The notes under the pieces: model-generated
The model's database searches: none
Told to the model about the DNA's origin: nothing
The model's input: the letters and a program-made list of their open reading frames with translations, nothing else
Shown: piece by piece, positions 1 to 64,000 of the stretch
Layout of the letters: each line of letters opens with the position of its first letter
How positions within the stretch are numbered: the stretch's first letter is position 1
Source: Miltoncostaea marina
GTDB taxonomy: Bacteria > Actinomycetota > Thermoleophilia > Miltoncostaeales > Miltoncostaeaceae
NCBI RefSeq assembly: GCF_018141525.1
Contig: NZ_CP064655.1
Coordinates: 620,001 to 684,000, forward strand
Reading direction: 5' to 3'
Length of the DNA stretch: 64,000 nt
Position numbers and translations under genes: made by a program

Positions 1-340
1 CGCGGTCCGATCGGGCACCCGGGCGCCGGCCCTGCCCCGGTCGCGCCCCGATGGTCCACTTGGCCACCCGCTCGAGGTCCATTCGGGCATCCGAGGCCGC
101 CCCCCGATCGCCGATCGAGCCGCCGACCGCGGTCCGATCGGGCAGCCGGGCGCCGGCCCTGCCCCGGTCGCGCCCCGATGGTCCACTTGGTCACCCGCTC
201 GAGGTCCATTCGGGCATCCGCGCCGCCGGCCGCCCAGATCGTCCGAGGGAGCCTCCCGGCCGCGGTCCGATCGTGACCCCGGCCCGGCGGCCGGAGTGGT
301 GCACCTTCCGATGGCCGATCCTGGCGCACCATTCGGTGGC
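1..340. repeat. Tandem intergenic repeat array (period about 127-133 bp), cut by window edge
   Basis: Positions 1-93 and 128-220 are 93-bp direct repeats with two mismatches. A third, degenerate copy starts at 261. Each unit has GGTCC half-sites (for example GGTCCGATCGGGC and GAGGTCCATTCGGG). The first unit is truncated by the window edge, so the array probably continues to the left. The long open frames here have no homology-like features and I regard the region 1-524 as non-coding. The half-sites resemble those at 23462-23811, 56833-56866 and 61772-61853. Confidence 0.75.
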
Positions 341-524
341 CGTTGACACCGTGCGAGTGGACGGCCGCTCGCCCCCGATCGGCTCGGGCGCCGCGGGGCG
401 GGCGCTCCGCCCCCGTCCGGGGCGCCGCGGTCATCGCCCCGGAACGACGACGGGCCCGGATCCGAGTGCGGATCCGGGCCCGTCGCCCGCGCAGCGCCCC
501 GTCGGGAGGGCGTCTCCGCCGCCG

Positions 525-2051
525 TCAGGCGGCGTGGCTCATCTCGTCCACCGGCGCCCGGTGCAGGCGCACCGGCTGCGCCTTGGGCTGGCGGAAGGCC
601 ACGTGCGAGGCCAGCTCGCTCAGCTGGAGCTCCCCGCCCCGCAGGAGGGCGACGGCGGTCCAGATGATGCACTTCATGTCGAGCAGCCAGCTCTGGTGGT
701 CCACGTAGTACTGGTCGATGGCGAGCTTCGTGGGCAGGAGGGTGTTGAGGTAGAAGGCCTCGAAGTCGTCGCCCACGAGGTGCTCGAACTCGCGCCGGTA
801 GCGGATCTGGCTGAGGCCCGTGATGCCCGGCCGCACGGCCAGCACGCGGCGGTAGGCGTCGTGGTGGGCGCGGACGTAGCGGGCGTCCTCCGGCCGGGGG
901 CCGACGAAGCTCATGTCGCCCTTCAGCACGTTCCAGAGCTGCGGCAGCTCGTCCAGCTTCGAGTGCGCCAGGAAGCGGCCCATGCGGGTGAAGCGGTCGT
1001 CCTCGTCCATCGTGAGGGCGGGGCCGGCGGCGCCGTCGTGCATCTTGCGGAACTTGAGCATCGCGAAGGGCCGCTCGTCGCGGCCGATGCGCTTGGCGCG
1101 GTAGAGGACCGGGCCGCGCGAGTCGATCTTGATCGCGACCGCGAGGGCGGCCCACAGCGGCGCGGTGAGCACGAGCATGGCGGCCGAGAGCACGATGTCC
1201 GTGGCGCGCTGGGCGATCTCGTTGCCCCGCGAGGAGCGGTGCGAGCCGGCGACGACGACGGGCAGGCCCTCCAGGCGCCGGAGCGACAGCGAGCCGTGCA
1301 GGCCCTCGAAGAGGCGCGACACGACCGCCACCTGCGCGCCGGCCGCGCGGCAGGCGCCGACGGCGTCCTGCAGCTCGCGGTCGGACGAGCCGACGAAGGA
1401 GAAGATCACCAGGTCCACCGAGTGGTCGCGGACGAGGTCGCCGAGCTCGGTGACGTCGCCGAGCTGCGGGGCCCCGGCCTCGACGGCGCCCGTGGGGGGC
1501 AGCCGCTGGTCGTCGACCGTCCCGATGACCTCGAAGCCGCGGCGGCCGCCGGGGAGCGAGCCCACGAGGTGCTGCGCGACCTCGCCGGTGCCGACCACCA
1601 GCACGCGGCGCGGCCGGCCGAAGGTGCGGTCGATGGCCATGGCGACGAGCCAGGCGGCGCCGACCGCGGCGGCCGCGAGGGCGAGCGCGTCGAGCGCGGA
1701 CAGCTCGTCGATGGCCGCCTGGCCGGCGATGGCCAGGAGCATCGCGGTGGAGAGCACGGCGCCGACGCAGTGACCCAGGCGGTAGCGGCGCACCAGGACG
1801 GGCCGGCCGCGCTCGGCGGGCGGCACGGTCCAGGCGACCACGACGGCGCTGAGGATGCCGAGCCCGGCGCCGATGGACAGCGCCATCGTCGTGGACACGT
1901 CGGCGAGCCAGAGGACCATGTTCGCCGCGACGAGGGCGGCGACGAGGGCCTGGCAGGCGCCGGCGAGGCGCGGGACCCGCTGGCGCGGGGCCCCCTCGGC
2001 GACGGGGGCCGCCAGGTGGGGATTGGGCTGGAACGCGGCGTGTGTGCTCAT
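525..2051 (-). CDS. Exopolysaccharide polyprenyl-phosphate sugar-1-phosphate transferase
   Basis: Membrane enzyme (508 aa) predicted to start a surface glycan by transferring a sugar-1-phosphate from a nucleotide sugar to undecaprenyl phosphate. About four N-terminal membrane helices (residues 30-140) precede a nucleotide-binding-like region (VVGTGEVAQ, near 150). A membrane-entry helix near 285-310 leads into the bacterial sugar transferase domain, with SRGPVLYRAKRIGRD (about 311), LDELPQLWNVLKGDMSFVGPRPE (around 364-385, read in two pieces) and RPGITGLSQ (about 405). Length and order match the WcaJ/WbaP-like family. The sugar cannot be told from sequence. It lies downstream of the aminotransferase and nucleotidyltransferase genes, on the same strand. 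Confidence 0.92.
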   Translation of the reverse strand: MSTHAAFQPNPHLAAPVAEGAPRQRVPRLAGACQALVAALVAANMVLWLADVSTTMALSIGAGLGILSAVVVAWTVPPAERGRPVLVRRYRLGHCVGAVLSTAMLLAIAGQAAIDELSALDALALAAAAVGAAWLVAMAIDRTFGRPRRVLVVGTGEVAQHLVGSLPGGRRGFEVIGTVDDQRLPPTGAVEAGAPQLGDVTELGDLVRDHSVDLVIFSFVGSSDRELQDAVGACRAAGAQVAVVSRLFEGLHGSLSLRRLEGLPVVVAGSHRSSRGNEIAQRATDIVLSAAMLVLTAPLWAALAVAIKIDSRGPVLYRAKRIGRDERPFAMLKFRKMHDGAAGPALTMDEDDRFTRMGRFLAHSKLDELPQLWNVLKGDMSFVGPRPEDARYVRAHHDAYRRVLAVRPGITGLSQIRYRREFEHLVGDDFEAFYLNTLLPTKLAIDQYYVDHQSWLLDMKCIIWTAVALLRGGELQLSELASHVAFRQPKAQPVRLHRAPVDEMSHAA

Positions 2052-2113
2052 GCCTGGAACCGTAGGTCCGACCGGGGTCCGCTCGCGCCGGTCGTGAGGC
2101 TAGGTCGACCCCT

Positions 2114-2130
2114 AACCCCAGGCAGGGGTT
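2114..2130. promoter_or_regulatory. Short inverted repeat upstream of the sugar transferase gene
   Basis: AACCCC and GGGGTT flank a 5-base centre, 63-79 bases upstream of the start of the sugar transferase gene. Possible operator or promoter-proximal element. I cannot assign a regulator. Confidence 0.25.
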
Positions 2131-2206
2131 TGGGCGAGGGCCCGCTGCGGTACCGCGCCTCCCCCTCGCGGGGGACGCGCGCGCCGGCGGGCGCCGGCGC
2201 GGCCGA

Positions 2207-2246
2207 ACGCCTCCGGCCCCGGGGGGTCGTCCGGGGCCGGAGGCGT
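2207..2246 (-). terminator. Hairpin terminator candidate downstream of the aminotransferase gene
   Basis: A perfect 16-bp stem (2207-2222 with 2231-2246) has an 8-base loop and lies 38 bases past the aminotransferase stop. There is no clear U tract, which is common for hairpins in very high-GC genomes. The remainder of 2052-2283 shows no gene. Confidence 0.6.
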
Positions 2247-2283
2247 CCTGCGCTCGCCCCCCGAGGGGGACGGGGGTCCGCCG

Positions 2284-3426
2284 CTACGCCACCCCGGCCC
2301 GCGCGCGGACGGGGAAGAGGGCGAGCACCCGGTCCACGTCGGCGTCGTCCATGGCGGGGTAGAGCGGCAGGGTGACCTCGCGGCGGGCGTAGTCCTCCGT
2401 GATCGGGAGGGACGCCTGCGGCTGGAACACCTTGAAGCCGTGCACGGGCTGGTAGTGCACGCTCGTCTGGATCCTCGCCTCGGCGGCCGCGGCCCGGACG
2501 GCCTCGCGGGCCTCCGCGCTCGGGGTGACCAGCGGCAGGATGTGGCACGAGCTCATCCGGTCGAGCTCCTCGTCGAACGGGATGAACCCGGCCTCCGGGA
2601 CGCCCGCCAGGCCGCGCCGGTAGCGCGCGACCAGCTCGCGGCGCCGCTCGAGCATCCAGGGCAGCTTGCCGAGCTGCACCATGCCGAGGGCCGCCTCGAG
2701 CTCGCTGGGGCGGTAGTTGTAGCCCCGCTCGACCACGTCGTAGCCGCTCGCGTGGCCGCGCTCGCGGTCCCAGCTCGTGGCCGTCATCCCGTGCGCGCGC
2801 AGCAGGCGCATCCGCGCGACGAGGTGGTCGTCGTCGGAGGTCGACATGCCGCCCTCGCCGGTGACGAGGTTCTTGTTGGAGAAGAACGAGAAGCACGAGA
2901 CGTCGCCGAGCGAGCCGGCCGGCCCCTCGGGCCCCCGGGCGCCGGGGGAATGGGCGGCGTCCTCGACCAGCGCCAGCGAGTGGCGGTCGCACAGGGCCCG
3001 CAGGGCGGCCATGTCGGCCACGTAGCCGGCGTAGTGCACCGCGCAGATCGCCTTCGTGCGCGGGCCGATGAGGGCACGCACCGCCTCGGGGTCGATCAGC
3101 GGGCGCTCCGGCGAGACGATGTCCGCGAACACCGGGGTGGCGCCGGTGTAGGCGACGGCGTTGGCCGTCGCCACGAAGGTGAGCGAGGGCACGATCACCT
3201 CGTCGCCCGGGCCCAGGTCGAGCGCGGCGAACGCGAGGTGCAGGGCGGCGGTGCACGACGACGCCATCACGGCGTTGCGCGAGCCGACGAACTCGGCGAA
3301 GCGGGCCTCGAAGGCGGCGGTGCGCGGGCCCATCGTGAGCCAGGCCGAGCGGACGACCTCGGCGACCGCCTCGACCTCCTCCTCGCCGAAGCTCGGCGCC
3401 GACAGGGGCAGCTGCTGCTCGCTCAC
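2284..3426 (-). CDS. DegT/DnrJ/EryC1/StrS family PLP-dependent sugar aminotransferase
   Basis: Predicted aminotransferase (380 aa) making a 4- or 3-amino-deoxy nucleotide sugar for the surface glycan. Visible family signatures: GPRTAAFEARFAEFVGSRNA near the N terminus, SSCTAALHLA (phosphate-binding region), EDAAHSPGA (PLP-binding Asp region), and FSFFSNKNLVTGEGGM, whose Lys near residue 183 is the expected PLP Schiff base. The C terminus has the family YNYRPSELEAALG and HYQPVHGFKVFQ segments. The GTG start is chosen because it overlaps the stop of the upstream nucleotidyltransferase as GTGA, implying translational coupling. The exact sugar substrate is not readable. Confidence 0.9.
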   Translation of the reverse strand: MSEQQLPLSAPSFGEEEVEAVAEVVRSAWLTMGPRTAAFEARFAEFVGSRNAVMASSCTAALHLAFAALDLGPGDEVIVPSLTFVATANAVAYTGATPVFADIVSPERPLIDPEAVRALIGPRTKAICAVHYAGYVADMAALRALCDRHSLALVEDAAHSPGARGPEGPAGSLGDVSCFSFFSNKNLVTGEGGMSTSDDDHLVARMRLLRAHGMTATSWDRERGHASGYDVVERGYNYRPSELEAALGMVQLGKLPWMLERRRELVARYRRGLAGVPEAGFIPFDEELDRMSSCHILPLVTPSAEAREAVRAAAAEARIQTSVHYQPVHGFKVFQPQASLPITEDYARREVTLPLYPAMDDADVDRVLALFPVRARAGVA

Positions 3427-4238
3427 GCGCGCACCTCCGCCGGGGCGAGCAGCTTGTCGCGGATGCGCTCGAAGTCGTCGATCGCCTGCTGGTAGTCGGA
3501 GTGGCGCCCGATGTCGAGCCAGTAGCCGTCGAAGGGGTAGCCCGCCACGCGGCGGCCGTCGTCCAGGAGGCGGCAGATCAGCTCCGGCACGTCGAGCCGC
3601 TCGCCCGGGGTCACGTAGTCGAGCGCCTCGGGCTCGAAGACGTACACGCCCATGGAGACGGTCGACTCGATCTCCGGCTTCTCGCGGTAGCTGGTGATCT
3701 CCCGCGCGGCGCCGACGTGGTCGCCGAGGTCCAGCACGCCGAACTCGACCTTGATCGGCCGGCGCATGACCGCGATCGACAGCAGCGCGCCGCTCTCCTC
3801 GTGGGCGGCGACGAGGTCCGGGAAGCGCAGGCTGGTGAGCAGGTCGCCGTTCATCACGATCAGCCGGTTGGCGCGCGTCTCCTGGGGCAGGAAGGCCAGC
3901 GGGCCGACCGTGCCGAGCGGGGTGCTCTCCTGGATGTAGTGGACGTCCATGCCGTAGCGCTCGCCGGTGCCGCAGTAGGCCCGGATGAGGTCCGCCATGT
4001 GGCCCACGGCAAGGGTCGCCTCGTCCCAGCCCTGCGCGTGCAGCTGCTGCAGCAGCACGTCGAGGATCGGCCGGTCGCCGAGGGGCATCAGCGGCTTGGG
4101 CAGCACGGAGGTGAACGGCGCGAGCCGCGTCCCCTTGCCGCCGGCGAGGATCACCGGCGAGGGCAGCCCCCTGGGATTGCCGGTGCCCACCCGGGCGGAG
4201 CCGTCCGTGGGGCGGAGCTGAACCGCGTCCGTGCTCAT
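3423..4238 (-). CDS. Sugar-phosphate nucleotidyltransferase
   Basis: Predicted NTP:sugar-1-phosphate nucleotidyltransferase (271 aa) that activates a sugar for glycan assembly. The N terminus has ILAGGKGTRLAPFTSVLPKP (about 30-49), the nucleotide-binding loop and catalytic Lys of the family, then VMNGDLLTS (metal-binding Asp, near 128) and the GYPFDGYWLDIG segment. I chose the internal ATG at 4238, not the upstream ATG at 4367, because AGGAGGAGA lies directly in front and conservation begins after it. It is the first gene of a transcription unit that continues into the aminotransferase, so the product is likely aminated next. Confidence 0.9.
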   Translation of the reverse strand: MSTDAVQLRPTDGSARVGTGNPRGLPSPVILAGGKGTRLAPFTSVLPKPLMPLGDRPILDVLLQQLHAQGWDEATLAVGHMADLIRAYCGTGERYGMDVHYIQESTPLGTVGPLAFLPQETRANRLIVMNGDLLTSLRFPDLVAAHEESGALLSIAVMRRPIKVEFGVLDLGDHVGAAREITSYREKPEIESTVSMGVYVFEPEALDYVTPGERLDVPELICRLLDDGRRVAGYPFDGYWLDIGRHSDYQQAIDDFERIRDKLLAPAEVRA

Positions 4239-4491
4239 GTCTCTCCTCCTGTCGGGCACACGTCCTCCGCGCGGGTCGGGGACGAGCCGGACACCCCGGC
4301 GACCACCCGCGTCTCGTTTCCGGATACCTCTCCGCGAGCACCCTCGCACGGACGGCTCCGGCGGCAACGGGTCACAGGTCCAGTCCGATCGCTATTCGTT
4401 GGTCGGGGTGTCGTTTTGGTTTCATGACGCTCGTGTCATCGGCTCATGAGCGGCTCGTCGCGAGCCTCCGCGCGCGATCGGCGCCGGCGCG
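4239..4491. promoter_or_regulatory. Divergent intergenic region with ATGAC-N6-GTCAT inverted repeat
   Basis: This 253-base gap separates the nucleotidyltransferase (minus) and deacetylase (plus) genes. It is less GC-rich near 4385-4445. An inverted repeat ATGAC...GTCAT spans 4424-4439 and a third TCATGA follows at 4444. It is a plausible control region for the two divergent glycan units. No regulator can be named and no other gene is visible. Confidence 0.3.
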
Positions 4492-5568
4492 ATGAGCGCC
4501 GCCCGGTCCGTCGCCCGCCGCGCCGCCGTGGCCGGGCTCACGGCGGCGCTGTCGCCGCGCCCGGTGGCCGACGCCGTCTGGGGGCGCGACCGGCTGACCG
4601 TGCTCGCCTACCACCGCATCGCCGACGTCCGCGACCCGGCGATGGAGTTCGACCCGGGCGTCGTGTCGGCCACGCCCGAGATGTTCGAGCGCCAGATGCG
4701 CTGGCTGGCGCGGCGCTTCGACGTGATCGCCCTCGACGACCTGCACGAGCACCTCACCACCGGCCGCCCGCTGCCGGCGCGGCCGGCGCTGATCACCTTC
4801 GACGACGGCTACCGCGACAACCACGAGGCGGCCTTCCCGGTGCTGCGCGGGCTGGGGCTGCCGGCGGTGATCTTCCTGGTGACGGGCGCCATCGGCACCG
4901 ACCGGGTCATGTGGTGGGACGAGCTGGCCTCGCTGCTGCGCCGCACGGAGCGCGCCCGGGCGGTGCTGCCGCTCGCCGGGCTGCGCCCGCTCGACGGCCC
5001 GGGGGACCGCGAGGCGGCGCGGCTCGAGATGCTGCGGCTGCTGAAGGAGGTGCCCGATGAGCGCCGCGAGGTCGCGATGGGCGAGCTGCGCGAGGCGCTC
5101 GACGCGCCGGCGCCGCGGCCCGCGACGCCGCTCTTCATGGACTGGGACGCCGTGGCCGAGCTCGTCGCGGGCGGGGTCGACTGCCAGCCCCACACGGTCG
5201 ACCACCCGCTGCTGGTCAGGGTCGACGAGGAGCGCGCCCGCGCGGAGGTCGCGCGCTCGGCGGCCGAGGTCGCCGCCCGCACCGGCCGCCCGGCCCGCGC
5301 GTTCGCCTACCCCAACGGCGACTACGACGCCACCACGCTGACCGCCCTGCGCGACGCCGGCATCACGATGGCCTTCACCATGCGCCTCGGCCCCTGCCGG
5401 GCCGACGTGGCCAGGCGGGCCCCGCTCGAGATCCCCCGCGTGCCGCTCGAGGCGCGCGACACCTGGGACATGTTCCGGCTCAAGGTCACGGGCGGCGTCG
5501 CCGCCGTCTTCGCGGCCGGGCGGCGCGTGCGCGGGCGCCTGCCGGCCGCGCGGGGCGCCGCCGGATGA
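4492..5568 (+). CDS. Polysaccharide deacetylase family protein (NodB domain)
   Basis: Predicted carbohydrate esterase family 4 enzyme (358 aa) removing N- or O-acetyl groups from a glycan. Motif 1 is LITFDDGYRDN (about 101-111, catalytic Asp and metal-binding Asp) and motif 2 is HTVDHPLL (about 234) with the two metal-binding His. AFAYPNGDYDATT gives the RxxY/P-like groove region. An N-terminal AYHRIADV segment is typical of the xylanase/chitin-deacetylase type. There is no clear signal peptide, so a cytoplasmic-side or membrane-associated location is possible. Its stop overlaps the start of the PAP2 gene (ATGA). No strong ribosome site precedes the ATG, so the start is moderately sure. Confidence 0.88.
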   Translation: MSAARSVARRAAVAGLTAALSPRPVADAVWGRDRLTVLAYHRIADVRDPAMEFDPGVVSATPEMFERQMRWLARRFDVIALDDLHEHLTTGRPLPARPALITFDDGYRDNHEAAFPVLRGLGLPAVIFLVTGAIGTDRVMWWDELASLLRRTERARAVLPLAGLRPLDGPGDREAARLEMLRLLKEVPDERREVAMGELREALDAPAPRPATPLFMDWDAVAELVAGGVDCQPHTVDHPLLVRVDEERARAEVARSAAEVAARTGRPARAFAYPNGDYDATTLTALRDAGITMAFTMRLGPCRADVARRAPLEIPRVPLEARDTWDMFRLKVTGGVAAVFAAGRRVRGRLPAARGAAG

Positions 5569-6488
5569 GCTCCGCGCTGCGGCCGGCGGGGCGGCGGGGC
5601 CGACCGCGCGCGGTCGCCGCCCCGGTGGCGCGCCCCCTGCTGGTGGCGGCGGCGTGCCTCGTGCTGCTGGCCGCGGCCTACGCGCTGGCGCTCGGCACCG
5701 ACGCCGTGCTGCGGGCCGACCGCGACCTGCGCTTCCCCCAGGTCGTGGGAGACTGGCGCCTGCGCGACGCCGCGTCGTGGGGCTTCGCGCGCGCCGGCGA
5801 GGTGATCTTCGGCGCCGGCACCGCGGCCGTGGTCGGCGGCGCGCTGCTCGCCTCCGGCGCGCGGCGCGCCCTGACCGCGGCCGCGGTCATCGCGGCCGGC
5901 CCCCTTGCCGGGGTGGCGCTGGCGGCCGCGCTCGGCGCCGCGGACCCGCTCGGCGGGGAGGCCCTGCGCCAGAGCCAGGGCGCCTTTCCGAGCGGCCACG
6001 CCTCGTTCGCGCTCTCCCTGGGCCTGGGCCTGGTCGTGGCGCTGCCGGCGCGGCGGCGCGCCGCCGGCGGCGTCGCCGCGGTGCTGGTCGCGGCGGCGAT
6101 GGCGACCGGCATCATGGCGCTCGGCTGGCACTACCCGAGCGACGTGGCCGGCGGCTTCCTCATCAGCATCGCCGGCGCCGCCGCCGTCGTGGCGGCGCTC
6201 TGCCCGGGCCCCCCGCCCGGCGTGCGCGCCGCGGCGCTGGGCCGCCTGGCCGCCGTCGCCCTCGGCGCATGGGCGGCGCTCGGCGCCGTCGCGCTGTGGC
6301 TGCTCCCCGACGAGCCGGCGGGCGCCTTCGTCGACGCGCACCCCCGCTTCATCGCCTGCTGCGCGGGGGCGGCGCTGCTGGCCCTGGCGGGCGTGGCGGC
6401 CGTCTCGGCGACGGCCGGCGTGCCGGGCGCGCCGGCCGCCCCGCGGGCGGCCGCCCGGGCCGCCGGGCCGACGATTCACGGACGGTAA
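5565..6488 (+). CDS. PAP2-family membrane phosphatase
   Basis: Polytopic membrane phosphatase (307 aa) of the type-2 phosphatidic acid phosphatase family. PSGHASFA (about 142-149) and HYPSDVAGGF (about 189-198) are motifs 2 and 3 of the family, with the catalytic His residues. About seven hydrophobic segments are visible. By its place in a glycan locus it may recycle undecaprenyl pyrophosphate released after polymerisation or transfer, but a lipid phosphatase role is equally possible. Motif 1 (KxxxxxxRP) is not obvious, which slightly lowers certainty about activity. It is coupled to the deacetylase gene by a 4-base overlap. Confidence 0.88.
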   Translation: MSSALRPAGRRGRPRAVAAPVARPLLVAAACLVLLAAAYALALGTDAVLRADRDLRFPQVVGDWRLRDAASWGFARAGEVIFGAGTAAVVGGALLASGARRALTAAAVIAAGPLAGVALAAALGAADPLGGEALRQSQGAFPSGHASFALSLGLGLVVALPARRRAAGGVAAVLVAAAMATGIMALGWHYPSDVAGGFLISIAGAAAVVAALCPGPPPGVRAAALGRLAAVALGAWAALGAVALWLLPDEPAGAFVDAHPRFIACCAGAALLALAGVAAVSATAGVPGAPAAPRAAARAAGPTIHGR

Positions 6489-6490
6489 AG

Positions 6491-6518
6491 TTGACGCGGC
6501 TCTGACAGATGGCATACT
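6491..6518 (+). promoter_or_regulatory. SigA-type promoter for the beta-helix gene
   Basis: TTGACG (6491-6496) and CATACT (6513-6518) are separated by 16 bases, close to the primary-sigma consensus. It would give a leader of about 150 bases before the start at 6675. The leader 6519-6674 holds no visible gene. Confidence 0.6.
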
Positions 6519-6674
6519 GCTCCGCGCCCAACTGGAAGGCATGACCGCGCGGCATGCCTCGGCCGTCCCCCGCGGGCCGGTCGTCACGCGGTGGGGGAAG
6601 CGCGTTCGCCGGTGCCCCGGCGTCCTCCGCCCGGTGTCGCGCCGATTGCACCGTGCCCACGAAAGGACGCCGAC

Positions 6675-8330
6675 TTGCCCCATGGGGACCGGCTCTCCCT
6701 TCCATCGCTCCGCGTGGCGGTCGTCCTCGCCGCGCTGAGCGCCCTCGCGTGCTGGATCGCCACGACGCCGTCCGTCGCCTCCGCGGCGCCGGCGTGCACC
6801 CGCTACGCGGCGCCCAACGGCAGCGACTCCGCCGCCGGCACCGCCTCGGCCCCGTTCCGGAGCGCCCAGCGGCTGCAGGACAGCCTCGGCCCCGGTGAGG
6901 TCGGCTGCCTGCAGCCGAACGCCGTCTACGAGGGGCGCCTGCGCCTCAACCGCAGCGGGCAGCCCGGCCGGCCCATCACGATGACCAGCGGTCCCGGAGC
7001 GGGCCGCGCGACCGTGCTCGGCGAGCTCTACGTGCCCGACGGGGCCTCCGACGCGGTCTACGACAACCTGGTCATCAACGGGCGCACGTCGTTCCGGGTC
7101 AACCCGAGCGTCAACGGCGACCGGATCACGTTCACCAACAACGTGATCACCGACGAGAACCACGGGATCTGCTTCCACCTGGGCAAGCCCGGCGAGGGCC
7201 GCGCCGAGGACATCGTCATCGACGGCAACCGCATCCACAACTGCGGCCGCCTGCCGGCGACGGGCTTCGACCACGGCATCTACCTCAACACCACGAACAA
7301 CGTCCGCATCACGAACAACTACATCTACGACAACGCGGACTACGGCATCCACCTCTACCCCGACGCGCAGAACACGTACGTCGCGAACAACGTGATCGAC
7401 GGCAACGGCCGCGGCATCACGTTCTCGGGCGAGGGCTCGACGGCCTCGAGCAACAACACGGTCGTCAACAACATCATCAGCAACTCGAAGGACACGTCCA
7501 ACGTCGAGTCCTACTGGGGCGGCCCCACCGGCACGGGCAACCGCGCCGACGGCAACTGCCTCTGGAACGGCGCGCGGGGCAACATCGGCACCCAGCGCGG
7601 GTTCTCGGTGACCGACAACCTCGTGGCCGACCCGCTCTTCGCCGACCGCGGCGCCAAGAACTTCGCCCTGCGGGCGGGCAGCCCGTGCGCGGGCAAGGGC
7701 CCCGGGGCGCCCCTCTCGGGCTCGCCGGCCCCGGCGCCGGCCGCCTCGGCGCCCGCCGCCCTGACCCCCCGCACGCGCGCCCTGCGCACGCTGCGCCTCG
7801 GCATGCGCTGGGTCTCCGACAGCGTCTTCGTCGTGACGGCGCGCCCGCGCAAGGCCGGCCGGCTGAAGGTCGTGGCGCGCCACGGCTCGACCGTCCTGGG
7901 CGCCTGCGAGCGCACGGTGCGGCGCGCCGGCGCCGCGGTGCGCTGCCGCTTCACCTCCGCCCGCGCCGGCGCCTCGACGAAGAAGGTCGTGGTCGCCGCG
8001 CGCCTCGCGCCCAAGCGGGGCAAGGGCGTGCGGGTGCGGATCGCCGCGCCGCTGCCGCGCAAGCGGGTGCTCATGGCCGAGGCCAGCGTGAAGGCCGGCC
8101 GCCTCGTGGTGGGCGTGCGCTCGCTCAAGCCGGGCGACGTCACCGTGGTGGCCCGCGCCGGCGCGACGAAGATCGGCCAGTGCCGCAAGCGGGTCGTCCG
8201 CAAGAAGTCGATCGGCTGCCGGTTCGCCCTGGACGGGGCGGCGGGCAAGCGGGTCGTCGTCACCGCGGCGCTCGACCCGGCCGTCGGGCGGCGCGCCGTC
8301 ACCAGGCTCGCCCGCCGGATGATCGTCTAG
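6675..8330 (+). CDS. Secreted right-handed parallel beta-helix protein with two C-terminal Cys-pair domains
   Basis: Predicted exported protein (551 aa). A signal peptide (RVAVVLAALSALACWIA) is followed by YAAPNGSDSAAGTASAPFRS, the usual entry to chondroitinase-B-like beta-helices. Asn-rich coils such as NNVRITNNYIYDNADYGIHL lie near residue 209. Residues about 369-551 are two copies of an Arg/Lys-rich beta domain with a C-x11/12-C pair, also seen in the lysyl oxidase proteins of this window. I chose the TTG at 6675 because GAAAGGA lies seven bases before it; the first in-frame ATG (6591) has no such site. It could be a polysaccharide lyase, but no catalytic residues are identifiable. Confidence 0.85.
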   Translation: MPHGDRLSLPSLRVAVVLAALSALACWIATTPSVASAAPACTRYAAPNGSDSAAGTASAPFRSAQRLQDSLGPGEVGCLQPNAVYEGRLRLNRSGQPGRPITMTSGPGAGRATVLGELYVPDGASDAVYDNLVINGRTSFRVNPSVNGDRITFTNNVITDENHGICFHLGKPGEGRAEDIVIDGNRIHNCGRLPATGFDHGIYLNTTNNVRITNNYIYDNADYGIHLYPDAQNTYVANNVIDGNGRGITFSGEGSTASSNNTVVNNIISNSKDTSNVESYWGGPTGTGNRADGNCLWNGARGNIGTQRGFSVTDNLVADPLFADRGAKNFALRAGSPCAGKGPGAPLSGSPAPAPAASAPAALTPRTRALRTLRLGMRWVSDSVFVVTARPRKAGRLKVVARHGSTVLGACERTVRRAGAAVRCRFTSARAGASTKKVVVAARLAPKRGKGVRVRIAAPLPRKRVLMAEASVKAGRLVVGVRSLKPGDVTVVARAGATKIGQCRKRVVRKKSIGCRFALDGAAGKRVVVTAALDPAVGRRAVTRLARRMIV

Positions 8331-8346
8331 TGGCCGGCGGGCGCGG

Positions 8347-9357
8347 GTGAGCGAGCCGGAGCCGCCGCCCCTCGTCACCGTGATCATGCCGATCCGGAAC
8401 GAGGAGGCGTTCATCGCCCGCAGCCTGGGGGCGGTGCTCGCGCAGGACTATCCGGCCGAGCGGCTGCAGGTCCTCGTCGCCGACGGGATGTCGGACGACG
8501 GGACCCGCTCCGCCATCGCCCGCCTCGCCGAGGCCCACCCGGCGCACGAGGTCGAGATCGTCGACAACCCCGGGCGCGTCGTGCCGACGGGCTTCAACGC
8601 GGCCCTCGACCGCGCCCGGGGCGACGTGATCGTGCGGGTCGACGGCCACACGATCATCGAGCCCAACTACGTGGCCGAGTGCGTCGCCGCCCTCCGCGAG
8701 ACCGGCGCCGACAACGTGGGCGGCCGCATGGACGCGGTCAGCGACGGGCCGGTCGGCCAGGCGATCGCGCTCGCCACCTCGTCGCCCTTCGGCGTCGGCG
8801 ACTCGCAGTTCCACTACGCGAGCGGGCAGCGCTGGGTCGACTCGGTCTACATGGGGGCGTGGCCGCGCGAGGTGTTCGACCGGGTCGGCCGCTTCGACCC
8901 CGAGATGACCCGCAACCAGGACGACGAGTTCAACTACCGGCTGGGCGCGGCCGGCGGGCGCATCCTGCTCACCGACCGGATCCGCTCCCGCTACTACAAC
9001 CGCAGCTCGCTGACGGCGCTGTTCCGGCAGTACCGCCAGTACGGCCACTGGAAGGTGCGCGTGCTGCAGAAGCACCCCCGCCAGATGAGCGCCCGCCAGT
9101 TCGTGCCGCCGCTGTTCGTGGCGGCCCTGGCCGGCGGGGCGGCCCTGGCGCCGTTCAGCCGGGTCGTGCGGCGCCTCTGGCTGGGCCTGGCGGGCGCGTA
9201 CGGGCTCGCCAACCTCGCGGCGTCGGCCGCGATCGCCCGGCGCGCCGGCCTGCGCCACATGGCGCGGCTGCCGGTGGTCTTCGGCGCGCTGCACATCGGG
9301 TACGGCGCCGGGTTCCTCGGCGGGCTGGTGCGCTTCCGCGACCGCTGGCGGGGATAG
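8347..9357 (+). CDS. Family 2 glycosyltransferase (succinoglycan ExoA-like)
   Basis: Predicted glycosyltransferase (336 aa) elongating the lipid-linked glycan. The GT-A fold starts with VTVIMPIRNEEAFIARSLGA (about 10-29), followed by VADGMSDDGT and the metal-binding VIVRVDGHTI (about 95-104). NQDDEFNYRLG (about 190-200) matches the acceptor-site ED-like motif. Residues after about 250 form two or three hydrophobic segments, so it is membrane anchored. The GTG start lies 16 bases after the beta-helix stop, suggesting co-transcription. The resemblance to ExoA rests on overall layout only. Confidence 0.9.
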   Translation: MSEPEPPPLVTVIMPIRNEEAFIARSLGAVLAQDYPAERLQVLVADGMSDDGTRSAIARLAEAHPAHEVEIVDNPGRVVPTGFNAALDRARGDVIVRVDGHTIIEPNYVAECVAALRETGADNVGGRMDAVSDGPVGQAIALATSSPFGVGDSQFHYASGQRWVDSVYMGAWPREVFDRVGRFDPEMTRNQDDEFNYRLGAAGGRILLTDRIRSRYYNRSSLTALFRQYRQYGHWKVRVLQKHPRQMSARQFVPPLFVAALAGGAALAPFSRVVRRLWLGLAGAYGLANLAASAAIARRAGLRHMARLPVVFGALHIGYGAGFLGGLVRFRDRWRG

Positions 9358-9524
9358 GGCCCCAGGCCCCGCGCCGCCGCGGGTTCTGATCGGTTGCGGC
9401 ACGACGCCCTTACGAAAGTCGAGTCGCCAAACCCCCCGTCCGACCCTCCCTCGTCACACGGGCCGGAGGACAGACTCCTCCCCGGTCCACCCGCACGATC
9501 TAAATGACGAACGGAGTGTCGAGA

Positions 9525-11024
9525 ATGACGGTTCGAGACCACCTGGGACGGAGCCTGGCCGTGGGCGGGGCGCTCGCGGTGCTCGGTGTCGGCGCCATGA
9601 CGATGACCGAGCGGGCCTTGGCTGTCGCTCCCGATCCCACCGCCGGCGCCACCGGCCAGGAGGCGACCTACGCCAGCCAGGGCGCGCAGAACAACAAGCC
9701 CGTCGGCCCGCTGGCCGGAACGGTCACCACCTCGACGATCACCGTCCCCGAGTCGGCGCAGTCCTACCTGCGCGACGTGGACCTGCGCACCTTCCTCAAG
9801 CACAGCGCCTCGGGCGACGTGCGCATCGAGCTGACCTCGCCGGCCCGCCCCGGGCAGGCGGCCCGCACCGTGACGCTGATCCCGGGGCAGAACGGGGCCC
9901 GCGGCACGAACGACGTCTTCGACGGCACGGTGTGGGACGACTCGTCCGACGTCCTCGCCAGCGACCTCGACTCGACGCTGCTTCCGCCGGAGGTGGCCCC
10001 GCAGGCGAGCCTCGCGCCCGAGGGGTCGCTCGGTGCGTTCGTCGGCATCGACCCGCGCGGCGTCTGGACGCTCCGCGTCACCGACACGCTCGACGCCGAG
10101 GGTGACCCGGCGGTGGACGGCGGCACGCTCCAGTCGTGGGAGCTCCGCCTCGCCACGCAGAACCCCGCGCCGGTCGTCGGCGCCGCGCAGACCTTCAACA
10201 GCGGCGGCGGCTCGGTGACCATCCCGAACGCGCCCGCGCCGGCCGTCACCAAGACGATCACGGTGAGCGGTCAGAAGAACTACCTGGCCGACCTCGACCT
10301 GGTCACCAACATCGTCCACGAGAACCCGGGCGAGCTCGAGATCCGGCTCTCGCACGGCGGCCGCACGGTCGTCATCTCGACGGGCTCGGACGGCCCGACC
10401 CAGTTCTACTCGAACCGCACCTTCGACGACTCCGCCTCGGTGCTCGTCGGTCGCGCGCCCGAGGGCACCCCGCTCTCGGCCTCGCTCATCCCCGAGGGCG
10501 CGCTCGCCGCCTTCCGCGGCATGGACCCGAACGGCGACTGGACGCTCTCGGTCAACGACACGGTCGGCACGCCGACCGGCACGCTCCACGGCTTCCAGCT
10601 CAAGATCGCCACGGCGGAGGGCCAGGCCGCCCAGCAGCCGGGCCCCGGCCCGGTCGCGCCCGGCCCGGTCGCGCCCGGCCCGGCCGTCCCGAACCCGCCG
10701 ACGCCGCCCGTCGTGCAGCAGGTCAAGAAGGTCGGCGTCAAGCAGTTCGCGCTCTCGAAGAACGCGAAGAAGCGCACGCTGACCATGCGCGTCGGCTGGA
10801 TCAACGGCTCGGGCCGCGTCACCTACACCGCCACGGTCAGCGCCAAGATCGGCAAGAAGACGGTCCGCACGACGGTCCGCGGGGCCGGCGCGGCGGGCGC
10901 GAAGAACGTCCGCAAGACGGTGAAGCTGCCGAAGGCCTGGAAGGGCAAGAAGGTCACGGTGCGCCTCGTCGTGAAGAACGGCTCGACGACGGTCGTCAAG
11001 ACCAAGTCCATCCGGCGCTTCTGA
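9525..11024 (+). CDS. Secreted protein with two proprotein-convertase P-domains and a Lys-rich C-terminal domain
   Basis: Exported protein (499 aa) with an N-terminal signal sequence (SLAVGGALAVLGVGA). Residues about 45-210 and 220-365 are two P/Homo B-like beta-sandwich domains, each with an FDG/FDD...SLIPEG-like loop and a GxWTLxVxD strand. A short PGPGPVAPGPVAPGP linker leads to a domain of about 100 residues that contains 19 lysines, remarkable for a 75% GC gene where Arg is normally preferred. It lacks the catalytic domain usually linked to P-domains. The ATG at 9525 has GGAG eight bases upstream; the ATG at 9504 has none. Role unknown; a structural surface or matrix protein is likely. 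Confidence 0.85.
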   Translation: MTVRDHLGRSLAVGGALAVLGVGAMTMTERALAVAPDPTAGATGQEATYASQGAQNNKPVGPLAGTVTTSTITVPESAQSYLRDVDLRTFLKHSASGDVRIELTSPARPGQAARTVTLIPGQNGARGTNDVFDGTVWDDSSDVLASDLDSTLLPPEVAPQASLAPEGSLGAFVGIDPRGVWTLRVTDTLDAEGDPAVDGGTLQSWELRLATQNPAPVVGAAQTFNSGGGSVTIPNAPAPAVTKTITVSGQKNYLADLDLVTNIVHENPGELEIRLSHGGRTVVISTGSDGPTQFYSNRTFDDSASVLVGRAPEGTPLSASLIPEGALAAFRGMDPNGDWTLSVNDTVGTPTGTLHGFQLKIATAEGQAAQQPGPGPVAPGPVAPGPAVPNPPTPPVVQQVKKVGVKQFALSKNAKKRTLTMRVGWINGSGRVTYTATVSAKIGKKTVRTTVRGAGAAGAKNVRKTVKLPKAWKGKKVTVRLVVKNGSTTVVKTKSIRRF

Positions 11025-11035
11025 GGCACGCGCCC

Positions 11036-11072
11036 GCGCGGGGGGTCCCGGGTTCCGCCGGAACCCCCCGCG
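11036..11072 (+). terminator. Hairpin downstream of the P-domain protein gene
   Basis: A GC-rich hairpin (GCGCGGGGGGT...ACCCCCCGCGC-like arms around CCGCCGG) begins 12 bases past the stop. No U tract follows, so termination is likely but not certain. Confidence 0.5.
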
Positions 11073-11092
11073 CAGGCGATCGAGTGACGAAC

Positions 11093-11123
11093 TTGGCGAT
11101 TCGTCCTCCGCTCCACGTAAGCT
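11093..11123 (+). promoter_or_regulatory. Promoter candidate for the thioester-domain gene
   Basis: TTGGCG (11093-11098) and TAAGCT (11118-11123), 19 bases apart, lie about 78 bases before the start codon. Spacing is slightly long, so this is tentative. Confidence 0.4.
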
Positions 11124-11200
11124 GCCCCCTGCACGACCGCCGACTGGGCCGATCGGACCAGCCGGCCTTCCCCGTTCGGTCCACCTCGGAGGTCGACTCG

Positions 11201-12529
11201 ATGACGCACGCTGTAGGCGGGAGGCTCCTCCAACGAGCGGTCCTCGCACTGCTCGCCCTCCTCGCCGCCGTGCTCGCGCTGCAGGTCACCACGGCGACGG
11301 CGGCACCCCAGACGCAGACGTACATCGGCGCGGACGACGGGCCGACGCCCGACATCTACCGCAGCGACATCGCCGACTACTTCAAGCCGGACGGCTCGCC
11401 GGCCGCCATGGTCGGGCAGGCCGGCACGCTCAACCTCGCGCTCGACGGCGAGCCGGTCGTCGCCTACTGCGTCGACGTGGACGCCGGGCTCAGCACGACG
11501 CCGGTCACCTCGGACGTGACCGAGGTGCCGCTCACGACCGTCGACGCCCGCGCAAAGCTCTACATCCTGCTCAACGCCACGCCGTCCGGCGCGCCGACGG
11601 CCGACAAGCAGCACCGGGCGGCCGTCGCGCAGGTGGCGATGTGGGTGCTCGAGGGCGAGCTCCGCGAGACGGACCCGACCTCGGACGCCGCGCTCAACGC
11701 GGACGTCGCGGCGCTGATCGCCACCGCCCGCGCCTGGGCGGCCACGCCCGGCACGCTGTCCCTGACCGTCGCCCCGCCGGCCGCGGGCGCCACGACGGCC
11801 ACGGTCACGGTCACGGGCCGTCCCGGCTCGGTCGTCGCGCTCACGATCACGGCCGGCCAGGGCACCCTCTCGGCCGGGCAGCTCACGGTCGGCGCGGGCG
11901 GCTCGGCCACCGCGACCCTGACCTCGCCCGCGCCGGGCACGGTCACCGTCGGCGCCAGCACCACCGGCGACGGCCAGCTCTTCCGGATCAGCCCGAGCAA
12001 CGCGAGCCAGGCGACGAACTACGCGCGCCCGACCGTCCTCACGGCCACGGCGCCGGTCACATTCGCCCCGGCGCAGGTCACCCCCGGCCCGGGCCCGGGC
12101 CCGGGCGTGACGCCGAGCGTGCCGGTCACCGGCCGTCCGGCGGGCCCGATCGCCCTGCGGATCAGCAAGACGGCCCCGACCACGCGGCGCGTGCTGCAGC
12201 TCGTCAGGTACCGCATCACCATCCGCAACACGACCCGCCGGGCCGCCACGGGCGTCGTCCTGCGTGACCGCATCCCGCGCGGCCTGACCTTCGTGCGGGC
12301 CAGCCGCAAGGTGCAGATCCGCGGCGGCGCGGTCGTCGTCCGGCTCGGCCGCCTGGCCCCGGGCGCGCGGCGCACGGTGACCATCTGGATGCGCGCGAGC
12401 GCCGGCGTGAAGGGCGCCCGCACCAACGTGGCGACCGTCCGCGGCACGAACGTCCGTCCGCGCTCCGCGCGCGCCGGCACCACGTTCCGTCCGCTGGCCG
12501 GCCGCGTCATCCCCGCGGTGACCGGCTGA
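11201..12529 (+). CDS. Secreted thioester-domain (TQXA-like) protein with DUF11-type domain
   Basis: Exported protein (442 aa). After a signal peptide (residues 1-35), residues about 40-170 resemble the thioester domain of Gram-positive adhesins. VAYCVDVD places a Cys at 90, and AQVAMWVLEG places a Gln at 144, the pair that forms an internal Cys-Gln thioester in that family. A Thr/Ala-rich Ig-like stretch and a PGPGPGPG linker follow. Residues about 335-425 resemble DUF11, a repeat domain of surface proteins (YRITIRNTTRRAATGVVLRD). No LPXTG or C-terminal membrane helix is visible, so anchoring is unclear. The ATG at 11201 has GGAGG eight bases upstream. Confidence 0.78.
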   Translation: MTHAVGGRLLQRAVLALLALLAAVLALQVTTATAAPQTQTYIGADDGPTPDIYRSDIADYFKPDGSPAAMVGQAGTLNLALDGEPVVAYCVDVDAGLSTTPVTSDVTEVPLTTVDARAKLYILLNATPSGAPTADKQHRAAVAQVAMWVLEGELRETDPTSDAALNADVAALIATARAWAATPGTLSLTVAPPAAGATTATVTVTGRPGSVVALTITAGQGTLSAGQLTVGAGGSATATLTSPAPGTVTVGASTTGDGQLFRISPSNASQATNYARPTVLTATAPVTFAPAQVTPGPGPGPGVTPSVPVTGRPAGPIALRISKTAPTTRRVLQLVRYRITIRNTTRRAATGVVLRDRIPRGLTFVRASRKVQIRGGAVVVRLGRLAPGARRTVTIWMRASAGVKGARTNVATVRGTNVRPRSARAGTTFRPLAGRVIPAVTG

Positions 12530-12555
12530 GCTGACGCCGCCCCACCTGGCGTGAC

Positions 12556-12587
12556 CGACGGGCGGATCGACCTCGATCCGCCCGTCG
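12556..12587 (+). terminator. Strong hairpin terminator
   Basis: Two perfect 15-base complementary arms (12556-12570, 12573-12587) lie 26 bases past the thioester gene stop. The innermost pairs must open to form the loop. No U tract. Confidence 0.6.
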
Positions 12588-12655
12588 CCGTCGACGGGCC
12601 CCTCGCCTCCACCGAGCGGGGGAGGCACAGGGTGCCAATCGGCGGTTCGGGCGGT

Positions 12656-12661
12656 TAGAGT
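12656..12661 (+). promoter_or_regulatory. -10 box TAGAGT, nearly leaderless start
   Basis: TAGAGT ends nine bases before the GTG at 12671, and no ribosome-binding site is seen between them. A leaderless or near-leaderless transcript is likely. Confidence 0.45.
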
Positions 12662-12670
12662 GGTGCGGTC

Positions 12671-14362
12671 GTGAGGCCACACCGCAGCCGACACCGCCTG
12701 CTCGCGTGCGCCGCCGTCGCGGCCGGCCTGGGCGTGTCGTCGGCCGGCGCCCAGGCCGCGCCGCCGCCGCCGACGGTCACCCCGTCGCCGGGTCCGTCGG
12801 CGAGCGCGACGCGCACCTTCACCTGGCCCGCCATGGCGCCGTCCGTCGCCGGCCCCGTCACCTACGAGGTCGCGGTCACGACGACCGCCGCCCAGCCGAT
12901 CATGGGGCAATCCGTGAGCGGCACGTCGGCGCAGCTGTCGCTGCCCGAGGGCGACGCCTGGTTCCACGTCAGGTCGGTCGAGCCCGCCGCCGTGCCCTCG
13001 CACAGCGACTGGAGCACCTTCGGGCCGTACCGCACCGACCTGACCGACCCGGTCATCGCCGTGCAGCAGACGCCCGCGGCGAACCCGCGCGGGTGGGTCA
13101 ACGCCGCCGCGACCGTCACCTTCCTGTGCACCGACGCAAACCTCGCGACCTGCTCCGACCCCGTGACGTTCGGCGAGGGCGCCGGGCAGGTCGCCACCGG
13201 GACGGCGACCGACGCCGTCGGGCGCTCGGCCACGGCCACGGCGACGGTCAACGTCGACCTCACCGCCCCGGCGCCGGCGCAGCCGGCGGCCCCGGGCGCG
13301 GGCGCGGTGGTGACGTCGACGCGCCCGGAGTTCCGCTGGGCGCCGGCGTCCGACCCGCTCTCGGGCCTCCAGTACTACGAGGTCTGGGTCGAGGGGCGCG
13401 GGAAGGTCGGGTCGACGTGGGCCACCCGCACGAGCCTGGTCTCGAGCCAGACCCTTCCGGCCGGCCCGGTGCGCTGGTACGTGCGCGCGGTCGACAACGC
13501 GAACAACGCGGTCGCGTCCGAGGTCGTGGCGTTCACGCTCAACCCCGACCGCCCCCAGCAGCCGGCCGACCCCCCGCCCGGCCAGCCCGCCAGGACGATC
13601 ACCGACTCCGGCACCCCGGCGCCGCCGCTGGTGCGCCGCCCGGCGGGCACCCGCGCGCCGCGCCCGGCGCTGCTGCGCGCCCGCGCGCTGCGGCCCGCGG
13701 CCGGCCGCACGGTCCGGACGCTGCGGCCCACCCTGCGCTGGCTGCGCCGGCACCGCATGGCGCGGCTCTACAACGTCCAAGTCTACGAGCTGCGGCGCGG
13801 GCGCGTGCGCAAGGTGCTCACCGCGTTCCCGCGGCGCAACGCCTACCGGGTGCCGAAGGGCAAGCTGCGCGCCGGGCGCCGCTACGTCTGGCGCGTCTGG
13901 CCGTACCTCGGCACGAAGGGCTACGCGAAGGCGCCGGTCGGCGTCAGCTACTTCGACGTGAGGGCGCCGCGGCGGCGGCAGGCGGAGATCACGCTGTCGG
14001 CCCGCCAGCTGCGCATCAACCAGCGCATCTCCCAGGCGGCCGTGCGGCGCGTCAACGAGCTCGCCGCCCACCTCGACGGCCGCCCCGCCCCGGCGTCCGC
14101 GGGCGCATCGGCGACGCCCGGCCGGGTGCGCCTCGCGGCGCGCCAGCTGCTCATCAACCAGCGCATCTCGCAGGCCGCGGTGCGACGCGTGAACACGGTG
14201 CGGGCGCGTCTGGAGGGACGCCCGATGCCGAAGCGGGCGGCCGCCGCGGCGACGCGCGGACCGGTGCGGCTCTCCGTGCGCCAGCTGCGCATCAACCAGC
14301 GCATCGCGCAGGCGCCGGTGCGCCGGATTCGCGCGATCCGGCGCGAGCTGGGCCTGGACTGA
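12671..14362 (+). CDS. Secreted Ig-like protein with three C-terminal 'INQRISQAAVRR' repeats
   Basis: Exported protein (563 aa) of unknown function. A signal peptide (LLACAAVAAGLGVSSAGAQA) is followed by fibronectin/Ig-like segments (FTWPAMAPSVAGPVTYEV; FRWAPASDPLSGLQYYEVWV). A Pro-rich linker and an Arg-rich domain around 340-435 come next. Residues about 441-466, 486-511 and 532-557 are three copies of a repeat with core RQLxINQRIxQAxVRR. The same repeat occurs three times at the C terminus of the lysyl oxidase at 32689-34782, in an otherwise unrelated protein. Repeat segments are predicted helical and strongly basic. The GTG start follows a -10-like box directly. I do not recognise a described family for the repeat. 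Confidence 0.8.
   Translation: MRPHRSRHRLLACAAVAAGLGVSSAGAQAAPPPPTVTPSPGPSASATRTFTWPAMAPSVAGPVTYEVAVTTTAAQPIMGQSVSGTSAQLSLPEGDAWFHVRSVEPAAVPSHSDWSTFGPYRTDLTDPVIAVQQTPAANPRGWVNAAATVTFLCTDANLATCSDPVTFGEGAGQVATGTATDAVGRSATATATVNVDLTAPAPAQPAAPGAGAVVTSTRPEFRWAPASDPLSGLQYYEVWVEGRGKVGSTWATRTSLVSSQTLPAGPVRWYVRAVDNANNAVASEVVAFTLNPDRPQQPADPPPGQPARTITDSGTPAPPLVRRPAGTRAPRPALLRARALRPAAGRTVRTLRPTLRWLRRHRMARLYNVQVYELRRGRVRKVLTAFPRRNAYRVPKGKLRAGRRYVWRVWPYLGTKGYAKAPVGVSYFDVRAPRRRQAEITLSARQLRINQRISQAAVRRVNELAAHLDGRPAPASAGASATPGRVRLAARQLLINQRISQAAVRRVNTVRARLEGRPMPKRAAAAATRGPVRLSVRQLRINQRIAQAPVRRIRAIRRELGLD
13991..14341 (+). repeat. Three in-gene copies of the INQRIS repeat
   Basis: Copies start at 13991, 14126 and 14264 and share the core RQLRINQRIS/A-QAxVRR. 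Spacings of 135 and 138 bases keep the reading frame. The DNA of the copies is also similar, indicating duplication within the gene. Confidence 0.85.
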
Positions 14363-14366
14363 CCGG

Positions 14367-17300
14367 CTAGCGGGAGTCGGCCGCCGCGGGCACCCGGTCC
14401 GGTCGCGGCGCCCACGGCGAGATGACCGGCGCGCCGCGGGTCGCCTCGGGGGCGCGCACCCGCGCCTCGGCGGTGCGCGCCACGCCGAGCATGGCGACGC
14501 AGATGCCGAGCAGGATCCAGAGGGTGCGCTGGTACTGCCCGGAGATGAAGACGTCGGCCACGAGCACCCCCACGGTGCCCGCCAGGACCGTCCTGCTGAG
14601 CAGCTCGAGCTTGAGGTCGCCCGCCAGGCGGAAGAGGTGCGCCGCCCGCGTCGCGGCCACGAGGCAGATGAGCAGCAGCACGCCGAACAGCGCCATGCCG
14701 ACCGTCCCCAGCTCGACGAGCACGTGCAGGTACATGTTGTGGGCCACCTTCGGCGTCTCGGTGAAGAAGTCGCCGCGGCGCACCAGCCCGGGCTGGGCGA
14801 GGTAGCGGGGCGTCGCCTCGGTGTAGGTGCCGGCCCCGGAGCCCTTCGTGGGGTGGTCGCTGTAGGCGCGCCAGCCCACCCGCCAGATGTCGGTGCGCCC
14901 CGTGCCACCGTTCGAGGCCAGCTCGTCGCTCTGCACGATCTGGCTGAGCCGCTCCCGGGTCTGGGGCGCCGCGGCGACGTTGATGTAGCCGACCACCACG
15001 ATGCCGACGACCACGCTCGCGGTCAGCACCCGCAGGCGCCAGCGGCCGCCGAAGATGGTCCAGACCGCGAGGGCGGCCACGATCGCGACGATCCCCCCGC
15101 GCGAGCCGGAGAGCACGATGCCGAGCGCGCAGACGAGCGCGCCGCCGGCGAACAGGAAGCGGCGCAGCATGGTGTCGGCGTAGGCGGCGAGGGCCGCGCA
15201 GATGAGCAGCGCGGGGACGCAGAAGGCGGCGAACTCGTTGGCGTCGGCGAGCGTGCCGGCCAGCCGCCCCTCGGGGGTGTTGCCCGTGGCGATGCCGACG
15301 AGCGTCGACAGGACCGCGCTGATCGCGTAGGCGCCGCACAGCAGGATGGCGGCGCGCCGGTTGCGGGCGGCGGTGAACACGATGGCCAGCAGCAGGATGC
15401 CGAGCGCGTAGCGCTGGATCGCCTCGACCGTGTACCCGGGGTTGAGCGACCAGAGGATGGACGCGACGCACCAGGCCATGAAGGCGACGGCCACGAAGGC
15501 GAGCAGCGGGTTGTGGGCCGTGAAGCTCAGGTAGCGGCGCCGCGCCGACGGGTAGCGCAGCGTCACCAGCCAGGTGATCAGCAGGATCACGCCGGCGCCC
15601 TTCGTGATCAGCGACTCGCCGGCGCCGATCACCAGCGCGAGCGGCTGGATGATGATGAAGGCGACGGCGCCCACGGTGATGTCGGACAGCAGCAGCGCCA
15701 TCACCGCCAGGCCGGCGAGGCCGCCGATCGCCAGGAGCGGCGAGGCGCCGACCGCGCCGCCCACCACGAGGGCGGCGGCCACGGTGCCCAGGGGCAGCAT
15801 GGCGTTGGGGGAGGCCAGCGACGCGCGCCACTCCGGCCAGCTGGCGCGGATCAGCGCCCGCGTGCCGCGGAAGCGCGGCGGGATGCGCAGCTCGTCGGCG
15901 CTGAGCTCGCCGCTGCCGAGCAGCGTGGCCAGCGCCGCGGCGATGCCGAGCGGCACGGCGACGGCCAGCCGCAGCAGGCCGGGCCCGGGCGCCTGCAGCA
16001 CGACCCAGCACACGGCCCCGCCCACCACGGCAGCGACGGTCGAGCGGGCCACCGTGGCGGCCAGGGCCCGCTCCTGGAGGGGCAGGTGGCGCTTGACCAG
16101 CACGTAGTGGCCGGCCACGAAGCCGAAGATGGCCACGTTGGTGCCGATCGCGGCGCCGTAGAGGCCGATCGTCGGCAGCAGGATCAGGTCGAGCACCAGG
16201 TTGCCCAGGAAGGCCGCGAGGGCGATCCACTTGCGCGCCGACGCCACGCCGATGAAGTCGAGCGCGCGCGAGAGGATCGGCGCGAGCCCGATGAGCACGA
16301 TGTAGGGCAGCAGCGCCTGCAGGACGGTCGCGCTCTCGGCGAACTCCGCGCCGAGCGCCGCGGCGATCAGGTCGTCAGCCGACGCGGCCGTGATCGCGCC
16401 GATCACGAGGTAGAAGATCAGCGACACGCGCAGGGCCTTCGACAGCAGCGGACCGGCGGTGGCCGGGTCGGCCGAGGCGATGCGCGGCGTGACCGACGAC
16501 GCCAGGCTCAGGCCGAGCAGGCCGAGGATCGTGGCCACGCGCCAGGGGGCGTCGTAGAGGCCGACGGCGTCCGTGTCGATGAAGACGCCCAGCAGCACCA
16601 GGTCGACCCGCTCGAACAGCAGCCACGCGACCCCGGCCAGCCAGATGTGGTTGCCGTAGCGCAGGATCGTGGCGCTGGAGGCCTCGACCTCGGGCAGCCC
16701 GGCCCGGCGCTCGAGGTACGGGCGCATGTACCAGAGACCCACCGCGACCGTCGCCATGTAGCCGATCGCGTTGCCGAAGATGGCCGCCACGACCCCGAAG
16801 CCGCCCATCAGCAGGGCGAGCACGACGACGAACTCGACCACCGCCTTGACGAGCGACATGACGGCGATCAGGCCGCCCCGCTGCACGCCCTCGTAGACGC
16901 CGGTGACCCACTGGTAGCCCGCGCTGAAGAACAGCGCGAGCGCGGCCGCGCGCACGGCGTTCTCGAGCTCCGGCTCGCCGAACGCCGAGGCCAGCGGGCC
17001 GGCGATGATCGCGAGCAGGCCGAAGGTGGTGCCGGCCACGACCGTCCGCAGCCGCAGGCCGCGCAGGATCACCCGCGAGATGCCGATCCCGCCGTTGTAG
17101 CCCTCGGCCACCCACCGCGAGGTGGCCGAGTCGATGCCGAGCGAGGCGAACAGCGCGGCCAGCGTCGCGATGGTGAGCGCGAACGCGTAGTCGCCGTAGC
17201 CGTCCAGGCCCAGCATGCGGGCCAGCACGATGGTCAGGACCCCCGTGGAGAGGGCCCCGACCACCCGCGACCCCAGGATCAGGATCGTCTGGCCCGCGAC

Positions 17301-17372
17301 GCTCGTCGTGCGCCGCTCCTCCGCCGGGGGCGCGCCCGCGGGCGCGACCGCGGCGTCGACCGGATCAGCCAC
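14367..17372 (-). CDS. Wzx-type flippase fused to Wzy/WaaL-type O-antigen polymerase/ligase
   Basis: A 1001-residue membrane protein made of two normally separate proteins. Residues 1 to about 505 look like a polysaccharide flippase of the MATE/MVF superfamily (GQTILILGSRVVGALSTGVL; LGIDSATSRWVAEG; about 12-14 helices). Residues about 520-1001 look like an O-antigen ligase/polymerase with a second set of about 12 helices, the SGSRGGIVA segment, and VAHNMYLHVLVELGTVGMAL (about 876), the Wzy_C signature. The GTG start has GGAGG upstream. It would flip the lipid-linked repeat unit and polymerise or transfer it on the outer face. The gene lies 27 bases downstream of the Wzz-like gene. Confidence 0.88.
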   Translation of the reverse strand: MADPVDAAVAPAGAPPAEERRTTSVAGQTILILGSRVVGALSTGVLTIVLARMLGLDGYGDYAFALTIATLAALFASLGIDSATSRWVAEGYNGGIGISRVILRGLRLRTVVAGTTFGLLAIIAGPLASAFGEPELENAVRAAALALFFSAGYQWVTGVYEGVQRGGLIAVMSLVKAVVEFVVVLALLMGGFGVVAAIFGNAIGYMATVAVGLWYMRPYLERRAGLPEVEASSATILRYGNHIWLAGVAWLLFERVDLVLLGVFIDTDAVGLYDAPWRVATILGLLGLSLASSVTPRIASADPATAGPLLSKALRVSLIFYLVIGAITAASADDLIAAALGAEFAESATVLQALLPYIVLIGLAPILSRALDFIGVASARKWIALAAFLGNLVLDLILLPTIGLYGAAIGTNVAIFGFVAGHYVLVKRHLPLQERALAATVARSTVAAVVGGAVCWVVLQAPGPGLLRLAVAVPLGIAAALATLLGSGELSADELRIPPRFRGTRALIRASWPEWRASLASPNAMLPLGTVAAALVVGGAVGASPLLAIGGLAGLAVMALLLSDITVGAVAFIIIQPLALVIGAGESLITKGAGVILLITWLVTLRYPSARRRYLSFTAHNPLLAFVAVAFMAWCVASILWSLNPGYTVEAIQRYALGILLLAIVFTAARNRRAAILLCGAYAISAVLSTLVGIATGNTPEGRLAGTLADANEFAAFCVPALLICAALAAYADTMLRRFLFAGGALVCALGIVLSGSRGGIVAIVAALAVWTIFGGRWRLRVLTASVVVGIVVVGYINVAAAPQTRERLSQIVQSDELASNGGTGRTDIWRVGWRAYSDHPTKGSGAGTYTEATPRYLAQPGLVRRGDFFTETPKVAHNMYLHVLVELGTVGMALFGVLLLICLVAATRAAHLFRLAGDLKLELLSRTVLAGTVGVLVADVFISGQYQRTLWILLGICVAMLGVARTAEARVRAPEATRGAPVISPWAPRPDRVPAAADSR

Positions 17373-17399
17373 CGCTCCGACCTCCGTGCCGGACGGGCG

Positions 17400-19016
17400 T
17401 CATCGCGTCCGCGTCTGGCGCCTTCGCGGCTCGCTCGACTCGGCGCGGACCGTGCGGCGGGCGGGCGTGCGCCCGTCGCCGCGCTGGTCGATGAGCGTGT
17501 CGTCGGCGCCGCGCCGCCGGCTGCGGCGCGTCCACCCGACGATGCACAGGCCCCGCGGCACGATGTCGTGCCGCACGAGGACGTCGGCGAGCCGGCTGAG
17601 CGCGCTCAGCTCGGTCTCGCCGCGGCGGATGACCACGATGACGTCGTCGACCGTGGTCGCGATCGGCAGGGCGTCGGCGACGGCCCCGAGGGGCGCCGCG
17701 TCGAAGATGATGAAGTCGGCCCGCGTCGCGGCGTCGTCGAGCAGCTGCCCCACGATCGCCGGGGACATGGCGACGACCGCGGCGCTCGAGTCGGCGTCCG
17801 CGCCGCCCAGCACCTCGAGGCGGCCCCGGAAGCCGGGGATCTCCACCACGGCGCCCTCGAGCGGGGCGCGGCCCATCAGCACCGAGCCGGTGCCGTGCGA
17901 GGTCGTCAGGCCCAGCGCACGGGTGACGGCGGGCTGGCGCAGGTCGGCGTCCACCAGCAGCACCCGCTGGCCGGCGTCGGCCAGCGTGCGCGCCGTCTCG
18001 ATGGCGGAGGCGGTGCGGCTCTCGCCGTCGCCCGCGCTGGTGAACAGCAGCGAGCGCGGGCGGTGCGGGTCGCGCCGCAGCACGGCGATGCCCTGGGCCA
18101 GGTCGCGGTAGGCGTCGGCGGCCAGCGAGCTGGCCACGGCGCCGGTGCGGCCCTTCGGCACGCGGGCGAGCACGGGGAGGTTGAAGCGCTCGGTGAGCTG
18201 CCCCTCGGTGCGCACGCGGCTGCTCGCGGTGTCGACGGCCACCGCGCCGCCGAACGCGATCAGCAGGCCCACCACGAGGGCGATCGCCACGACGAGCTTC
18301 AGCTCGGGGGTGGTGGGGGAATCGGGCACGGTGGCCTGGGTGCCGAGCTGCACCGACGGGTCGTTGGCCTGGCGGAGCGCCTCGAGCTGGGCGATGCGGT
18401 CGGTCAGCGACTGCCGCGTGCTCTCGGGCAGCGCCGGGCCCGACTCGGCGAGCTGGGCGTTGATCCGGTCGATGAGGGTGTTGACCTGCTCGCGGAACTG
18501 GGCGCTGCGCACCTCGACCGTGCCGTTGGCGAAGGCGTTGGCCACCGCGGCGGCGCGCTCGGCGCTGTCGGCCGTGGCCGACACGGAGACCAGGTAGCTG
18601 CCGCCGATCGGGGTCGCGGTGATCGTGGAGAGCAGCTGCTGCGGATCGCCGCCCACGCCCTCGGTGGCGGCGGCCCGCTGGGCCACCGGGATGGTGCGCA
18701 CGTAGCGCGCGAGCGTCTCGACGTCGCGGCCGGGCACGCTCGTCTCGCGGATGACGCTGATGCCGTCGAACCGCGGGTCCTGGCTGGAGACCGGCGAGAC
18801 CGTGAGGAGCGCCTCCGCCTCGTAGCTCTTCGAGGTGAGCTGCACGGCGAGCACCGCCGCGCCGACGACGCAGGCCGTCAGCACCAGCATCAGGCGCCAG
18901 TGGTCGCGGGCGATCGCGAGGTACCTGGCGAGGCCCCCGCGGTGCTCCGGCTCGCGCAGCCAGCCGCGCTCGCTGCGCCCGGCGGGGCCGGGCGGATTCA
19001 TTCCGTTGAAGGTCAT
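17400..19016 (-). CDS. Wzz-type chain-length protein fused to a degenerate BY-kinase domain
   Basis: Predicted glycan co-polymerase (538 aa). Two membrane helices (LMLVLTACVVGAAVLAVQL, about 42-60, and about 239-262) flank an extracellular loop, as in Wzz proteins. The cytoplasmic half resembles tyrosine autokinases: Walker A' LLVDADLRQP (about 355) and Walker B FIIFDAAPLG (about 439) are present. The Walker A region reads TSAGDGESRTAS, so the essential Lys of GEGKST is replaced. The Arg-rich C-terminal tail has no tyrosine cluster. It is therefore probably a pseudokinase acting structurally. The start could also be the ATG at 19001. Confidence 0.85.
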   Translation of the reverse strand: MTFNGMNPPGPAGRSERGWLREPEHRGGLARYLAIARDHWRLMLVLTACVVGAAVLAVQLTSKSYEAEALLTVSPVSSQDPRFDGISVIRETSVPGRDVETLARYVRTIPVAQRAAATEGVGGDPQQLLSTITATPIGGSYLVSVSATADSAERAAAVANAFANGTVEVRSAQFREQVNTLIDRINAQLAESGPALPESTRQSLTDRIAQLEALRQANDPSVQLGTQATVPDSPTTPELKLVVAIALVVGLLIAFGGAVAVDTASSRVRTEGQLTERFNLPVLARVPKGRTGAVASSLAADAYRDLAQGIAVLRRDPHRPRSLLFTSAGDGESRTASAIETARTLADAGQRVLLVDADLRQPAVTRALGLTTSHGTGSVLMGRAPLEGAVVEIPGFRGRLEVLGGADADSSAAVVAMSPAIVGQLLDDAATRADFIIFDAAPLGAVADALPIATTVDDVIVVIRRGETELSALSRLADVLVRHDIVPRGLCIVGWTRRSRRRGADDTLIDQRGDGRTPARRTVRAESSEPRRRQTRTR

Positions 19017-19100
19017 TCGGCGGACTTTACTCCCGGTCGGAGCGCTGGAATCCCCGGCGCGGGCAGGCGGACGCCTGCGCGCCGTGCGCTCGGTCTGCGG

Positions 19101-20297
19101 TCATTCTCGGTCCCCTCCCGGCCCCGCATGAGCGGGCCGGTCGCGACGCAGGCCGGCGGCCACCCGGCGCGCGGCGGCCGCGGCGGGGCGCAGGGCCGGT
19201 GCGACCCTGCTCCCGGCCAGGGCCACCCTCGCCCGCTCCAGCCGGTGCGCCAGGCGGCCCGCCGGCGTCGGCGGGAACGCCGTCACGAGCAGCTGGTGCT
19301 CGATGCCGGTCGCCCAGGCGGCCTTGTAGGGCTCGAGGTGGCCGGCGAAGTCGAAGCGCGCGAGGCGCGCCTCGAAGACGCGGCGGACCAGCGCCTCCAG
19401 CAGCAGCGTTCCGGGCGACAGCCGCGCGGCGGCCGGGTCGTAGCCGATCTTCAGCGCGTGGTGCACCCCGTGCGCCTCGACGCCGAAGCCGAACGCGATC
19501 GGGCGCCCGTCCAGGCGCACGAACGTCAGCCGCAGCCACCCCTCCCGCGCCGCCCAGGCGGCCAGGTCGCCGTAGTAGCGCCGCGAGCGCGGGTCGACGG
19601 CGACGGCCGTGCCCTCGGCGGTCTTCCAGCCGGAGCCCTCGACGGCGAAGCCCTCGGCGAGCAGGGGGCCGAGCTCGTCCACGTCGAACCGCTCGCGGAC
19701 GTCGATCCAGAGCGTGCCCGCCTCGCGCGCACGCCGGGTGAGCCGCTCCACCTTGTGGCGCAGGTTGCGCGAGCGGCCGCGCCAGTAGGCGTCCCAGCCG
19801 TCGGCCGTGTCCACGACCGGGCAGTGGACGTTGACCCGCGTCAGCAGCCGGTGGCCGAGCTCCTCCGCCGCGTTCCGGAAGGCGTCGTGCGACCCGGATC
19901 CGGCGGTCACCGGCAGCAGGTCGGCGCGCCGCGACCCCTCGCGGAGCACGCGGATGGCGACCGACCGCGCCGCCGCCGCGTCGGTCGCGACGATGCCGAC
20001 GGTCGGCGTCTCGAAGTTGCCGGGCGGCGCGATCCGGCCGCCGCGGCGGACGATCGGCAGCGCGCCGACCAGCTCCGGGCCGCGTCGCGCGGCGACGAGG
20101 CTGGGCAGGGTGCCGTCGCCGAAGGTGGCGCGCCACAGCCGCACGTAGCCGGGGTGCAGGAACGGCGACACCCGCGCCCGCCGCGCCAGCGCATCCCACT
20201 CGCGCTCGAGACCCGCGGTGAGGGGCTCGAGGGTGGCGGCCACGTCGCCTGCGTCCCTCGCGCCGCCGGCGCGGCCGGGCACCTGCGTCGTCGCCAT
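19101..20297 (-). CDS. GNAT-fold acyltransferase, CelD/BcsL (Acetyltransf_6) type
   Basis: Predicted 398-residue acyl- or aminoacyl-transferase. The central region (about 190-335) has the FemAB/CelD-like layout: RSRNLRHKVERLTRRA, a long basic helix, then LRLTFVRLDGRPIAFGFGVE and KIGYDPAAARLSPGTLLLEA, the acyl-CoA-binding-like segment of the family. ARFDFAGHLEPYKAAWATG near 345-363 matches the C-terminal signature. The ATG at 20297 overlaps the upstream gene's TGA by one base, so the two are translationally coupled. It may acylate the surface glycan, but the substrate is unknown. Confidence 0.82.
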   Translation of the reverse strand: MATTQVPGRAGGARDAGDVAATLEPLTAGLEREWDALARRARVSPFLHPGYVRLWRATFGDGTLPSLVAARRGPELVGALPIVRRGGRIAPPGNFETPTVGIVATDAAAARSVAIRVLREGSRRADLLPVTAGSGSHDAFRNAAEELGHRLLTRVNVHCPVVDTADGWDAYWRGRSRNLRHKVERLTRRAREAGTLWIDVRERFDVDELGPLLAEGFAVEGSGWKTAEGTAVAVDPRSRRYYGDLAAWAAREGWLRLTFVRLDGRPIAFGFGVEAHGVHHALKIGYDPAAARLSPGTLLLEALVRRVFEARLARFDFAGHLEPYKAAWATGIEHQLLVTAFPPTPAGRLAHRLERARVALAGSRVAPALRPAAAAARRVAAGLRRDRPAHAGPGGDRE

Positions 20298-21094
20298 CAG
20301 GCCGCGGGCGAGGGCGGTGGACGCCGGGTCAGGCCCGCGCTGCGGCGGTAGAGGCGCAGGGACGGCCGGCGCGCGCCCGTGCGCCGCTCGTGCAGCAGCC
20401 CGAGCCCCGGCACGCCGATCGTGAGGAAGGACGCGATCGGGTGCGCGCCGTGGCGCCCCGCCGCCCGCAGCGACGGCTCGTTGAGGTGGTCGATCACGGA
20501 CACCACTCGCCGCACGCCCTCGCCCTGCAGCTCGCCGAGCGCGTGGATGGCCATCGCGGAGGCGATGTTGCGGCCGCGGGCCCCCGGGACCACGAACGCG
20601 TCGTACGCCCAGCGCTCGTCCGGCTCGAGGACGAAGCGGATGTCGTCCTCCTGCCAGGCGCCGGCGCGGAACCAGTAGTAGCCGACGGGGGCGCCGTCGA
20701 TCAGTCCGATGTAGCCGCGGTCGCCGCCCGCCAGGCGCTCGCGCAGCTCGGCCTCGGGCGCGCGGCCGAGGCCGGCCAGCAGCGGCAGGTCCGCGGCGCC
20801 GGCCCGGCGCGTCTCGAGCCCCGGCGCGCCGGGGCCCGCGACCGGCGGCAGCGTCTCGTGGACGCTGTACCACTGCGCGTGCAGGAGGCCGTCCGGCACG
20901 CGGCCGGCCACCGCGATCGCCGCGCCGAGCAGGCCGTGGCGCCGGTACGCCTGGCGCAGCGTGCCCGCCCGCCGCCAGAGCGAGGTCATCCCGTACGTGG
21001 CCGCGCCCGCCGCCAGCGGGGCGCTCTGGATGTAGTGGAGGGTGTGCCCCATCTGAACCGAGTCAGTGTCACCGATCGTCCCCCTGACGAACAC
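20297..21094 (-). CDS. GNAT family acetyltransferase
   Basis: Predicted N-acetyltransferase (265 aa, or 251 if translation begins at the ATG at 21052). GAPVGYYWFRAG, WAYDAFVVPGARGRNIASAM (beta4 and the acetyl-CoA pyrophosphate loop) and VVSVIDHLNEPSLRAAGRHG are the GNAT core. The N-terminal 80 residues have no recognised domain. Neither the GTG at 21094 nor the ATG at 21052 has a convincing ribosome site. It is the first gene of a two-gene unit with the CelD-like acyltransferase and probably modifies a sugar or lipid of the envelope; the substrate is not readable. Confidence 0.82.
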   Translation of the reverse strand: MFVRGTIGDTDSVQMGHTLHYIQSAPLAAGAATYGMTSLWRRAGTLRQAYRRHGLLGAAIAVAGRVPDGLLHAQWYSVHETLPPVAGPGAPGLETRRAGAADLPLLAGLGRAPEAELRERLAGGDRGYIGLIDGAPVGYYWFRAGAWQEDDIRFVLEPDERWAYDAFVVPGARGRNIASAMAIHALGELQGEGVRRVVSVIDHLNEPSLRAAGRHGAHPIASFLTIGVPGLGLLHERRTGARRPSLRLYRRSAGLTRRPPPSPAA

Positions 21095-21157
21095 GTCCGA
21101 TGGTCGAGGGCGGGGTCGCCGTCCGGGGGGCGTCCGATGCGGGATGGTCCCGGCGGA

Positions 21158-21163
21158 TAGGAT
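21158..21163 (+). promoter_or_regulatory. -10 box candidate for sucCD
   Basis: TAGGAT lies about 88 bases before the sucC GTG. No convincing -35 is seen at the expected distance. Tentative. Confidence 0.3.
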
Positions 21164-21250
21164 GCCCGATGGCCGCGGGCCGCGGGCGCCTCCGGCGCCC
21201 GCCCATCGGGCCCGGCCCCCCGAAGCACGTCATCCGGCATAAGGAGCCGC

Positions 21251-22399
21251 GTGGATCTTCTCGAGTATCAGGGCAAACGCCTGCTGGCGGGGCGCGGGAT
21301 CGAGATCCCGCGCGGCGAGGTGGCCGACACGCCGGAGGCCGCCCGCGCCGCGGCGGAGGCCATCGGCGGCCGCGTCGTCGTCAAGGCGCAGGTGCAGATC
21401 GGCGGCCGCGGCAAGGCCGGCGGCATCAAGCTCGCGGAGTCGCCCGACGAGGCGGCCGAGCGGGCGTCCGAGATCCTCGGCATGGACATCCGCGGGCACA
21501 CCGTCCGCAGCGTCTGGATCGAGGAGGCCTCGGCGATCAAGCGGGAGTACTACGCCTCGGTCACCTTCGACCGCGCGGCGCGGCGCCCGCTGGTGATGCT
21601 GTCCGCGGTCGGCGGCATGGACATCGAGGAGGTCGCCGCCACGCAGCCCGGCGCCCTGGTGCGGCGCCACATCGACCCGCTCATCGGCTTCCAGCCGCAC
21701 GACGCGCGGTGGCTGGCGTACCACGCCGGCATCGACGCGGAGGCGATCAAGGGCGTCGTGAGGATCCTCGGCACGCTCTACGACGCCTTCGTGTCGCTCG
21801 ACGCGATGCTCGTGGAGATCAACCCGCTCGTGCTGACCGAGGACGGGCGCGTGGTCGCGCTCGACGCGAAGGTGACGATCGACAACAACGCGATCGGCCG
21901 CCACCCCGAGCTGCAGGAGATCGGCGACATCCTCCCCGAGGACCCGCAGGAGCGGATGGCCCGCGAGCGCGGCGTGACCTACGTCAAGCTCGACGGCGAC
22001 GTCGGCATCCTCGGCAACGGGGCCGGCCTGGTGATGAGCACGCTCGACGTGGTCGCCCTGGCGGGCGGCCGCCCGGCGAACTTCCTGGACGCCGGCGGCG
22101 GCTCGAAGGCCGACGAGGTCGTGACCGCCCTCGAGGTGCTGCTGAGCGACGAGAAGGTCAAGGTGCTGCTGATCAACATCTTCGGCGGCATCACGCGCTG
22201 CGACGAGGTGGCCGAGGGCCTGCTCACGGCGCTCGACCGGCTCGGGGCGACGCTGCCGATCGTCGTGCGGCTGGACGGCACGAACGAGGAGGAGGGCCGC
22301 GCGATCATCGCCGAGCGCGCCCCCGACAACGTCGTGGTCGAGGCGACGATGCTCTCCGCCGCCCGACGAGCCGTCGAACTGGCGAAGGAGGTCGCATGA
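21251..22399 (+). CDS. sucC: Succinyl-CoA ligase [ADP-forming] subunit beta
   Basis: TCA-cycle enzyme subunit (382 aa) forming succinate, CoA and ATP from succinyl-CoA with the alpha subunit. MDLLEYQGKRLLAGRGIEIP is the conserved start. The ATP-grasp domain has KAQVQIGGRGKAGGIKLA, and LVEINPLVLTEDG carries metal-binding residues. The C-terminal ligase domain has FLDAGGGS and INIFGGITRCDEVAEG. Length is typical. The GTG start has AAGGAG five bases upstream. Its stop overlaps sucD (ATGA). Both propionyl-CoA carboxylase and methylmalonyl-CoA mutase, which produce succinyl-CoA, are encoded 2 kb downstream on the other strand. Confidence 0.97.
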   Translation: MDLLEYQGKRLLAGRGIEIPRGEVADTPEAARAAAEAIGGRVVVKAQVQIGGRGKAGGIKLAESPDEAAERASEILGMDIRGHTVRSVWIEEASAIKREYYASVTFDRAARRPLVMLSAVGGMDIEEVAATQPGALVRRHIDPLIGFQPHDARWLAYHAGIDAEAIKGVVRILGTLYDAFVSLDAMLVEINPLVLTEDGRVVALDAKVTIDNNAIGRHPELQEIGDILPEDPQERMARERGVTYVKLDGDVGILGNGAGLVMSTLDVVALAGGRPANFLDAGGGSKADEVVTALEVLLSDEKVKVLLINIFGGITRCDEVAEGLLTALDRLGATLPIVVRLDGTNEEEGRAIIAERAPDNVVVEATMLSAARRAVELAKEVA

Positions 22400-23268
22400 G
22401 CATCCTCGTCGACGCGTCGACCAAGCTCGTGGTGCAGGGCATCACCGGCCGCGAGGGCGCGTTCCACGCGACCCGCAACAAGGCGTACGGCACCCAGGTC
22501 GTCGCCGGCGTCACGCCCGGCAAGGCCGGCCAGGACGTCGAGGGCATCCCCGTCTTCAACGGGGTCGAGGACGCCGTCGAGGCGACCGGCGCCAACACCG
22601 CCATGGTGTTCGTGCCGCCGGCCTTCGCGGCCGACGCGATCCTCGAGGCGCTCGACAGCCCGGTCGAGGTCGTGGTCTGCATCACCGAGGGCATCCCGGC
22701 CCACGACATGCTGCGGGTCTACACCCACCTGCAGCGCAGCGGCAAGACGCTCATCGGCCCGAACTGCCCGGGGGTCATCAGCCCCGGCGTCGCGACCGTG
22801 GGGATCATGCCCACCCAGGTCTTCCAGCCCGGGCGGGTCGGCCTCGTCAGCCGCAGCGGCACGCTGACGTACCAGATCTCCAAGGAGCTCGCGCTGCTCG
22901 GCATCGGCCAGAGCACCGTCGTCGGCATCGGCGGCGACCCGGTCGTGGGCAGCTCGTTCATCGACATCCTCGGCCGCTTCGAGGCCGACCCCGACACCGA
23001 CCTGGTGGTGATGGTCGGCGAGATCGGCGGCAGCGAGGAGGAGAACGCGGCGGAGTTCATCGCCGCGAACATGAGCACGCCGGTCGTCGGCTACGTCGCC
23101 GGCTTCCAGGCGCCGCCCGGCAAGCAGATGGGGCACGCCGGGGCCATCATCACCGGCTCCAGCGGCACCGCGCAGGCCAAGAAGGAGGCCCTCGAGGCGA
23201 AGGGCGTCCGCGTCGGGGAGTCCCCGACCGCGGTCGCCGGCATCGTCAAGGAGGTCCTCGGGGCGTAG
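22396..23268 (+). CDS. sucD: Succinyl-CoA ligase [ADP-forming] subunit alpha
   Basis: Partner of SucC (290 aa). [20 protein letters not shown] (about 12-31) is the CoA-binding start, [11 protein letters not shown] the conserved loop, and [10 protein letters not shown] the phosphate-binding region. [17 protein letters not shown] carries the His that is transiently phosphorylated. Length matches the family. It overlaps sucC by four bases and ends in a strong hairpin, so sucCD forms a two-gene operon. Confidence 0.97.
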
Positions 23269-23275
23269 CGTCGCC

Positions 23276-23305
23276 GGCCGGGCCGGGGAGTCCCCCGGCC
23301 CGGCC
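23276..23305 (+). terminator. Hairpin terminator of sucCD
   Basis: GGCCGGGCCGGGG pairs with CCCCGGCCCGGCC (13 bp) around AGTC, seven bases past the sucD stop. No U tract. Confidence 0.65.
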
Positions 23306-23461
23306 GCGCCCCGGCCCCGTCCCAGGCGCGCGCTGCGACCCGCGGTGCTGCCCCCCCGACCTCGTTCGCGGGGGACGCGTCGGGTGGGCCGCCGACGTGC
23401 AGGGCCACGTCCGCACGCGGTGGCGGCCCCGGCCGCTCGCCGGCGCCGGACGCCGCGGGCC

Positions 23462-23811
23462 GCGATCACGGCCCGTCGGCCCCCGGGCGGCACCCGGCCA
23501 TCGGGGTGATCGGCCGACTGGACCTCGCGCGCAGGGCCGATCGCGCACATGGCGCGACGCGGCCGCCGGCGCGCGAGCCGGACAGGCGTGATCACGGCGG
23601 GTCGGGCTCCGGGCCGCACCCGGCCATCGGGGTGATCGGCCGAGTGGACCTCGCGCGCAGGGCCGATCGCGCACATGGCCAGCGCCGAGGCTCCCCTGGC
23701 GCGCGAGCCGGACCCGGCCGGCGCGATCACGGCCCGTCGGCCCCCGGGCGGCACCCGGCCATCGGGGTGATCGGCCGAATGGACCTCGCGCGCAGGGCCG
23801 ATCGCGCACAT
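23462..23811. repeat. Three 89-bp intergenic direct repeats
   Basis: Nearly identical 89-bp units lie at 23462-23550, 23588-23676 and 23723-23811 (starts 126 and 135 bases apart). Each contains GATCACGG, CGGCCATCGGGGTGATCGGC, TGGACCTCGCGCGCAGGGCC and CGATCGCGCACAT. The spacers between units differ. Period and GGACC half-sites recall the array at 1-340. The frames through it are open only because of high GC and show no protein-like conservation. The rest of 23306-23897 holds no visible gene. Confidence 0.85.
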
Positions 23812-23897
23812 CGCCGGCGCCGCCGCCCCCGGGCATGCGGCGCCGGACGGGGCCCCGTTGACCGCCGCCGCCGCCGCCCGTAGGCTCGCCACCAGCC

Positions 23898-23909
23898 CTA
23901 AACGTTTAG
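23898..23909. promoter_or_regulatory. Perfect 12-bp palindrome CTAAACGTTTAG upstream of the ADC-fold gene
   Basis: This AT-rich palindrome sits 19 bases before the GTG at 23929 in a very GC-rich context. It is a good candidate for a dimeric repressor site, or it overlaps a -10 element. The regulator is unknown. Confidence 0.45.
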
Positions 23910-23928
23910 CAAGCCCCCGGAGGCCTCC

Positions 23929-24603
23929 GTGCTCGAAGCCCCTCAGCTCGTCACCAACAGCCGCATGCTCTACTTCACCTGGGTACCCGCCGACCCGGCC
24001 GCGGTCCGCGCGCTGGTGCCCGACCAGCTCCAGCTGGCCGAGAACAACCAGTGCTTCATCAACCAGTACGTCGTGGACTCGGATGATCAGACGTCCGGGT
24101 TCTCCGCCTACTCGCTCACCTACATGGGCGCGGACCTGGCGGGCCAGGACACCCCCGACGGCGCGGTGCCGGGTCGTTGGTGGACGCACTACCTCAACTC
24201 GAGCGCGGAGATGCGCGAGTACGCCGCCAAGCGCGGGGTGCCGGCCCAGGCCGGTGAGACCATCCTGGAGATCTCCGACGGCGTGCTGACCGCCACCACG
24301 TCGGACGGCGGGACGCCCATCATCCGCACCACCGCCACGGTCGGCGAGGGCATCGCGGCCGTCGGCCGCGGGCAGCTGCGCTACATCACCGAGGTGGACG
24401 GCACGCTCACGAGCGGGCTCTACCCGTTCGTCGCGCCGCTGGCGGAGGGCTGGGAGGTCACGAGCTTCGAGTTCCTGGCGCCGGACCACCCGACCTACGC
24501 GCTGCGGCCGGCCGACCCGCTCCAGGTGACCTGGGGCTTCTACTCGCCGAGCTCGTCGTTCTGCTACCCGGGCGGCGAGGGTCCCCTGGGCCAGATGCCC
24601 TGA
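23929..24603 (+). CDS. Acetoacetate-decarboxylase-fold protein
   Basis: 224-residue soluble protein without signal peptide. The N-terminal pattern TWVPADPAAVRALVPDQLQL is typical of the acetoacetate decarboxylase superfamily, followed by alternating beta strands and a WGFYSPSSSFCYPG end. A Lys at AAKRGVPAQ is near where the family's Schiff-base Lys lies, but I cannot confirm equivalence. Some members of this fold act as decarboxylases, others as aldolase/dehydratases. The GTG start follows GGAGG by five bases. It is a single-gene unit between the sucCD repeat region and a bidirectional hairpin. Confidence 0.6.
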   Translation: MLEAPQLVTNSRMLYFTWVPADPAAVRALVPDQLQLAENNQCFINQYVVDSDDQTSGFSAYSLTYMGADLAGQDTPDGAVPGRWWTHYLNSSAEMREYAAKRGVPAQAGETILEISDGVLTATTSDGGTPIIRTTATVGEGIAAVGRGQLRYITEVDGTLTSGLYPFVAPLAEGWEVTSFEFLAPDHPTYALRPADPLQVTWGFYSPSSSFCYPGGEGPLGQMP

Positions 24604-24618
24604 GCGGACGGCGCGTCA

Positions 24619-24649
24619 CGCGCGGCGGCCGGGGCCCGGCCGCCGCGCG
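24619..24649. terminator. Bidirectional hairpin between convergent genes
   Basis: CGCGCGGCGGCCGGG and CCCGGCCGCCGCGCG are perfectly complementary and sit between the ADC-fold gene stop (24603) and the carboxylase alpha stop (24659). It could serve both transcription units. Confidence 0.6.
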
Positions 24650-24658
24650 CGTCGCGCG

Positions 24659-26449
<1,791 letters not shown>

Positions 26450-26701
26450 CTAGCGCGCTCCCCAGGATCGGCTGCTGTGGTCGGGGCCGGCGGCCGCGCC
26501 GGCCGCCTCCTGCATCGCCGCCCGCCGCCATGGCGAGCGGTAGGCGACCGGCGTCGGATCGGCCGGAGGGGCGGCCTCCTCGTCGGTCAGGGCCGTCAGC
26601 GCCGCCGCGATGGCGGCCAGGGCCTCCGGCCCCGGGTCGCCGCCCGCCAGCACGCGCAGGCCCGCCGCGCGGGGCGCGTACGCCGTCCAGCCGGCGGTCA
26701 C
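26450..26701 (-). CDS. Acyl-CoA carboxylase epsilon subunit
   Basis: Small protein (83 aa) matching the actinobacterial carboxylase epsilon family: [20 protein letters not shown], an acidic stretch, and a C-terminal [10 protein letters not shown] tail with the conserved Trp. Epsilon subunits stabilise the alpha-beta complex and are typical of Actinobacteria. The GTG start overlaps the stop of the beta subunit (GTGA), and its stop touches the alpha start, so the three subunits are tightly coupled. Confidence 0.85.
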
Positions 26702-28256
26702 AGCGGGATGTTCCCGTGCTTGCGCCTCGGCGGCGCCTCGCGCTTGGTGAGGGACGCCTCGAGCGCGCGGATGAGCCAGCCGCGCGTCTCCTCCGGCTCG
26801 ATGATGTCGTCGACGTAGCCGCGCTCGGCGGCGATGTACGGGCTGGCGAAGCGCTCGGTGTAGTCGGCGATCAGCTCGGCCCGGCGGGCGGCCGCGTCGC
26901 CGCCGTTGCGCTCGGCCTCCTGCAGCTCCCGGCGGAAGACGATGTTGACCGCGCCCTCGGCCCCCATCACGGCGATCTCGGCCGTGGGCCAGGCCGCGTT
27001 GAAGTCGGCGCCGAGGTGCTTGCTCGACATGACGTCGTACGCCCCGCCGTAGGCCTTGCGGGTGATCACGGTCAGCTTCGGCACCGTCGCCTCGGCGTAC
27101 GCGTAGAGCAGCTTCGCGCCGTGCAGGATGATCCCGTCGTACTCCTGGGTCGTGCCGGGCAGGAAGCCCGGCACGTCGACGAAGGAGACGAGCGGCACGT
27201 TGAACGCGTCGCAGAACCGCACGAAGCGGGCGGCCTTGATCGACGCGTCGATGTCGAGCACGCCGGCCAGCGACTTCGGCTGGTTGCCCACCACGCCGAC
27301 CGTGTGCCCGGCCAGGCGGGCGAAGCCGACCACGATGTTCGGGGCGAAGAGGGGGGCCACCTCGAGGAAGTCGCCGTCGTCCACGACGTGGCCGATCACC
27401 TCGGCGATGTCGTACGGCTTCGAGGCGACGTCGGGGATGATCGTCGCCAGCTCCGGCGCCTGGCGGTCGGGCGGGTCGGCCGTCGGCACGAACGGGGGCG
27501 ACTCGAGGTTGTTGAGCGGCAGGAACGACATGAGCTCGCGCACCATCTCGAGGCACTCCTGCTCGGAGTCGGCCGCGAACTGGCACACGCCCGACTTCGT
27601 CGCGTGGCTCTGCGCGCCGCCGAGCTCCTCCATGGTCACGTCCTCGCCGGTCACCGTCTTGATGACCTCGGGCCCCGTGATGAACATGTGGCTCGTCTCG
27701 CGGACCATGAAGATGAAGTCCGTGATCGCCGGGCTGTAGACCGCGCCGCCGGCGCACGGGCCCATGACGACAGAGATCTGCGGCACCACGCCGCTCGCCC
27801 GCACGTTGCGGAAGAAGATATCCGCGTAGCCGCCGAGGCTGACGACGCCCTCCTGGATGCGCGCGCCGCCCGAGTCGTTGATGCCGATCACCGGGCAGCC
27901 CATCTTCACCGCGAGGTCCATCACCTTGACGATCTTCTCGGCGAACACCTCGCCGAGGCTGCCGCCGAACACGGTGAAGTCCTGGCTGAAGACGTAGACC
28001 CGGCGGCCGTCGATCGTGCCGTGGCCGGTGATGACCCCGTCACCCCACGGCCGGTTGTCCTCCAGGCCGAAGCCGTGCGCGCGGTGGCGGGTGAACATGT
28101 CGAGCTCGGTGAAGCTGCCCGGGTCGAGCAGCAGCTCGATCCGCTCGCGCGCGGTGAGCTTGCCGCGTTCGTGCTGGCGGGCGATCGCCGCCTCGGTCCC
28201 GGGCCGGCGGGCCTCCTCGCGCAACCGCGCCAGCCGCTCCCGCTTCTCCTCGACGC

Positions 28257-28260
<4 letters not shown>
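26698..28260 (-). CDS. Acyl-CoA (propionyl-CoA) carboxylase, beta subunit
   Basis: Carboxyltransferase subunit (520 aa). [20 protein letters not shown] is the standard opening. The two crotonase-fold halves carry [13 protein letters not shown] (oxyanion hole) and [16 protein letters not shown] in the first, and [18 protein letters not shown] and [15 protein letters not shown] in the second. KHGNIPL is the family's C terminus. It transfers CO2 from carboxybiotin to acyl-CoA. The GTG start overlaps the mutase stop by four bases. Confidence 0.95.
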
Positions 28261-29858
<1,598 letters not shown>

Positions 29859-29916
29859 TCGCCCCCTGCTGCGATCGCGCTCGGGCCGCGCTCACGGGCG
29901 GCCCCGGAGCGGCCCG

Positions 29917-29922
29917 ACGCTA
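29917..29922 (-). promoter_or_regulatory. -10 box TAGCGT upstream of the mutase-carboxylase operon
   Basis: Minus-strand TAGCGT within GGTAGCGTC lies about 58 bases before the mutase GTG. The same hexamer occurs upstream of the first lysyl oxidase gene (31721-31726). Confidence 0.4.
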
Positions 29923-29950
29923 CCACACGCCGGGCCGCCCGGATCCGCTG

Positions 29951-31666
29951 CTAGCCGCGCTTCTTGGGCGTGACGACGAAGGACCGGCGCACGGCCGACG
30001 ACTTGCCCGACGTCAGCTTCGCCGTGACCTTCACGCGCCGCAGGTTGTAGCTGCGCTTCAGCGTGATCTTGCAGGTGACCGTCTTGCCGGCCCGCACGTT
30101 GCGGACGCAGCGGCCGAGCACCGTGCGCTTGAGCGTGGCGGTCACCCGCACCTTGCCGCGCTTCGGGCCCGCGGTGACCTTGGCGACGACGAGCCGCGTG
30201 CCGACCCGGCCCACCCTGAGCCGCTTGATCAGCGGCCGCGGCTTCGTCGTGGGCGCCGGCGCCTGGACCTGGGCCGCGGTCACCTGCACCGTGACCTCGG
30301 CGAACGCCGACGGGTCGTCGTTGCTCGTGGCGCGGATGGTCACCGTCGCCGGCTTGGCCGGGGCGGTGAACAGGCCGCCCGGCGTGATCGTGCCGGCGCT
30401 CGCCGTCCACGTGACGCCACCCGGCCCGTTGCCCACGAGCGCCGAGAGCTGCATCGACAGGCCCGCGACGATCGTCGGCTGCGCGCCGGAGATCGCGACG
30501 GTCGTGATCGGCGCGCCCACCTGCACCGCCACCGCGGCCTGCGGCCGGGTCTGCGGGAAGCGCGGCTCGCTGGAGTCGTACGCCTCGTAGGTGAACGAGT
30601 CGCCGCCCCGCTGGCCCGCGTTCGCGGTGTAGGTGATGGCGCCGCTCGTCAGCACGGAGCCGACGCCGAGGGCGGTGGCGCCCTGGCGCAGGGTGCCGCG
30701 CGCCGGCAGCGAGGTGATGCGGTAGCGGACGGCCCCCGGGTCGCAGTACCGCTTGTCGGCCGGGCTCGGGCTGAAGTCGCCGTCGAAGCACTGGCTCTGG
30801 AAGCGGTCCGCCGACAGGGTGAGGGCGGCGCTCTGGCCCGGCTCGACCCTGCCCACGCTCAGGCCGCGCGGCATGTAGCCGGGGACCACGGCCGGCCGGA
30901 AGGCGTGCCCGTTGTTGCCCTCGTCGCTCTCGGCGATGACGTCGGTCGGGTCGGCGCGGCTGGCGAGCTGGTACTCGCCGGGCGCCACGTTGGAGACGTC
31001 CACCCACTGGTACGACAGCCCGGCGTAGTAGATGTCGCGCCAGCCGGGCGAGATGCCCATCGTCAGCGGGCCGGGGTCGTAGCTGGCGCCCTGCAGGCAG
31101 AAGCGGTTGTTGCCCGAGCTGTACTTCTGCGGCGCGTTGCCGGCCCAGCGCTCGGAGTCCTCCAGGCAGAAGCCCGCCTCGGTCTTCTGGGCGAGCGCCA
31201 CCTGGCGGCTGCGGTCGGGCGTCCACAGCGTGTATTCGGCGGCGTTCTTCAGGTGGTAGTGCTGGTGGCCGTCGGCGACCTCGTGGACCACCACCGGCTG
31301 GCGTCCCCCGTCGGGGACCGCCGTCCCGCCCGAGCGCTGCTCGACGAACGTCATCGCGCCCTGCGAGTTCGGGTTGCGCGCGAAGATCTCGAGCTCGGCC
31401 GGCGCGGTCACGTTGTTGGTGACGAAGCCGTCGAAGCGCATCAGCAGGCGGCCGTCGCGGTACACGTGGGTGGCCGGCGGGCCCGGCGCCTCCGAGATCA
31501 TGTCCGGCAGGTTGGGCGCGCTGGTCACGCTCGTGGCCGCGATCGCCAGCCCCGCCGCCGCAAGGCCCGCCGATCCGAGCAGGCCGAGCACCGCGCGCCG
31601 GCGTGAACGCCGCGTCGCCGGTGCGGTCGCCTGCCCTTCGGGGGTCGCTCGGGAGTCCTCGTTCAT
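29951..31666 (-). CDS. Secreted lysyl oxidase-like copper amine oxidase, paralogue 1
   Basis: Exported protein (571 aa). Twin arginines in SRRRAVLGLLGSAGLAAAG suggest Tat export. The lysyl oxidase domain covers about 55-260: DGHQHYH (132-138) gives the copper-binding His triad. Lys161 before GFCLED and Tyr213 in DIYYAGLSYQW align with the lysine and tyrosine that form the quinone cofactor in animal enzymes; DEGNNGHAF matches the domain end. Cadherin-like (about 300-390) and Big2-like (about 395-465) domains follow. The Lys-rich C terminus has a C-x11-C pair. It probably oxidises lysine side chains or amines outside the cell. First of three paralogues on this strand. Confidence 0.88.
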   Translation of the reverse strand: MNEDSRATPEGQATAPATRRSRRRAVLGLLGSAGLAAAGLAIAATSVTSAPNLPDMISEAPGPPATHVYRDGRLLMRFDGFVTNNVTAPAELEIFARNPNSQGAMTFVEQRSGGTAVPDGGRQPVVVHEVADGHQHYHLKNAAEYTLWTPDRSRQVALAQKTEAGFCLEDSERWAGNAPQKYSSGNNRFCLQGASYDPGPLTMGISPGWRDIYYAGLSYQWVDVSNVAPGEYQLASRADPTDVIAESDEGNNGHAFRPAVVPGYMPRGLSVGRVEPGQSAALTLSADRFQSQCFDGDFSPSPADKRYCDPGAVRYRITSLPARGTLRQGATALGVGSVLTSGAITYTANAGQRGGDSFTYEAYDSSEPRFPQTRPQAAVAVQVGAPITTVAISGAQPTIVAGLSMQLSALVGNGPGGVTWTASAGTITPGGLFTAPAKPATVTIRATSNDDPSAFAEVTVQVTAAQVQAPAPTTKPRPLIKRLRVGRVGTRLVVAKVTAGPKRGKVRVTATLKRTVLGRCVRNVRAGKTVTCKITLKRSYNLRRVKVTAKLTSGKSSAVRRSFVVTPKKRG

Positions 31667-31720
31667 GCGTTCAGTACCTCGGGAGATGTCGTGACGGCAG
31701 GTGGCGGTCCTCGGGGCCCT

Positions 31721-31726
31721 ACGCTA
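31721..31726 (-). promoter_or_regulatory. -10 box TAGCGT upstream of lysyl oxidase 1
   Basis: Minus-strand TAGCGT about 55 bases before the ATG at 31666. The gap 31667-32027 otherwise holds the 21-bp shared element at 31960 and no visible gene. Confidence 0.35.
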
Positions 31727-31959
31727 CGCGGACCGGTGCTCCGGTCGGCCCCCTCGGAGGTGCAGGTGGGGCCTGTCCGGACGGGCCGAATCGCCGACGC
31801 TCCGCCGATCGCGGGGGGCCGCGGTCACCCGGTGCTCGACGCGGTCCTCCATGTCCCCTGCTCCTGTGGGTCGCCGGGCGATGTCGCTGCGCGGTGCGCC
31901 GGGGCGGACGGTATGCGGGGCGGGCCAGCCGGCGCACTCCACCTTCGGGGAGGTCCGCA

Positions 31960-31980
31960 CCTCGACTGTTCGCGCGCGAC
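31960..31980 (-). promoter_or_regulatory. 21-bp element shared with the region upstream of lysyl oxidase 2
   Basis: CCTCGACTGTTCGCGCGCGA plus C is identical to 34840-34860. It is 294 bases upstream of lysyl oxidase 1. The core GCGCGCGAACAG on the minus strand could be part of an alternative promoter or an operator. Confidence 0.5.
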
Positions 31981-32027
31981 ATCGGTGCCGGGAGGCGCTC
32001 GATGGGGCGCCCGCGGCGGGCGGCGCG

Positions 32028-32615
32028 CTACGGCGCGCTGACGGCCCGGGCGACGGCGGAGCGGCCGTCGCCGGCCGCCAGCGTCACGACGATGCGCAGC
32101 GGGGCGTCCGCGAGCCGCGCCGGCGCGCGCAGGACGCAGATCAGCCGGGCGCCAGCCCTGCCGCGGGCCGAGCAGCGGGCGACGGCGCGGCCGCCGCTCG
32201 CCGCCACGACGGACACCGTGCCGTCCAGGCCGGGGACGGTGCGCACCACCAGGGTGCGGCCGCCGCGCGTGATCGAGGGGCGCGTCAGGCGCGGCAGCGC
32301 GGTTGCGCTCACGGAGGCGACGCGGCCCTCATCGTCGCGCAGGGTCACGACGATCCGCAGCGGCAGGTCGCGGAGCTCCTCGGGGGCGCGCAGGCGGCAC
32401 CAGGCCCGGCGGCCGGCGCGCGCGGCCTGCGCGCACTGCGCGACGGTGCGGCCGGCGCGCTGTGCGCGCACGGTCAGCGCCCCGGCCCGCCGGGGTACGG
32501 TGCGCACGATCGTCGTGCGGCCGTTGCGCACGATCGCCGGCGGCGTCAGCGCCGGCGCGGCGTGCTCGGCCACCGGAACCGGCGGCGGTGGTGGCGGCGG
32601 TGGCGCGTGCAGCAT
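32028..32615 (-). CDS. Two-domain Cys-pair protein (duplicated lysyl-oxidase-type C-terminal domain)
   Basis: 195-residue protein consisting of a Pro-rich N terminus and two tandem copies of a domain of about 80 residues. Each copy has GRTxxVRTVP, a Cys, then RAG and a second Cys 12 residues later ([32 protein letters not shown]). The same domain ends lysyl oxidase 3. No signal peptide is visible from this ATG, so the start may be wrong or export may differ. It lies 74 bases past the stop of lysyl oxidase 2 in another frame, with a strong hairpin between. It may be a detached tail of that protein. Function unknown. Confidence 0.55.
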   Translation of the reverse strand: MLHAPPPPPPPPVPVAEHAAPALTPPAIVRNGRTTIVRTVPRRAGALTVRAQRAGRTVAQCAQAARAGRRAWCRLRAPEELRDLPLRIVVTLRDDEGRVASVSATALPRLTRPSITRGGRTLVVRTVPGLDGTVSVVAASGGRAVARCSARGRAGARLICVLRAPARLADAPLRIVVTLAAGDGRSAVARAVSAP

Positions 32616-32645
32616 GGGCCCGCCGAGCGTATGCGCGGCGGGGCC

Positions 32646-32679
32646 CCCGGCGGACCCCCCGCAGGAGGGGGCCGCCGGG
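32646..32679 (-). terminator. Hairpin between lysyl oxidase 2 and the small Cys-pair gene
   Basis: CCCGGCGG and CCGCCGGG, with inner CCCCC/GGGGG, form a strong stem 10 bases past the stop of the lysyl oxidase 2 gene. Confidence 0.5.
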
Positions 32680-32688
32680 TCCGGACGG

Positions 32689-34782
32689 TCAGGACCGGGC
32701 GCCGGGCGCCAGGTTGGCCGCCACGATCGAGCGGTCGGCGAAGTGGCCGCCGTCGAGCCCGGCCTCCAGCTCGGCCACGAGCGCGTTGGAGCGGCGCACC
32801 GCGGCCTGGGCGATCCGCTGGTTGACCCGCAGCTGGGCGGCGGTGAGCGGCAGCGCGCGCGTCCCCCGTCGGCCCGGGGCCGCCACGCGCGTCCTGCTCG
32901 CCGGCGGGCGCGCCACGGAGAGGTCCGCCGCGACCACGTCCAGGCCGGCGGCGAGCTTGCCGCGCTCGACCGCCCCGGGCCGGAGGTCGCCGCCGGTCAG
33001 GCGCCCGTCGAGCCGGGCGCGCAGGCCGTTGAGCCGGCGGATCGCCGCCTGCGACACGCGCTGGTTGATGAGCAGTTGGCGGCCGCTCAGGGTGACCCGC
33101 GCGCCGCGCGCCCGGCGGGGCGCGGCGACGGCCACCGGCCGCGGGTCGGCCGCGGTGGTCGCCGCCGGCGTGGGCCGCGGCGCCGTGCGGATGCCCGGCC
33201 CGAGGGTGCGCGCGGTGATGCCGCCGCCGGCCAGGTCGCGCGCCGCGACGCCCGCGGCCAGCCAGCGCTCGACGCCGCTGGCGCGCCGCACGGCCGCCTG
33301 CGAGATGCGCTGGTTGATGAGCAGCTGCCGCGCCGACCGGGTGACCCCGCCGCCGCCGCCGCGGCCGATCGGCGCGGGGGCCTGCACCTGGGGCGTCGTG
33401 ACGCGGATCGCCACCTCGGCGGCGGCCGAGGGGTCGTCCCTGCTGGTGGCGCGGACGGTCACGGTGCCGGCCGTGGCCGGCGCGGTGAACAGGCCGTCCG
33501 GGGTGATGGATCCGGCGGAGGCCGTCCACGTGACGCCCGACGGGCCGTTCGTCACGATCGCGGAGAGCTGCAAGGACAGGCCCGCCACGATGCTCGGCTG
33601 GGCGCCGGAGATCGCGACCGTCGTGACGGGCGCGCCGACCTGGATCGCCACGGCCGCCTGCGGCCGGACGCGCGGGAAGCCCGGCTCACCGGCGTCGAAG
33701 GCCTCGTAGTGGAACACGTCGCCGCCGCGCTGACCGGGGTTCGCGGTGTAGCTCAGCTCGCCGGCGGTGAGCACGTCGCCCGCGCCGATCACCCGGTCGC
33801 CCTGGCGCAGCTCCCCGCGCTGCGGCGCCGTGGTGATGCGGAAGCGCAGCGGGCCGGGGTCGCAGTACCCGCGGTCCTCGGGGTCGCCGCGCGTGAAGCA
33901 CTCGCTGACGAACTCCTCGGCCTGCAGCGTCACGCGGGCGGCCCGGCCGGGGTCGACCCGGCCGACGTCGAGCCCCTTCGGCAGGAAGCCCGGCACGACG
34001 GCCGGGGTGAACGCGTGCCCGTTGTTCGACTCGTCGCTCTCGGCGATGACGTCGGTCGGGTCGGCCTGATTGGCGAGCTCGTAGCGACCCGGCGGGGTGC
34101 TCGACACGTCGACCCACTGGTACGGCAGGCCGGCGTCGTAGACGTCGCGCCAGCCCGGCGTGATGCCCATGACCAGCGGCCCGCCGCGGGGCCCCTGGCC
34201 CGGGTCGCTCTGCAGGCAGAAGTCGTTGGTCCCGGAGCTGTACCGCGCGCCCAGGCCGCCGCCGAGGTACTTCGAGTCCTCGAGGCAGAACCCGACCTCG
34301 GTCTTCTGGGCGAGCGCGACCTGCTGCCGGCCGTCGGGCGTCCAGAGGCTGTACTCGCCGGCGTTCTTCAGGTGGTAGTGGCGGTGGCCGTCGGCCACCT
34401 CGAAGATCACGACCGGCCTGCGCCCGGAGGGGTGGGTGACGACCGCGTCGTCCGGCCCCACCCGCTGCCGCACGACGCGCATGGCGCCCTGGGCGTCGGG
34501 CTGGTCGGCGAAGATCTCGAGCTCCGCCGGCGCGCCGGGCCGGTTGGTGACGTACCCGTCGAAGCGCATCAGGAGCCGCTCGCCGTCCCGATCGACGTAG
34601 ACGTGGGTCGTCGGGTCGCCGGGCGGCTCGGAGATCAGGTCGGGCAGGTTCGGGGCGCTGGTCACGGTCGCGGCGGCGACGGCGAGCGCAGCCGCGGCCA
34701 GCCCGGCGGAGCCGAGCAGCCCGAGGACCGCGCGCCGGCGCGGGCGCCGGGCGGCGTGGCGGGGATCTGCGGAAGGGGTCAT
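32689..34782 (-). CDS. Secreted lysyl oxidase-like protein, paralogue 2, with three 'INQRISQAAVRR' repeats
   Basis: Exported protein (697 aa) closely similar to paralogue 1 over about 460 residues. It has the twin-Arg signal RRPRRRAVLGLLGSAGLAAA, copper motif DGHRHYH, Lys before VGFCLED, Tyr in DVYDAGLPYQW, cadherin-like and Big2-like domains. The C terminus differs: instead of the Cys-pair domain it has three repeats (ARQLLINQRISQAAVRRASG; GRQLLINQRVSQAAIRRLNG; AAQLRVNQRIAQAAVRRSNA). They are interleaved with GDLRPGAVERGKLAAGL-like segments reminiscent of trimeric fibre repeats. Thus the tail was exchanged while the enzyme core was kept. The ATG follows a short AGGG site. Active-site residues look complete. 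Confidence 0.88.
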   Translation of the reverse strand: MTPSADPRHAARRPRRRAVLGLLGSAGLAAAALAVAAATVTSAPNLPDLISEPPGDPTTHVYVDRDGERLLMRFDGYVTNRPGAPAELEIFADQPDAQGAMRVVRQRVGPDDAVVTHPSGRRPVVIFEVADGHRHYHLKNAGEYSLWTPDGRQQVALAQKTEVGFCLEDSKYLGGGLGARYSSGTNDFCLQSDPGQGPRGGPLVMGITPGWRDVYDAGLPYQWVDVSSTPPGRYELANQADPTDVIAESDESNNGHAFTPAVVPGFLPKGLDVGRVDPGRAARVTLQAEEFVSECFTRGDPEDRGYCDPGPLRFRITTAPQRGELRQGDRVIGAGDVLTAGELSYTANPGQRGGDVFHYEAFDAGEPGFPRVRPQAAVAIQVGAPVTTVAISGAQPSIVAGLSLQLSAIVTNGPSGVTWTASAGSITPDGLFTAPATAGTVTVRATSRDDPSAAAEVAIRVTTPQVQAPAPIGRGGGGGVTRSARQLLINQRISQAAVRRASGVERWLAAGVAARDLAGGGITARTLGPGIRTAPRPTPAATTAADPRPVAVAAPRRARGARVTLSGRQLLINQRVSQAAIRRLNGLRARLDGRLTGGDLRPGAVERGKLAAGLDVVAADLSVARPPASRTRVAAPGRRGTRALPLTAAQLRVNQRIAQAAVRRSNALVAELEAGLDGGHFADRSIVAANLAPGARS

Positions 34783-34839
34783 GCGGCGACCCTAGGAAGC
34801 GCCCGGCGCCCCTCCAACCGGCCGTTCGGGCGGGCCGGC

Positions 34840-34860
34840 CCTCGACTGTTCGCGCGCGAC
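34840..34860 (-). promoter_or_regulatory. 21-bp element upstream of lysyl oxidase 2
   Basis: Identical to 31960-31980 and 58 bases before the ATG at 34782. Its conservation in front of two paralogues suggests shared control, or a remnant of the gene duplication. Confidence 0.5.
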
Positions 34861-34897
34861 GGGTGGTACGGATTCTGTGAGCGGGCGCCCCCGGCGC

Positions 34898-36961
34898 TCA
34901 GCGGATGTCGTATCCGAGCGCCGCAAGCGCGCGCAGGGCCGCCTGCAGCCGTGCGTCGGCGCGGGCGACCTCCCGGCGCGCCCCGTCGAACCCGGCCCCG
35001 CGCTCGGCGCGCGCGGCCGCGGCAAGCCTCGTGAACGCGTCGCCGCCGCCGGCCACGGCGTCCACCAGCCGGCGGTGGGCGGCCTCGCGCGAGGGGCCGG
35101 GGTCCACCGCGCGCAGCGCGCGCGCCGCGGCGGCGTGGGCGCGCGCCACGCCGTCCGCGGCGGCCGCCTGGGGGCCCGGCAGGCGGGCGCCGCGCAGGTT
35201 GGCGAGGCCGCCGGCGCGCGCCCGGCGCAGAAGCCTCATCGCCTCGCCGACCGCCCGCGCGTACGAGGGGGCGGGGTCGAGCGCGTAGACGTGCCCGTCG
35301 CCCGGGTCGAGCGCGGCCGCCGCGGCGTCGCAGGCGGCCGCGACGGCGCCGGCGTCGGCGGGCGAGGCGTGGCACGCGAGCGTCGCGACGCCGTCGTCGG
35401 TGGGGACGGCGTAGACGGTGAGCTCGCCGGCGACTCCGTCGGCGTCAAGGCCGCGATGGCGCAGCGCCCGGATGCCGCCCAGGTCGACCGCCTCGCCCCG
35501 CGGCTGCGCGGGCAGCCGCCTGAGCAGCGCCGGCGGCAGCAGCGTGGCGCCGCGCCCCCCCGAGCGGCCGACCGCGATGACGCCGGAGCCGTCGGGGGGC
35601 GCGTAGGCCGCGCCGCCGGCGAGCGCGACGCCGGGGATCCCGGCCGCCGCCGGCGCCCAGTCGCCCGGCAGCTCGGTCGACACCCGGTCGGCCTCCACGG
35701 CCCGGGCGCCCGGGGCGGGCGGCGGGTCGCCGCCGCCGGACCCGCCCGCGAGGAACCCGCCCGCGGCGGCGGCCGCCACGATGACCGCGGCGGCGAGCAG
35801 CGCCGCCACGCGCCGGCGGCGCTGCGGGCGCCCAGCGGGGTCGTCGCCGGCGGGCGCCATCACCGTCGCGGGGGGCCCGTCCCAGACGAGCGGCGGCGGG
35901 GCCGGCTCGCGGCGCGGCGGGGGCGCCGGGGGTCCGGCGACGGCCGCCGGCTCCGAGACGGCCCGAGGGTCCGCGACCGGATCCCGCTCCGCGACCGGCT
36001 CCGGATCGGCGACGGGCTCCGGCTCGGCCGGCTCCTCCGGCCCCTCGGCGGGCGCGATGACCGTGGGCGCCGCCGTCCGGCGCGGCGGCCGCCGCGGGGG
36101 CAGGTCGCGGGTCGCCGACAGCGCGGCGGCCAGCTCTGCGGCGTCCGCGAAGCGGTCCGCCGGGTCCTTCCGCATGCCGCGCTCGATGATCGCCGCGGCC
36201 TCGGCGGGCAGGGCCGGCGCCAGGCGGAGGGAGTCGGGGACGGGGGCGGCGATGTGCTGCATCGCGATGGCGCGCACGCCCTCGTCCGAGGTGTACGGCA
36301 GCCGCCCGGTGCTGGCCTCGAACAGCACGACGCACAGGCTGTAGAGGTCGGCCCGCCCGGTCGCGGGGCGCCCCTCGGCCTGCTCGGGCGAGATGTACTC
36401 GGGGGTGCCGAGCATCAGCCCGGCGCGGGTCGTCCCGGCCGCGCCGGCGAGGTGCGCGATGCCGAAGTCGGCGACCCGGGCGGTGCCGTCCTCCTCCATC
36501 AGCACGTTGGCGGGCTTGATGTCGCGGTGCACGACGCCCGCGTCGTGCGCCGCCGCCAGCGCGCTGCAGACCTCGATGCCGATCCGCGCGCACCGCGCCC
36601 AGGGCAGCGGGGCCTCCCGGTCCAGCACGGCCTGCAGCGACCGGCCGCGCACGAGCTCCAGGATCAGGAACAGGCCGCCGTCCGGCGGGCGCACCATGTC
36701 GTACAGCCCGATGATATTGGGGTGGCGCAGGCGGGCGAGGGCGCGCGCCTCCCGCTCGAATCGCTCGACGAACACGGGGTCGCCCGCCAGCTCGGGCAGC
36801 AGCGACTTGACCGCGACCTCGCGGTGGAGCTCGCGGTCGAAGGCCCGGTAGACGCTGCCCATCGCGCCGTCGCCGAGCAGCTCGCGCAGCTCGTACCGGC
36901 CGACGAGGGCGCTCCCCAGCGTCACCCGCCGGGGGGCGCCGCGGCGCAGGCGCGGCGGCAC
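34898..36961 (-). CDS. Membrane Ser/Thr protein kinase with extracellular domain
   Basis: Predicted receptor-type kinase (687 aa). The kinase domain covers about 20-280: LLGDGAMGSVYRAFD (Gly loop), AVKSLLPEL with Lys52, HRDIKPANVL (catalytic loop, about 147), ADFGIAHL, and LGTPEYISPEQ (activation segment end). A Pro/Glu-rich linker (about 300-375) leads to one membrane helix (about 384-405) and an external domain of about 280 residues without PASTA motifs, Arg/Ala-rich and not recognised. GTG at 36961 is the listed start; GTG at residue 13 (VTLGSALVGRYEL) is also plausible. It follows the FHA-protease gene after 40 bases; FHA domains bind phosphothreonine, so the two may work together. Confidence 0.88.
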   Translation of the reverse strand: MPPRLRRGAPRRVTLGSALVGRYELRELLGDGAMGSVYRAFDRELHREVAVKSLLPELAGDPVFVERFEREARALARLRHPNIIGLYDMVRPPDGGLFLILELVRGRSLQAVLDREAPLPWARCARIGIEVCSALAAAHDAGVVHRDIKPANVLMEEDGTARVADFGIAHLAGAAGTTRAGLMLGTPEYISPEQAEGRPATGRADLYSLCVVLFEASTGRLPYTSDEGVRAIAMQHIAAPVPDSLRLAPALPAEAAAIIERGMRKDPADRFADAAELAAALSATRDLPPRRPPRRTAAPTVIAPAEGPEEPAEPEPVADPEPVAERDPVADPRAVSEPAAVAGPPAPPPRREPAPPPLVWDGPPATVMAPAGDDPAGRPQRRRRVAALLAAAVIVAAAAAGGFLAGGSGGGDPPPAPGARAVEADRVSTELPGDWAPAAAGIPGVALAGGAAYAPPDGSGVIAVGRSGGRGATLLPPALLRRLPAQPRGEAVDLGGIRALRHRGLDADGVAGELTVYAVPTDDGVATLACHASPADAGAVAAACDAAAAALDPGDGHVYALDPAPSYARAVGEAMRLLRRARAGGLANLRGARLPGPQAAAADGVARAHAAAARALRAVDPGPSREAAHRRLVDAVAGGGDAFTRLAAAARAERGAGFDGARREVARADARLQAALRALAALGYDIR

Positions 36962-37001
36962 CGCTATCGCCGCCGCCGCGCCGCGGTCCCGCGCGCCCCG
37001 G

Positions 37002-38432
37002 TCACTTCAGCGACAGCCGGACCCGCTCGGCCGGGCCGCCGGTCAGCGCGTAGTCCCCGTCCGGCGTCTCCTCCATGGGGAGCATCCGGGCGATGAACGT
37101 CTCGCGCCGCTCCACGTCGCCGATCGCGTCACAGTAGTCCGCGAGGCGCGCCTCGATGGGTTCGGGGTCCTGGCCGGGCCGCTCGATGGCGGTCAGCAGC
37201 ATCGGCGCCTCCACGCCCGCCGCCGCGGCCGGCGTGCCGGGCACCACGTCGGTGACGATCGCGCCCTGCTGGCCGGGCACGAACTCGAGGCCGAGGCCGG
37301 TCCAGCCGATGGAGACGCCGCGCCGCAGCTGGGCGACGATCTGCTTCACGTGGTCGACCCCGATCGCGTAGTTCTGCGAGCCGCGCGCACCGGTGGCCAC
37401 GCCGACCAGTTCGCCGTCGGCGTTCACCAGCGGGCCGCCCGAGTTGCCGCGGTTGAAGGTCGTGTCGGTGAGGATCAGGTTCGGCAGGTCTGGCACGTCG
37501 AATCGGAGCTGGTCGTTGGAGAACGAGGTGCGCACGTCCGAGACGGTGCCGGTGGTCTGCACGTAGTCGATGCGGTCCGACTCGGTGCCCGGGAAGCCGA
37601 GCGCCGTGACCCGGTCGCCCTGGCGCAGCTCGGACTGGCTCGACATCGGCAGCGTGCGCAGCCCCTCGGGCGCGATCCGCAGCACGGCCAGGTCCTCGCA
37701 CACGGCCGCGCCGACCAGCTCGGCGTCACGCTCCTCGAGGGGGGTGTCCTCGGCGCCCTCCGCGGGCTCGCCGGAGGCCACCGACACGGTGTAGAGCGTG
37801 CCCGCGTTCACGACGTGGTTGTTGGTCACCACGAGGCCGCGCTCGGCGTCGAGCACCCAGCCCGAGCCGGTGGCGGCGTGCCCGGCGCCGTCGGCAGCGT
37901 TCACGACCACCACGGAGGGGCGCGCGTCCTCGACCACGTCGGCCAGGGCGCCGTCGTCCCAGATCACCCCGCCCAGCCAGAGGCCGAGGATCGCGAGGCC
38001 CGTCAGGGCGACCACGCCGCCGGCGATGCCCGCGAGCAGCCCGCCGGGGGCGCGGGACGGGCCATCGTCGGGGTCGTCGGGACGCGGCTCCACCACCCGG
38101 CCCGCCGCCGCACCGACCTGCACCACGGTGCCGGCCGCGGGCCCGGTGCGGGAGGTGACGATCTCCGTCTCGCCGATGAGGACCGCCTCGCCGCCCTCGA
38201 GCACGACCGGCGCGTGGAGGATGCGGCCGTCGACCCGGGTGCCGTTCGACGACCCGAGATCCTCCAGCTCGGCGCGCCCGTCCTCGAGTGGGGTCAGCGC
38301 GGCGTGCTGCCGGGAGACGAGCGGGTCGTCGAGGACGAGGTCGCAGTCCTCGTCGCGGCCGATCAGGAAGCGCTCGCCGGTCACCCGGACGTCGCGCTCC
38401 TCGCCGTCGGCGGTGTGAATCCTCAGCCACAT
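37002..38432 (-). CDS. FHA-TM-HtrA-like serine protease with PDZ domain
   Basis: 476-residue membrane protein. Residues 1-95 form an FHA domain (FLIGRDEDCDLVLDDPLVSR; GSSNGTRVDG), which binds phosphothreonine in the cytoplasm. A membrane helix (about 128-152) separates it from an external trypsin-like protease with a complete triad: His in NNHVVNAG (about 206), Asp in EDLAVLRI (about 246), Ser in RGNSGGPLV (about 331). A PDZ-like region follows (GLEFVPGQQGAIVTDVVPGT). Start at the second ATG, because AGGAGG lies nine bases upstream of it; the first ATG (38441) would sit inside that site. Co-directional with the Ser/Thr kinase, its likely phosphorylating partner. Confidence 0.88.
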   Translation of the reverse strand: MWLRIHTADGEERDVRVTGERFLIGRDEDCDLVLDDPLVSRQHAALTPLEDGRAELEDLGSSNGTRVDGRILHAPVVLEGGEAVLIGETEIVTSRTGPAAGTVVQVGAAAGRVVEPRPDDPDDGPSRAPGGLLAGIAGGVVALTGLAILGLWLGGVIWDDGALADVVEDARPSVVVVNAADGAGHAATGSGWVLDAERGLVVTNNHVVNAGTLYTVSVASGEPAEGAEDTPLEERDAELVGAAVCEDLAVLRIAPEGLRTLPMSSQSELRQGDRVTALGFPGTESDRIDYVQTTGTVSDVRTSFSNDQLRFDVPDLPNLILTDTTFNRGNSGGPLVNADGELVGVATGARGSQNYAIGVDHVKQIVAQLRRGVSIGWTGLGLEFVPGQQGAIVTDVVPGTPAAAAGVEAPMLLTAIERPGQDPEPIEARLADYCDAIGDVERRETFIARMLPMEETPDGDYALTGGPAERVRLSLK

Positions 38433-38505
38433 GTGGCGCATCCTCCTGGCGATGCTGCCGCCCGCCCGAGCGGCGCGAACGGGGATGGGGTGGGGTGGTG
38501 TGCGG

Positions 38506-38883
38506 TCAGCGGAAGTCCTCGAAGCCGTCGTCCGGGGCGGGCGCCGGGGTGGGGGCGGGGGCCGGTGCCGGGGTGGGCGCGGGGGCCGGTGCCGGGGTGG
38601 GCGCCGGCGCGCTCGGCCCGGGCGCGGCGGGCGCGGGGGCGGGCGGCGCGGGCTCGGGCTCGGGCGTGGTGCGCATGGCGGGCAGGCGCCCGAGCGGCTC
38701 GACCGCGGCGATCCGCTGGGCGGGCCGCGCCACCACCGCGGCCGCGGCGGCCGGGCCGGGCGCCGCGACGGGCGCGGGCGCGTCGTCCCGCGTCGCGCGG
38801 CCCGCCGCGAAGGCGGCCCCGAACGCGACGATCGCGGCGGCCGCCACGGCGAGCGGCAGGCGGGCCGCCGGCGTCAGCCGCAC
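38506..38883 (-). CDS. Small membrane-anchored Pro/Ala-rich protein
   Basis: 125-residue protein with an N-terminal hydrophobic helix (LPLAVAAAAIVAFGAAFAAG) and a long low-complexity tail (PAPAPTPAPAPAPTPAP). The GTG start overlaps the stop of the upstream secreted protein gene by ten bases, supporting translation. A TonB-like or wall-spanning spacer role is imaginable, but no domain is recognised. The tail is encoded by imperfect 30-bp tandem repeats near 38550-38610, so its length may vary between strains. Confidence 0.6.
   Translation of the reverse strand: MRLTPAARLPLAVAAAAIVAFGAAFAAGRATRDDAPAPVAAPGPAAAAAVVARPAQRIAAVEPLGRLPAMRTTPEPEPAPPAPAPAAPGPSAPAPTPAPAPAPTPAPAPAPTPAPAPDDGFEDFR
38550..38610. 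repeat. Tandem 30-bp repeats encoding a Pro-Ala tail
   Basis: The unit GGGGGCCGGTGCCGGGGTGG plus GCGC occurs about twice, with a third partial copy. It encodes alternating Ala-Pro-Thr-Pro residues in frame. Confidence 0.6.
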
Positions 38884-40304
38884 GCCCGGATCCTGGTGCC
38901 GACGAGCTCGCACGTCTTCGTGGCCGGGCCGTTGCGCGTGATCTTGAGACGGTGATAGCTGCCGATCGCGCCGGGGCGCGTGATGCGGAAGTCGATGCGG
39001 GTGCCGACAGCGAGCGGCCGCCGGCCGAGCAGCGTCTTGAGCTTCGGCGCGGCGGTGCGGAGGCGGATCGTGCGGCCGTCGGCGCACGCGCGCCGGGGGC
39101 TGCACGTGATCTGCACCCGCACCCGGCCGCTCACGTCCTTGCGCAGGCGGCCGTCGCCGCCGGTCACCCGGACGCTGAGGAAGGCCCCCGGCTTGACGCG
39201 GCACCAGCGAACCATCGAGCGCACCACGCGGCAGCGCACGAACGGCTCGAGCCGCGACGAGATGACCGGCACGACGGGCGGGGCGGGCGGCGCGCCGGTC
39301 ACCGGCACGGCCGGCACGGCCGGCGTGGGCGCCGGGTCACGGGGCGTAACGGGGACGATGTCGATCGGGATCTCGACGGGCGGCGGAGGCGGGGGCGGCG
39401 GCGCCCCGGTGTTGCGGACCGTGACCGTGATCGAGGCGACCGCGCGGTTGTTGGCCTCGTCGAAGGCCTCCGCACGGAGGGTGTGCTGACCCTCGGTGAG
39501 TTTGCGCGTGTCGAGCTCGCAGCCCCAGGGCGCGAAGCGCTGGATCTCGTGGAGCACGTCGTCGACGAAGATCTCGACGCGGTTGACCCGCACGTTGTCC
39601 GACGCGACGACCTCGCATCGCTTCGCGCCGTTGGAGGCCACCTCGCTGTAGACGCCGGAGATGACCGCGCCGCCCGCCGGGGCGCTCCAGCGGACGCTGG
39701 GCCGGACCTCGTCGGGGGCCGGCGGCGGCGGCTGGAAGCCATCGAAGAAGAAGCCGGCGATCTCGTCCGCCCCCGGGAGCGCCCCGTACGTGACCCGGGT
39801 GGGCGACACGCAGGTCACCAGCCGCCCGGCGAGCTCGGGTCGCTCGACGGTCACCGTCAGCAGGTCGCCGGCGAGGTTGAAGAACCCGACCCCCCGGTCG
39901 TCGTAGTCGGTGCGCGGCAGGCGGTTCGTGGTGACCTGGCGGACGCTGTCGCCGGACGGGCCGCGCACCACTTCGATGCGGACCTCGAGGTCGCTGCCCC
40001 TGCCCCAGTCGCAGTAGCCGGCGGCGGATGCCGAGCCCGTGTTGAGCACGACGACGAACTCCGTGTGGCGGCCGTTCTGGACGACCGGGACGGGCTGGTG
40101 GAACCGCACCTGGGTGGTGAGCCGCCCGGTGTCGGGGTCGTGCGCGATGGTGAGCTGTGCCGCATCCGGCCGGGAGTAGCCATCCGCCGAGCCGACGTCG
40201 CCGGCGGGGTCGAGGAGCGTGCCCGAGCGCGGCGCGCCGACCGCCGTCCCCGCCAGGACGAGCAGCAGGATCAGCGATGGGACGAGCCGGCGCGCGATGC
40301 GCAT
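38874..40304 (-). CDS. Secreted protein with Ig-like (Big) domain and Cys-rich C terminus
   Basis: Exported protein (476 aa) with signal peptide RLVPSLILLLVLAGTAVGA. Residues about 30-205 form an unrecognised beta-rich domain (DPAGDVGSADGYSRPDAAQL) like those found in bacterial secreted 'DOMON/CARDB-like' modules. Residues about 215-300 resemble a Big-type Ig domain (VRVNRVEIFVDDVLHEIQRF; GQHTLRAEAFDEANNRAVAS). A Pro-rich linker leads to a basic C-terminal domain with six Cys. The ATG has GGAGG eight bases upstream. Role unknown; it is surrounded by lysyl oxidases and other secreted proteins and may be part of the same matrix. Confidence 0.8.
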   Translation of the reverse strand: MRIARRLVPSLILLLVLAGTAVGAPRSGTLLDPAGDVGSADGYSRPDAAQLTIAHDPDTGRLTTQVRFHQPVPVVQNGRHTEFVVVLNTGSASAAGYCDWGRGSDLEVRIEVVRGPSGDSVRQVTTNRLPRTDYDDRGVGFFNLAGDLLTVTVERPELAGRLVTCVSPTRVTYGALPGADEIAGFFFDGFQPPPPAPDEVRPSVRWSAPAGGAVISGVYSEVASNGAKRCEVVASDNVRVNRVEIFVDDVLHEIQRFAPWGCELDTRKLTEGQHTLRAEAFDEANNRAVASITVTVRNTGAPPPPPPPPVEIPIDIVPVTPRDPAPTPAVPAVPVTGAPPAPPVVPVISSRLEPFVRCRVVRSMVRWCRVKPGAFLSVRVTGGDGRLRKDVSGRVRVQITCSPRRACADGRTIRLRTAAPKLKTLLGRRPLAVGTRIDFRITRPGAIGSYHRLKITRNGPATKTCELVGTRIRACG

Positions 40305-40430
40305 GGGTGCTTCCTCCGGGGCCGGTGGGGGGCGGGGCGCTCACCCCGCCGGGGGGCGAGCGTATGTCCCGCCACGGTTTCGTAAACCTGGTCGCTCGGG
40401 GGGTTCTCCGCGACGTCCGGCCGCGGCCCG

Positions 40431-42029
40431 CTAGGCGCGGGGCCGCGCGAGCAGTCGGACGGACGCGCGCCGGCCGCCGGTGCCCTTGAGGCCGACGGCG
40501 ACGCGGACCGTGCTGCGGGCGAGGCGGCGCGGCAGCACCAGCTTGCAGGCCACCCTGCGCCCGGCCCTCGCGCCCACCCTGCACCGCGCCACGGCGCGGC
40601 CGTTGCGGATGGCGCTGACGACCAGGCGCCCGTCGACCCGGGCGGTCGTGCGCACGGCGATGATGCGGCCGCGGCGCGTGACCGACGGCCGCACGAGCAG
40701 GCCGTTGCCGCCGGCCACGGCCGCCCCGCCGGTGGGCAGCCCCGGCGCGCCGACCTTCGGCGGCACCGGCGCGATTGCGATCTGGACCTGCGCGGAGACG
40801 GACGGGTCGTCGGCGCTCGTGGCGCGGATCGTCGCCGTGCCCCCGGCCGGCGGCGTGGCCGGGGCCACGTAGAGCCCGCCGGGCGAGATCGCGCCGGCGC
40901 TCGCGCTCCAGGTGACTGCGCCCGCGGGGGACAGGACGGCGCCGAGCTGGACCGAGGTGCCCGCCACCATGGACGCCGGCGCGCCGGAGATCTGCAGGGT
41001 CGGCGCGGTGCGCTGCCCGACCTGGATCGTCACGGGCGCCGTCGCCGGGTTGCGGGGGAACCCGGCGACCTCGCCGCTGCCGCTGTGCGCCGTGAAGGTG
41101 AAGGAGTCGGGCCCCGAGTAGCGCGGGTCCGGCGTGTACAGCACCTGGCCGCCGGTGATCTCCTGCCCCACCGCCACGTTGAGCGTGCCGTGGGCGGGGG
41201 CCGACGCGACCCGGAACCGCCTGGCGCCGGCCGCGCCGCCGCCGTGGGTGAGGGCGGCGAGCGTGATCGGCCGCGCCGACGAGCCGCCCGGCACCTGCAC
41301 GGGCCCGACCGGCTGCGCGACGTGGCCGGGGATCGTGAACGCCGTGTAGGCCGAGCCGTTGTTGCCCTCGTTCGACTCGCGGATCACGTTGTTCGGGTCG
41401 GAGACCGCCGACAGGCGGTACGGGCCGGGCGCCGTGCGGGAGACGTCGACCCACTGGAAGGTGAGTCCGGCGTCGTAGACGTCGCGCCATCCGGCGGACA
41501 CGCCCATGGACAGCTCGGTGGCCCACGGCTTGCCCTGCTGGCAGAACGCCTGGGGCGAGTACGCCTGCTCGTCGCGCACCGGGGCGCTGCTCGGCGTCCA
41601 CTCGATGTCGTACAGGCAGAAGCCGACCTTCTGCCCCGGGGCGACCTCGACGGTGCTGTCCGCCCGCACCAGCGAGTAGTACATCGCGTTCATCAGGTGG
41701 AAGTGGTCGTGACCGTCGGCGGTCTCGTAGGTCACCCGCGGCGCGCCGACCTCCGTCCAGGTGGAGCCGTCCCAGGTGCGCTGCTTCATGCCGCCGCCGA
41801 CGCTCGGGTCGCCGGTGATGTCGAGCGGGCCGGTGCCGACGTTGGTCACGTAGCCGTCGAAGCGCAGCAGCAGCCGGCCGCCGTTGGCCTCGAGGTACGC
41901 GTTGCGCGGCGGATCGGAGCGCAGATCCGGCATCCCGCTGTTGGGGGCACCGAAGCCGATGATCGGCAGGGCGGCGGCCGCGGAGGCCGCGACGGCGAGG
42001 AGGGGGAGGATGGTTCTGCGTGTCGGCAT
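40431..42029 (-). CDS. Secreted lysyl oxidase-like copper amine oxidase, paralogue 3
   Basis: Exported protein (532 aa), the most diverged of the three paralogues. The signal TRRTILPLLAVAASAAAALP has a Tat-like TRRxIL motif. Enzyme residues are retained: DGHDHFH, Lys in PGQKVGFCLYD, and Tyr in DVYDAGLTFQW, then ESNEGNNGSAY. Cadherin-like and Big2-like domains follow, ending with one Cys-pair domain (VARCRVGARAGRRVACKLVL) that closely matches both copies in the small gene at 32028-32615. It likely oxidises lysines or amines extracellularly. Separated from paralogue 2 by four genes, so it may be an older duplicate. Confidence 0.87.
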   Translation of the reverse strand: MPTRRTILPLLAVAASAAAALPIIGFGAPNSGMPDLRSDPPRNAYLEANGGRLLLRFDGYVTNVGTGPLDITGDPSVGGGMKQRTWDGSTWTEVGAPRVTYETADGHDHFHLMNAMYYSLVRADSTVEVAPGQKVGFCLYDIEWTPSSAPVRDEQAYSPQAFCQQGKPWATELSMGVSAGWRDVYDAGLTFQWVDVSRTAPGPYRLSAVSDPNNVIRESNEGNNGSAYTAFTIPGHVAQPVGPVQVPGGSSARPITLAALTHGGGAAGARRFRVASAPAHGTLNVAVGQEITGGQVLYTPDPRYSGPDSFTFTAHSGSGEVAGFPRNPATAPVTIQVGQRTAPTLQISGAPASMVAGTSVQLGAVLSPAGAVTWSASAGAISPGGLYVAPATPPAGGTATIRATSADDPSVSAQVQIAIAPVPPKVGAPGLPTGGAAVAGGNGLLVRPSVTRRGRIIAVRTTARVDGRLVVSAIRNGRAVARCRVGARAGRRVACKLVLPRRLARSTVRVAVGLKGTGGRRASVRLLARPRA

Positions 42030-42098
42030 TGGGCGAACCTATGAGAACCGACGATCGGCGGGCCACTAGACGAACGGGGGGGTCGGCCCCGCCGCGGG

Positions 42099-42104
42099 TA
42101 TCAT
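42099..42104 (+). promoter_or_regulatory. -10 box TATCAT giving a leaderless moaD transcript
   Basis: TATCAT ends six bases before the moaD ATG, so transcription would start at the initiation codon. No ribosome site is present. Confidence 0.5.
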
Positions 42105-42110
42105 CCGGCG

Positions 42111-42362
42111 ATGGCCGAGATCCGGGTCACCGTCCGCCTGTTCGCCTCGCTGCGCGAGGCCGCCGGCACCGGCTCGCTCGACATGCGCCTGCCGCCGGCC
42201 ACCCCCGTCGGGGCGGTGTGGAGCCACCTGCCCGACGCCCTGCGCGCGGGCGCGCCGCCCGAGGGGCTGCGCTACGCGCTGAACCACGTGTGGACCCTGC
42301 CCGGCGCCCCCCTGCGCGAGGGCGACGAGGTGGCGCTGGTGCTGCCGGTGTCGGGCGGATGA
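42111..42362 (+). CDS. moaD: Molybdopterin synthase small subunit (MoaD)
   Basis: 83-residue ubiquitin-fold protein. RVTVRLFASLREAAGTGSLD is the family N terminus and it ends in VLPVSGG, the Gly-Gly tail that is thiocarboxylated and supplies sulfur to cyclic pyranopterin monophosphate. Length is typical. The stop overlaps the moaE start (ATGA). Transcription probably begins at the ATG. Confidence 0.92.
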   Translation: MAEIRVTVRLFASLREAAGTGSLDMRLPPATPVGAVWSHLPDALRAGAPPEGLRYALNHVWTLPGAPLREGDEVALVLPVSGG

Positions 42363-42811
42363 TCGGGCTCAACGAGGGGCCCATCGACCCCGCGGCGGTC
42401 CTCGCCGCGGTCGCCGACCCGGACCACGGCGGCACCGCGCTGTTCGTGGGCACCACCCGCCGCGAGGCGGGCGAGCGCGAGGTGGCCGAGCTGTTCTACG
42501 AGGCCTACGAGGAGCTCGCCCTGGCCGAGATGCAGGCGATCGCCGAGGAGGCCCGCGAGGCCTACGGCGCGAAGGTCGCCGTGCTGCACCGCGTCGGCGC
42601 GGTGGCCGTGGGCGAGCCGAGCGTCGCGGTGGCGGCCTCGGCCGGCCACCGGCCGGCGGCGTTCGCGGCATGCCGCCACGTCATCGACGAGCTCAAGGCG
42701 CGGGCGCCCATCTGGAAGCAGGCCGTGCGCGCCGACGGCGCGGCGGCCTGGATGGACGGCCGCGCCGTCGCACCCGTCCCCGAGGCCGCGAGGAGGCCCG
42801 ATGCCCGCTGA
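42359..42811 (+). CDS. moaE: Molybdopterin synthase catalytic subunit (MoaE)
   Basis: 150-residue catalytic partner of MoaD. FVGTTRREAGEREVAELFYE, VLHRVGAVAVGEPSVAVAAS, HRPAAFAACRHVIDELKARA and PIWKQAV are the conserved blocks, with the active-site Lys in IWKQ and the basic pocket from CRHVIDELK. It makes molybdopterin from the cyclic precursor. It overlaps moaD by four bases and the next gene by eleven. Other moa genes are not in the window. Confidence 0.95.
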   Translation: MIGLNEGPIDPAAVLAAVADPDHGGTALFVGTTRREAGEREVAELFYEAYEELALAEMQAIAEEAREAYGAKVAVLHRVGAVAVGEPSVAVAASAGHRPAAFAACRHVIDELKARAPIWKQAVRADGAAAWMDGRAVAPVPEAARRPDAR

Positions 42812-43223
42812 CCCGTCCCGCCCCGGCATTGGCCTCGACGAGCCGATGGTCGCGCCGCCCATCCCCGACGTCGACCAGGAGGTCGACCAGGAGGAGGAGC
42901 TGTGGACCGACGACTCCGGTGAGGACTACAGCGGCTGGTACTGCGTCCGCACCGACCCGTGGCCCTGCCCGGCCGAGGGGTGCACCTTCGTCGCCCAGTT
43001 CCTCACCGCGGCGCACCTGGTGATCGTGTGGCCCGAGATCGACGACCCCAGCCTGCTGCGCCACGCGGCGGCCGCCCGCGACGCCGGCCGCAACCCCCGG
43101 CCCGAGGTCTACGAGCCGGCGTTCGGCCCGGCCTGCTCGTACTACCAGTGGGAGGCGGCCGGCCACCCGGTGCACGCCGTGCGCGGCGGCGGCGAGGGGG
43201 ACGTCTACTCCAAGCGCCGGTAG
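42801..43223 (+). CDS. Conserved-looking acidic protein of unknown function, co-transcribed with moaDE
   Basis: 140-residue soluble protein. The N terminus is acidic (DQEVDQEEELWTDDSGEDYS). CPAEGCTFVAQFLTAAH has C-x4-C and a His spaced like a zinc finger. A C-terminal YEPAFGPACSYYQWEAAGHP segment is rich in aromatic residues. No known domain is recognised. The ATG overlaps the end of moaE by eleven bases, so it is part of the moa unit. A role in molybdenum cofactor use is possible by context only. Confidence 0.7.
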   Translation: MPADPSRPGIGLDEPMVAPPIPDVDQEVDQEEELWTDDSGEDYSGWYCVRTDPWPCPAEGCTFVAQFLTAAHLVIVWPEIDDPSLLRHAAAARDAGRNPRPEVYEPAFGPACSYYQWEAAGHPVHAVRGGGEGDVYSKRR

Positions 43224-43247
43224 GGCGCGGCGCGGCCGCGCCGCGCC
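43224..43247. terminator. 24-bp perfect palindrome between convergent genes
   Basis: GGCGCGGCGCGG followed by CCGCGCCGCGCC lies between the moa unit and a convergent secreted protein gene. Probable bidirectional terminator. Confidence 0.55.
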
Positions 43248-43256
43248 GCGCCGGGG

Positions 43257-43739
43257 TCAGTCGATCACGATCCCGATGACGACCTGACGCACGACGCCGT
43301 CGCGCACCCGCAGCAGCGTGACGCGCCGGCCCGGCTCCTCGGCCCCCAGCACGCACGAGCGGACGCCGCCGAGCGACCGGCAGGTGAGGCCCCGGATCGT
43401 GCTGCGCGCACGGGCCTCCGTCGAGCCCACGCCCACGCCCCCGCGGGTGCGGTGCGCCGGCGAGCGGGTCGACACCGAGGTCACGCGGCGCGCGCCCTGC
43501 AGCGTCACGGTGAGCCCGCGGTAGAGCAGCCGCGTGCGCGGGCCGAAGATGGTGGTGTCGTGCACGGTCCGCACCGGCGCACCGAGCACGTCGCGGACGC
43601 GCTCCTCGGTCTGGCCGATCTTCGCGCCGGCGATGCCGTGCTGCGGCACGATCAGCGCCGCGGCGCCCGCGGCGGGGAGGGCGAGGCCCGCGCTCGCCGC
43701 CGCCGCGCAGAGCCATCCGATGCGTCGTGCGGTGATCAT
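43257..43739 (-). CDS. Secreted protein with SmpA/OmlA-like repeat fold
   Basis: Exported protein (160 aa) with a signal peptide (residues 1-28). GIAGAKIGQTEERVRDVLGA followed by PVRTV resembles the 'IxxGMTxxxVxxxLGxP' motif of the BamE/SmpA and beta-lactamase-inhibitor fold. A second, weaker copy occurs at GVGVGSTEARARSTIRGLTC. Two Cys (near RGLTC and RSCVLG) may form a disulfide. Function unknown; there is no outer-membrane machinery nearby. The gene is followed on the same strand by nothing before the convergent terminator. Confidence 0.7.
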   Translation of the reverse strand: MITARRIGWLCAAAASAGLALPAAGAAALIVPQHGIAGAKIGQTEERVRDVLGAPVRTVHDTTIFGPRTRLLYRGLTVTLQGARRVTSVSTRSPAHRTRGGVGVGSTEARARSTIRGLTCRSLGGVRSCVLGAEEPGRRVTLLRVRDGVVRQVVIGIVID

Positions 43740-43757
43740 GCGGCGAGCCTACCGGCG

Positions 43758-44252
43758 TCAGCGCCGCCGCGGGAAGACGTCCAGCGTCAGCGAGGCCACC
43801 CGGTCGAGGATCAGCACGCCGTCGAGGTGGTCGATCTCGTGGAGGATCGCCCGGGCCTCGAAGCCGGCCGACTCGATGCGCCGCCGCGCCCCGTCGAGGC
43901 CGGTGGCCTCCACGGTCACCCGGGTCGCGCGGCGCACGTTGGCCGTGATGTCGGGCAGCGACAGGCACCCCTCGCGGCCGATCTCCTCGCCGTCGGCCTC
44001 GAGCACGACCGGGTCGATGAGCCACAGCGGCCCCTGGGCGTCGGGCGCCTTGCGGTGGCCGGTGCAGTCGACCCAGGCCATCCGCCACATCTCGCCGATC
44101 TGGGGCGCGGCGATGCCGACGGTGCGCGGGAACGACCGCGCCGTCTCCACCAGGTCCCCGGCCAGGCGCAGGGCCGCGGGGCCGGGATCGCCGACGGGGG
44201 CGCAGCGCTCCTTGAGCCGGCGGTCGGGGTAGCGCAGGACCTCGCGGATCAC
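43758..44252 (-). CDS. def: Peptide deformylase
   Basis: Removes the N-formyl group from nascent proteins (164 aa). The three signature motifs are complete: TVGIAAPQIG (motif 1, usually GxGLAAxQ), EGCLSLPD (motif 2 with metal Cys), and HEIDHLDG (motif 3 with metal His residues and catalytic Glu). Length is typical. It lies downstream of the ACT-domain gene (49 bases) on the same strand. Confidence 0.95.
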   Translation of the reverse strand: MIREVLRYPDRRLKERCAPVGDPGPAALRLAGDLVETARSFPRTVGIAAPQIGEMWRMAWVDCTGHRKAPDAQGPLWLIDPVVLEADGEEIGREGCLSLPDITANVRRATRVTVEATGLDGARRRIESAGFEARAILHEIDHLDGVLILDRVASLTLDVFPRRR

Positions 44253-44301
44253 GCCGCCCGCCCCGCGACGCGGGCGCGCGCACCACTCGCGGCGCGGGGC
44301 A

Positions 44302-44829
44302 CTAGAGGACCTCGTCGCCCTCGTGCTCGATGCTCATCTCCACGCCGTGCGACTCCGCGACCCGCCGCAGCGCGCGGCGCAGCCCGTCGAGGGGGGCGCC
44401 GGCCTCGTGCTCGAACTCGATGCCGAGCACGTAGAGCGGCGGGTCGCCCACCACGCGGGCGGTGAGGTCGACGATGTTCGCCCCGTGGGTGGCGAGGGCG
44501 ACCGCCATGCCGTGGACGATGCCCGGGTGGTCGGCGCCGTAGACGGACAGCACGGCGCGGGCGGGGGTCGGGCCCGCGGGCCGGTCGGCAGCCGGGCCCA
44601 CCCACATGCCGAGGCCGAGCTCCTCGGCCACCGGGCGCAGCGCGGCCTCGACCTCGGCGGCGCCCACACCGTCGGGCACCGCGACGGCGAGCACGGTCGC
44701 GAACGAGCCGCGCAGCAGCGCGGCGCGGGTCTCCTCGAGGTTGCCGCCGACCTCCAGCAGCGCGCCGGTGAGGGCGGCCACGATGCCGGGCCGGTCGGCG
44801 CCGACGGCGGTGACGACGACCTGGTTCAC
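44302..44829 (-). CDS. Two-ACT-domain regulatory protein (GcvR-like)
   Basis: 175-residue protein composed of two ACT domains: VVVTAVGADRPGIVAALTGA (1-80) and VLSVYGADHPGIVHGMAVAL (about 92-165). This layout is that of the glycine cleavage repressor GcvR and of ACT proteins that sense amino acids. No DNA-binding domain is present. The GTG start is at 44829; upstream bases show no clear ribosome site. Target unknown. Confidence 0.85.
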   Translation of the reverse strand: MNQVVVTAVGADRPGIVAALTGALLEVGGNLEETRAALLRGSFATVLAVAVPDGVGAAEVEAALRPVAEELGLGMWVGPAADRPAGPTPARAVLSVYGADHPGIVHGMAVALATHGANIVDLTARVVGDPPLYVLGIEFEHEAGAPLDGLRRALRRVAESHGVEMSIEHEGDEVL

Positions 44830-44924
44830 GCCCGCAGGCTACCGGCCCGCCGACCTGACGAGCGCCTGACCACCGTGCGCCCCGACGCTCGACCCGTCCC
44901 CCTGCGCGTGCCGATGGGTGCGCC

Positions 44925-46121
44925 ATGCCCACCGCGATGCTCGTCCGAGAGGCCCACGCCCCGCCGCGGCGCCGCGAGCGCGGCGCGCCGGCCGTGGTGC
45001 TCGTCGTCTGGTGCGGTCACCGCCCGGGCCCCTGGGCGCTGCGATCGCTGCGCGCCGCGGGGCACCGCGTCATCGCGGCGCACCCGGCCGGCGCCCCCGG
45101 CGGCCGCTCCGCCGCGTGCCCGCGGCCGCGCCGCTACCCATCGCCGCAGCGCGAGCCCGCCGCCTTCCTTGGCTGGCTGTCCGCCACGTGCGCGGCGGAG
45201 GGCGTCGACGCGGTGCTCCCGCTCGACGAGGACGTCGTCCGGCTGCTGGCCGAGCGCGAGCCTCCGCTCGGGGGCGCCGTCGTGGCCGGCCCGGACGCGC
45301 GCCAGTACCGCATGCTGTGCGACAAGCTCGAGCTGGCGGCGACCGCGGCGGCCGCCGGCGTGGACCACCCGGCGAGCGTCGAGGTCACGGCCGAGGGGCC
45401 GAGGGGGGCCTGGCCGCCCCTGCCGTCGATCGTCAAGCCGCGCACGTCGATCTCGGACGCCGTCCGCGCCCCGGTCGTCGCGGTCCCCACGGCCGCCGAG
45501 CGGGACGCCGCCGTCGCGCACCTGCGCCGCTCGGGCCTCGACGCGGTGGTGCAGGAGCAGATCGTGGGCCAGGCGTGGGTGCTGCACTGCGTGCGCGACG
45601 CGGCCGGCGCCTTCGCGATGGTGGCGGCGAGGGTCGCCACGACGTACCCGCGCGTCGTCGGCACGAGCTCCGTGTCGCGCGTGGTGCCGGCGCCGCCGGG
45701 GCTGGAGGCCGCCGCGCGCCGCCTGCTCGACGTCGCGGGCTACGTGGGGCCGTGCTGCATGAACCTGCTCGAGCGCGGCGGTCGCTGGTGGTTCCACGAC
45801 GTCAACCTGCGCCTGGCCGCCTCGGTCGGGGCCGCCGTGGCCGCCGGCTTCGACCAGCCGGCCCTCGGCGTCGACGCGGCGCTCGGCCGGTTCACCCCGC
45901 CCGACCCCGCCGCGCTGCGCCCGGTGACCTACGTGCCGCTGCAGGGCGAGTGCGCGGCCCTGCGCGACGCCCGCGCCGGGCGCATCGACGAGTCGCCGCG
46001 GGCGGTCGCGGCGCGCATCGCGCGCGCCGCGGTGGCCCCCGGCGAGCTGCTCGACCCGCCGCTGCGCGACCCCGCCTGGGCCCTGGGGCGGCTGGCCGCG
46101 GCCGTGCGCGCCCGGGTCTAG
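44925..46121 (+). CDS. ATP-grasp domain protein
   Basis: 398-residue cytoplasmic protein with a carbamoyl-phosphate-synthase-like ATP-grasp arrangement. GVDAVLPLDEDVVRLLAERE precedes the pre-ATP region, CDKLELAATAAAAGVDHPAS the hinge, and SIVKPRTSISD a nucleotide-binding Lys. RWWFHDVNLRLAASVG corresponds to the metal-binding ExN/R segment, although the usual Glu is replaced by Asp. It may ligate an amine and a carboxylate in a natural product or wall precursor, but no partner gene indicates which. The ATG at 44937 is an alternative start. It ends 12 bases before the convergent folE2 gene. Confidence 0.75.
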   Translation: MPTAMLVREAHAPPRRRERGAPAVVLVVWCGHRPGPWALRSLRAAGHRVIAAHPAGAPGGRSAACPRPRRYPSPQREPAAFLGWLSATCAAEGVDAVLPLDEDVVRLLAEREPPLGGAVVAGPDARQYRMLCDKLELAATAAAAGVDHPASVEVTAEGPRGAWPPLPSIVKPRTSISDAVRAPVVAVPTAAERDAAVAHLRRSGLDAVVQEQIVGQAWVLHCVRDAAGAFAMVAARVATTYPRVVGTSSVSRVVPAPPGLEAAARRLLDVAGYVGPCCMNLLERGGRWWFHDVNLRLAASVGAAVAAGFDQPALGVDAALGRFTPPDPAALRPVTYVPLQGECAALRDARAGRIDESPRAVAARIARAAVAPGELLDPPLRDPAWALGRLAAAVRARV

Positions 46122-46133
46122 CCGGACCCGGGC

Positions 46134-47120
46134 TCAGGCGGCCCCGTCGAGCCACTCGGTCATGGACAGGTGCCGCGCCCGCCCGGCGGTGCCTGAGAGC
46201 TCCGCGCGGATCTCGCCGACGAGGCCGTGGCGCTCGGCCTCGACGTCGTGGGTGTGGATGGTCTCGAAGTTCGCCTGGTGGGCGAGCACGAACGCGTCGT
46301 CCGGGAGCGACGGCAGGCGCTCGAGGGTGCCGGCGATCATCTCCCGCACCGAGTCCTCCACGAACCGCGGCCGCCGGTGCGCGCGATCGACGACGAACTG
46401 CTCGTCGGGCCGCTTCATGAGCTCGTAGATCTCCGACGACATGCCGTCGAGGACGATCTCGAGCAGGGCGTCGGCGTCGATGCCCTCGCCCGAGGGGGTC
46501 CCGAGGTAGAGCGTGCCGCGCGCGCGCTGGTTGTGGGTCGCGATCGGCACCAGCCGCACGATGCGGTCGATCTCCTCGTCGCTGAAGCCGTCGGCGCGCA
46601 GGTCGTCGGCGGCCTGGCCGCGCAGCAGGCCCTGGGCGCAGGGGCAGGCGTTCATGCCCTGGGCGGTCACGCCCACGAGGCGGCGGCTCCAGGACGGTCC
46701 GGCGGCCGCCACGCCGATGAGCCCGTACATCTCCTGGGTGGCGATGCCGGTCACGGGGGTGAGCTTCTCGACCGGGTAGGAGGCGCGGATGGTGATCTCG
46801 CTGCGGCGGGCGCGCTGGCGCTCCACCACGCGCTGGGCGATGTGCTCGGCGAGCACCTCGATGCGCAGCGCCTCGCCGAGCACCACCTCGTCGATCGCCT
46901 CGTTGACCGTCTCCTCGAAGCGCGACATGTGCACGCCCTTCTGCTCCGGGCGCAGGTCCGAGAAGCACGCGATCTCGGCGTGGAAGAGCCGCTCGTCGCC
47001 GTCGTGGCGGATGCGGATCGCCTTCGCGGAGTGCGTCACGCCCGCGCGGGTCAGGCCGATCGCGGCGCTCGGCCGCGCCTCCTGCAGATCCTCGACGGCG
47101 CCGTGCCGGGTCGTGCTCAT
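46134..47120 (-). CDS. folE2: GTP cyclohydrolase FolE2 (type IB)
   Basis: 328-residue enzyme making dihydroneopterin triphosphate from GTP, the first step of folate synthesis. Family features: TRAGVTHSAKAIRI, SDLRPEQKGVHMSRFEE, RSEITIRASYPVEKLTPVTG, and NACPCAQGLL with the metal-binding Cys, then PIATHNQRARGTLYLG. The FolE2 form is metal-flexible and often serves in zinc limitation. Here it may be the only form, which cannot be known from this window. The ATG at 47120 has GAGGGGAG upstream. Divergent from the sigma factor gene. Confidence 0.92.
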   Translation of the reverse strand: MSTTRHGAVEDLQEARPSAAIGLTRAGVTHSAKAIRIRHDGDERLFHAEIACFSDLRPEQKGVHMSRFEETVNEAIDEVVLGEALRIEVLAEHIAQRVVERQRARRSEITIRASYPVEKLTPVTGIATQEMYGLIGVAAAGPSWSRRLVGVTAQGMNACPCAQGLLRGQAADDLRADGFSDEEIDRIVRLVPIATHNQRARGTLYLGTPSGEGIDADALLEIVLDGMSSEIYELMKRPDEQFVVDRAHRRPRFVEDSVREMIAGTLERLPSLPDDAFVLAHQANFETIHTHDVEAERHGLVGEIRAELSGTAGRARHLSMTEWLDGAA

Positions 47121-47212
47121 GCGGTTCGCTCCCCTCGTCGCGTGCGTCCGGCCGTCCGGGGCACCCGGTGATTGTGCCGCACTCGTCCGGCCGGGGCCGC
47201 CGGGCGCATCGG

Positions 47213-47218
47213 TATGCT
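47213..47218 (+). promoter_or_regulatory. -10 box TATGCT upstream of the sigma factor gene
   Basis: TATGCT lies about 40 bases before the ATG. No clear -35 is visible. Tentative. Confidence 0.35.
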
Positions 47219-47258
47219 GCGCGTGACTCCGTCCGCCCCCTGAGGAAGGACCGCGAGA

Positions 47259-48358
<1,100 letters not shown>

Positions 48359-48362
<4 letters not shown>

Positions 48363-49093
48363 CCCGCCGGCACCGGGCCCGCGCCCGCGGGTGCCGGCAG
48401 CCGGCGCGGGGTGGGCAGGAAGCGGTAGCCCACCCGGTGGAAGGTCTGCACGTAGGTGTAGCCGCCGCCGGACTCGTCGACCTTTCGCCGCAGGCGCCGC
48501 ACGAGCACGTCGACCGAGCGGTCGCCGTGCGCCCGCTCGCCGCCCCACACGCGCCGGAAGATCTCGTCGCGGGACATCGCGCGCTCGCGACCCTCCACGA
48601 GGGTCCAGAGCAGCCTGAACTCGAGCGGCGTCAGCTCGGCGGGCCGCCCGGCCACGGCCACGGTCATGCGCTCGGGGTCGATCACCAGGTCGCCCTCGCG
48701 CACCGGCGGCCGCTCGCCGCGCTCCCGCTCGGCGGCGTTGCGCCGCAGGGCCGCGCCCACGCGGGCGATCAGCTCGCGCATGGAGAACGGCTTGCCCATG
48801 ACGTCGTCGGCGCCCATGGAGAGCACCTCGACGCGGTCGTGCTCGTTGGTCCGGGCGCTGACCACGATGATCGGCAGCCGCGGCGACCACTCGCGCGCCT
48901 GGCGGATGAGGTGCCAGCCGTCCACGCCCGGCAGCATCAGGTCGAGCACGATCGCGTCCGGCGGCCCGCCGCGCAGGGCGCGCAGCGCCTGCAGCCCGTC
49001 GGGGGCGATCGTGGGCGCGAAGCCCGCCGCCCGCATGTGGAACGCCATCGCCTCCGCGGTGCTCTCGTCGTCCTCGACGATCAGGATCTCCAT
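48359..49093 (-). CDS. OmpR/PhoB-family response regulator
   Basis: 244-residue DNA-binding response regulator. The receiver domain begins [16 protein letters not shown], the phospho-acceptor Asp lies in [14 protein letters not shown] (about 52), and the conserved Lys in [10 protein letters not shown]. The winged-helix domain has [20 protein letters not shown] and [20 protein letters not shown]. The ATG at 49093 was preferred to the upstream in-frame start at 49264, because GGAG lies just upstream and the domain starts there. No histidine kinase is encoded next to it, so it is an orphan in this window. Confidence 0.93.
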
Positions 49094-49200
49094 CGCGGTC
49101 TCCGTCGCGCGCTCGCCTCCCCAGGCAGACTCGCGCCCGTGCCGTGACGATCCTGTGAAGCGCCGGTGAAGCCGCGGATACCGCGGCCGGCGGCCGCGGG

Positions 49201-49590
49201 TCATGCGCCCGGCGCGGCCTCCGCCTCGGCGAGGATCGGCTCCGCCGTCTCGAGGGCCGACCACGCGGCGGGGAAGCCCGCGAGGCCCGAGACGGCGATC
49301 AGCACCTCGCGCACCTCGTCGGGCGTGACGCCGGCCCCGAGCGCGCCGCGCACGTGCCAGCCGAGCTGCGTGTGGGCGCGCAGCGTCGCCGTGATCGCCA
49401 TCGCCACGATCGAGCGGTCACGGCGGGACAGCCCCGGCCGGCCCCAGAGGTCGGCGAACGCGAACGCCGAGGTCATCTCCTCGAGGTCCGGCGAGACGCT
49501 GCGCCAGCGATCGACGGTGCCCTCGCCCATGTGCAGCTCCGCCAGCCGCCGGCCGCGCTCGAGCCGGTCGCCCTCGTCGTCCCTGGCCAT
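49201..49590 (-). CDS. Carboxymuconolactone decarboxylase family protein (PcaC-like)
   Basis: 129-residue protein similar in layout to 4-carboxymuconolactone decarboxylase: LWGRPGLSRRDRSIVAMAIT, LGWHVRGALGAGVTPDEVRE with the conserved His, and VLIAVSGLAGFPAAWSALET. It has no CxxC, so it is not an AhpD-type peroxidase. No other protocatechuate-pathway genes are near. It is divergent from a MarR regulator 59 bases away, which is the likely controller of both genes. The substrate in this organism is uncertain. Confidence 0.85.
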   Translation of the reverse strand: MARDDEGDRLERGRRLAELHMGEGTVDRWRSVSPDLEEMTSAFAFADLWGRPGLSRRDRSIVAMAITATLRAHTQLGWHVRGALGAGVTPDEVREVLIAVSGLAGFPAAWSALETAEPILAEAEAAPGA

Positions 49591-49637
49591 CGTCGTGCCT
49601 CCGCGTCGCGCGGCGTGCGGCCGATCCGCCCGCCTGG

Positions 49638-49658
49638 TAAACTACTTGCATGCGCAAG
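49638..49658. promoter_or_regulatory. Promoter/operator at the marR start: TAAACT -10 and CTTGC-N4-GCAAG
   Basis: TAAACT (49638-49643) is six bases before the ATG at 49650, predicting a leaderless marR mRNA. The inverted repeat CTTGC/GCAAG (49645-49649, 49654-49658) spans the start codon and would suit a MarR dimer, blocking its own transcription and perhaps that of the divergent gene. Confidence 0.5.
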
Positions 49659-50150
49659 CAAACGCTAGAGGGGCGCGCCGCGGCCGTCAACCGGGGCCGG
49701 GACGGCGAGCGGCTCGCGCCGCTCGAGCTGGCGGCCTGGCGCGGCATGCTCCGGGCCCACGCCGACGTGGTGCGCCGGCTCGACGCCGACCTGCGCGCGC
49801 GGCACGGGCTGTCGCTGACCGACTACGAGGCGCTGATGCTCGTGGGCGACGCGCCGCGCCACCGCATGCGCGTGTCGGAGCTGGGGTCGGCGACGCTGCT
49901 CAGCGTGAGCGGCGCGAGCCGCATGGTCGACCGCCTCGCCCGCGAGGGCCTGGTCGAGCGCGCGGCGTGCGAGGAGGACGGGCGGGGCGCCGAGGTCGTC
50001 CTCACGGCGGCCGGCCGCGAGCGCCTGCGTGACGCACGGGCGGCGCACCTGCGCGGCGTGCGCGCGGCGTTCCTGTCGCGCTTCGACGACGACGAGCTCG
50101 CCGCGATGGCGGCGATGTGGGAGCGGCTCGGGGAGCCGGGCGGGCGCTAG
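49650..50150 (+). CDS. MarR-family transcriptional regulator
   Basis: 166-residue winged-helix regulator. Helices RRLDADLRARHGLSLTDYEA and HRMRVSELGSATLLSVSGAS (recognition helix region), then MVDRLAREGLVERAACEEDG (wing), are typical. Such proteins repress neighbouring genes and respond to phenolic or oxidant ligands. A PcaC-like gene lies divergently, which would fit aromatic-compound sensing. The ATG overlaps the predicted operator. No ribosome site precedes it. Confidence 0.9.
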   Translation: MRKQTLEGRAAAVNRGRDGERLAPLELAAWRGMLRAHADVVRRLDADLRARHGLSLTDYEALMLVGDAPRHRMRVSELGSATLLSVSGASRMVDRLAREGLVERAACEEDGRGAEVVLTAAGRERLRDARAAHLRGVRAAFLSRFDDDELAAMAAMWERLGEPGGR

Positions 50151-51244
50151 CTGCGGGCGAGCGGGTCGGCGCGCGCGGCCTCGGCCCGTTGCTCGCGACG
50201 GTCCTCCGCCTCGGCCTCGCGTCGCAGCTGGCCGAAGCCGACGCCCTCGGCGACCAGGAAGAGGAACCCGACCGCCACGCCGACCACGGCCTCGGTCGCC
50301 TGCAGGACCACCGAGAACGCGAGCGCCTCGGCGGCGTGGACGCCGTAGGAGGCCGTCAACGGCACCACCGCGGCGGCCTGGAAGACGAGCAGGTTGCCCG
50401 GCAGCACCGGGAACGCCTGGGCCAGCGTGATGGTCACGAGCAGCAGGCCCGCGCCGCCCCATCCGACCTCGTCCAGGCCGAAGGCCATCAGCGTGAAGTA
50501 GATGCCGGCCCACTGGGCGAGCCAGCTGAGCAGGCTCGCGCCGACGACGGTCGCGAGCTGACGCGGCTCGCGCAGGCCCAGGTGGCTCTCGCGCACCCCC
50601 ACCCAGAACCGCTCCATCGCCCGTCGCGCCCGCGCCCACAGCGGCCCGGTGTCGAGCCAGGGCGGCAGCTGCCGCCCGGGACCGGAGAGGGTCGCCACCA
50701 GCACGATCGCCAGGCAGGCGGCGCCGAGCCCCACCGAGGCGAACCAGGCGTACGAGGGCAACGGCATGAACAGCCCGATCCCCACCACGAGCCCGACCCA
50801 GGTGATCGTGCTGACGAGGTTCTCGGCCACCACCGTGCCGAGCAGGGTGGTCGTCGGCGGGCGGGGGCCGCGCCGCGCCATCCGCCGGCGCAGCAGCATG
50901 GCCTTCACGAGCTCGCCCACCCGCGCGGCGAGCACGGTGTTGAAGAGGAAGCCGATGAACAGCGGCGGGATCACGTCGACGTAGCGGGTCCGCTGCCGCC
51001 GCCCGGGGAGCGCGTCCACGACCCCCTTCCAGGCGAGGCCCTTGAACGCGACGGAGGCGAAGTTGGCGGCCACCGCCACGGCGAGCAGCGCCCACGACGT
51101 GATCTTGAACGCGTCGTGGACCTCGCCGAGGTCGAGCTTCCAGACCGCCAGCGCGCCGACCGCCACGATCACCGCGACGCGCAGCGCCGGCAGCCCCCAG
51201 CGCCGCAGGGGCGAGCGGCGCGCCGCTCCGGCGCGCGTGGTCAC
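50147..51244 (-). CDS. Lysylphosphatidylglycerol synthase-like (UPF0104) membrane protein
   Basis: 365-residue polytopic membrane protein of the LPG synthase transmembrane/flippase-like family. Characteristic blocks: FKGLAWKGVVDALPG, NTVLAARVGELVKAMLLRRR (the conserved ARxGE motif), and FPVLPGNLLVFQAAAVVPLT near the end. It has about 8 helices and no catalytic lysyltransferase domain, so it is likelier a lipid or glycolipid transport factor than a complete synthase. The GTG start overlaps the stop of the deacetylase gene (GTGA); the two could act on the same envelope lipid or glycan. Confidence 0.85.
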   Translation of the reverse strand: MTTRAGAARRSPLRRWGLPALRVAVIVAVGALAVWKLDLGEVHDAFKITSWALLAVAVAANFASVAFKGLAWKGVVDALPGRRQRTRYVDVIPPLFIGFLFNTVLAARVGELVKAMLLRRRMARRGPRPPTTTLLGTVVAENLVSTITWVGLVVGIGLFMPLPSYAWFASVGLGAACLAIVLVATLSGPGRQLPPWLDTGPLWARARRAMERFWVGVRESHLGLREPRQLATVVGASLLSWLAQWAGIYFTLMAFGLDEVGWGGAGLLLVTITLAQAFPVLPGNLLVFQAAAVVPLTASYGVHAAEALAFSVVLQATEAVVGVAVGFLFLVAEGVGFGQLRREAEAEDRREQRAEAARADPLARS

Positions 51245-52041
51245 GCGGCGGCCACGAGGCGGCCCATGGGCACGAGCTCCAGGCCGCGCTCGCGCGCGGC
51301 GCGGCAGATCTCGGGCAGCGCGTCGGCGGTCTGCTGGCGCGGCCGTCCGGGCGCCCAGCCGTCGGCGTCGTGGAGCAGGATCACGGCGCCCGGCTCGAGC
51401 GCGCGCTCCACGCGGCGGGCGATTGCCGCGGCGCCCGGCTCGGCCGAGTCGAAGACGCCGCGCGTCCAGGCGGCCGGCCGGTAGCCGGCGCGGCGGCAGC
51501 CGAGCGCGGTGGCCGGCCCGCGGAAGCCGTGGGGCGCGCGGAACAGGCGGCTCATCGCGTCGGGCCCGGCCGCCCGCGCCACCGCCCGCTCGGTGCGCGC
51601 GAGCTGCTCGGCCACGTGCCGGGCCCCGCGCCAGATGAGGATGCCGTGGTCGTACCCGTGGCTGGCGACCTCGTGGCCCTCCTCGACCATCCGGCGCACG
51701 AGCCCGGGGTGGCGCTCCACCTGGCGCCCCAGCACGAAGAAGGTGGCCCGCACGCCCTCGGCCGCCAGGGCGTCGAGCACGTGGGGGGTCGAGGGCCCCG
51801 GGCCGTCGTCGAAGGTGAGCGCCGCGCGCGGCACGTCGGCGGGGCCGCGGTGCACCACCCGGCCGAGCAGCGGCGAGCTGGGCAGGTACGCCGACGCGCC
51901 GACGGCCGCGGCCGCGCCCGCGACGGCGAGCCCGGCGAGCGGGCGGCGGCGCGCCGCGGCGGCGGCGCAGAGGGCCACGGCGGCGCCCGCCCATACGGTG
52001 CGATGCACGGCCTGGCCCTTTCGCATCGGGGGCTGCGTCAT
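51241..52041 (-). CDS. Polysaccharide deacetylase, membrane-anchored
   Basis: 266-residue family 4 carbohydrate esterase. The N terminus has hydrophobic segments (about 15-30 and 35-52) that anchor or export it. ALTFDDGPGPSTPHVLDALA gives motif 1, SHGYDHG motif 2 (HxxxH), RLFRAPHGFRG motif 3, and VILLHDADGW motif 5. The active site looks complete. It is likely a peptidoglycan or capsule deacetylase. The start may be the ATG at 52041 or the internal ATG five codons later. Confidence 0.88.
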   Translation of the reverse strand: MTQPPMRKGQAVHRTVWAGAAVALCAAAAARRRPLAGLAVAGAAAAVGASAYLPSSPLLGRVVHRGPADVPRAALTFDDGPGPSTPHVLDALAAEGVRATFFVLGRQVERHPGLVRRMVEEGHEVASHGYDHGILIWRGARHVAEQLARTERAVARAAGPDAMSRLFRAPHGFRGPATALGCRRAGYRPAAWTRGVFDSAEPGAAAIARRVERALEPGAVILLHDADGWAPGRPRQQTADALPEICRAARERGLELVPMGRLVAAA

Positions 52042-52129
52042 GGCTGGGGAGATGCGGCCGGTCGGTGGTGGGTTCCCCGCCGCAGCGCGATCGTACCCAA
52101 CGCCGCGCGGGCGCCGTGCCCGCGCGCCG

Positions 52130-52156
52130 TTGGCACACTCTGGTGGAGAGTGCCAA
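52130..52156. promoter_or_regulatory. CIRCE-like operator (HrcA site)
   Basis: TTGGCACAC-N9-GAGTGCCAA matches the CIRCE element (TTAGCACTC-N9-GAGTGCTAA): exact 9-base spacing and one mismatch in the left arm relative to the right. It lies 66 bases before the fmdB-like GTG and 89 bases from the divergent deacetylase ATG. HrcA, the known CIRCE repressor, is not in the window. Confidence 0.65.
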
Positions 52157-52177
52157 TGCCGCCCCCGGGGCGTCCGC

Positions 52178-52183
52178 TATCAT
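52178..52183 (+). promoter_or_regulatory. -10 box TATCAT upstream of the FmdB gene
   Basis: TATCAT is 38 bases before the GTG and 22 bases downstream of the CIRCE-like element, so a bound repressor would cover the promoter. Confidence 0.45.
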
Positions 52184-52221
52184 GGGGCGTCGTCCGGACG
52201 TCCGTCGTACGAGGTGTCTGC

Positions 52222-52554
52222 GTGCCGTTCTACGAGTACCGATGCGAGAAGGGGCACACCTTCGAGGTGATGCAGCGCATGAGCGACGATCCGCTCACGG
52301 AGTGCGAGGTCTGCGGCGCCCCCGCGTCGCGGGTCCTGTTCGCCCCCGCGATCCACTTCAAGGGGACCGGGTTCCACAACACCGACTACGGCACGAAGCG
52401 CCGCAGCCCGGGCGGTGACGACGGCGGCTCCTCGGGCGACTCGGCCTCCTCCAACGGGTCCGGCGCCGCGGGTGGCGCGTCCGACTCGGGATCGGGCTCC
52501 GGCACGGGGGCCGCCTCCTCCGCCTCGAAGACGGTGGGCCTGGACAAGGTCTGA
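52222..52554 (+). CDS. FmdB-family zinc ribbon protein
   Basis: 110-residue protein. PFYEYRCEKGHTFEVMQRMS and LTECEVCGAPASRVLFAPAI give the family pattern, with a C-x2-H-like pair and CxxC forming a small zinc ribbon. The second half is a flexible Ser/Gly-rich tail, ending TVGLDKV. FmdB proteins are proposed regulators, but roles are poorly known. The GTG start has GAGG seven bases upstream. Its promoter carries a CIRCE-like operator, implying heat-shock control. Confidence 0.85.
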   Translation: MPFYEYRCEKGHTFEVMQRMSDDPLTECEVCGAPASRVLFAPAIHFKGTGFHNTDYGTKRRSPGGDDGGSSGDSASSNGSGAAGGASDSGSGSGTGAASSASKTVGLDKV

Positions 52555-52576
52555 CCCGGCGGGCCGGACCGGGCCC

Positions 52577-53923
52577 ATGGCGCAGACACTCAGAGCCCGG
52601 GGGCGGGCCCACCCCGCCCAGCTGGTCGTCGGCGGCTTCGCGCTGACGATCATCGCGGGCGCGCTCGTGCTGGCCCTGCCGTTCGCGCGAGAGGGGCCGG
52701 AGCGGGCGCCCCTCGACGTGGCCCTGTTCACCTCGACCAACTCCGTCGCGCTCGGCGGGATGGCGGTGGTCGACCCCTCGACGTACTGGAGCCCCGCCGG
52801 CCAGGCGGTGATCCTGGCCCTGATCCAGGTCGGCGGCATCGGCATCGTGACCGGCGCCTCGCTGCTGTTCCTGGTCGTGGCGCGCGACGTGGGCCTGCGC
52901 AACCGCCTCGCCGCGCAGACCGAGCTGCACACGGTCGATCTCGGCGGCACCCGCCGGCTGATCGTCGCGATCATCGGCTTCACGCTGGCGTTCGAGGCGG
53001 TCGCCACGGCCTCGATCGTCGGCAGGCTGTGGCTCGGCCACGACCGCTCCATCGGGGACGCCGCCTGGAACGGCCTCTTCCACGGCGTGGCGGCCTTCAA
53101 CAACTCCGGCCTGTCGATCTTCCCGCAGGGCATGGCGTCTATGGCCGGCGACCCCTGGATCCTCATCACGGTGGCGCTGGCCGTCATCGCCGGCGGGCTG
53201 GGCTTCCCGGTGTGGCTCGAGCTCGTGCGCGGTCGCCAGCGACCGGGCCGGTGGAGCCTGCACACCAAGCTGACGCTCGCCACGACGGCCTTCCTGCTGG
53301 TCTTCGGCATCGCCGCGGTCACGGCCATCGAGTGGGCCAACCCGCGCACGCTGGGGGCGATGGAGGGCGCCGACCGGCTGGTCGCCGGCGTGTTCTCGGG
53401 CGTCATGCCCCGCACGGCGGGCTTCAACGTGATCGACTACGGGCAGGCCGAGCCCGACACCCTGCTCGTCACCGAGATGCTGATGTTCGCGGGCGGCGGC
53501 AGCGGCTCGGTGGCGGGCGGCATCAAGGTGACGACGTTCGCGCTGCTGTTCCTCATCGTGTGGGCCGAGCTGCGCGGCGATCCCGAGGTGACCGCCTTCC
53601 GCCGCCGCGTCCCCGGCGCGGTGCAGCGCCAGGCGCTGACGATCGCGGTGATGTCGGTCAACGCGGTGGTGCTGGGCGCGCTGGTGATGATGTCGACCCA
53701 CGACGTCGGCTTCGCCGACGCGCTGTTCGAGTGCGTGGCGGCCTTCAGCACCGCCGGTCTGTCCACGGGCGTCACGCCGCAGTTGAACGACGTCGGGCGG
53801 GCTGTTGTCATGGTGCTGGTATTCCTCGGCCGCGTGGGCCCCGTCACGCTCGGGGTCGCGCTCATGCTGCGCGAGCGGCAGCGGCTGTACACCCATCCCG
53901 AGGAAAGGACGCTCGTTGGCTAA
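52577..53923 (+). CDS. TrkH-family potassium uptake membrane subunit
   Basis: 448-residue ion channel-like transporter of the TrkH/KtrB superfamily. It has four pore loops: TSTNSVALGGMAVVD, FNNSGLSIFPQG, GVMPRTAGFNVIDY and FSTAGLSTGVTPQL, whose central Gly residues form the selectivity filter. About ten helices. Coupled to the downstream TrkA regulatory subunit by an eight-base overlap. The ATG at 52577 is 22 bases after the fmdB stop. Probably K+ uptake with TrkA binding NAD(H) or ATP. Confidence 0.92.
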   Translation: MAQTLRARGRAHPAQLVVGGFALTIIAGALVLALPFAREGPERAPLDVALFTSTNSVALGGMAVVDPSTYWSPAGQAVILALIQVGGIGIVTGASLLFLVVARDVGLRNRLAAQTELHTVDLGGTRRLIVAIIGFTLAFEAVATASIVGRLWLGHDRSIGDAAWNGLFHGVAAFNNSGLSIFPQGMASMAGDPWILITVALAVIAGGLGFPVWLELVRGRQRPGRWSLHTKLTLATTAFLLVFGIAAVTAIEWANPRTLGAMEGADRLVAGVFSGVMPRTAGFNVIDYGQAEPDTLLVTEMLMFAGGGSGSVAGGIKVTTFALLFLIVWAELRGDPEVTAFRRRVPGAVQRQALTIAVMSVNAVVLGALVMMSTHDVGFADALFECVAAFSTAGLSTGVTPQLNDVGRAVVMVLVFLGRVGPVTLGVALMLRERQRLYTHPEERTLVG

Positions 53924-54572
53924 GAACGGGCAGACGCTCGTCATCGGCCTGGGGCGGTTCGGCCGCGGGGTCGCCGAGACCCTCGGCAAGCTGGGCCACG
54001 AGGTGCTCGGCGTCGACGCCTCGGCCCGCATCGTGCAGGCCTGCTCCACGGGCATGACCCACGTGGTGCAGGCGGACGCCACCGACGTGGAGGCGCTCCG
54101 CCAGCTCGGCGCGGCCGACTTCCCGACCGCCGTGGTGGCGATCGGCAGCGACGTGCAGGCCAGCATCCTCACCACGTACACGCTCGTGGACCTCAAGATC
54201 CCGCGCATCTGGGCCAAGGCGATCACGGCCGAGCACGGCGCGATCCTCGAGCGCGTGGGCGCCCACCGGGTGATCTTCCCGGAGCGCGACATGGGGGTGC
54301 GCATGGCCCACTCGCTGGTGGGGCGCACGATCGACTACCTCGAGATCGACGAGAACTTCGTGCTCGTCGAGACCACGGCGCCGCGCGAGGCGGCCGGCAA
54401 GACGCTGCAGGACGCCGGCCTGCGCAAGCGCTACCGCGTGACGGTGGTGGCCATCAAGCGGCCGGGGGGGCGGTTCACCTACGCGACCCCCGACACGGTC
54501 ATCAACGCGGGCGACGTGCTGGTCATCGCCGGCGAGCCCAAGAGCGCGGAGCTGTTCGCCGACCTCGACTAG
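53916..54572 (+). CDS. TrkA-family potassium uptake regulatory protein
   Basis: 218-residue cytosolic partner of TrkH. TLVIGLGRFGRGVAETLGKL is the Rossmann Gly-rich loop of the RCK_N domain (residues 5-130). The RCK_C domain covers about 140-215 (GKTLQDAGLRKRYRVTVVAI; INAGDVLVIAGEP). The TTG start is chosen because AGGAAAGGA lies six bases before it and the protein then begins AKNGQTLVIG; no ATG fits. It overlaps trkH by eight bases. Confidence 0.92.
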   Translation: MAKNGQTLVIGLGRFGRGVAETLGKLGHEVLGVDASARIVQACSTGMTHVVQADATDVEALRQLGAADFPTAVVAIGSDVQASILTTYTLVDLKIPRIWAKAITAEHGAILERVGAHRVIFPERDMGVRMAHSLVGRTIDYLEIDENFVLVETTAPREAAGKTLQDAGLRKRYRVTVVAIKRPGGRFTYATPDTVINAGDVLVIAGEPKSAELFADLD

Positions 54573-54626
54573 ACGGCGGCCGGCGGCGCCGGCCACGCGC
54601 CGGGGCGCGCGATGCCCGGCGGCGGG

Positions 54627-55796
54627 CTAGTCGCGGGCGATGAAGCGGGCGATCTCCCGCTCGTTCTGGTCCGGGTTGGTCGACACGACGAACGAGATGC
54701 CGTCGATCATCTGGGGCTCCCCGGACAGCAGGATGCGGTCGTCGGGGCGCTGCTCGAGGCGGGCCTGCAGCCAGCCCATCTTCGCCATGTCGATGGTGCC
54801 GATGTCGGTCTGCAGCGAGCGCACCACGTCCGCTCCGCGCCAGGGCGCCAGCGGCAGGCTCGTGAAGGAGAGCACCTTGCTCTTGAGGGCCGCGACGATC
54901 GCCTGCTGGCGCAGGGCGCGGCCGAAGTCGCCGCCGCAGTCGCCCTGGCGGGCGCGGGCGTACTCGAGCGCGCGCGCCCCGTCGAGCTCGATGCGCCCGG
55001 CGGGGAAGCTCACCGTGCGGCCGGCCTCGTAGGGGCAATCGACCAGGGCCGTGGGGTTGCTGACGGTCACCCCGCCGACGGCGTCGACCATCGTCGGGAA
55101 GCCGGCGAACTTGATCACGATGATGTGGTGCACCGGCAGCCCGGTCAGCCGCTTGACCGCCCGGATCGCCCCCGCCTGGCCGTAGAAGAAGAACGCCGCG
55201 TTGATCTTCTGGGCGCCCTGGCCCGGCAGGTCCACGCGGTAGTCACGCGGGATCGACAGGTAACGGATGCGGCCCGCGTCGGGGTCGGTGCGCATCAGCA
55301 GGATCGTGTCGGCGCGGCTGCGCGTCTGGCCGCGCCGTGTGTCGACGCCCAGGATGAGCGTGTTCTGCGGCGTGCCGAGCATCCCGCCCGGCGCGTCGTC
55401 GAGCGCGGCCCGGGCGGAGGGCGTGATCTTGCCGTTGGCCTCGTCGACCGCGCCGTCGAGCGCCATGTAGCCCAGCCCGCCCCACACGAGCACCGCGAGC
55501 AGCAGCAGGGCGAGCCCGCGCGCGACCCAGCCGCCGGGGCCGAGGCCGCGGAACGACCACCACGGCCGGCCGTCGCGCTGCAGCTCGCGCAGGCGCCGCC
55601 GCTCGTCGCGGCTCGGGCGGGGGCGCGGGAGCCCCTCGCCGGTGCGCCGGGGCGGCGCCGCGGGCGGGGCCCCGCCGCCGCCGGGCGCGCCGTTCTCGCG
55701 GGCGTTCAGCTCACGGAGCGCCTGCAGGCCGTCGGCCTGGCCCTCGCCGTGCCCGCGGGCGCGGAAGCGCCGGTACGGCTTCGTCGTCCTGCTCAT
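54627..55796 (-). CDS. LytR-CpsA-Psr (LCP) family protein
   Basis: 389-residue type II membrane protein. A cytoplasmic basic/Pro-rich N terminus (1-88) and one membrane helix (about 92-110) are followed by the LCP domain: TLILGVDTRRGQTRSRADTI, RIRYLSIPRDYRVDLPGQGA, QKINAAFFFYGQAGAIRAVK, and YARARQGDCGGDFGRALRQQ with catalytic Arg and Asp residues. LCP enzymes transfer teichoic acids or capsule-like glycans from undecaprenyl phosphate to peptidoglycan, or arabinogalactan in mycobacteria. It could attach the surface polymer made by the region near 1-21 kb. Confidence 0.92.
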   Translation of the reverse strand: MSRTTKPYRRFRARGHGEGQADGLQALRELNARENGAPGGGGAPPAAPPRRTGEGLPRPRPSRDERRRLRELQRDGRPWWSFRGLGPGGWVARGLALLLLAVLVWGGLGYMALDGAVDEANGKITPSARAALDDAPGGMLGTPQNTLILGVDTRRGQTRSRADTILLMRTDPDAGRIRYLSIPRDYRVDLPGQGAQKINAAFFFYGQAGAIRAVKRLTGLPVHHIIVIKFAGFPTMVDAVGGVTVSNPTALVDCPYEAGRTVSFPAGRIELDGARALEYARARQGDCGGDFGRALRQQAIVAALKSKVLSFTSLPLAPWRGADVVRSLQTDIGTIDMAKMGWLQARLEQRPDDRILLSGEPQMIDGISFVVSTNPDQNEREIARFIARD

Positions 55797-55854
55797 CGGC
55801 GGGCAATGGTAGCGTCAGTCGTCGCGGTGACCTCGTGAGCGGAAGGAGCCGTCC

Positions 55855-56724
55855 GTGGCCGGTGGGGGAGGCCTCGTGGTCGTCGGGACCCCCATCGGGA
55901 ACCTCGAGGACCTTTCGCCGCGCGCCGCCCGGTGCCTGCGGGAGGCCGACCTGGTCGCGTGCGAGGACACCCGTCGCACGGCCGTCCTGCTGCGCCACGC
56001 CGGCGCGCAGACGCGCATGGTGCCCGTCCACCGCCACAACGAAGCCGGCCGGGTGGCCGACCTGGTGGCGCGCATGCGCGAGGGCGCACGGGTGGCCCTG
56101 GTCAGCGACGCCGGCATGCCGGTCGTCAGCGACCCCGGCTCGCGCCTGGTCCGCGCGGCAGCCGACGCCGGGCTGCCGGTCGAGGTCGTCCCCGGGCCGA
56201 GCGCGGTGATCGCCGCCCTGGCGGTGTCGGGCCTCGCCGGGGGCCACGGCTTCGCCTTCCTCGGCTTCGTCCCGCGCAAGGGGCCCGAGCGCCGCGCGGC
56301 CCTCGACCGGCTCGACCGCCTGACCGTCCCGGCGGTGCTGTTCGAGAGCCCGCAGCGCCTGCCCGCGCTGCTCGACGACCTCGCGGCCCGCTGGCCCGCG
56401 CGGCCGCTGGCGGTCTGTCGCGAGCTCACCAAGCTCCACGAGGAGACCGTGCGCGGCACGGCCGCCGAGGTGGCCGAGCGCCTCGCCGAGCCGCCGCGGG
56501 GTGAGATCGCCGTGGTCGTGGGCGCCGCGGCCGCGGCGGACGGCGACGACCCGGCCGGCTCCGCCGCCGACGAGCGCCTGCGCGAGGCGATGGCGATCCT
56601 CATCGACGCCGGCGTGGGCGCGGGCCGCGCCGCCGAGGCGGTCGCCGCGCTCGGCGTCGCCCCCCGCAACGCCGCCTACCGGGCGGGCCTCGAGGCCGCC
56701 GAGCGCAGGCGCGCCGCCACGTAG
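55855..56724 (+). CDS. rsmI: 16S rRNA (cytidine-1402-2'-O)-methyltransferase
   Basis: 289-residue tetrapyrrole-methylase-fold enzyme modifying C1402 of 16S rRNA. GLVVVGTPIGNLEDLSPRAA (N terminus), CEDTRRTAVLLRHAG, VALVSDAGMPVVSDPGSRLV (SAM pocket) and GFAFLGFVPRKGPERRA are diagnostic. The GTG start has GAAGGAG upstream. The last 49 bases overlap the convergent nucleotidyltransferase-like gene. A -10-like TAGCGT lies at 55810. Confidence 0.93.
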   Translation: MAGGGGLVVVGTPIGNLEDLSPRAARCLREADLVACEDTRRTAVLLRHAGAQTRMVPVHRHNEAGRVADLVARMREGARVALVSDAGMPVVSDPGSRLVRAAADAGLPVEVVPGPSAVIAALAVSGLAGGHGFAFLGFVPRKGPERRAALDRLDRLTVPAVLFESPQRLPALLDDLAARWPARPLAVCRELTKLHEETVRGTAAEVAERLAEPPRGEIAVVVGAAAAADGDDPAGSAADERLREAMAILIDAGVGAGRAAEAVAALGVAPRNAAYRAGLEAAERRRAAT

Positions 56725-57218
56725 GCGGCCCGCGGGGGCGGCGCGTCGGCGCCGCCGGCGCCCGCGGCCGACGCCAGGGCCGCCCATTCGCCGAGCACGA
56801 GGGCGCGCACGACGGCCTCCTCGGGGGGCGCCGTCCGAATGGACCTCGCCGCGAGTCCGATCGGACGCGACCAGGCGCGCTGCAGGGCGAAGTCCGGCTC
56901 CAAGCGGTGCGTCGGGCCCTCCACGACGAGGTCGCAGGTGACGTCCACCTCCACCCCGGCCACCATCGTGCGCGCCCGCAGCGAGTCGCGCCCCCGGCCG
57001 CGGTCGCGGCGCAGCTCGGCGCCGAGGGCGCGCCCGGCGGCGGCCGCGTCGCGGCCGGGCACCTCGACGTCGATGTCGTGCGGGCGACGGGCGTGGCCCT
57101 GCAGCGCCCGCCCGGCGCTGCCGGCCAGCAGCCACTCGACGCCGGCCGCGTCCAGCCGGGCGGCCACCGCGAGCAGCGCGGCGAGGAGGCGGGGCGGCAG
57201 GGTGCGCGGCGGCGGCAC
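56676..57218 (-). CDS. Nucleotidyltransferase-fold protein
   Basis: 180-residue protein. VEWLLAGSAGRALQGHARRP followed by HDIDVEV matches the pol-beta-like hG[GS]...DxD pattern, with a third acidic residue in VDVTCDLVVEG. It may be an antitoxin/toxin type transferase or a small-molecule adenylyltransferase; no partner is adjacent. A pair of palindromes (56833-56866) from a dispersed repeat family sits inside the frame near GLAARSIRTAPPEE, so a repeat may have inserted here. The 3' end overlaps rsmI. Start codon uncertain. Confidence 0.7.
   Translation of the reverse strand: MPPPRTLPPRLLAALLAVAARLDAAGVEWLLAGSAGRALQGHARRPHDIDVEVPGRDAAAAGRALGAELRRDRGRGRDSLRARTMVAGVEVDVTCDLVVEGPTHRLEPDFALQRAWSRPIGLAARSIRTAPPEEAVVRALVLGEWAALASAAGAGGADAPPPRAAYVAARLRSAASRPAR
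56833..56866. repeat. Palindrome pair GTCCGAATGGAC / GTCCGATCGGAC inside a gene
   Basis: GTCCGAATGGAC (56833-56844) and the perfect GTCCGATCGGAC (56855-56866) match the two palindromes at 61772-61785 and 61840-61853 and half-sites of the array at 1-340. Confidence 0.65.
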
Positions 57219-57224
57219 TACACT
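57219..57224 (+). promoter_or_regulatory. -10 box TACACT at the metG start (leaderless)
   Basis: TACACT ends eight bases before the metG GTG and no ribosome site lies between. The same hexamer with nearly the same spacing occurs at 61948. Confidence 0.5.
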
Positions 57225-57232
57225 CCCGGGTC

Positions 57233-58765
57233 GTGGCCGACGGACGCTTCTACCTCACGACGCCCATCTACTACGTCAACGCGGACCCGCACATCGGTCA
57301 CGCGTACACGACGATCATGGCCGACATCGTCGCGCGCCATCACCGGCAGCTGGGCGAGGACGTCTTCTTCCTGACCGGCACGGACGAGCACGGCGGCAAG
57401 ATCGCCACCTCGGCCGAGCGCGAGGGGCGCACGCCGCGCGAGCACGCCGACCTGCTGTCGGCCCGCTTCCGCGACCTCGGCGGGGTGCTCGACGCGAGCT
57501 ACGACTTCTTCATCCGCACGACCGACCCGGAGCACGAGGCCGAGGTGCAGCGGATGTTCCAGGCGCTGCACGACTCCGGGGACGTCTACCGCGGCAGCTA
57601 CGGCGGCTGGTACTGCTCGGCGTGCGAGGCGTTCTACGGGGAGGGCGACCTCCTGGAGGGGCGGCTGTGCCCCATCCACCGCACGCCGGTCGAGTGGGTC
57701 GAGGAGGACAACTGGTTCTTCGACCTCCCCGCCTACCGCGACCGCCTGCTCGCCCACTACGACGCCAACCCCGACTGGGTGCAGCCGCAGGCCCGCTACA
57801 ACGAGGCGCGGCGCATGATCGAGCTGGGGCTCGAGGAGCTGTCGGTCTCGCGGGCGCAGGTCGAGTGGGGCGTGCCGGTGCCGTGGGACCCCGAGCAGAC
57901 CATCTACGTCTGGATCGACGCGCTGCTCAACTACCGCACCGCGCTCGGCTACGCGCGGCCGGGCGAGGACCTGGTCGCCCGCTACTGGCCCCCCGACCTG
58001 CAGCTCATGGCCAAGGACATCCTCAAGTTCCACGCCGTCATCTGGCCGGCCATGCTGATGGCCGCCGGCCTGGAGCTGCCGCGCAAGCTGATGATCCACG
58101 GCTACGTCCTCAAGGGCGGCGAGAAGATGAGCAAGACCACGGGCAACGTGGTCGACCCCTTCCCGTTCATCGAGCGCTACGGCATCGATGCGCTGCGCTA
58201 CTACCTGGCGCGCGAGGTGCGCTTCGGCGAGGACGGCACGTTCACCGCCGAGGGCTTCGAGGGGCGCTACTCGCAGGAGCTGGCCAACGAGCTCGGCAAC
58301 CTGCTCAACCGGGTCGTGTCGATGGTGGGCCGCTACCGCGACGGCGTCGTGCCGGCGGACGCCGGCGACGAGGGCGAGCTCGCGGCCGAGGTCGCCGCCG
58401 CCGTCGAGGCCGCGCGCGGGTCCTTCGCGCGCCTCGACATCTCCCGCGCCATCGAGGAGGTGTGGCGGGTGGTGCAGCGGCTCAACCGCCTGGTGGAGCA
58501 GCGAGCCCCGTGGACGCTGGCCAAGGACCCCGCCCGCGCGGGCGAGCTCGACGCGACCCTGCACGCGCTCGCGGAGGGCCTGCGGATCGTCGCGATCCTC
58601 CTCTGGCCGGTGATCCCCGGCTCCGCGGAGCGCGTGCTCGCGGCGCTCGGGCAGGACCCGGCGGCGGTCGCGCTGGAGCGCGCCGCCTGGGGCGCCGGGG
58701 CGCCGTCGGCGCGGGTCGCGCCCTCCGGCCCGCTCTTCCCCCGCGTGGAGGAGGCGGCGGCGTAG
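57233..58765 (+). CDS. metG: Methionyl-tRNA synthetase
   Basis: Class I synthetase (510 aa) charging tRNA-Met. YYVNADPHIGHAYTTIMADI has the HIGH motif, GGEKMSKTTGNVVDP the KMSKS-like motif, and TDEHGGKIATSA the Met-pocket region. A zinc-knuckle region is present (YCSACEAFYGEGDLLEGRLC). The C-terminal tRNA-binding/dimerisation domain is absent, so this is the short form. GTG start. First gene of metG-tatD-rsmA-ispE. Its TAG overlaps the tatD start region. Confidence 0.96.
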   Translation: MADGRFYLTTPIYYVNADPHIGHAYTTIMADIVARHHRQLGEDVFFLTGTDEHGGKIATSAEREGRTPREHADLLSARFRDLGGVLDASYDFFIRTTDPEHEAEVQRMFQALHDSGDVYRGSYGGWYCSACEAFYGEGDLLEGRLCPIHRTPVEWVEEDNWFFDLPAYRDRLLAHYDANPDWVQPQARYNEARRMIELGLEELSVSRAQVEWGVPVPWDPEQTIYVWIDALLNYRTALGYARPGEDLVARYWPPDLQLMAKDILKFHAVIWPAMLMAAGLELPRKLMIHGYVLKGGEKMSKTTGNVVDPFPFIERYGIDALRYYLAREVRFGEDGTFTAEGFEGRYSQELANELGNLLNRVVSMVGRYRDGVVPADAGDEGELAAEVAAAVEAARGSFARLDISRAIEEVWRVVQRLNRLVEQRAPWTLAKDPARAGELDATLHALAEGLRIVAILLWPVIPGSAERVLAALGQDPAAVALERAAWGAGAPSARVAPSGPLFPRVEEAAA

Positions 58766-59511
58766 TCGACAGCCACGCCCACCTCGACTCCTGCGACGCG
58801 CCGGCAACCGAGCTGGTGGCCGAGGCGGCCGCCGCGGGCGTGGAGCGCATCGTGACCATCGGCGTCGGACGGGCGTCCAGCGAGCGGGCCGTCGGGCTGG
58901 CGGAGCGGCACCCGGAGGTCTGGGCGACCGCGGGCGTCCACCCCAACGACGCCGACGGCTGGAGCGACGTCGACCTGACCTGGCTGCGCGAGCTGGCGGC
59001 CCACCCGCGCGTGGTGGCGATCGGCGAGTGCGGCCTCGACTTCTACCGCGACCACGCGCGGCCCGAGGCCCAACGCCGTGCGTTCGCCGCCCAGATCGGC
59101 CTGGCGCGGGAGGTCGGCCTGCCGCTGGTCATCCACACGCGCGACGCGGCGCGCGAGACGCTGGAGATGCTCGCCGCCGAGGCCGGCGACCACCCGGTGA
59201 TCCTCCACTGCTTCTCGCTACCCGAGCACCTCGACGAGGTGGTGGAGCGCGGCTACTGGATGTCCTTCGCGGGGCCGGTGACGTTCCCGAAGTCGGTCGA
59301 GCTGCACCGCGCCGCCGCCCGGGCGCCCGCCGATCGGCTGCTCGTGGAGACCGACAGCCCGTACCTCGCGCCCGTCCCGCGGCGCGGCCGGCCCAACCGC
59401 CCGGCGAACGTCGCCCACACGCTGCGGTTCATCGCCGACCTGCGCCGGGTCACCGAGGGGGAGCTCGATGAGCTCACCACCGCCAACGCCGCCCGCGTCT
59501 TCGGCTGGTGA
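58762..59511 (+). CDS. tatD: TatD-family metal-dependent hydrolase without a canonical start codon
   Basis: 249-residue TIM-barrel hydrolase (3'-5' exonuclease family). VVDSHAHLDSC (HxH metal site), AIGECGLDFYRD (Glu), PLVIHTRDA and ILHCFSLPEH (His), and ETDSPYLAPV (Asp) are complete. The frame opens at GTA (58762) or GTC (58765); no ATG, GTG or TTG occurs upstream in frame close by, and a later GTG would lose the HxH motif. GGAGGAGG lies exactly seven bases before the GTA. Either a non-canonical start or a sequencing error at GTAG should be considered. Stop overlaps rsmA by 44 bases. Confidence 0.85.
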   Translation, partial: VVDSHAHLDSCDAPATELVAEAAAAGVERIVTIGVGRASSERAVGLAERHPEVWATAGVHPNDADGWSDVDLTWLRELAAHPRVVAIGECGLDFYRDHARPEAQRRAFAAQIGLAREVGLPLVIHTRDAARETLEMLAAEAGDHPVILHCFSLPEHLDEVVERGYWMSFAGPVTFPKSVELHRAAARAPADRLLVETDSPYLAPVPRRGRPNRPANVAHTLRFIADLRRVTEGELDELTTANAARVFGW

Positions 59512-60340
59512 GCCGCCGGCCGCGGGCGGGCGCGTGGGCGTCATGCGCCTGCTGGCCGCCCACGGCCTGCGCCCGGACACCGACCTCGGCCAGCACTTCC
59601 TGCTCGACGAGAACCTCGTCGACCTGGCCGTGCGCGAATCGGGCGTCGGGCCGGACGACGTCGTGCTGGAGGTGGGCGCCGGCCTCGGCGTCCTGACCGT
59701 CGCGCTCGCGCGCGCGGCGGGCCACGTGCACGCCGTGGAGGTCGACCGCCGCTTGGAGGGCGCGCTCGCGGAGGCGCTCGCCGGGCTCCCCAACGCCTCG
59801 GTCGTCTGGGGGGACGCGATGCGGCTCCCGCTGGAGGAGCTCGATCCGGCGCCGACGGCCGTGGTCGCGAACCTGCCCTACTCCATCGCCACGCCGCTCG
59901 TCGTCGAGACGCTGTGGCGCCTGCCGGCGGTCCGCTCGTGGTGCGTGATGGTGCAGCGCGAGGTCGTCGACCGCTGGCTCGCCCCGCCCGGTTCGCGGCT
60001 CTACGGGGCGCCCTCGGTGCTGATCCGCCTCACCGCCGAGCCGGTCTTCCGCCGCTCCGTGGGGCGCGAGGTGTTCACCCCGCGGCCGCGGGTCGACTCG
60101 GCGCTCGTCGCCCTGCGGCGCGTCGCCCCGGGGCCGGCGCCCGCCGTGCGGGCGCTGGTGCGCGCGGCGTTCGCGGCCCGGCGCAAGACGCTCGTCAACG
60201 CGCTCGCCCTCGCCGGCTGCGACCGGGCCGAGGCCGCCCGCGCCGTCGCCGCGCTCGGCCACCCGGCCACCGTCCGCCCCGAGGCGCTGGCCCCCGCCGA
60301 CTTCCCCGCCCTCGCGGAGGAGCTGCGCTGGACCGCCTGA
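59468..60340 (+). CDS. rsmA: 16S rRNA (adenine-1518/1519-N6)-dimethyltransferase
   Basis: KsgA-type enzyme (290 aa) that dimethylates two adenines near the 3' end of 16S rRNA. LGQHFLLDENLVDLAV (family start), VLEVGAGLGVLTVALARAAG (SAM loop), and VVANLPYSIATPLVVE (NLPY catalytic motif) are diagnostic. The Ser/Pro-rich first 25 residues are an extension. The ATG at 59468 has GGGGGAG upstream; a GTG at 59534 is an alternative. Its TGA overlaps the ispE region. Confidence 0.94.
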   Translation: MSSPPPTPPASSAGEPPAAGGRVGVMRLLAAHGLRPDTDLGQHFLLDENLVDLAVRESGVGPDDVVLEVGAGLGVLTVALARAAGHVHAVEVDRRLEGALAEALAGLPNASVVWGDAMRLPLEELDPAPTAVVANLPYSIATPLVVETLWRLPAVRSWCVMVQREVVDRWLAPPGSRLYGAPSVLIRLTAEPVFRRSVGREVFTPRPRVDSALVALRRVAPGPAPAVRALVRAAFAARRKTLVNALALAGCDRAEAARAVAALGHPATVRPEALAPADFPALAEELRWTA

Positions 60341-61665
60341 GGCTCGCGGCGCCCGCGAAGCTCAACCTGCGCCTGCTGGTGGGTCCGGCGGGCGCCGACG
60401 GCTACCACCCGCTGCGCAGCCTGATGGTCGCGCTCGAGGGGCTCGAGGACACCGTCACCGTCGCCCTCGCCCCATCCGGCGGCCGCCAGGTGCGGTGCCC
60501 GGGCCTCGACGGGGCCGCCAACCTCGCCTGGCGCGCGCTCGACGCCCTCGAGGCGGAGGCCGGCCGTCCGCTGCCGGCCGTCGTGGACATCGAGAAGCGG
60601 ATCCCGTCGCAGGCCGGCCTCGGCGGGGGCTCCAGTGACGCCGCGGCCGTCCTGCTGGCCGCCGACGCGCTGCACGGGCTGCGCCTCGGCGCCGACCGCC
60701 TCGAGGCGGTCGGCGCACGCGTGGGCGCCGACGTCCCGTTCTTCATCCGCGCCGGCGCCCAGTGGGCCGAGGGTCGCGGCGAGCGCCTGCGCCCCGCGTG
60801 CTGCCCGCCGTTCGCCGCCCTCCTGGTCAAGCCGGACGCGGGCCTGCCGACCGCCGACGTCTACCGGGCCTTCGACCGGCTCCCCGCCCCGCCGCCCGGC
60901 GACGGCGCCGGCGCGGACGTCCCCGCCGACGCCGCCCGGCTGCCCGGGTGGGTGCGCAACGACCTCTGGCCCGCCGCCCTCGCGCTGCGCCCCGCCCTCG
61001 GGGTCACCGCCCGCGCCCTCGCCGCCGCCGGCGCCCCCGCCGTCCTGCTGTGCGGCAGCGGCACCTGCATGGCCGGCCTCTTCCCGGATGCCGCCGCCGC
61101 CCGTTCCGCCGCCGCCCGGCTGCCCGCCGCCGCCGGGGCCTTCCGTGCCGTCGTCCGGGGCGCCCCCGCCCCCCGGCGGCCCCCCCTGCCCGCCGCCTGA
61201 CAGCCAGCGCCCCTCGCGGAACCAGCGGCGCATGGTGCGCACGCTGGGCGGCCGGGCGGGACCGGCCTCGAGCGAGGCCAGCAGCGACCCGATCACCGCC
61301 GCCGGGTGCTCGCCGGCGGCGAAGCGCCGCTCGGCCTCGGCGCGCAGGGCCGGCCAGGCGTACGAGCCGGGGCGCGGGCGCCCCCCGTCGCCGCGCGACA
61401 GCAGGCGCGCCCGGTGCAGGTCGAGCGCCCGGTGGCGGCGCCGGTCAAGGCAGCCGGCCGCCCCCCAGACCGACATCAGGCTGACCACCAGGTCGCGCCC
61501 CACCCGCCGGCGCTGGAAGGCCGCCGAGCGGTGGGCCGCGCAGAGCCAGACCGACACCCCGGCCGGCAGGTGCAGCTCGGCCCGCGGCCCCTCGCCCGGG
61601 CCGGCGCAGATCGCACAGGGCGGCCGGCTGCCGAGCGAGCGGTCCTTGTAGTAGCTGTGCGCCAT
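60001..61665 (-). CDS. Cys/His protein of unknown function, long antisense extension doubtful
   Basis: Residues 1 to about 155 (61200-61665) look real: MAHSYYKDRSLGSRPPCAIC, a C-x2-C, WLCAAHRSAAFQRRRVGRDL (CxxH, zinc-ribbon-like) and PPSVRTMRRWFREGRWLSGG, HTH-like. This part lies opposite no gene. The frame then runs antisense to ispE and rsmA without a stop until 60001, giving 554 residues of Gly/Ala/Arg-rich low-complexity sequence. That is typical of GC-rich shadow frames, so the true C terminus is uncertain. No function is assigned. Confidence 0.35.
   Translation of the reverse strand: MAHSYYKDRSLGSRPPCAICAGPGEGPRAELHLPAGVSVWLCAAHRSAAFQRRRVGRDLVVSLMSVWGAAGCLDRRRHRALDLHRARLLSRGDGGRPRPGSYAWPALRAEAERRFAAGEHPAAVIGSLLASLEAGPARPPSVRTMRRWFREGRWLSGGGQGGPPGGGGAPDDGTEGPGGGGQPGGGGTGGGGIREEAGHAGAAAAQQDGGGAGGGEGAGGDPEGGAQREGGGPEVVAHPPGQPGGVGGDVRAGAVAGRRGGEPVEGPVDVGGRQARVRLDQEGGERRAARGAQALAATLGPLGAGADEERDVGAHACADRLEAVGAEAQPVQRVGGQQDGRGVTGAPAEAGLRRDPLLDVHDGRQRTAGLRLEGVERAPGEVGGPVEARAPHLAAAGWGEGDGDGVLEPLERDHQAAQRVVAVGARRTHQQAQVELRGRREPQAVQRSSSARAGKSAGASASGRTVAGWPSAATARAASARSQPARASALTSVLRRAANAARTSARTAGAGPGATRRRATSAESTRGRGVNTSRPTERRKTGSAVRRISTEGAP
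60328..61200 (+). CDS. ispE: 4-diphosphocytidyl-2-C-methyl-D-erythritol kinase, probable CTG start
   Basis: GHMP kinase (290 aa from this start, 287 from CTG at 60337) of the MEP isoprenoid pathway. APAKLNLRLLVGPAGADGYH and IPSQAGLGGGSSDAAAVLLA (ATP loop) are diagnostic; GARVGADVPFFIRAGAQWAE is the CDP-ME region. No in-frame ATG, GTG or TTG exists near the start. CTG (60328) has GGAGGAG five bases upstream; CTG at 60337 overlaps the rsmA TGA as CTGA. So initiation at CTG is the simplest reading. Undecaprenyl phosphate for the surface glycans comes from this pathway. Confidence 0.9.
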   Translation: MDRLRLAAPAKLNLRLLVGPAGADGYHPLRSLMVALEGLEDTVTVALAPSGGRQVRCPGLDGAANLAWRALDALEAEAGRPLPAVVDIEKRIPSQAGLGGGSSDAAAVLLAADALHGLRLGADRLEAVGARVGADVPFFIRAGAQWAEGRGERLRPACCPPFAALLVKPDAGLPTADVYRAFDRLPAPPPGDGAGADVPADAARLPGWVRNDLWPAALALRPALGVTARALAAAGAPAVLLCGSGTCMAGLFPDAAAARSAAARLPAAAGAFRAVVRGAPAPRRPPLPAA

Positions 61666-61745
61666 CGCCGACCGAGCATCGCCCCGCCCGTCGTCACCGC
61701 GAAAGCCCCCGCCCGTCCCCGAAGGCGCACGGCCCCGCGCCGGCC

Positions 61746-61879
61746 CACGTCGCAATCGGATGCGCGCCCGAGGTCCGATCGGACCGCTTCCCCGCACGAG
61801 GGGCGGGCGGGGGCGGCTCGGACGGGCCCGGATGTCCCGGGTCCAAATGGACCCCGGCGCGTCGTCCGATTGCGATGTG
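61746..61879. repeat. Intergenic inverted repeat with two internal palindromes
   Basis: CACGTCGCAATCGGA (61746-61760) and TCCGATTGCGATGTG (61865-61879) pair over 15 bp with one G-U mismatch. Between them lie GGTCCGATCGGACC (61772-61785, perfect) and GGTCCAAATGGACC (61840-61853). These palindromes recur at 56833-56866. Within the gap 61666-61960 no gene is seen. Confidence 0.75.
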
Positions 61880-61947
61880 ACCCCGGGACCCCGGCTGGGG
61901 CGATGCGATGTTGCGCCCGGGGCAGCGGCGGGGGCGACGGGCGACGC

Positions 61948-61953
61948 TACACT
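61948..61953 (+). promoter_or_regulatory. -10 box TACACT of the small membrane protein-protease-ppk unit
   Basis: TACACT ends seven bases before the ATG at 61961, giving a leaderless transcript. It is identical to the box at metG. Confidence 0.45.
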
Positions 61954-61960
61954 CGGGCGG

Positions 61961-62329
61961 ATGCGCGACCCCTACATCATCGAGGCGGGCCCCACCTCGA
62001 CGCGGGGGCGCGTGAGCCGGTGGCTGCGCGGCCGGCGGATCATGCTCGCGGGGATCCTCGCCCTGGTCGAGGTGGTCGCGTTCCTGATCTGGCGCCCGAG
62101 CGCGCTGCTGCTGGCCACCCTGGCGGTCGTCCTGCTGGTGCTCTGCGTCATGGGGGCGAGCCGGGTGGGCCCGGGCGTGCTGCGCGACCTGCTGATCATC
62201 GTCGCGATCGGGCAGGGCATCGTGGTCGTCGTGCCGCTCCTGGTCGGGGCGTCGGTGGTGATCGGCGTGCTGGTGGCCGTGGTGGTGATCATCGCGCTCG
62301 TGGCCGTCGCGGCGCGCTGGCGGGTGTGA
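61961..62329 (+). CDS. Small membrane protein
   Basis: 122-residue protein with three or four hydrophobic helices ([71 protein letters not shown]) and a short cytoplasmic Arg-rich start. No recognised family. The ATG at 61961 is leaderless. Its stop overlaps the GTG of the subtilase (GTGA), which itself overlaps ppk. A membrane anchor or partner for the protease is possible. Confidence 0.75.
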
Positions 62330-63729
62330 CCGCGGCCGACCTCCCCCCGCCGCCGCCCGCGCTCACCGCGGTCGCGCGGGTGGGCGACCAGGCGGCGGGC
62401 GACCCGCTGCGCGACTCGCAGCGGCACCTCGGGCAGATCGGCTGGACGCCGCCGCGCCGGGGGGAGCGGATGCCGATCGTGGCGGTGCTCGATACGGGCG
62501 TCGATCCCTCCGACCCGGACCTCGCGGGCGTCGTGATGACCCGCCAGGCGCGCTCCTTCGTGCCGGGGTCGCCCGACCCGCTGACCGATCCGGAGGGCCA
62601 CGGGACGCACGTGGCGGGGATCATCGCGGCGCGGACGGGCAACGGCGCGGGCGGGAGCGGGGTGGCGGCGGCGCGCATCCTGCCGATCACGATCGCCGAC
62701 GCCGGCGGCGCGACGACGACGTCCGCCCTCGTGCGCGGCATCCGCTACGCCGTGGCGCGCGGGGCGCGGGTCGTGAACATCTCGTTCGGCGGGCGGGGCC
62801 GCTCGCGGCTGGAGCAGGAGGCGATCGACGCGGCCACCCGTCGGGGCGTGCTGGTGGTGGCGGCCGCCGGCAACGCCGGCGGGCGCGGCGGCGCGCCCGA
62901 CTACCCGGGCGCCTACCGCCACGTGATGGCCGTCGGCGCGCTCGGTGCGTCGGGCCGGGCGCTGGCCATCTCGGCGCGGGGCGAGCAGGTGGCGATCGCG
63001 GCGCCGGGCGAGGAGGTCCGCTCGCTCGAGCCCGGGCAGCCCGGGCGGCTGGCGCCGCGCACCGGCACCTCCATGGCGGCGGCGGTGGCGAGCGGGGCCG
63101 CCGCGCGGCTGCTCGCGCGCCGCCCGGGGCTGTCGGCCCAGCAGGTGCGCGCGATCCTCGAGTGGACGGCCCGCGACGTGCCGCCGACCGGCCCGGACGT
63201 GGCGACCGGCGCCGGCGCGCTCGACCTGCGCGCGGCGCTGGCGGCGCGGCCGCCGGCGAAGGGCGACGCGGAGCCCAACGACGAGATCGCGCTCGCGGCG
63301 CGCACCCGGCCGCTGCTGCCCGCGACGGCCGCGCGGGCGCGTCTGCGCGGCCGCGCGGGCTCGTGGAGCGACCCGCGCGACCACCTGCGGCTGGTGCTGG
63401 CCGAGGGCCAGACGATCACCGCGACCCTCACCGCCCGCGGCGCGCGCGGGGCGCCGGCGCCCGACCTCGACCTGCTGCTGTGGCGGCCGGGCACGCCGAG
63501 CGGCCGGCGGGGCCCCGCGATCAGCCGCAACTGGCTCGTGGCCTCGTCGCTGGGGCCCACCGCGCGCGAGCGCCTCGTCGCCCGCGCTCCGTCGGCGGGC
63601 GTCTACAGCCTGGAGGTGCGCGGCGTGCGCGGCGCCGCCGAGTACGACCTGCGGGTGGAGCGCGCGGTCACGGTGGCGGGCGCGGGGGTGCGCGGTCCGG
63701 GCGCGCGGGGGAACATGGAGATGCGATGA
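62326..63729 (+). CDS. Subtilisin-family (S8) serine protease without signal peptide
   Basis: 467-residue protease. The triad is complete: Asp in [12 protein letters not shown], His in [12 protein letters not shown], Ser in [12 protein letters not shown], plus the oxyanion Asn in AAAGNAGG. The C-terminal 130 residues resemble a pre-peptidase (PPC-like) beta domain ([19 protein letters not shown]). No signal peptide or membrane helix is seen at the N terminus ([20 protein letters not shown]). The protein may be cytoplasmic or a partner of the upstream membrane protein. Start overlaps that gene (GTGA); stop overlaps ppk (ATGA). Confidence 0.88.
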
Positions 63730-64000
63730 CCACCGCCGAGACCCCCTCCACCAGGGCGAGCCCGACGGCCGCGCCGGACCTCGCCGACCCGCGCCTCTAC
63801 ATCAACCGCGAGCTCTCCTGGCTCGAGTTCAACGCGCGCGTGCTGGCGCTGGCGCGCGAGCCGGGGGTCCCGCTGCTCGAGCGCTGCAAGTTCCTCGCGA
63901 TCTTCTCGAGCAACCTCGACGAGTTCTTCATGGTCCGCGTGGCGACGGTGCAGGACGCGATGGCCGCCGGCCGCCGGTCGTCGACGCCCGACAAGCTGCC
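63726..64000 (+). CDS. ppk1: Polyphosphate kinase, N-terminal part (cut by window edge)
   Basis: First 91 residues of a polyphosphate kinase, which polymerises phosphate from ATP into poly[21 protein letters not shown] and [20 protein letters not shown] are the characteristic N-terminal domain of PPK1. The ATG overlaps the protease stop (ATGA). The gene continues beyond the window, so the catalytic His domain is not seen. Confidence 0.93.

Follow-up and report, generated by a model that had tools for sequence, protein, structure and literature searches.

A putative single-chain, three-unit attachment tail on secreted proteins of the order Miltoncostaeales

Two unrelated secreted proteins encoded in a 64,000-nucleotide stretch of the Miltoncostaea marina genome (hereafter the window, with a G+C content of 76%), one Ig-like and the other carrying a lysyl oxidase domain, end in three copies each of the same repeat, which raises the question of what such a tail is and what it would do for its carriers. 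We propose, with a probability of about 50%, that the three-copy tail is a single-chain pseudo-threefold module acting as a non-covalent cell-surface attachment tag, and that related proteins with one copy form the same module as homotrimers. Such a tail would allow surface proteins to be recognised in an order that has hardly been studied by experiment, and would explain how many secreted proteins may still be displayed where the genome has no sortase, SLH or CWB2, while the rule of one or three copies would constitute a clean case of a homotrimer become a single-chain pseudo-trimer. Naturally occurring proteins that are little more than the tail make the proposal directly testable.

The Ig-like protein (12671..14362, plus strand, 563 residues, GTG start) has a signal-peptide-like N-terminus, gives no Pfam family at E<=1 and bears a short tail. 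Its three tail helices lie at 14000..14074 (ARQLRINQRISQAAVRRVNELAAHL; core 14018-14050), 14138..14215 (core 14156-14188) and 14276..14350 (core 14294-14326), and correspond to helices 10-34, 56-81 and 102-126 of an AlphaFold2 model of the segment 13973-14359; the stop codon follows three residues past the third helix. The secreted lysyl oxidase protein (32689..34782, minus strand, 697 residues, Pfam Lysyl_oxidase at E 7.9e-10) bears a long tail, in which every helix is followed by a stalk of decapeptides. Unit 1 consists of a helix at 33256..33333 (core 33283-33315; model residues 10-35) and a stalk at 33178..33249 (VAARDLAGGGITARTLGPGIRTAP), for which isolated bridges are predicted at residues 38, 43, 48 and 53 and a strand at 57-61. 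In unit 2 the helix is found at 33007..33084 (core 33034-33066; residues 93-118) and the stalk at 32926..33000 (LTGGDLRPGAVERGKLAAGLDVVAA), with bridges at 121, 126, 131 and 136, that is, those of unit 1 plus 83, and a strand at 140-145. Unit 3 has its helix at 32761..32841 (core 32791-32823; residues 174-200), and its stalk runs with the C-terminus over 32695..32757, with bridges at 202, 207, 212 and 217, those of unit 2 plus 81.

Both sets of three are the final segments of their reading frames, and a motif search of the window matches all six copies to the core NQ[RK][IV][SAG]QA[APVIG][VIL]RR with 0 mismatches, so that the original prediction of three copies at the end of each protein, with an almost invariant core, was borne out. 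It had put the copies of the oxidase near residues 490, 590 and 660; the cores begin at 490, as predicted, at 573, which makes the second figure slightly off, and at 654. It had also described them as alternating with fibre segments. These GDLRPGAVERGKL segments are present, but they lie within the repeated unit of the 57 long tails, and the three copies would thus make up one domain rather than two alternating repeats. The two proteins were both real carriers, but they are not alone, the same genome holding 13 proteins with the motif. The view that the tail belongs to no known family stands: searches against Pfam, NCBIfam and PHROGs gave no family above chance, PDB sequences gave no match, and the motif was not found in the literature searched.

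The gene of the Ig-like protein adjoins those of a flippase/O-antigen-ligase protein and of an AAA/GNVR tyrosine-kinase-like protein, neighbours that hint at surface polysaccharide synthesis nearby and at nothing beyond it. The first of these neighbours, at 14370-17372 on the minus strand, is an unusual fusion: a single reading frame of 1001 residues combines a Polysacc_synt flippase domain (residues 29-299) with an O-antigen ligase domain, Wzy_C (745-896), next to the kinase-like protein. A secreted DUF11 protein is encoded at about 11050-12529 on the plus strand; its N-terminal part (YIGADDGPTPD...AYCVD...QVAMW) resembles a thioester adhesin domain and has no Pfam match at 1e-3.

The motif forms a sizeable family with a strict copy number. 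Searching the genome of the window, a single contig of 3.37 Mb, with a 55-residue consensus yielded 37 places at E <= 10, most of them between 1e-5 and 1e-27. Ten of the 13 motif proteins have exactly three C-terminal copies, one has a decayed two-copy tail, and the remaining two are small, adjacent and carry a single, N-terminal copy. Across the Miltoncostaeales, a count based mainly on an HMM search of six-frame translations gives 65 proteins with three copies and 25 with one, and no protein exceeds three; per-genome counts are lower bounds because several genomes are fragmented. The figure of 65 comprises 62 proteins found by the HMM and three others (L039 and a pair in L133) in which one copy has diverged but keeps the expected spacing. 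In L126 and L155 the three copies are divided between frames, and L036 and L154 have two copies each. The first of this last pair (L036:6169-7719, genome positions 1136168-1137718) is another lysyl-oxidase-like protein with a decayed tail, one copy being in frame and the second out of frame past a frameshift. Long tails (n=57) are spaced at about 83 and 80 residues (80-84 and 77-83 in almost all), while short tails (n=5), among them that of the Ig-like protein, are spaced at about 45 and 45. Comparing long tails across proteins, copy 1 resembles copy 1 (likeness 0.55) more than it resembles copy 2 (0.49), and since copies at the same position are the more alike, the triplication probably came before the spread of the tail.

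In sequence searches, the tail is restricted to the order Miltoncostaeales, which belongs to the class Thermoleophilia. Of 42 genomes from the order, a 36-column profile detects the motif in 28, with E values down to 1.8e-19 for one genome, and the motif is kept across ten genera. A class-wide search of 249 genomes placed every match within the same family except one marginal match, and a phylum-wide search of 296 genomes added two matches that look like chance. As candidates for a wider spread, the matches in G327 and G424 fall within unrelated sequence, for instance MutM-like and DTD-like genes, and the frames at the marginal match in G222 contain no such protein. Viral contigs, phage records and plasmid records were also searched and hold no relatives of the repeat, and a phage or plasmid origin was rejected on this basis. 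Named records with the tail are mostly Thermoleophilia or actinobacterial metagenome-assembled genomes, two of them labelled Miltoncostaeales. Two tail-bearing contigs are labelled Gemmatimonadota and Bifidobacterium breve (L093, JAOTWJ010000178.1, and L101, CAMCDF010000009.1, respectively); these are probably misbinned or mislabelled metagenomic contigs of Miltoncostaeales.

The carriers of three copies are extracytoplasmic in character. By a simple rule for signal peptides, each of the 51 three-copy proteins whose start is intact has a signal-peptide-like N-terminus (46 by a crude script and five by eye), and their other domains are mutually unrelated and all of extracytoplasmic type: trypsin, OmpA, P-domain, lysyl oxidase, GH39, SpoIID, glucose/sorbosone dehydrogenase, NHL, FG-GAP, PKD and Ig types. 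Four secreted proteins (L132, L134, L148 and L149) consist of the tail, a signal peptide and a spacer, with hardly anything else. The original prediction had asked whether family members are always secreted and C-terminal: the 51 intact three-copy proteins look secreted and carry the motif at the C-terminus, with none of the cytoplasmic carriers that would have spoken against the idea, but in one-copy proteins the motif is N-terminal. Its description of the tail as helical and strongly basic applies in part. The tails are helical and mostly basic, with a mean net charge of +11 for long tails and +14 to +22 for short ones, against an average of -11 for the preceding 300 residues, but the charge of long tails spans -6 to +25.

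Structure prediction suggests how three copies could make one domain. For the long tail, AlphaFold2 predicts three equivalent helix-plus-stalk units folding together, with a pLDDT of 93.4 and a pTM of 0.87 from 54 aligned long tails (profiles and AlphaFold2 alignments were built from the same sequences). In each unit a helix 26-27 residues long precedes the pattern E-HHHE----E-HHHE, and the isolated bridge residues are equivalent across the three units (38/121/202, 43/126/207, 48/131/212 and 53/136/217) and all hydrophobic. Equivalent bridge positions in three copies are what is expected for parallel units in register, and we infer from this secondary-structure register that the three segments run parallel. 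For the short tail, three helices are predicted at a pLDDT of 79 and a pTM of 0.67. Linkers would fit a parallel arrangement in both cases: about 20 residues separate the helix-only short units and more separate the long ones, enough to return to the start. An ordinary up-down, spectrin-like bundle for the short tail was rejected, the best Foldseek E value being 1.3 and the TM-score normalised to the query at most 0.30. A canonical heptad coiled coil was ruled out as well, because the hydrophobic moment of the helix at period 3.5 was not significant (392 of 2000 shuffles reached it), and so was a pentapeptide-repeat solenoid for the stalk, whose predicted pattern alternates in ten residues and which gives no PF00805 match at E<=1. 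Conserved residues stand all round the helix: Q13, R14, Q17 and R21, plus N12, I15 and A19.

Two known surface modules offer the closest comparison. SLH domains (PF00395) usually occur three in tandem, together building a pseudo-threefold unit around a parallel three-helix core; they are carried by surface proteins that are otherwise unrelated and bind the wall non-covalently, and CWB2 (PF04122) anchors proteins at the surface through three tandem copies, again with a parallel three-helix core (PMC6081394). The tail resembles SLH in having three tandem copies as one unit (65 proteins, none with more, and a model that folds the three together) on unrelated secreted proteins, and shares with CWB2 the three tandem copies. 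It differs from SLH in that its unit is a single helix of 25-27 residues, which may or may not have a decapeptide stalk, where SLH has a two-helix lobe, and in that the aligned copies show no TRAE motif, no PF00395 match and no Foldseek match in the PDB; compared with CWB2, its unit is smaller and gives no PF04122 match. We conclude that the tail belongs to neither SLH nor CWB2: its sequence fits neither family, and no structure from either one matched its model. A third likeness is to trimeric alpha/beta coiled coils and phage tail-fibre stalks with beta-layers (PMC4786415), whose three segments have isolated one-residue bridges at corresponding positions, as predicted for the tail. In that survey SLH, a monomeric pseudo-trimer, was the only beta-layer protein that was not a homotrimer (PMC4786415). 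These fibres are homotrimers of separate chains with periods of six or nine residues (PMC4786415), whereas the tail fuses three units in a single chain and its stalk has a period of ten. Foldseek found no PDB match for the long-tail model at E<=10, as would be expected if the proteins closest to it are trimers built from individual chains.

The one-copy proteins suggest a link to such fibres. Their motif is N-terminal, directly behind the signal peptide, and the layout continues from the signal segment through the helix, and often a decapeptide stalk, to one of at least two kinds of head. Their invariant columns lie in the helix only, and both classes have the same helix with the same invariant residues. 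Helix-free decapeptide stalks bearing the same heads are found in other Thermoleophilia: L188, L189 and L191 have the C-terminal head and the stalk as in one-copy proteins but lack the INQRISQAAVRR helix, their start being a different membrane segment. In L189 and L191, collagen-like Gly-X-Y repeats lie between the stalk and the C-terminal head that one-copy proteins share. Collagen repeats form triple helices, so these two proteins are probably trimers. One head matches the phage tail family phrog_17420 weakly, at E 4e-4. The neighbourhoods of one-copy genes at three loci hold ordinary metabolic genes and no obvious partner.

We propose that one repeat would be one third of a single domain, and that three copies in a chain would give three parallel helices, each backed in long tails by its short decapeptide stalk. 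Placed at the C-terminus of secreted proteins, the module would work like three-copy SLH or CWB2 and retain enzymes and adhesin-like domains at the envelope; the partner bound would most likely be an anionic polymer of the wall or surface. The small fibre-like one-copy proteins may build the same module as homotrimers, and the tail would then be a fibre base fused into one chain. The surface role is suggested by analogy, and so is binding to a wall polymer, which is plausible. A replacement anchor is plausible because neither sortase nor SLH nor CWB2 was found in the window's genome (G000), G019 or G013. SLH likewise gave no match in the two window proteins, and CWB2 none in these or in six genomes tested; sortase is present in some relatives (G010, G012 and G014). 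That mostly basic tails follow acidic upstream regions suits an anionic ligand, which the variable charge of long tails does not uniformly support. In favour of the proposal we count the copy-number rule, the nearly fixed spacing, the register of the model, the poor fit of the short tail to ordinary bundles, the collagen-like repeats of L189 and L191, the invariant helix of one-copy proteins and the secreted carriers; against it count the non-canonical helix, the sortases of some relatives and the one-copy gene neighbourhoods, which show no partner. As a tentative extension, less probable than the proposal itself, the tail may join SLH and CWB2 as a third three-copy module for surface attachment that evolved independently: a homotrimeric fibre base that was fused and later came to be carried by dozens of secreted proteins in one order without the usual anchors, the one-or-three rule recording that step.

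Several other explanations can be weighed against the same data. The three-copy tail could serve assembly instead of binding a wall polymer: one-copy proteins would form surface fibres, and the tail would dock onto these, cap them or assemble together with them. The shared helix of the two classes and their joint presence in G000, G014, G019, G020 and G021 would fit, yet a one-copy protein was detected neither in G013, with its 23 three-copy proteins, nor in G010, G011 and G012 (G013 and G010 being fragmented), and many genomes of genus g12 have the one-copy protein alone. As neither class seems dependent on the other, we think this reading unlikely. Somewhat less likely again is a folding or stability cap, the tail being a compact pseudo-trimer or spacer with no ligand of its own. 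The predicted fold is indeed compact, and a fold requiring three copies would explain the copy number, but conservation all round the helix probably goes beyond the usual packing needs of a helix bundle, and secreted proteins made of little besides the tail speak against a cap. A C-terminal sorting signal for a dedicated secretion or attachment machine, like type IX CTDs or PEP-CTERM, seems improbable to us: the tail is strictly C-terminal on many unrelated secreted domains, but it has no C-terminal transmembrane segment or cleavage-like motif, the one-copy class carries the motif N-terminally, and a non-exhaustive search identified no partner machine. Nor do the tails, which end in a stalk or a helix, contain an LPXTG-like motif with a hydrophobic segment and a basic end. 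An artefact, in which recent duplications or low-complexity GC-rich sequence mimic conservation, is refuted and could be entertained only as a very slight chance, for although G+C is high and repeats can spread, the strength of the matches in the window's genome, the presence in 28 of 42 genomes across ten genera and in small one-copy genomes, the fixed copy number and the greater likeness of same-position copies all oppose it.

Returning to the putative attachment module, three observations on its members may be added. One locus (L185, G015:C6:91207-92585) encodes two adjacent proteins of one-copy type with a strongly diverged helix (SDLKAANERSQAAIRKANTI; LNEIRQQQTIIQRQNIRAIKQVN), and the HMM thus misses distant members. 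In G013 (L115, L116 and L118), 70 copies were found and 23 three-copy proteins read, some of which are paralogues arranged in tandem, three or four in a row. Finally, the unit 1 stalk of long tails (for example L033:6797-7459, and most of alignment A3) has one conserved cysteine (D[LI]CGG) after helix 1, with no counterpart behind the other two helices; it is missing from the lysyl oxidase of the window.

Follow-up and report, generated by a model that had tools for sequence, protein, structure and literature searches.

Why would a bacterium line up three genes for lysyl oxidases (LOX), relatives of an animal enzyme that cross-links collagen, and equip them with different C-terminal ends? The question is raised by Miltoncostaea marina, where the window (the whole stretch analysed, 64,000 nt, NZ_CP064655.1 positions 620,001-684,000) carries three LOX ORFs on the minus strand and four further genes within positions 29951-42029 (Table 1). 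Each of the three enzymes would consist of a LOX core, then two Ig-like modules and then an exchangeable C-terminal tail, and the explanation that fits the whole best, which I hold to be probable, is that they are exported copper/LTQ amine oxidases with exchangeable tails, whose substrates, cross-linking role and anchoring I infer from the arguments set out below.

Table 1. Genes, tails and cofactor sites of the LOX cluster, in positions of the window.
Feature	Position	Strand	Basis or detail
LOX1: LOX core, two Ig-like modules, Cys-pair (FN3-like) tail, secreted	29951..31666	-	571 aa; PF01186 50.4 bits
LOX1 Cys-pair tail, 14% Lys, FN3-like fold	29960..30238	-	own profile; composition; Z 12.1 to 7wg3_K
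LOX1 LTQ Tyr213 codon	31028..31030	-
LOX1 LTQ Lys161 codon (two-residue insertion after)	31184..31186	-
LOX1 copper HxHxH	31253..31267	-
ORF195: two LOX3-type Cys-pair domains, Pro-rich start	32028..32615	-	195 aa; own profile; GC3 0.95
LOX2: LOX1-like body, INQRIS tail (chimera)	32689..34782	-	697 aa; PF01186 39.1 bits; body/tail trees
LOX2 INQRIS triple-repeat tail	32692..33372	-	AlphaFold pLDDT 90.8, pTM 0.85; tail tree
VQAPAP linker common to LOX1 and LOX2, near the junction of the LOX1-like body with the other tail	33365..33387	-
LOX2 LTQ Tyr215 codon	34138..34140	-
LOX2 LTQ Lys160 codon	34303..34305	-
LOX2 copper HxHxH	34372..34386	-
Ser/Thr protein kinase, conserved cluster member	34898..36961	-	PF00069 157 bits; 58% identical, same place in G001
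FHA + trypsin-like protease, conserved cluster member	37002..38441	-	PF00498, PF13365; 68% in G001
Secreted Big_7 protein, conserved cluster member	38874..40304	-	PF17957; 57% in G001
LOX3: lysyl oxidase, older lineage, Cys-pair tail	40431..42029	-	532 aa; PF01186 48.5 bits; phmmer; trees
LOX3 Cys-pair tail, Arg-rich	40434..40700	-	own profile; composition
LOX3 LTQ Tyr185 codon	41475..41477	-
LOX3 LTQ Lys134 codon (standard spacing)	41628..41630	-
LOX3 copper HxHxH	41697..41711	-

Enzyme cores and export

An earlier note on this DNA had recognized the three proteins as lysyl oxidases and had proposed an alignment as the check on whether their LTQ Lys and Tyr are the equivalents of those in the animal enzyme, and on both counts it was right. 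All three pass the curated PF01186 cut-off of 20.4 bits, the family profile matches human LOXL2 (5ze3) with E = 4.7e-22, LOX3 matches it by phmmer at 1.2e-6, with the Lys and Tyr in register in both comparisons, and the AlphaFold model of LOX1 (pLDDT 90.1) shares the fold of 5ze3_A (Z 14.3, 2.5 A, 170 residues aligned, 28% identity); the Foldseek list for this model consists mostly of unrelated Ig-rich proteins, and 5ze3 came first only in a second look with VIA-align. In the family alignment, made without duplicates and including, among its 58 rows, two fragments that have letters at part of the sites only, the LTQ Lys is kept in 56/57 rows, the LTQ Tyr in 57/57 and all three copper His in 53/57, and the Lys and Tyr are invariant in alignment A3, which holds 43 of the 55 worked-out references. 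The motifs themselves (DGHxHxH, the Lys before GFC and the Tyr of DxY...QW) are present in LOX1, LOX2 and LOX3 as the note had listed them, with the amendment that the Lys is followed by the Phe of FC at five residues in LOX1 and LOX2 and at three in LOX3 and human LOXL2. This two-residue insertion, which occurs in two separate sub-lineages, could spoil LTQ formation in LOX1 and LOX2. How LTQ forms is an unsolved problem, for which the two clades with inserts placed between the LTQ Lys and the conserved Cys offer naturally occurring variants; the Lys-Tyr distance in the LOXL2 precursor is given as 16.6 A (PMC9694262). That the cluster encodes catalytically dead adhesins in which the LOX fold was merely kept is an idea suggested by four family rows in which the His motif has been lost (L120, L113, L119 and L133, of which the first has also lost the Lys), but with every one of these residues retained in LOX1-3, and with the Lys and Tyr invariant in A3, I regard it as highly improbable.

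With respect to export, an RR pair precedes a hydrophobic stretch in LOX1, LOX2 and LOX3, as expected from the twin-Arg signals claimed for them earlier, and a search for Tat components, proposed at the same time, found two TatC genes in the genome, so that Tat export is possible. The conservation of the signal is weak, however, since upstream of related LOX genes the twin-Arg pattern turns up in 13/56 regions, and in the congener G001 the orthologue of LOX3 has KR in place of RR, and Tat export as a conserved trait is not supported by these sequences.

Cluster history and the origin of LOX2

The tails had been described correctly, with a Cys-pair domain at the end of LOX1 and LOX3 and three INQRIS repeats at that of LOX2, and the earlier note had derived this arrangement from a triplication accompanied by tail exchange, of which the second part stands for LOX2 and the first must be abandoned. 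A single triplication of one ancestor is contradicted by the trees, where LOX1 and LOX2 are recent sisters and LOX3 comes from a different and older lineage of LOX, and by G001, where the block LOX3-Big_7-FHA protease-kinase-LOX1 is found in matching order without LOX2; furthermore, the genome contains six LOX genes, the maximum for the 296 genomes sampled from the phylum. The FHA-trypsin protease within the block has, in addition, PDZ matches below the Pfam cut-off, and neighbours of the kinase or protease type are not known to be linked to LOX. A scan of positions 29800-42200 for promoters and terminators gave nothing clearly above chance.

The case for exchange in LOX2 is made by comparing its two parts. 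LOX1 and LOX2 are sisters in the body tree (99/97), and the body data reject a pairing of LOX2 with L103 (AU p = 0.0001); the tail tree, built on alignment A2 from 42 long-form tails with the short-form tails (spacing about 45) left out, instead groups the LOX2 tail and that of the L103 LOX from a congener (row L076) as sisters (100/99), and the two tails are 63% identical and collinear over all three repeats and linkers. Because the body has its sister in LOX1 while the tail has its sister in another LOX in a congener, LOX2 is shown to be a recombinant between a body of the LOX1 lineage and an INQRIS tail descended from another LOX. One might argue that the tail was instead acquired independently from an INQRIS protein outside the LOX family, with no exchange among lysyl oxidases, given that the core tree (55 rows kept, with duplicate loci and fragments left out) does not unite the three LOX rows with INQRIS tails and that INQRIS tails are spread across many proteins; yet the support, identity and collinearity that join the LOX2 tail to that of another LOX already make this very unlikely.

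ORF195, which lacks a LOX core and shows no obvious signal peptide, is either a stranded tail cassette or a small gene. A frameshift joining LOX2 to it was considered and rejected, as ORF195 lies in a different frame, 74 bases downstream, and carries domains of the LOX3 rather than the LOX1 type; a programmed shift is conceivable, though nothing speaks for it. The Cys-pair tails also invited the idea that their lysines serve as a built-in substrate, with 8.9% Lys in the tails on LOX proteins vs 1.9% in the LOX cores; this was dropped because the enrichment is not special to LOX proteins (non-LOX Cys-pair tails have 6.2%, and the domains of LOX3 and ORF195 have 2.2% and 0%, respectively).

The INQRIS tail as a module

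AlphaFold predicts the INQRIS tail of LOX2 to be a single confident domain, and a further eight proteins encoded in this genome, apparently exported, also finish in three INQRIS repeats. Of the genomes sampled from the bacterial family 28/42 have the repeat, against 0/257 other genomes of the class. The tail is shared with glycosidase-, SpoIID- and sorbosone-dehydrogenase-like and other unrelated exported proteins, and carriers have signal-like N-terminal segments. Three copies are present in 45/74 carriers with a complete end, counted after making the carriers unique by their last 60 residues, and among the 25 rows with one copy are three pieces of frameshifted genes, along with a few long proteins in which further copies may exist in degenerate form; the linker Cys and the Cys of repeat 1 co-occur (30 with both, 9 with neither, 1 with a single one only). 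The tail may be a lineage-specific display module, one folding unit made of three equivalent repeats.

No Pfam or NCBIfam model covers the tail (one Pfam match below the cut-off, E 0.017, lies near the first repeat of L038), no wall-binding family matches it, and a profile search of PDB sequences gave a best E of 0.07. Foldseek found nothing with E < 3 for the model in PDB and BFVD, in a single-chain search of the kind that would miss a homotrimer of separate chains, and VIA-align, with one chain only to examine, reported nothing. Among the first 10 of the 20 papers matched by the motif strings in the PMC library searched, none appeared related, and the titles of the Miltoncostaea papers in it included none on surface proteins. 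The INQRIS tail has the appearance of a lineage-specific module that is confidently folded and has not been described before. A viral origin was also considered and rejected, with no relatives found in viral contigs, no PHROGs match for the three tails tested and no fold match in BFVD; one of two single-copy INQRIS proteins has a weak PHROG tail-protein match in its C-terminal part (E = 0.00046).

Does such a module anchor proteins at all? Its C-terminal position and the lack of detected wall-binding homology would also suit a signal for export or for folding, or else an oligomerisation domain, which I consider possible but doubtful, since the carriers already have N-terminal signal-like segments, so that a second export signal seems unneeded, and since a confidently folded domain, together with single-copy exported proteins that have their own globular end, better fits a structural role.

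Proposed role and known systems

If the tail is indeed a display module, then sharing it with glycosidase-, SpoIID- and sorbosone-dehydrogenase-like exported proteins would locate LOX2 where those proteins are, and the genome-wide use of the tail makes targeting by different tails more plausible. LOX1-3 would be active amine oxidases, anchored at the surface, that oxidise the side chains of Lys (or another primary amine) of surface or matrix polymers to aldehydes, which go on to form cross-links, with the cationic FN3-like Cys-pair tails and the INQRIS tail placing one chemistry at different cell-surface sites; LOX2 seems to represent a possible cross-linking enzyme relocated to a new site on the cell surface through its recombined tail. 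An alternative is that these enzymes scavenge amines or produce peroxide, for nitrogen supply or for defence against amines and aminoglycosides, with no cross-linking and with tails that do little more than keep them near the cell. The relaxed specificity described for an archaeal LOX, which accepts taurine, glycine, aminoglycosides and other primary amines (PMC6452851), speaks for it, but six paralogues, several of them with Ig, PKD, CBM or FN3-like modules, would seem to resemble matrix proteins rather than free metabolic enzymes, and I consider it unlikely.

A bolder reading of cross-linking at the surface joins these observations: this bacterial family would have in INQRIS a new system of surface display, in which small exported proteins with a single unit are homotrimeric on the surface, tails of exactly three units are covalent copies of the trimer that dock into or cap one scaffold, and a LOX was moved there by recombination at the linker, giving a matrix with its own Lys cross-linker. 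As a whole this is speculative and rather improbable; if true, it would mean a bacterial extracellular matrix with an enzymatic Lys cross-linker, analogous to collagen and lysyl oxidase. Among known systems, the INQRIS unit is reminiscent of the trimeric spacer repeats of phage tail fibres, in that it has a DGAVTAAKL-like segment next to a helix and that units again come in threes; the INQRIS units differ in lying three to a chain and in giving no match in PHROGs (for the three tails), BFVD or PDB.

Among characterized enzymes, human LOXL2 (PDB 5ZE3) resembles LOX1-3 in the copper HxHxH, in the LTQ Lys and Tyr in register and in the predicted fold. The differences are that the first His of the animal copper talon is missing here, as in other bacterial LOX (PMC4448552), that the Lys of LOX1 and LOX2 is followed by the two-residue insertion, and that, in place of the SRCR domains of LOXL2, LOX1-3 have C-terminal Ig-like plus FN3-like or INQRIS modules. 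The LOX of the archaeon Haloterrigena turkmenica, with which LOX1-3 have the family and cofactor residues in common, is an active amine oxidase that requires Cu2+ and acts on small amines as well as peptides, and the same report mentions a LOX from Sorangium whose C-terminal domain is rich in Cys (PMC6452851). The role of bacterial LOX is described as an open question in these sources (PMC4448552; PMC6452851), and the INQRIS-tailed exported proteins provide concrete candidate neighbours and substrates for LOX2. LOX are known in Actinobacteria from the survey of prokaryotic LOX (Grau-Bove et al. 2015, PMC4448552), whose members share the family and cofactor residues of LOX1-3; in that survey, as reported, all but three consist of the LOX domain alone, whereas the present genome has six paralogues, with long tails and one tail swap that the trees demonstrate. 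In LOX2 it is the INQRIS tail that is new.

The lysyl oxidase block and its cofactor residues

The 3.37 Mb single-contig genome of Miltoncostaea marina holds six PF01186 places, three of them the lysyl oxidase genes LOX1, LOX2 and LOX3 of the window, which spans C1:620001-684000, and six is also the maximum count in a phylum sample where 34 of 296 genomes have any PF01186. Interspersed among the three are ORF195 (195 aa), a Ser/Thr kinase, an FHA-trypsin protease and a secreted Big_7 protein. A congener, G001, has a LOX3-Big_7-FHA protease-kinase-LOX1 block in the same order, adjoined by counterparts of the same flanking genes, and lacks LOX2 and ORF195. ORF195 is the next gene downstream of LOX2; with two Cys-pair domains of LOX3 type and no enzyme part, it resembles a tail cassette left stranded. 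The kinase and its adjacent protease are retained between LOX genes in both genomes, and a regulatory link of this pair to matrix genes is conceivable.

Features of the LOX block and related loci (window coordinates unless a contig is named)
Feature	Position	Strand	Remark
LOX1	29951-31666	-	above PF01186 cut-off
LOX2	32689-34782	-	above PF01186 cut-off
LOX3	40431-42029	-	above PF01186 cut-off
Kinase and FHA-domain protease	34898-38441	-	between LOX genes
Flanking genes with G001 counterparts	42020-42811 and 43758-44252		putative moaE- and def-like, read by eye
NosD/right-handed beta-helix protein	6591-8330	+	one or two Cys-pair domains related to LOX1/LOX3 tails
Further triple INQRIS-tail protein	12671-14362	+	no Pfam domain
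LOX at L005/L134	G000 (M. marina):C1:1137410-1137824		INQRIS tail frameshifted

These proteins belong to the LOX family by both sequence and fold. The earlier note had equated a Lys and a Tyr with the residues forming the quinone cofactor LTQ in animals, and the equivalence held up: Lys134 and Tyr185 of LOX3 lie in register with those of human LOXL2 (5ze3; 1.2e-6), as do both residues in a profile of 43 relatives (4.7e-22), and LOX1 as modelled by AlphaFold (mean pLDDT 90.1) matches 5ze3_A with Z 14.3 and 2.5 A over 170 residues at 28% identity. Judged by alignment (58 rows, two of them fragments, so that 57 have letters at each site), the cofactor residues are kept in the family, the Lys in 56/57 rows (L120 has Asp) and the Tyr in 57/57, and all three copper His in 53/57. 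The four LOX-fold relatives that have lost copper His are candidate pseudoenzymes; L119 (G014:C98), L133 (G050:C1) and L113 (G009:C85) retain Lys and Tyr, and L120 (G014:C8) lacks the Lys too. Wide conservation of these residues, K320 and Y355 as the human LTQ pair, and the absence of the first animal His from bacteria are reported by Grau-Bove et al. (PMC4448552). A two-residue insertion between the Lys and GFC occurs in 6/57 rows (LOX1, LOX2, two G001 relatives and two from genome G003), and since its carriers sit in two separate supported clades of the core tree it probably arose twice, with the Lys retained.

INQRIS, a genome-wide tail

Three copies of the INQRIS repeat form the tail of LOX2, and a search with this tail gave 31 matches in its own genome. 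Apart from LOX2, three copies end eight other apparently exported proteins and two copies end L137, two small proteins have a single copy, and the L005/L134 LOX has a frameshifted tail. In that gene repeat 2 follows repeat 1 directly in another frame, so that either the tail has decayed or the sequence contains an indel. Named carrier bodies in this genome include GH39/cellulase-like, proprotein P-domain, SpoIID and sorbosone dehydrogenase; relatives have the repeat ending trypsin, NHL, FG-GAP, OmpA/PKD and PD40 proteins, and many bodies have no Pfam match. Among 76 distinct carriers, 74 have a complete end, with three copies in 45, one in 25 (including three fragments of frameshifted genes) and two in four (two with a two-period gap, one frameshifted, and L137). 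In the 13 one-copy proteins that were aligned, a helix unit stands close to the N terminus and the end is globular; most also have a TTAQIANxAVTxAKL-like spacer.

INQRIS occurs in 28/299 sampled genomes of the class, all of them among the 42 from the window's family, and the named records that contain it come chiefly from MAGs of Thermoleophilia, several of which bear the label Miltoncostaeales. One triple carrier, L157, lies on a contig labelled Gemmatimonadota, which misbinning or transfer may explain. Units can be very numerous in single genomes (70 in G014), and G014 and L155, L165 and L167 (MAG isolate Ww508) have several carriers in tandem, their bodies mostly unrecognised. Of 37 family genomes, 23 have both LOX and INQRIS, 4 have LOX alone, 4 have INQRIS alone and 6 lack both (p = 0.012, uncorrected for relatedness or genome size).

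The LOX2 tail is modelled as one domain (AlphaFold pLDDT 90.8, pTM 0.85) in which a unit of one long helix and a short strand pattern occurs three times. Single-chain Foldseek searches gave no match for the fold in PDB or BFVD, the sequence has none among PDB sequences, and the tail is not covered by any model of Pfam, NCBIfam or PHROG; the module thus looks undescribed. In 40 long-form tails a linker Cys and a repeat-1 Cys occur together in 30, are both absent in 9 and occur singly in 1 (Fisher p = 4e-8, without correction for relatedness), which suggests a disulfide. Both are lost in LOX2 and kept in L103, a G001 LOX with an INQRIS tail.

LOX2 as a recombinant

The tail exchange proposed in the earlier note is borne out for LOX2. 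The core tree makes LOX2 the sister of LOX1 (100/97), with G001 LOX1 joining next (100/96) and then L103 (100/100); LOX3 is placed elsewhere. Cores plus Ig modules again pair LOX1 with LOX2 (99/97), reject LOX2 with L103 (log-likelihood 49 lower, AU p = 0.0001) and also disfavour a pairing of LOX1 with G001 LOX1 that leaves out LOX2 (p = 0.02). The tree of 42 INQRIS tails, by contrast, pairs LOX2 with L103 (row L076; 100/99). Compared over 60-residue windows, LOX2 has an identity of 0.57-0.82 with LOX1 until about residue 455; past that point its identity with L103 is 0.50-0.72 across the three repeats and their linkers, and the switch falls at a VQAPAP linker common to LOX1 (residue 466). Because body and tail pair with different genes and switch at this linker, LOX2 is, on these comparisons, a recombinant, made either by a tail moving onto a LOX1 copy or by the body of a LOX-INQRIS gene being overwritten. 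Taken alone, the LOX genes add members of unusual architecture to a family already known; the tail swap, and the apparently undescribed module beneath it, lift the finding.

Architecture, export and possible function

The core is followed by two modules of Ig-like type (Big_9- and Big_2-like matches, mostly under Pfam cut-offs) and then by the tail. In LOX1 the Cys-pair tail has a predicted FN3-like fold (7wg3_K; Z 12.1, 2.1 A, 92 residues) and is strongly basic; tails of this type are found on non-LOX proteins too. Other LOX relatives carry PKD and CBM_4_9 modules (L135) or are tailless.

Export by twin-Arg signals, as first read, is not supported as a conserved trait: the RR pattern appears in only 13/56 LOX upstream regions, and the G001 LOX3 orthologue has KR. 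With two TatC genes in the genome, Tat export of the LOX proteins may still be possible. The genome also has three SCO1-like proteins, one encoded less than 1 kb from the L005/L134 LOX, just downstream on the opposite strand.

The LOX proteins would form LTQ with copper and oxidise Lys or other amines extracellularly to aldehydes, which could then cross-link, with the tails placing the enzymes. Since an archaeal LOX relative is described (PMC6452851) as a working amine oxidase of broad specificity, cross-linking and amine scavenging both stand as candidate roles.
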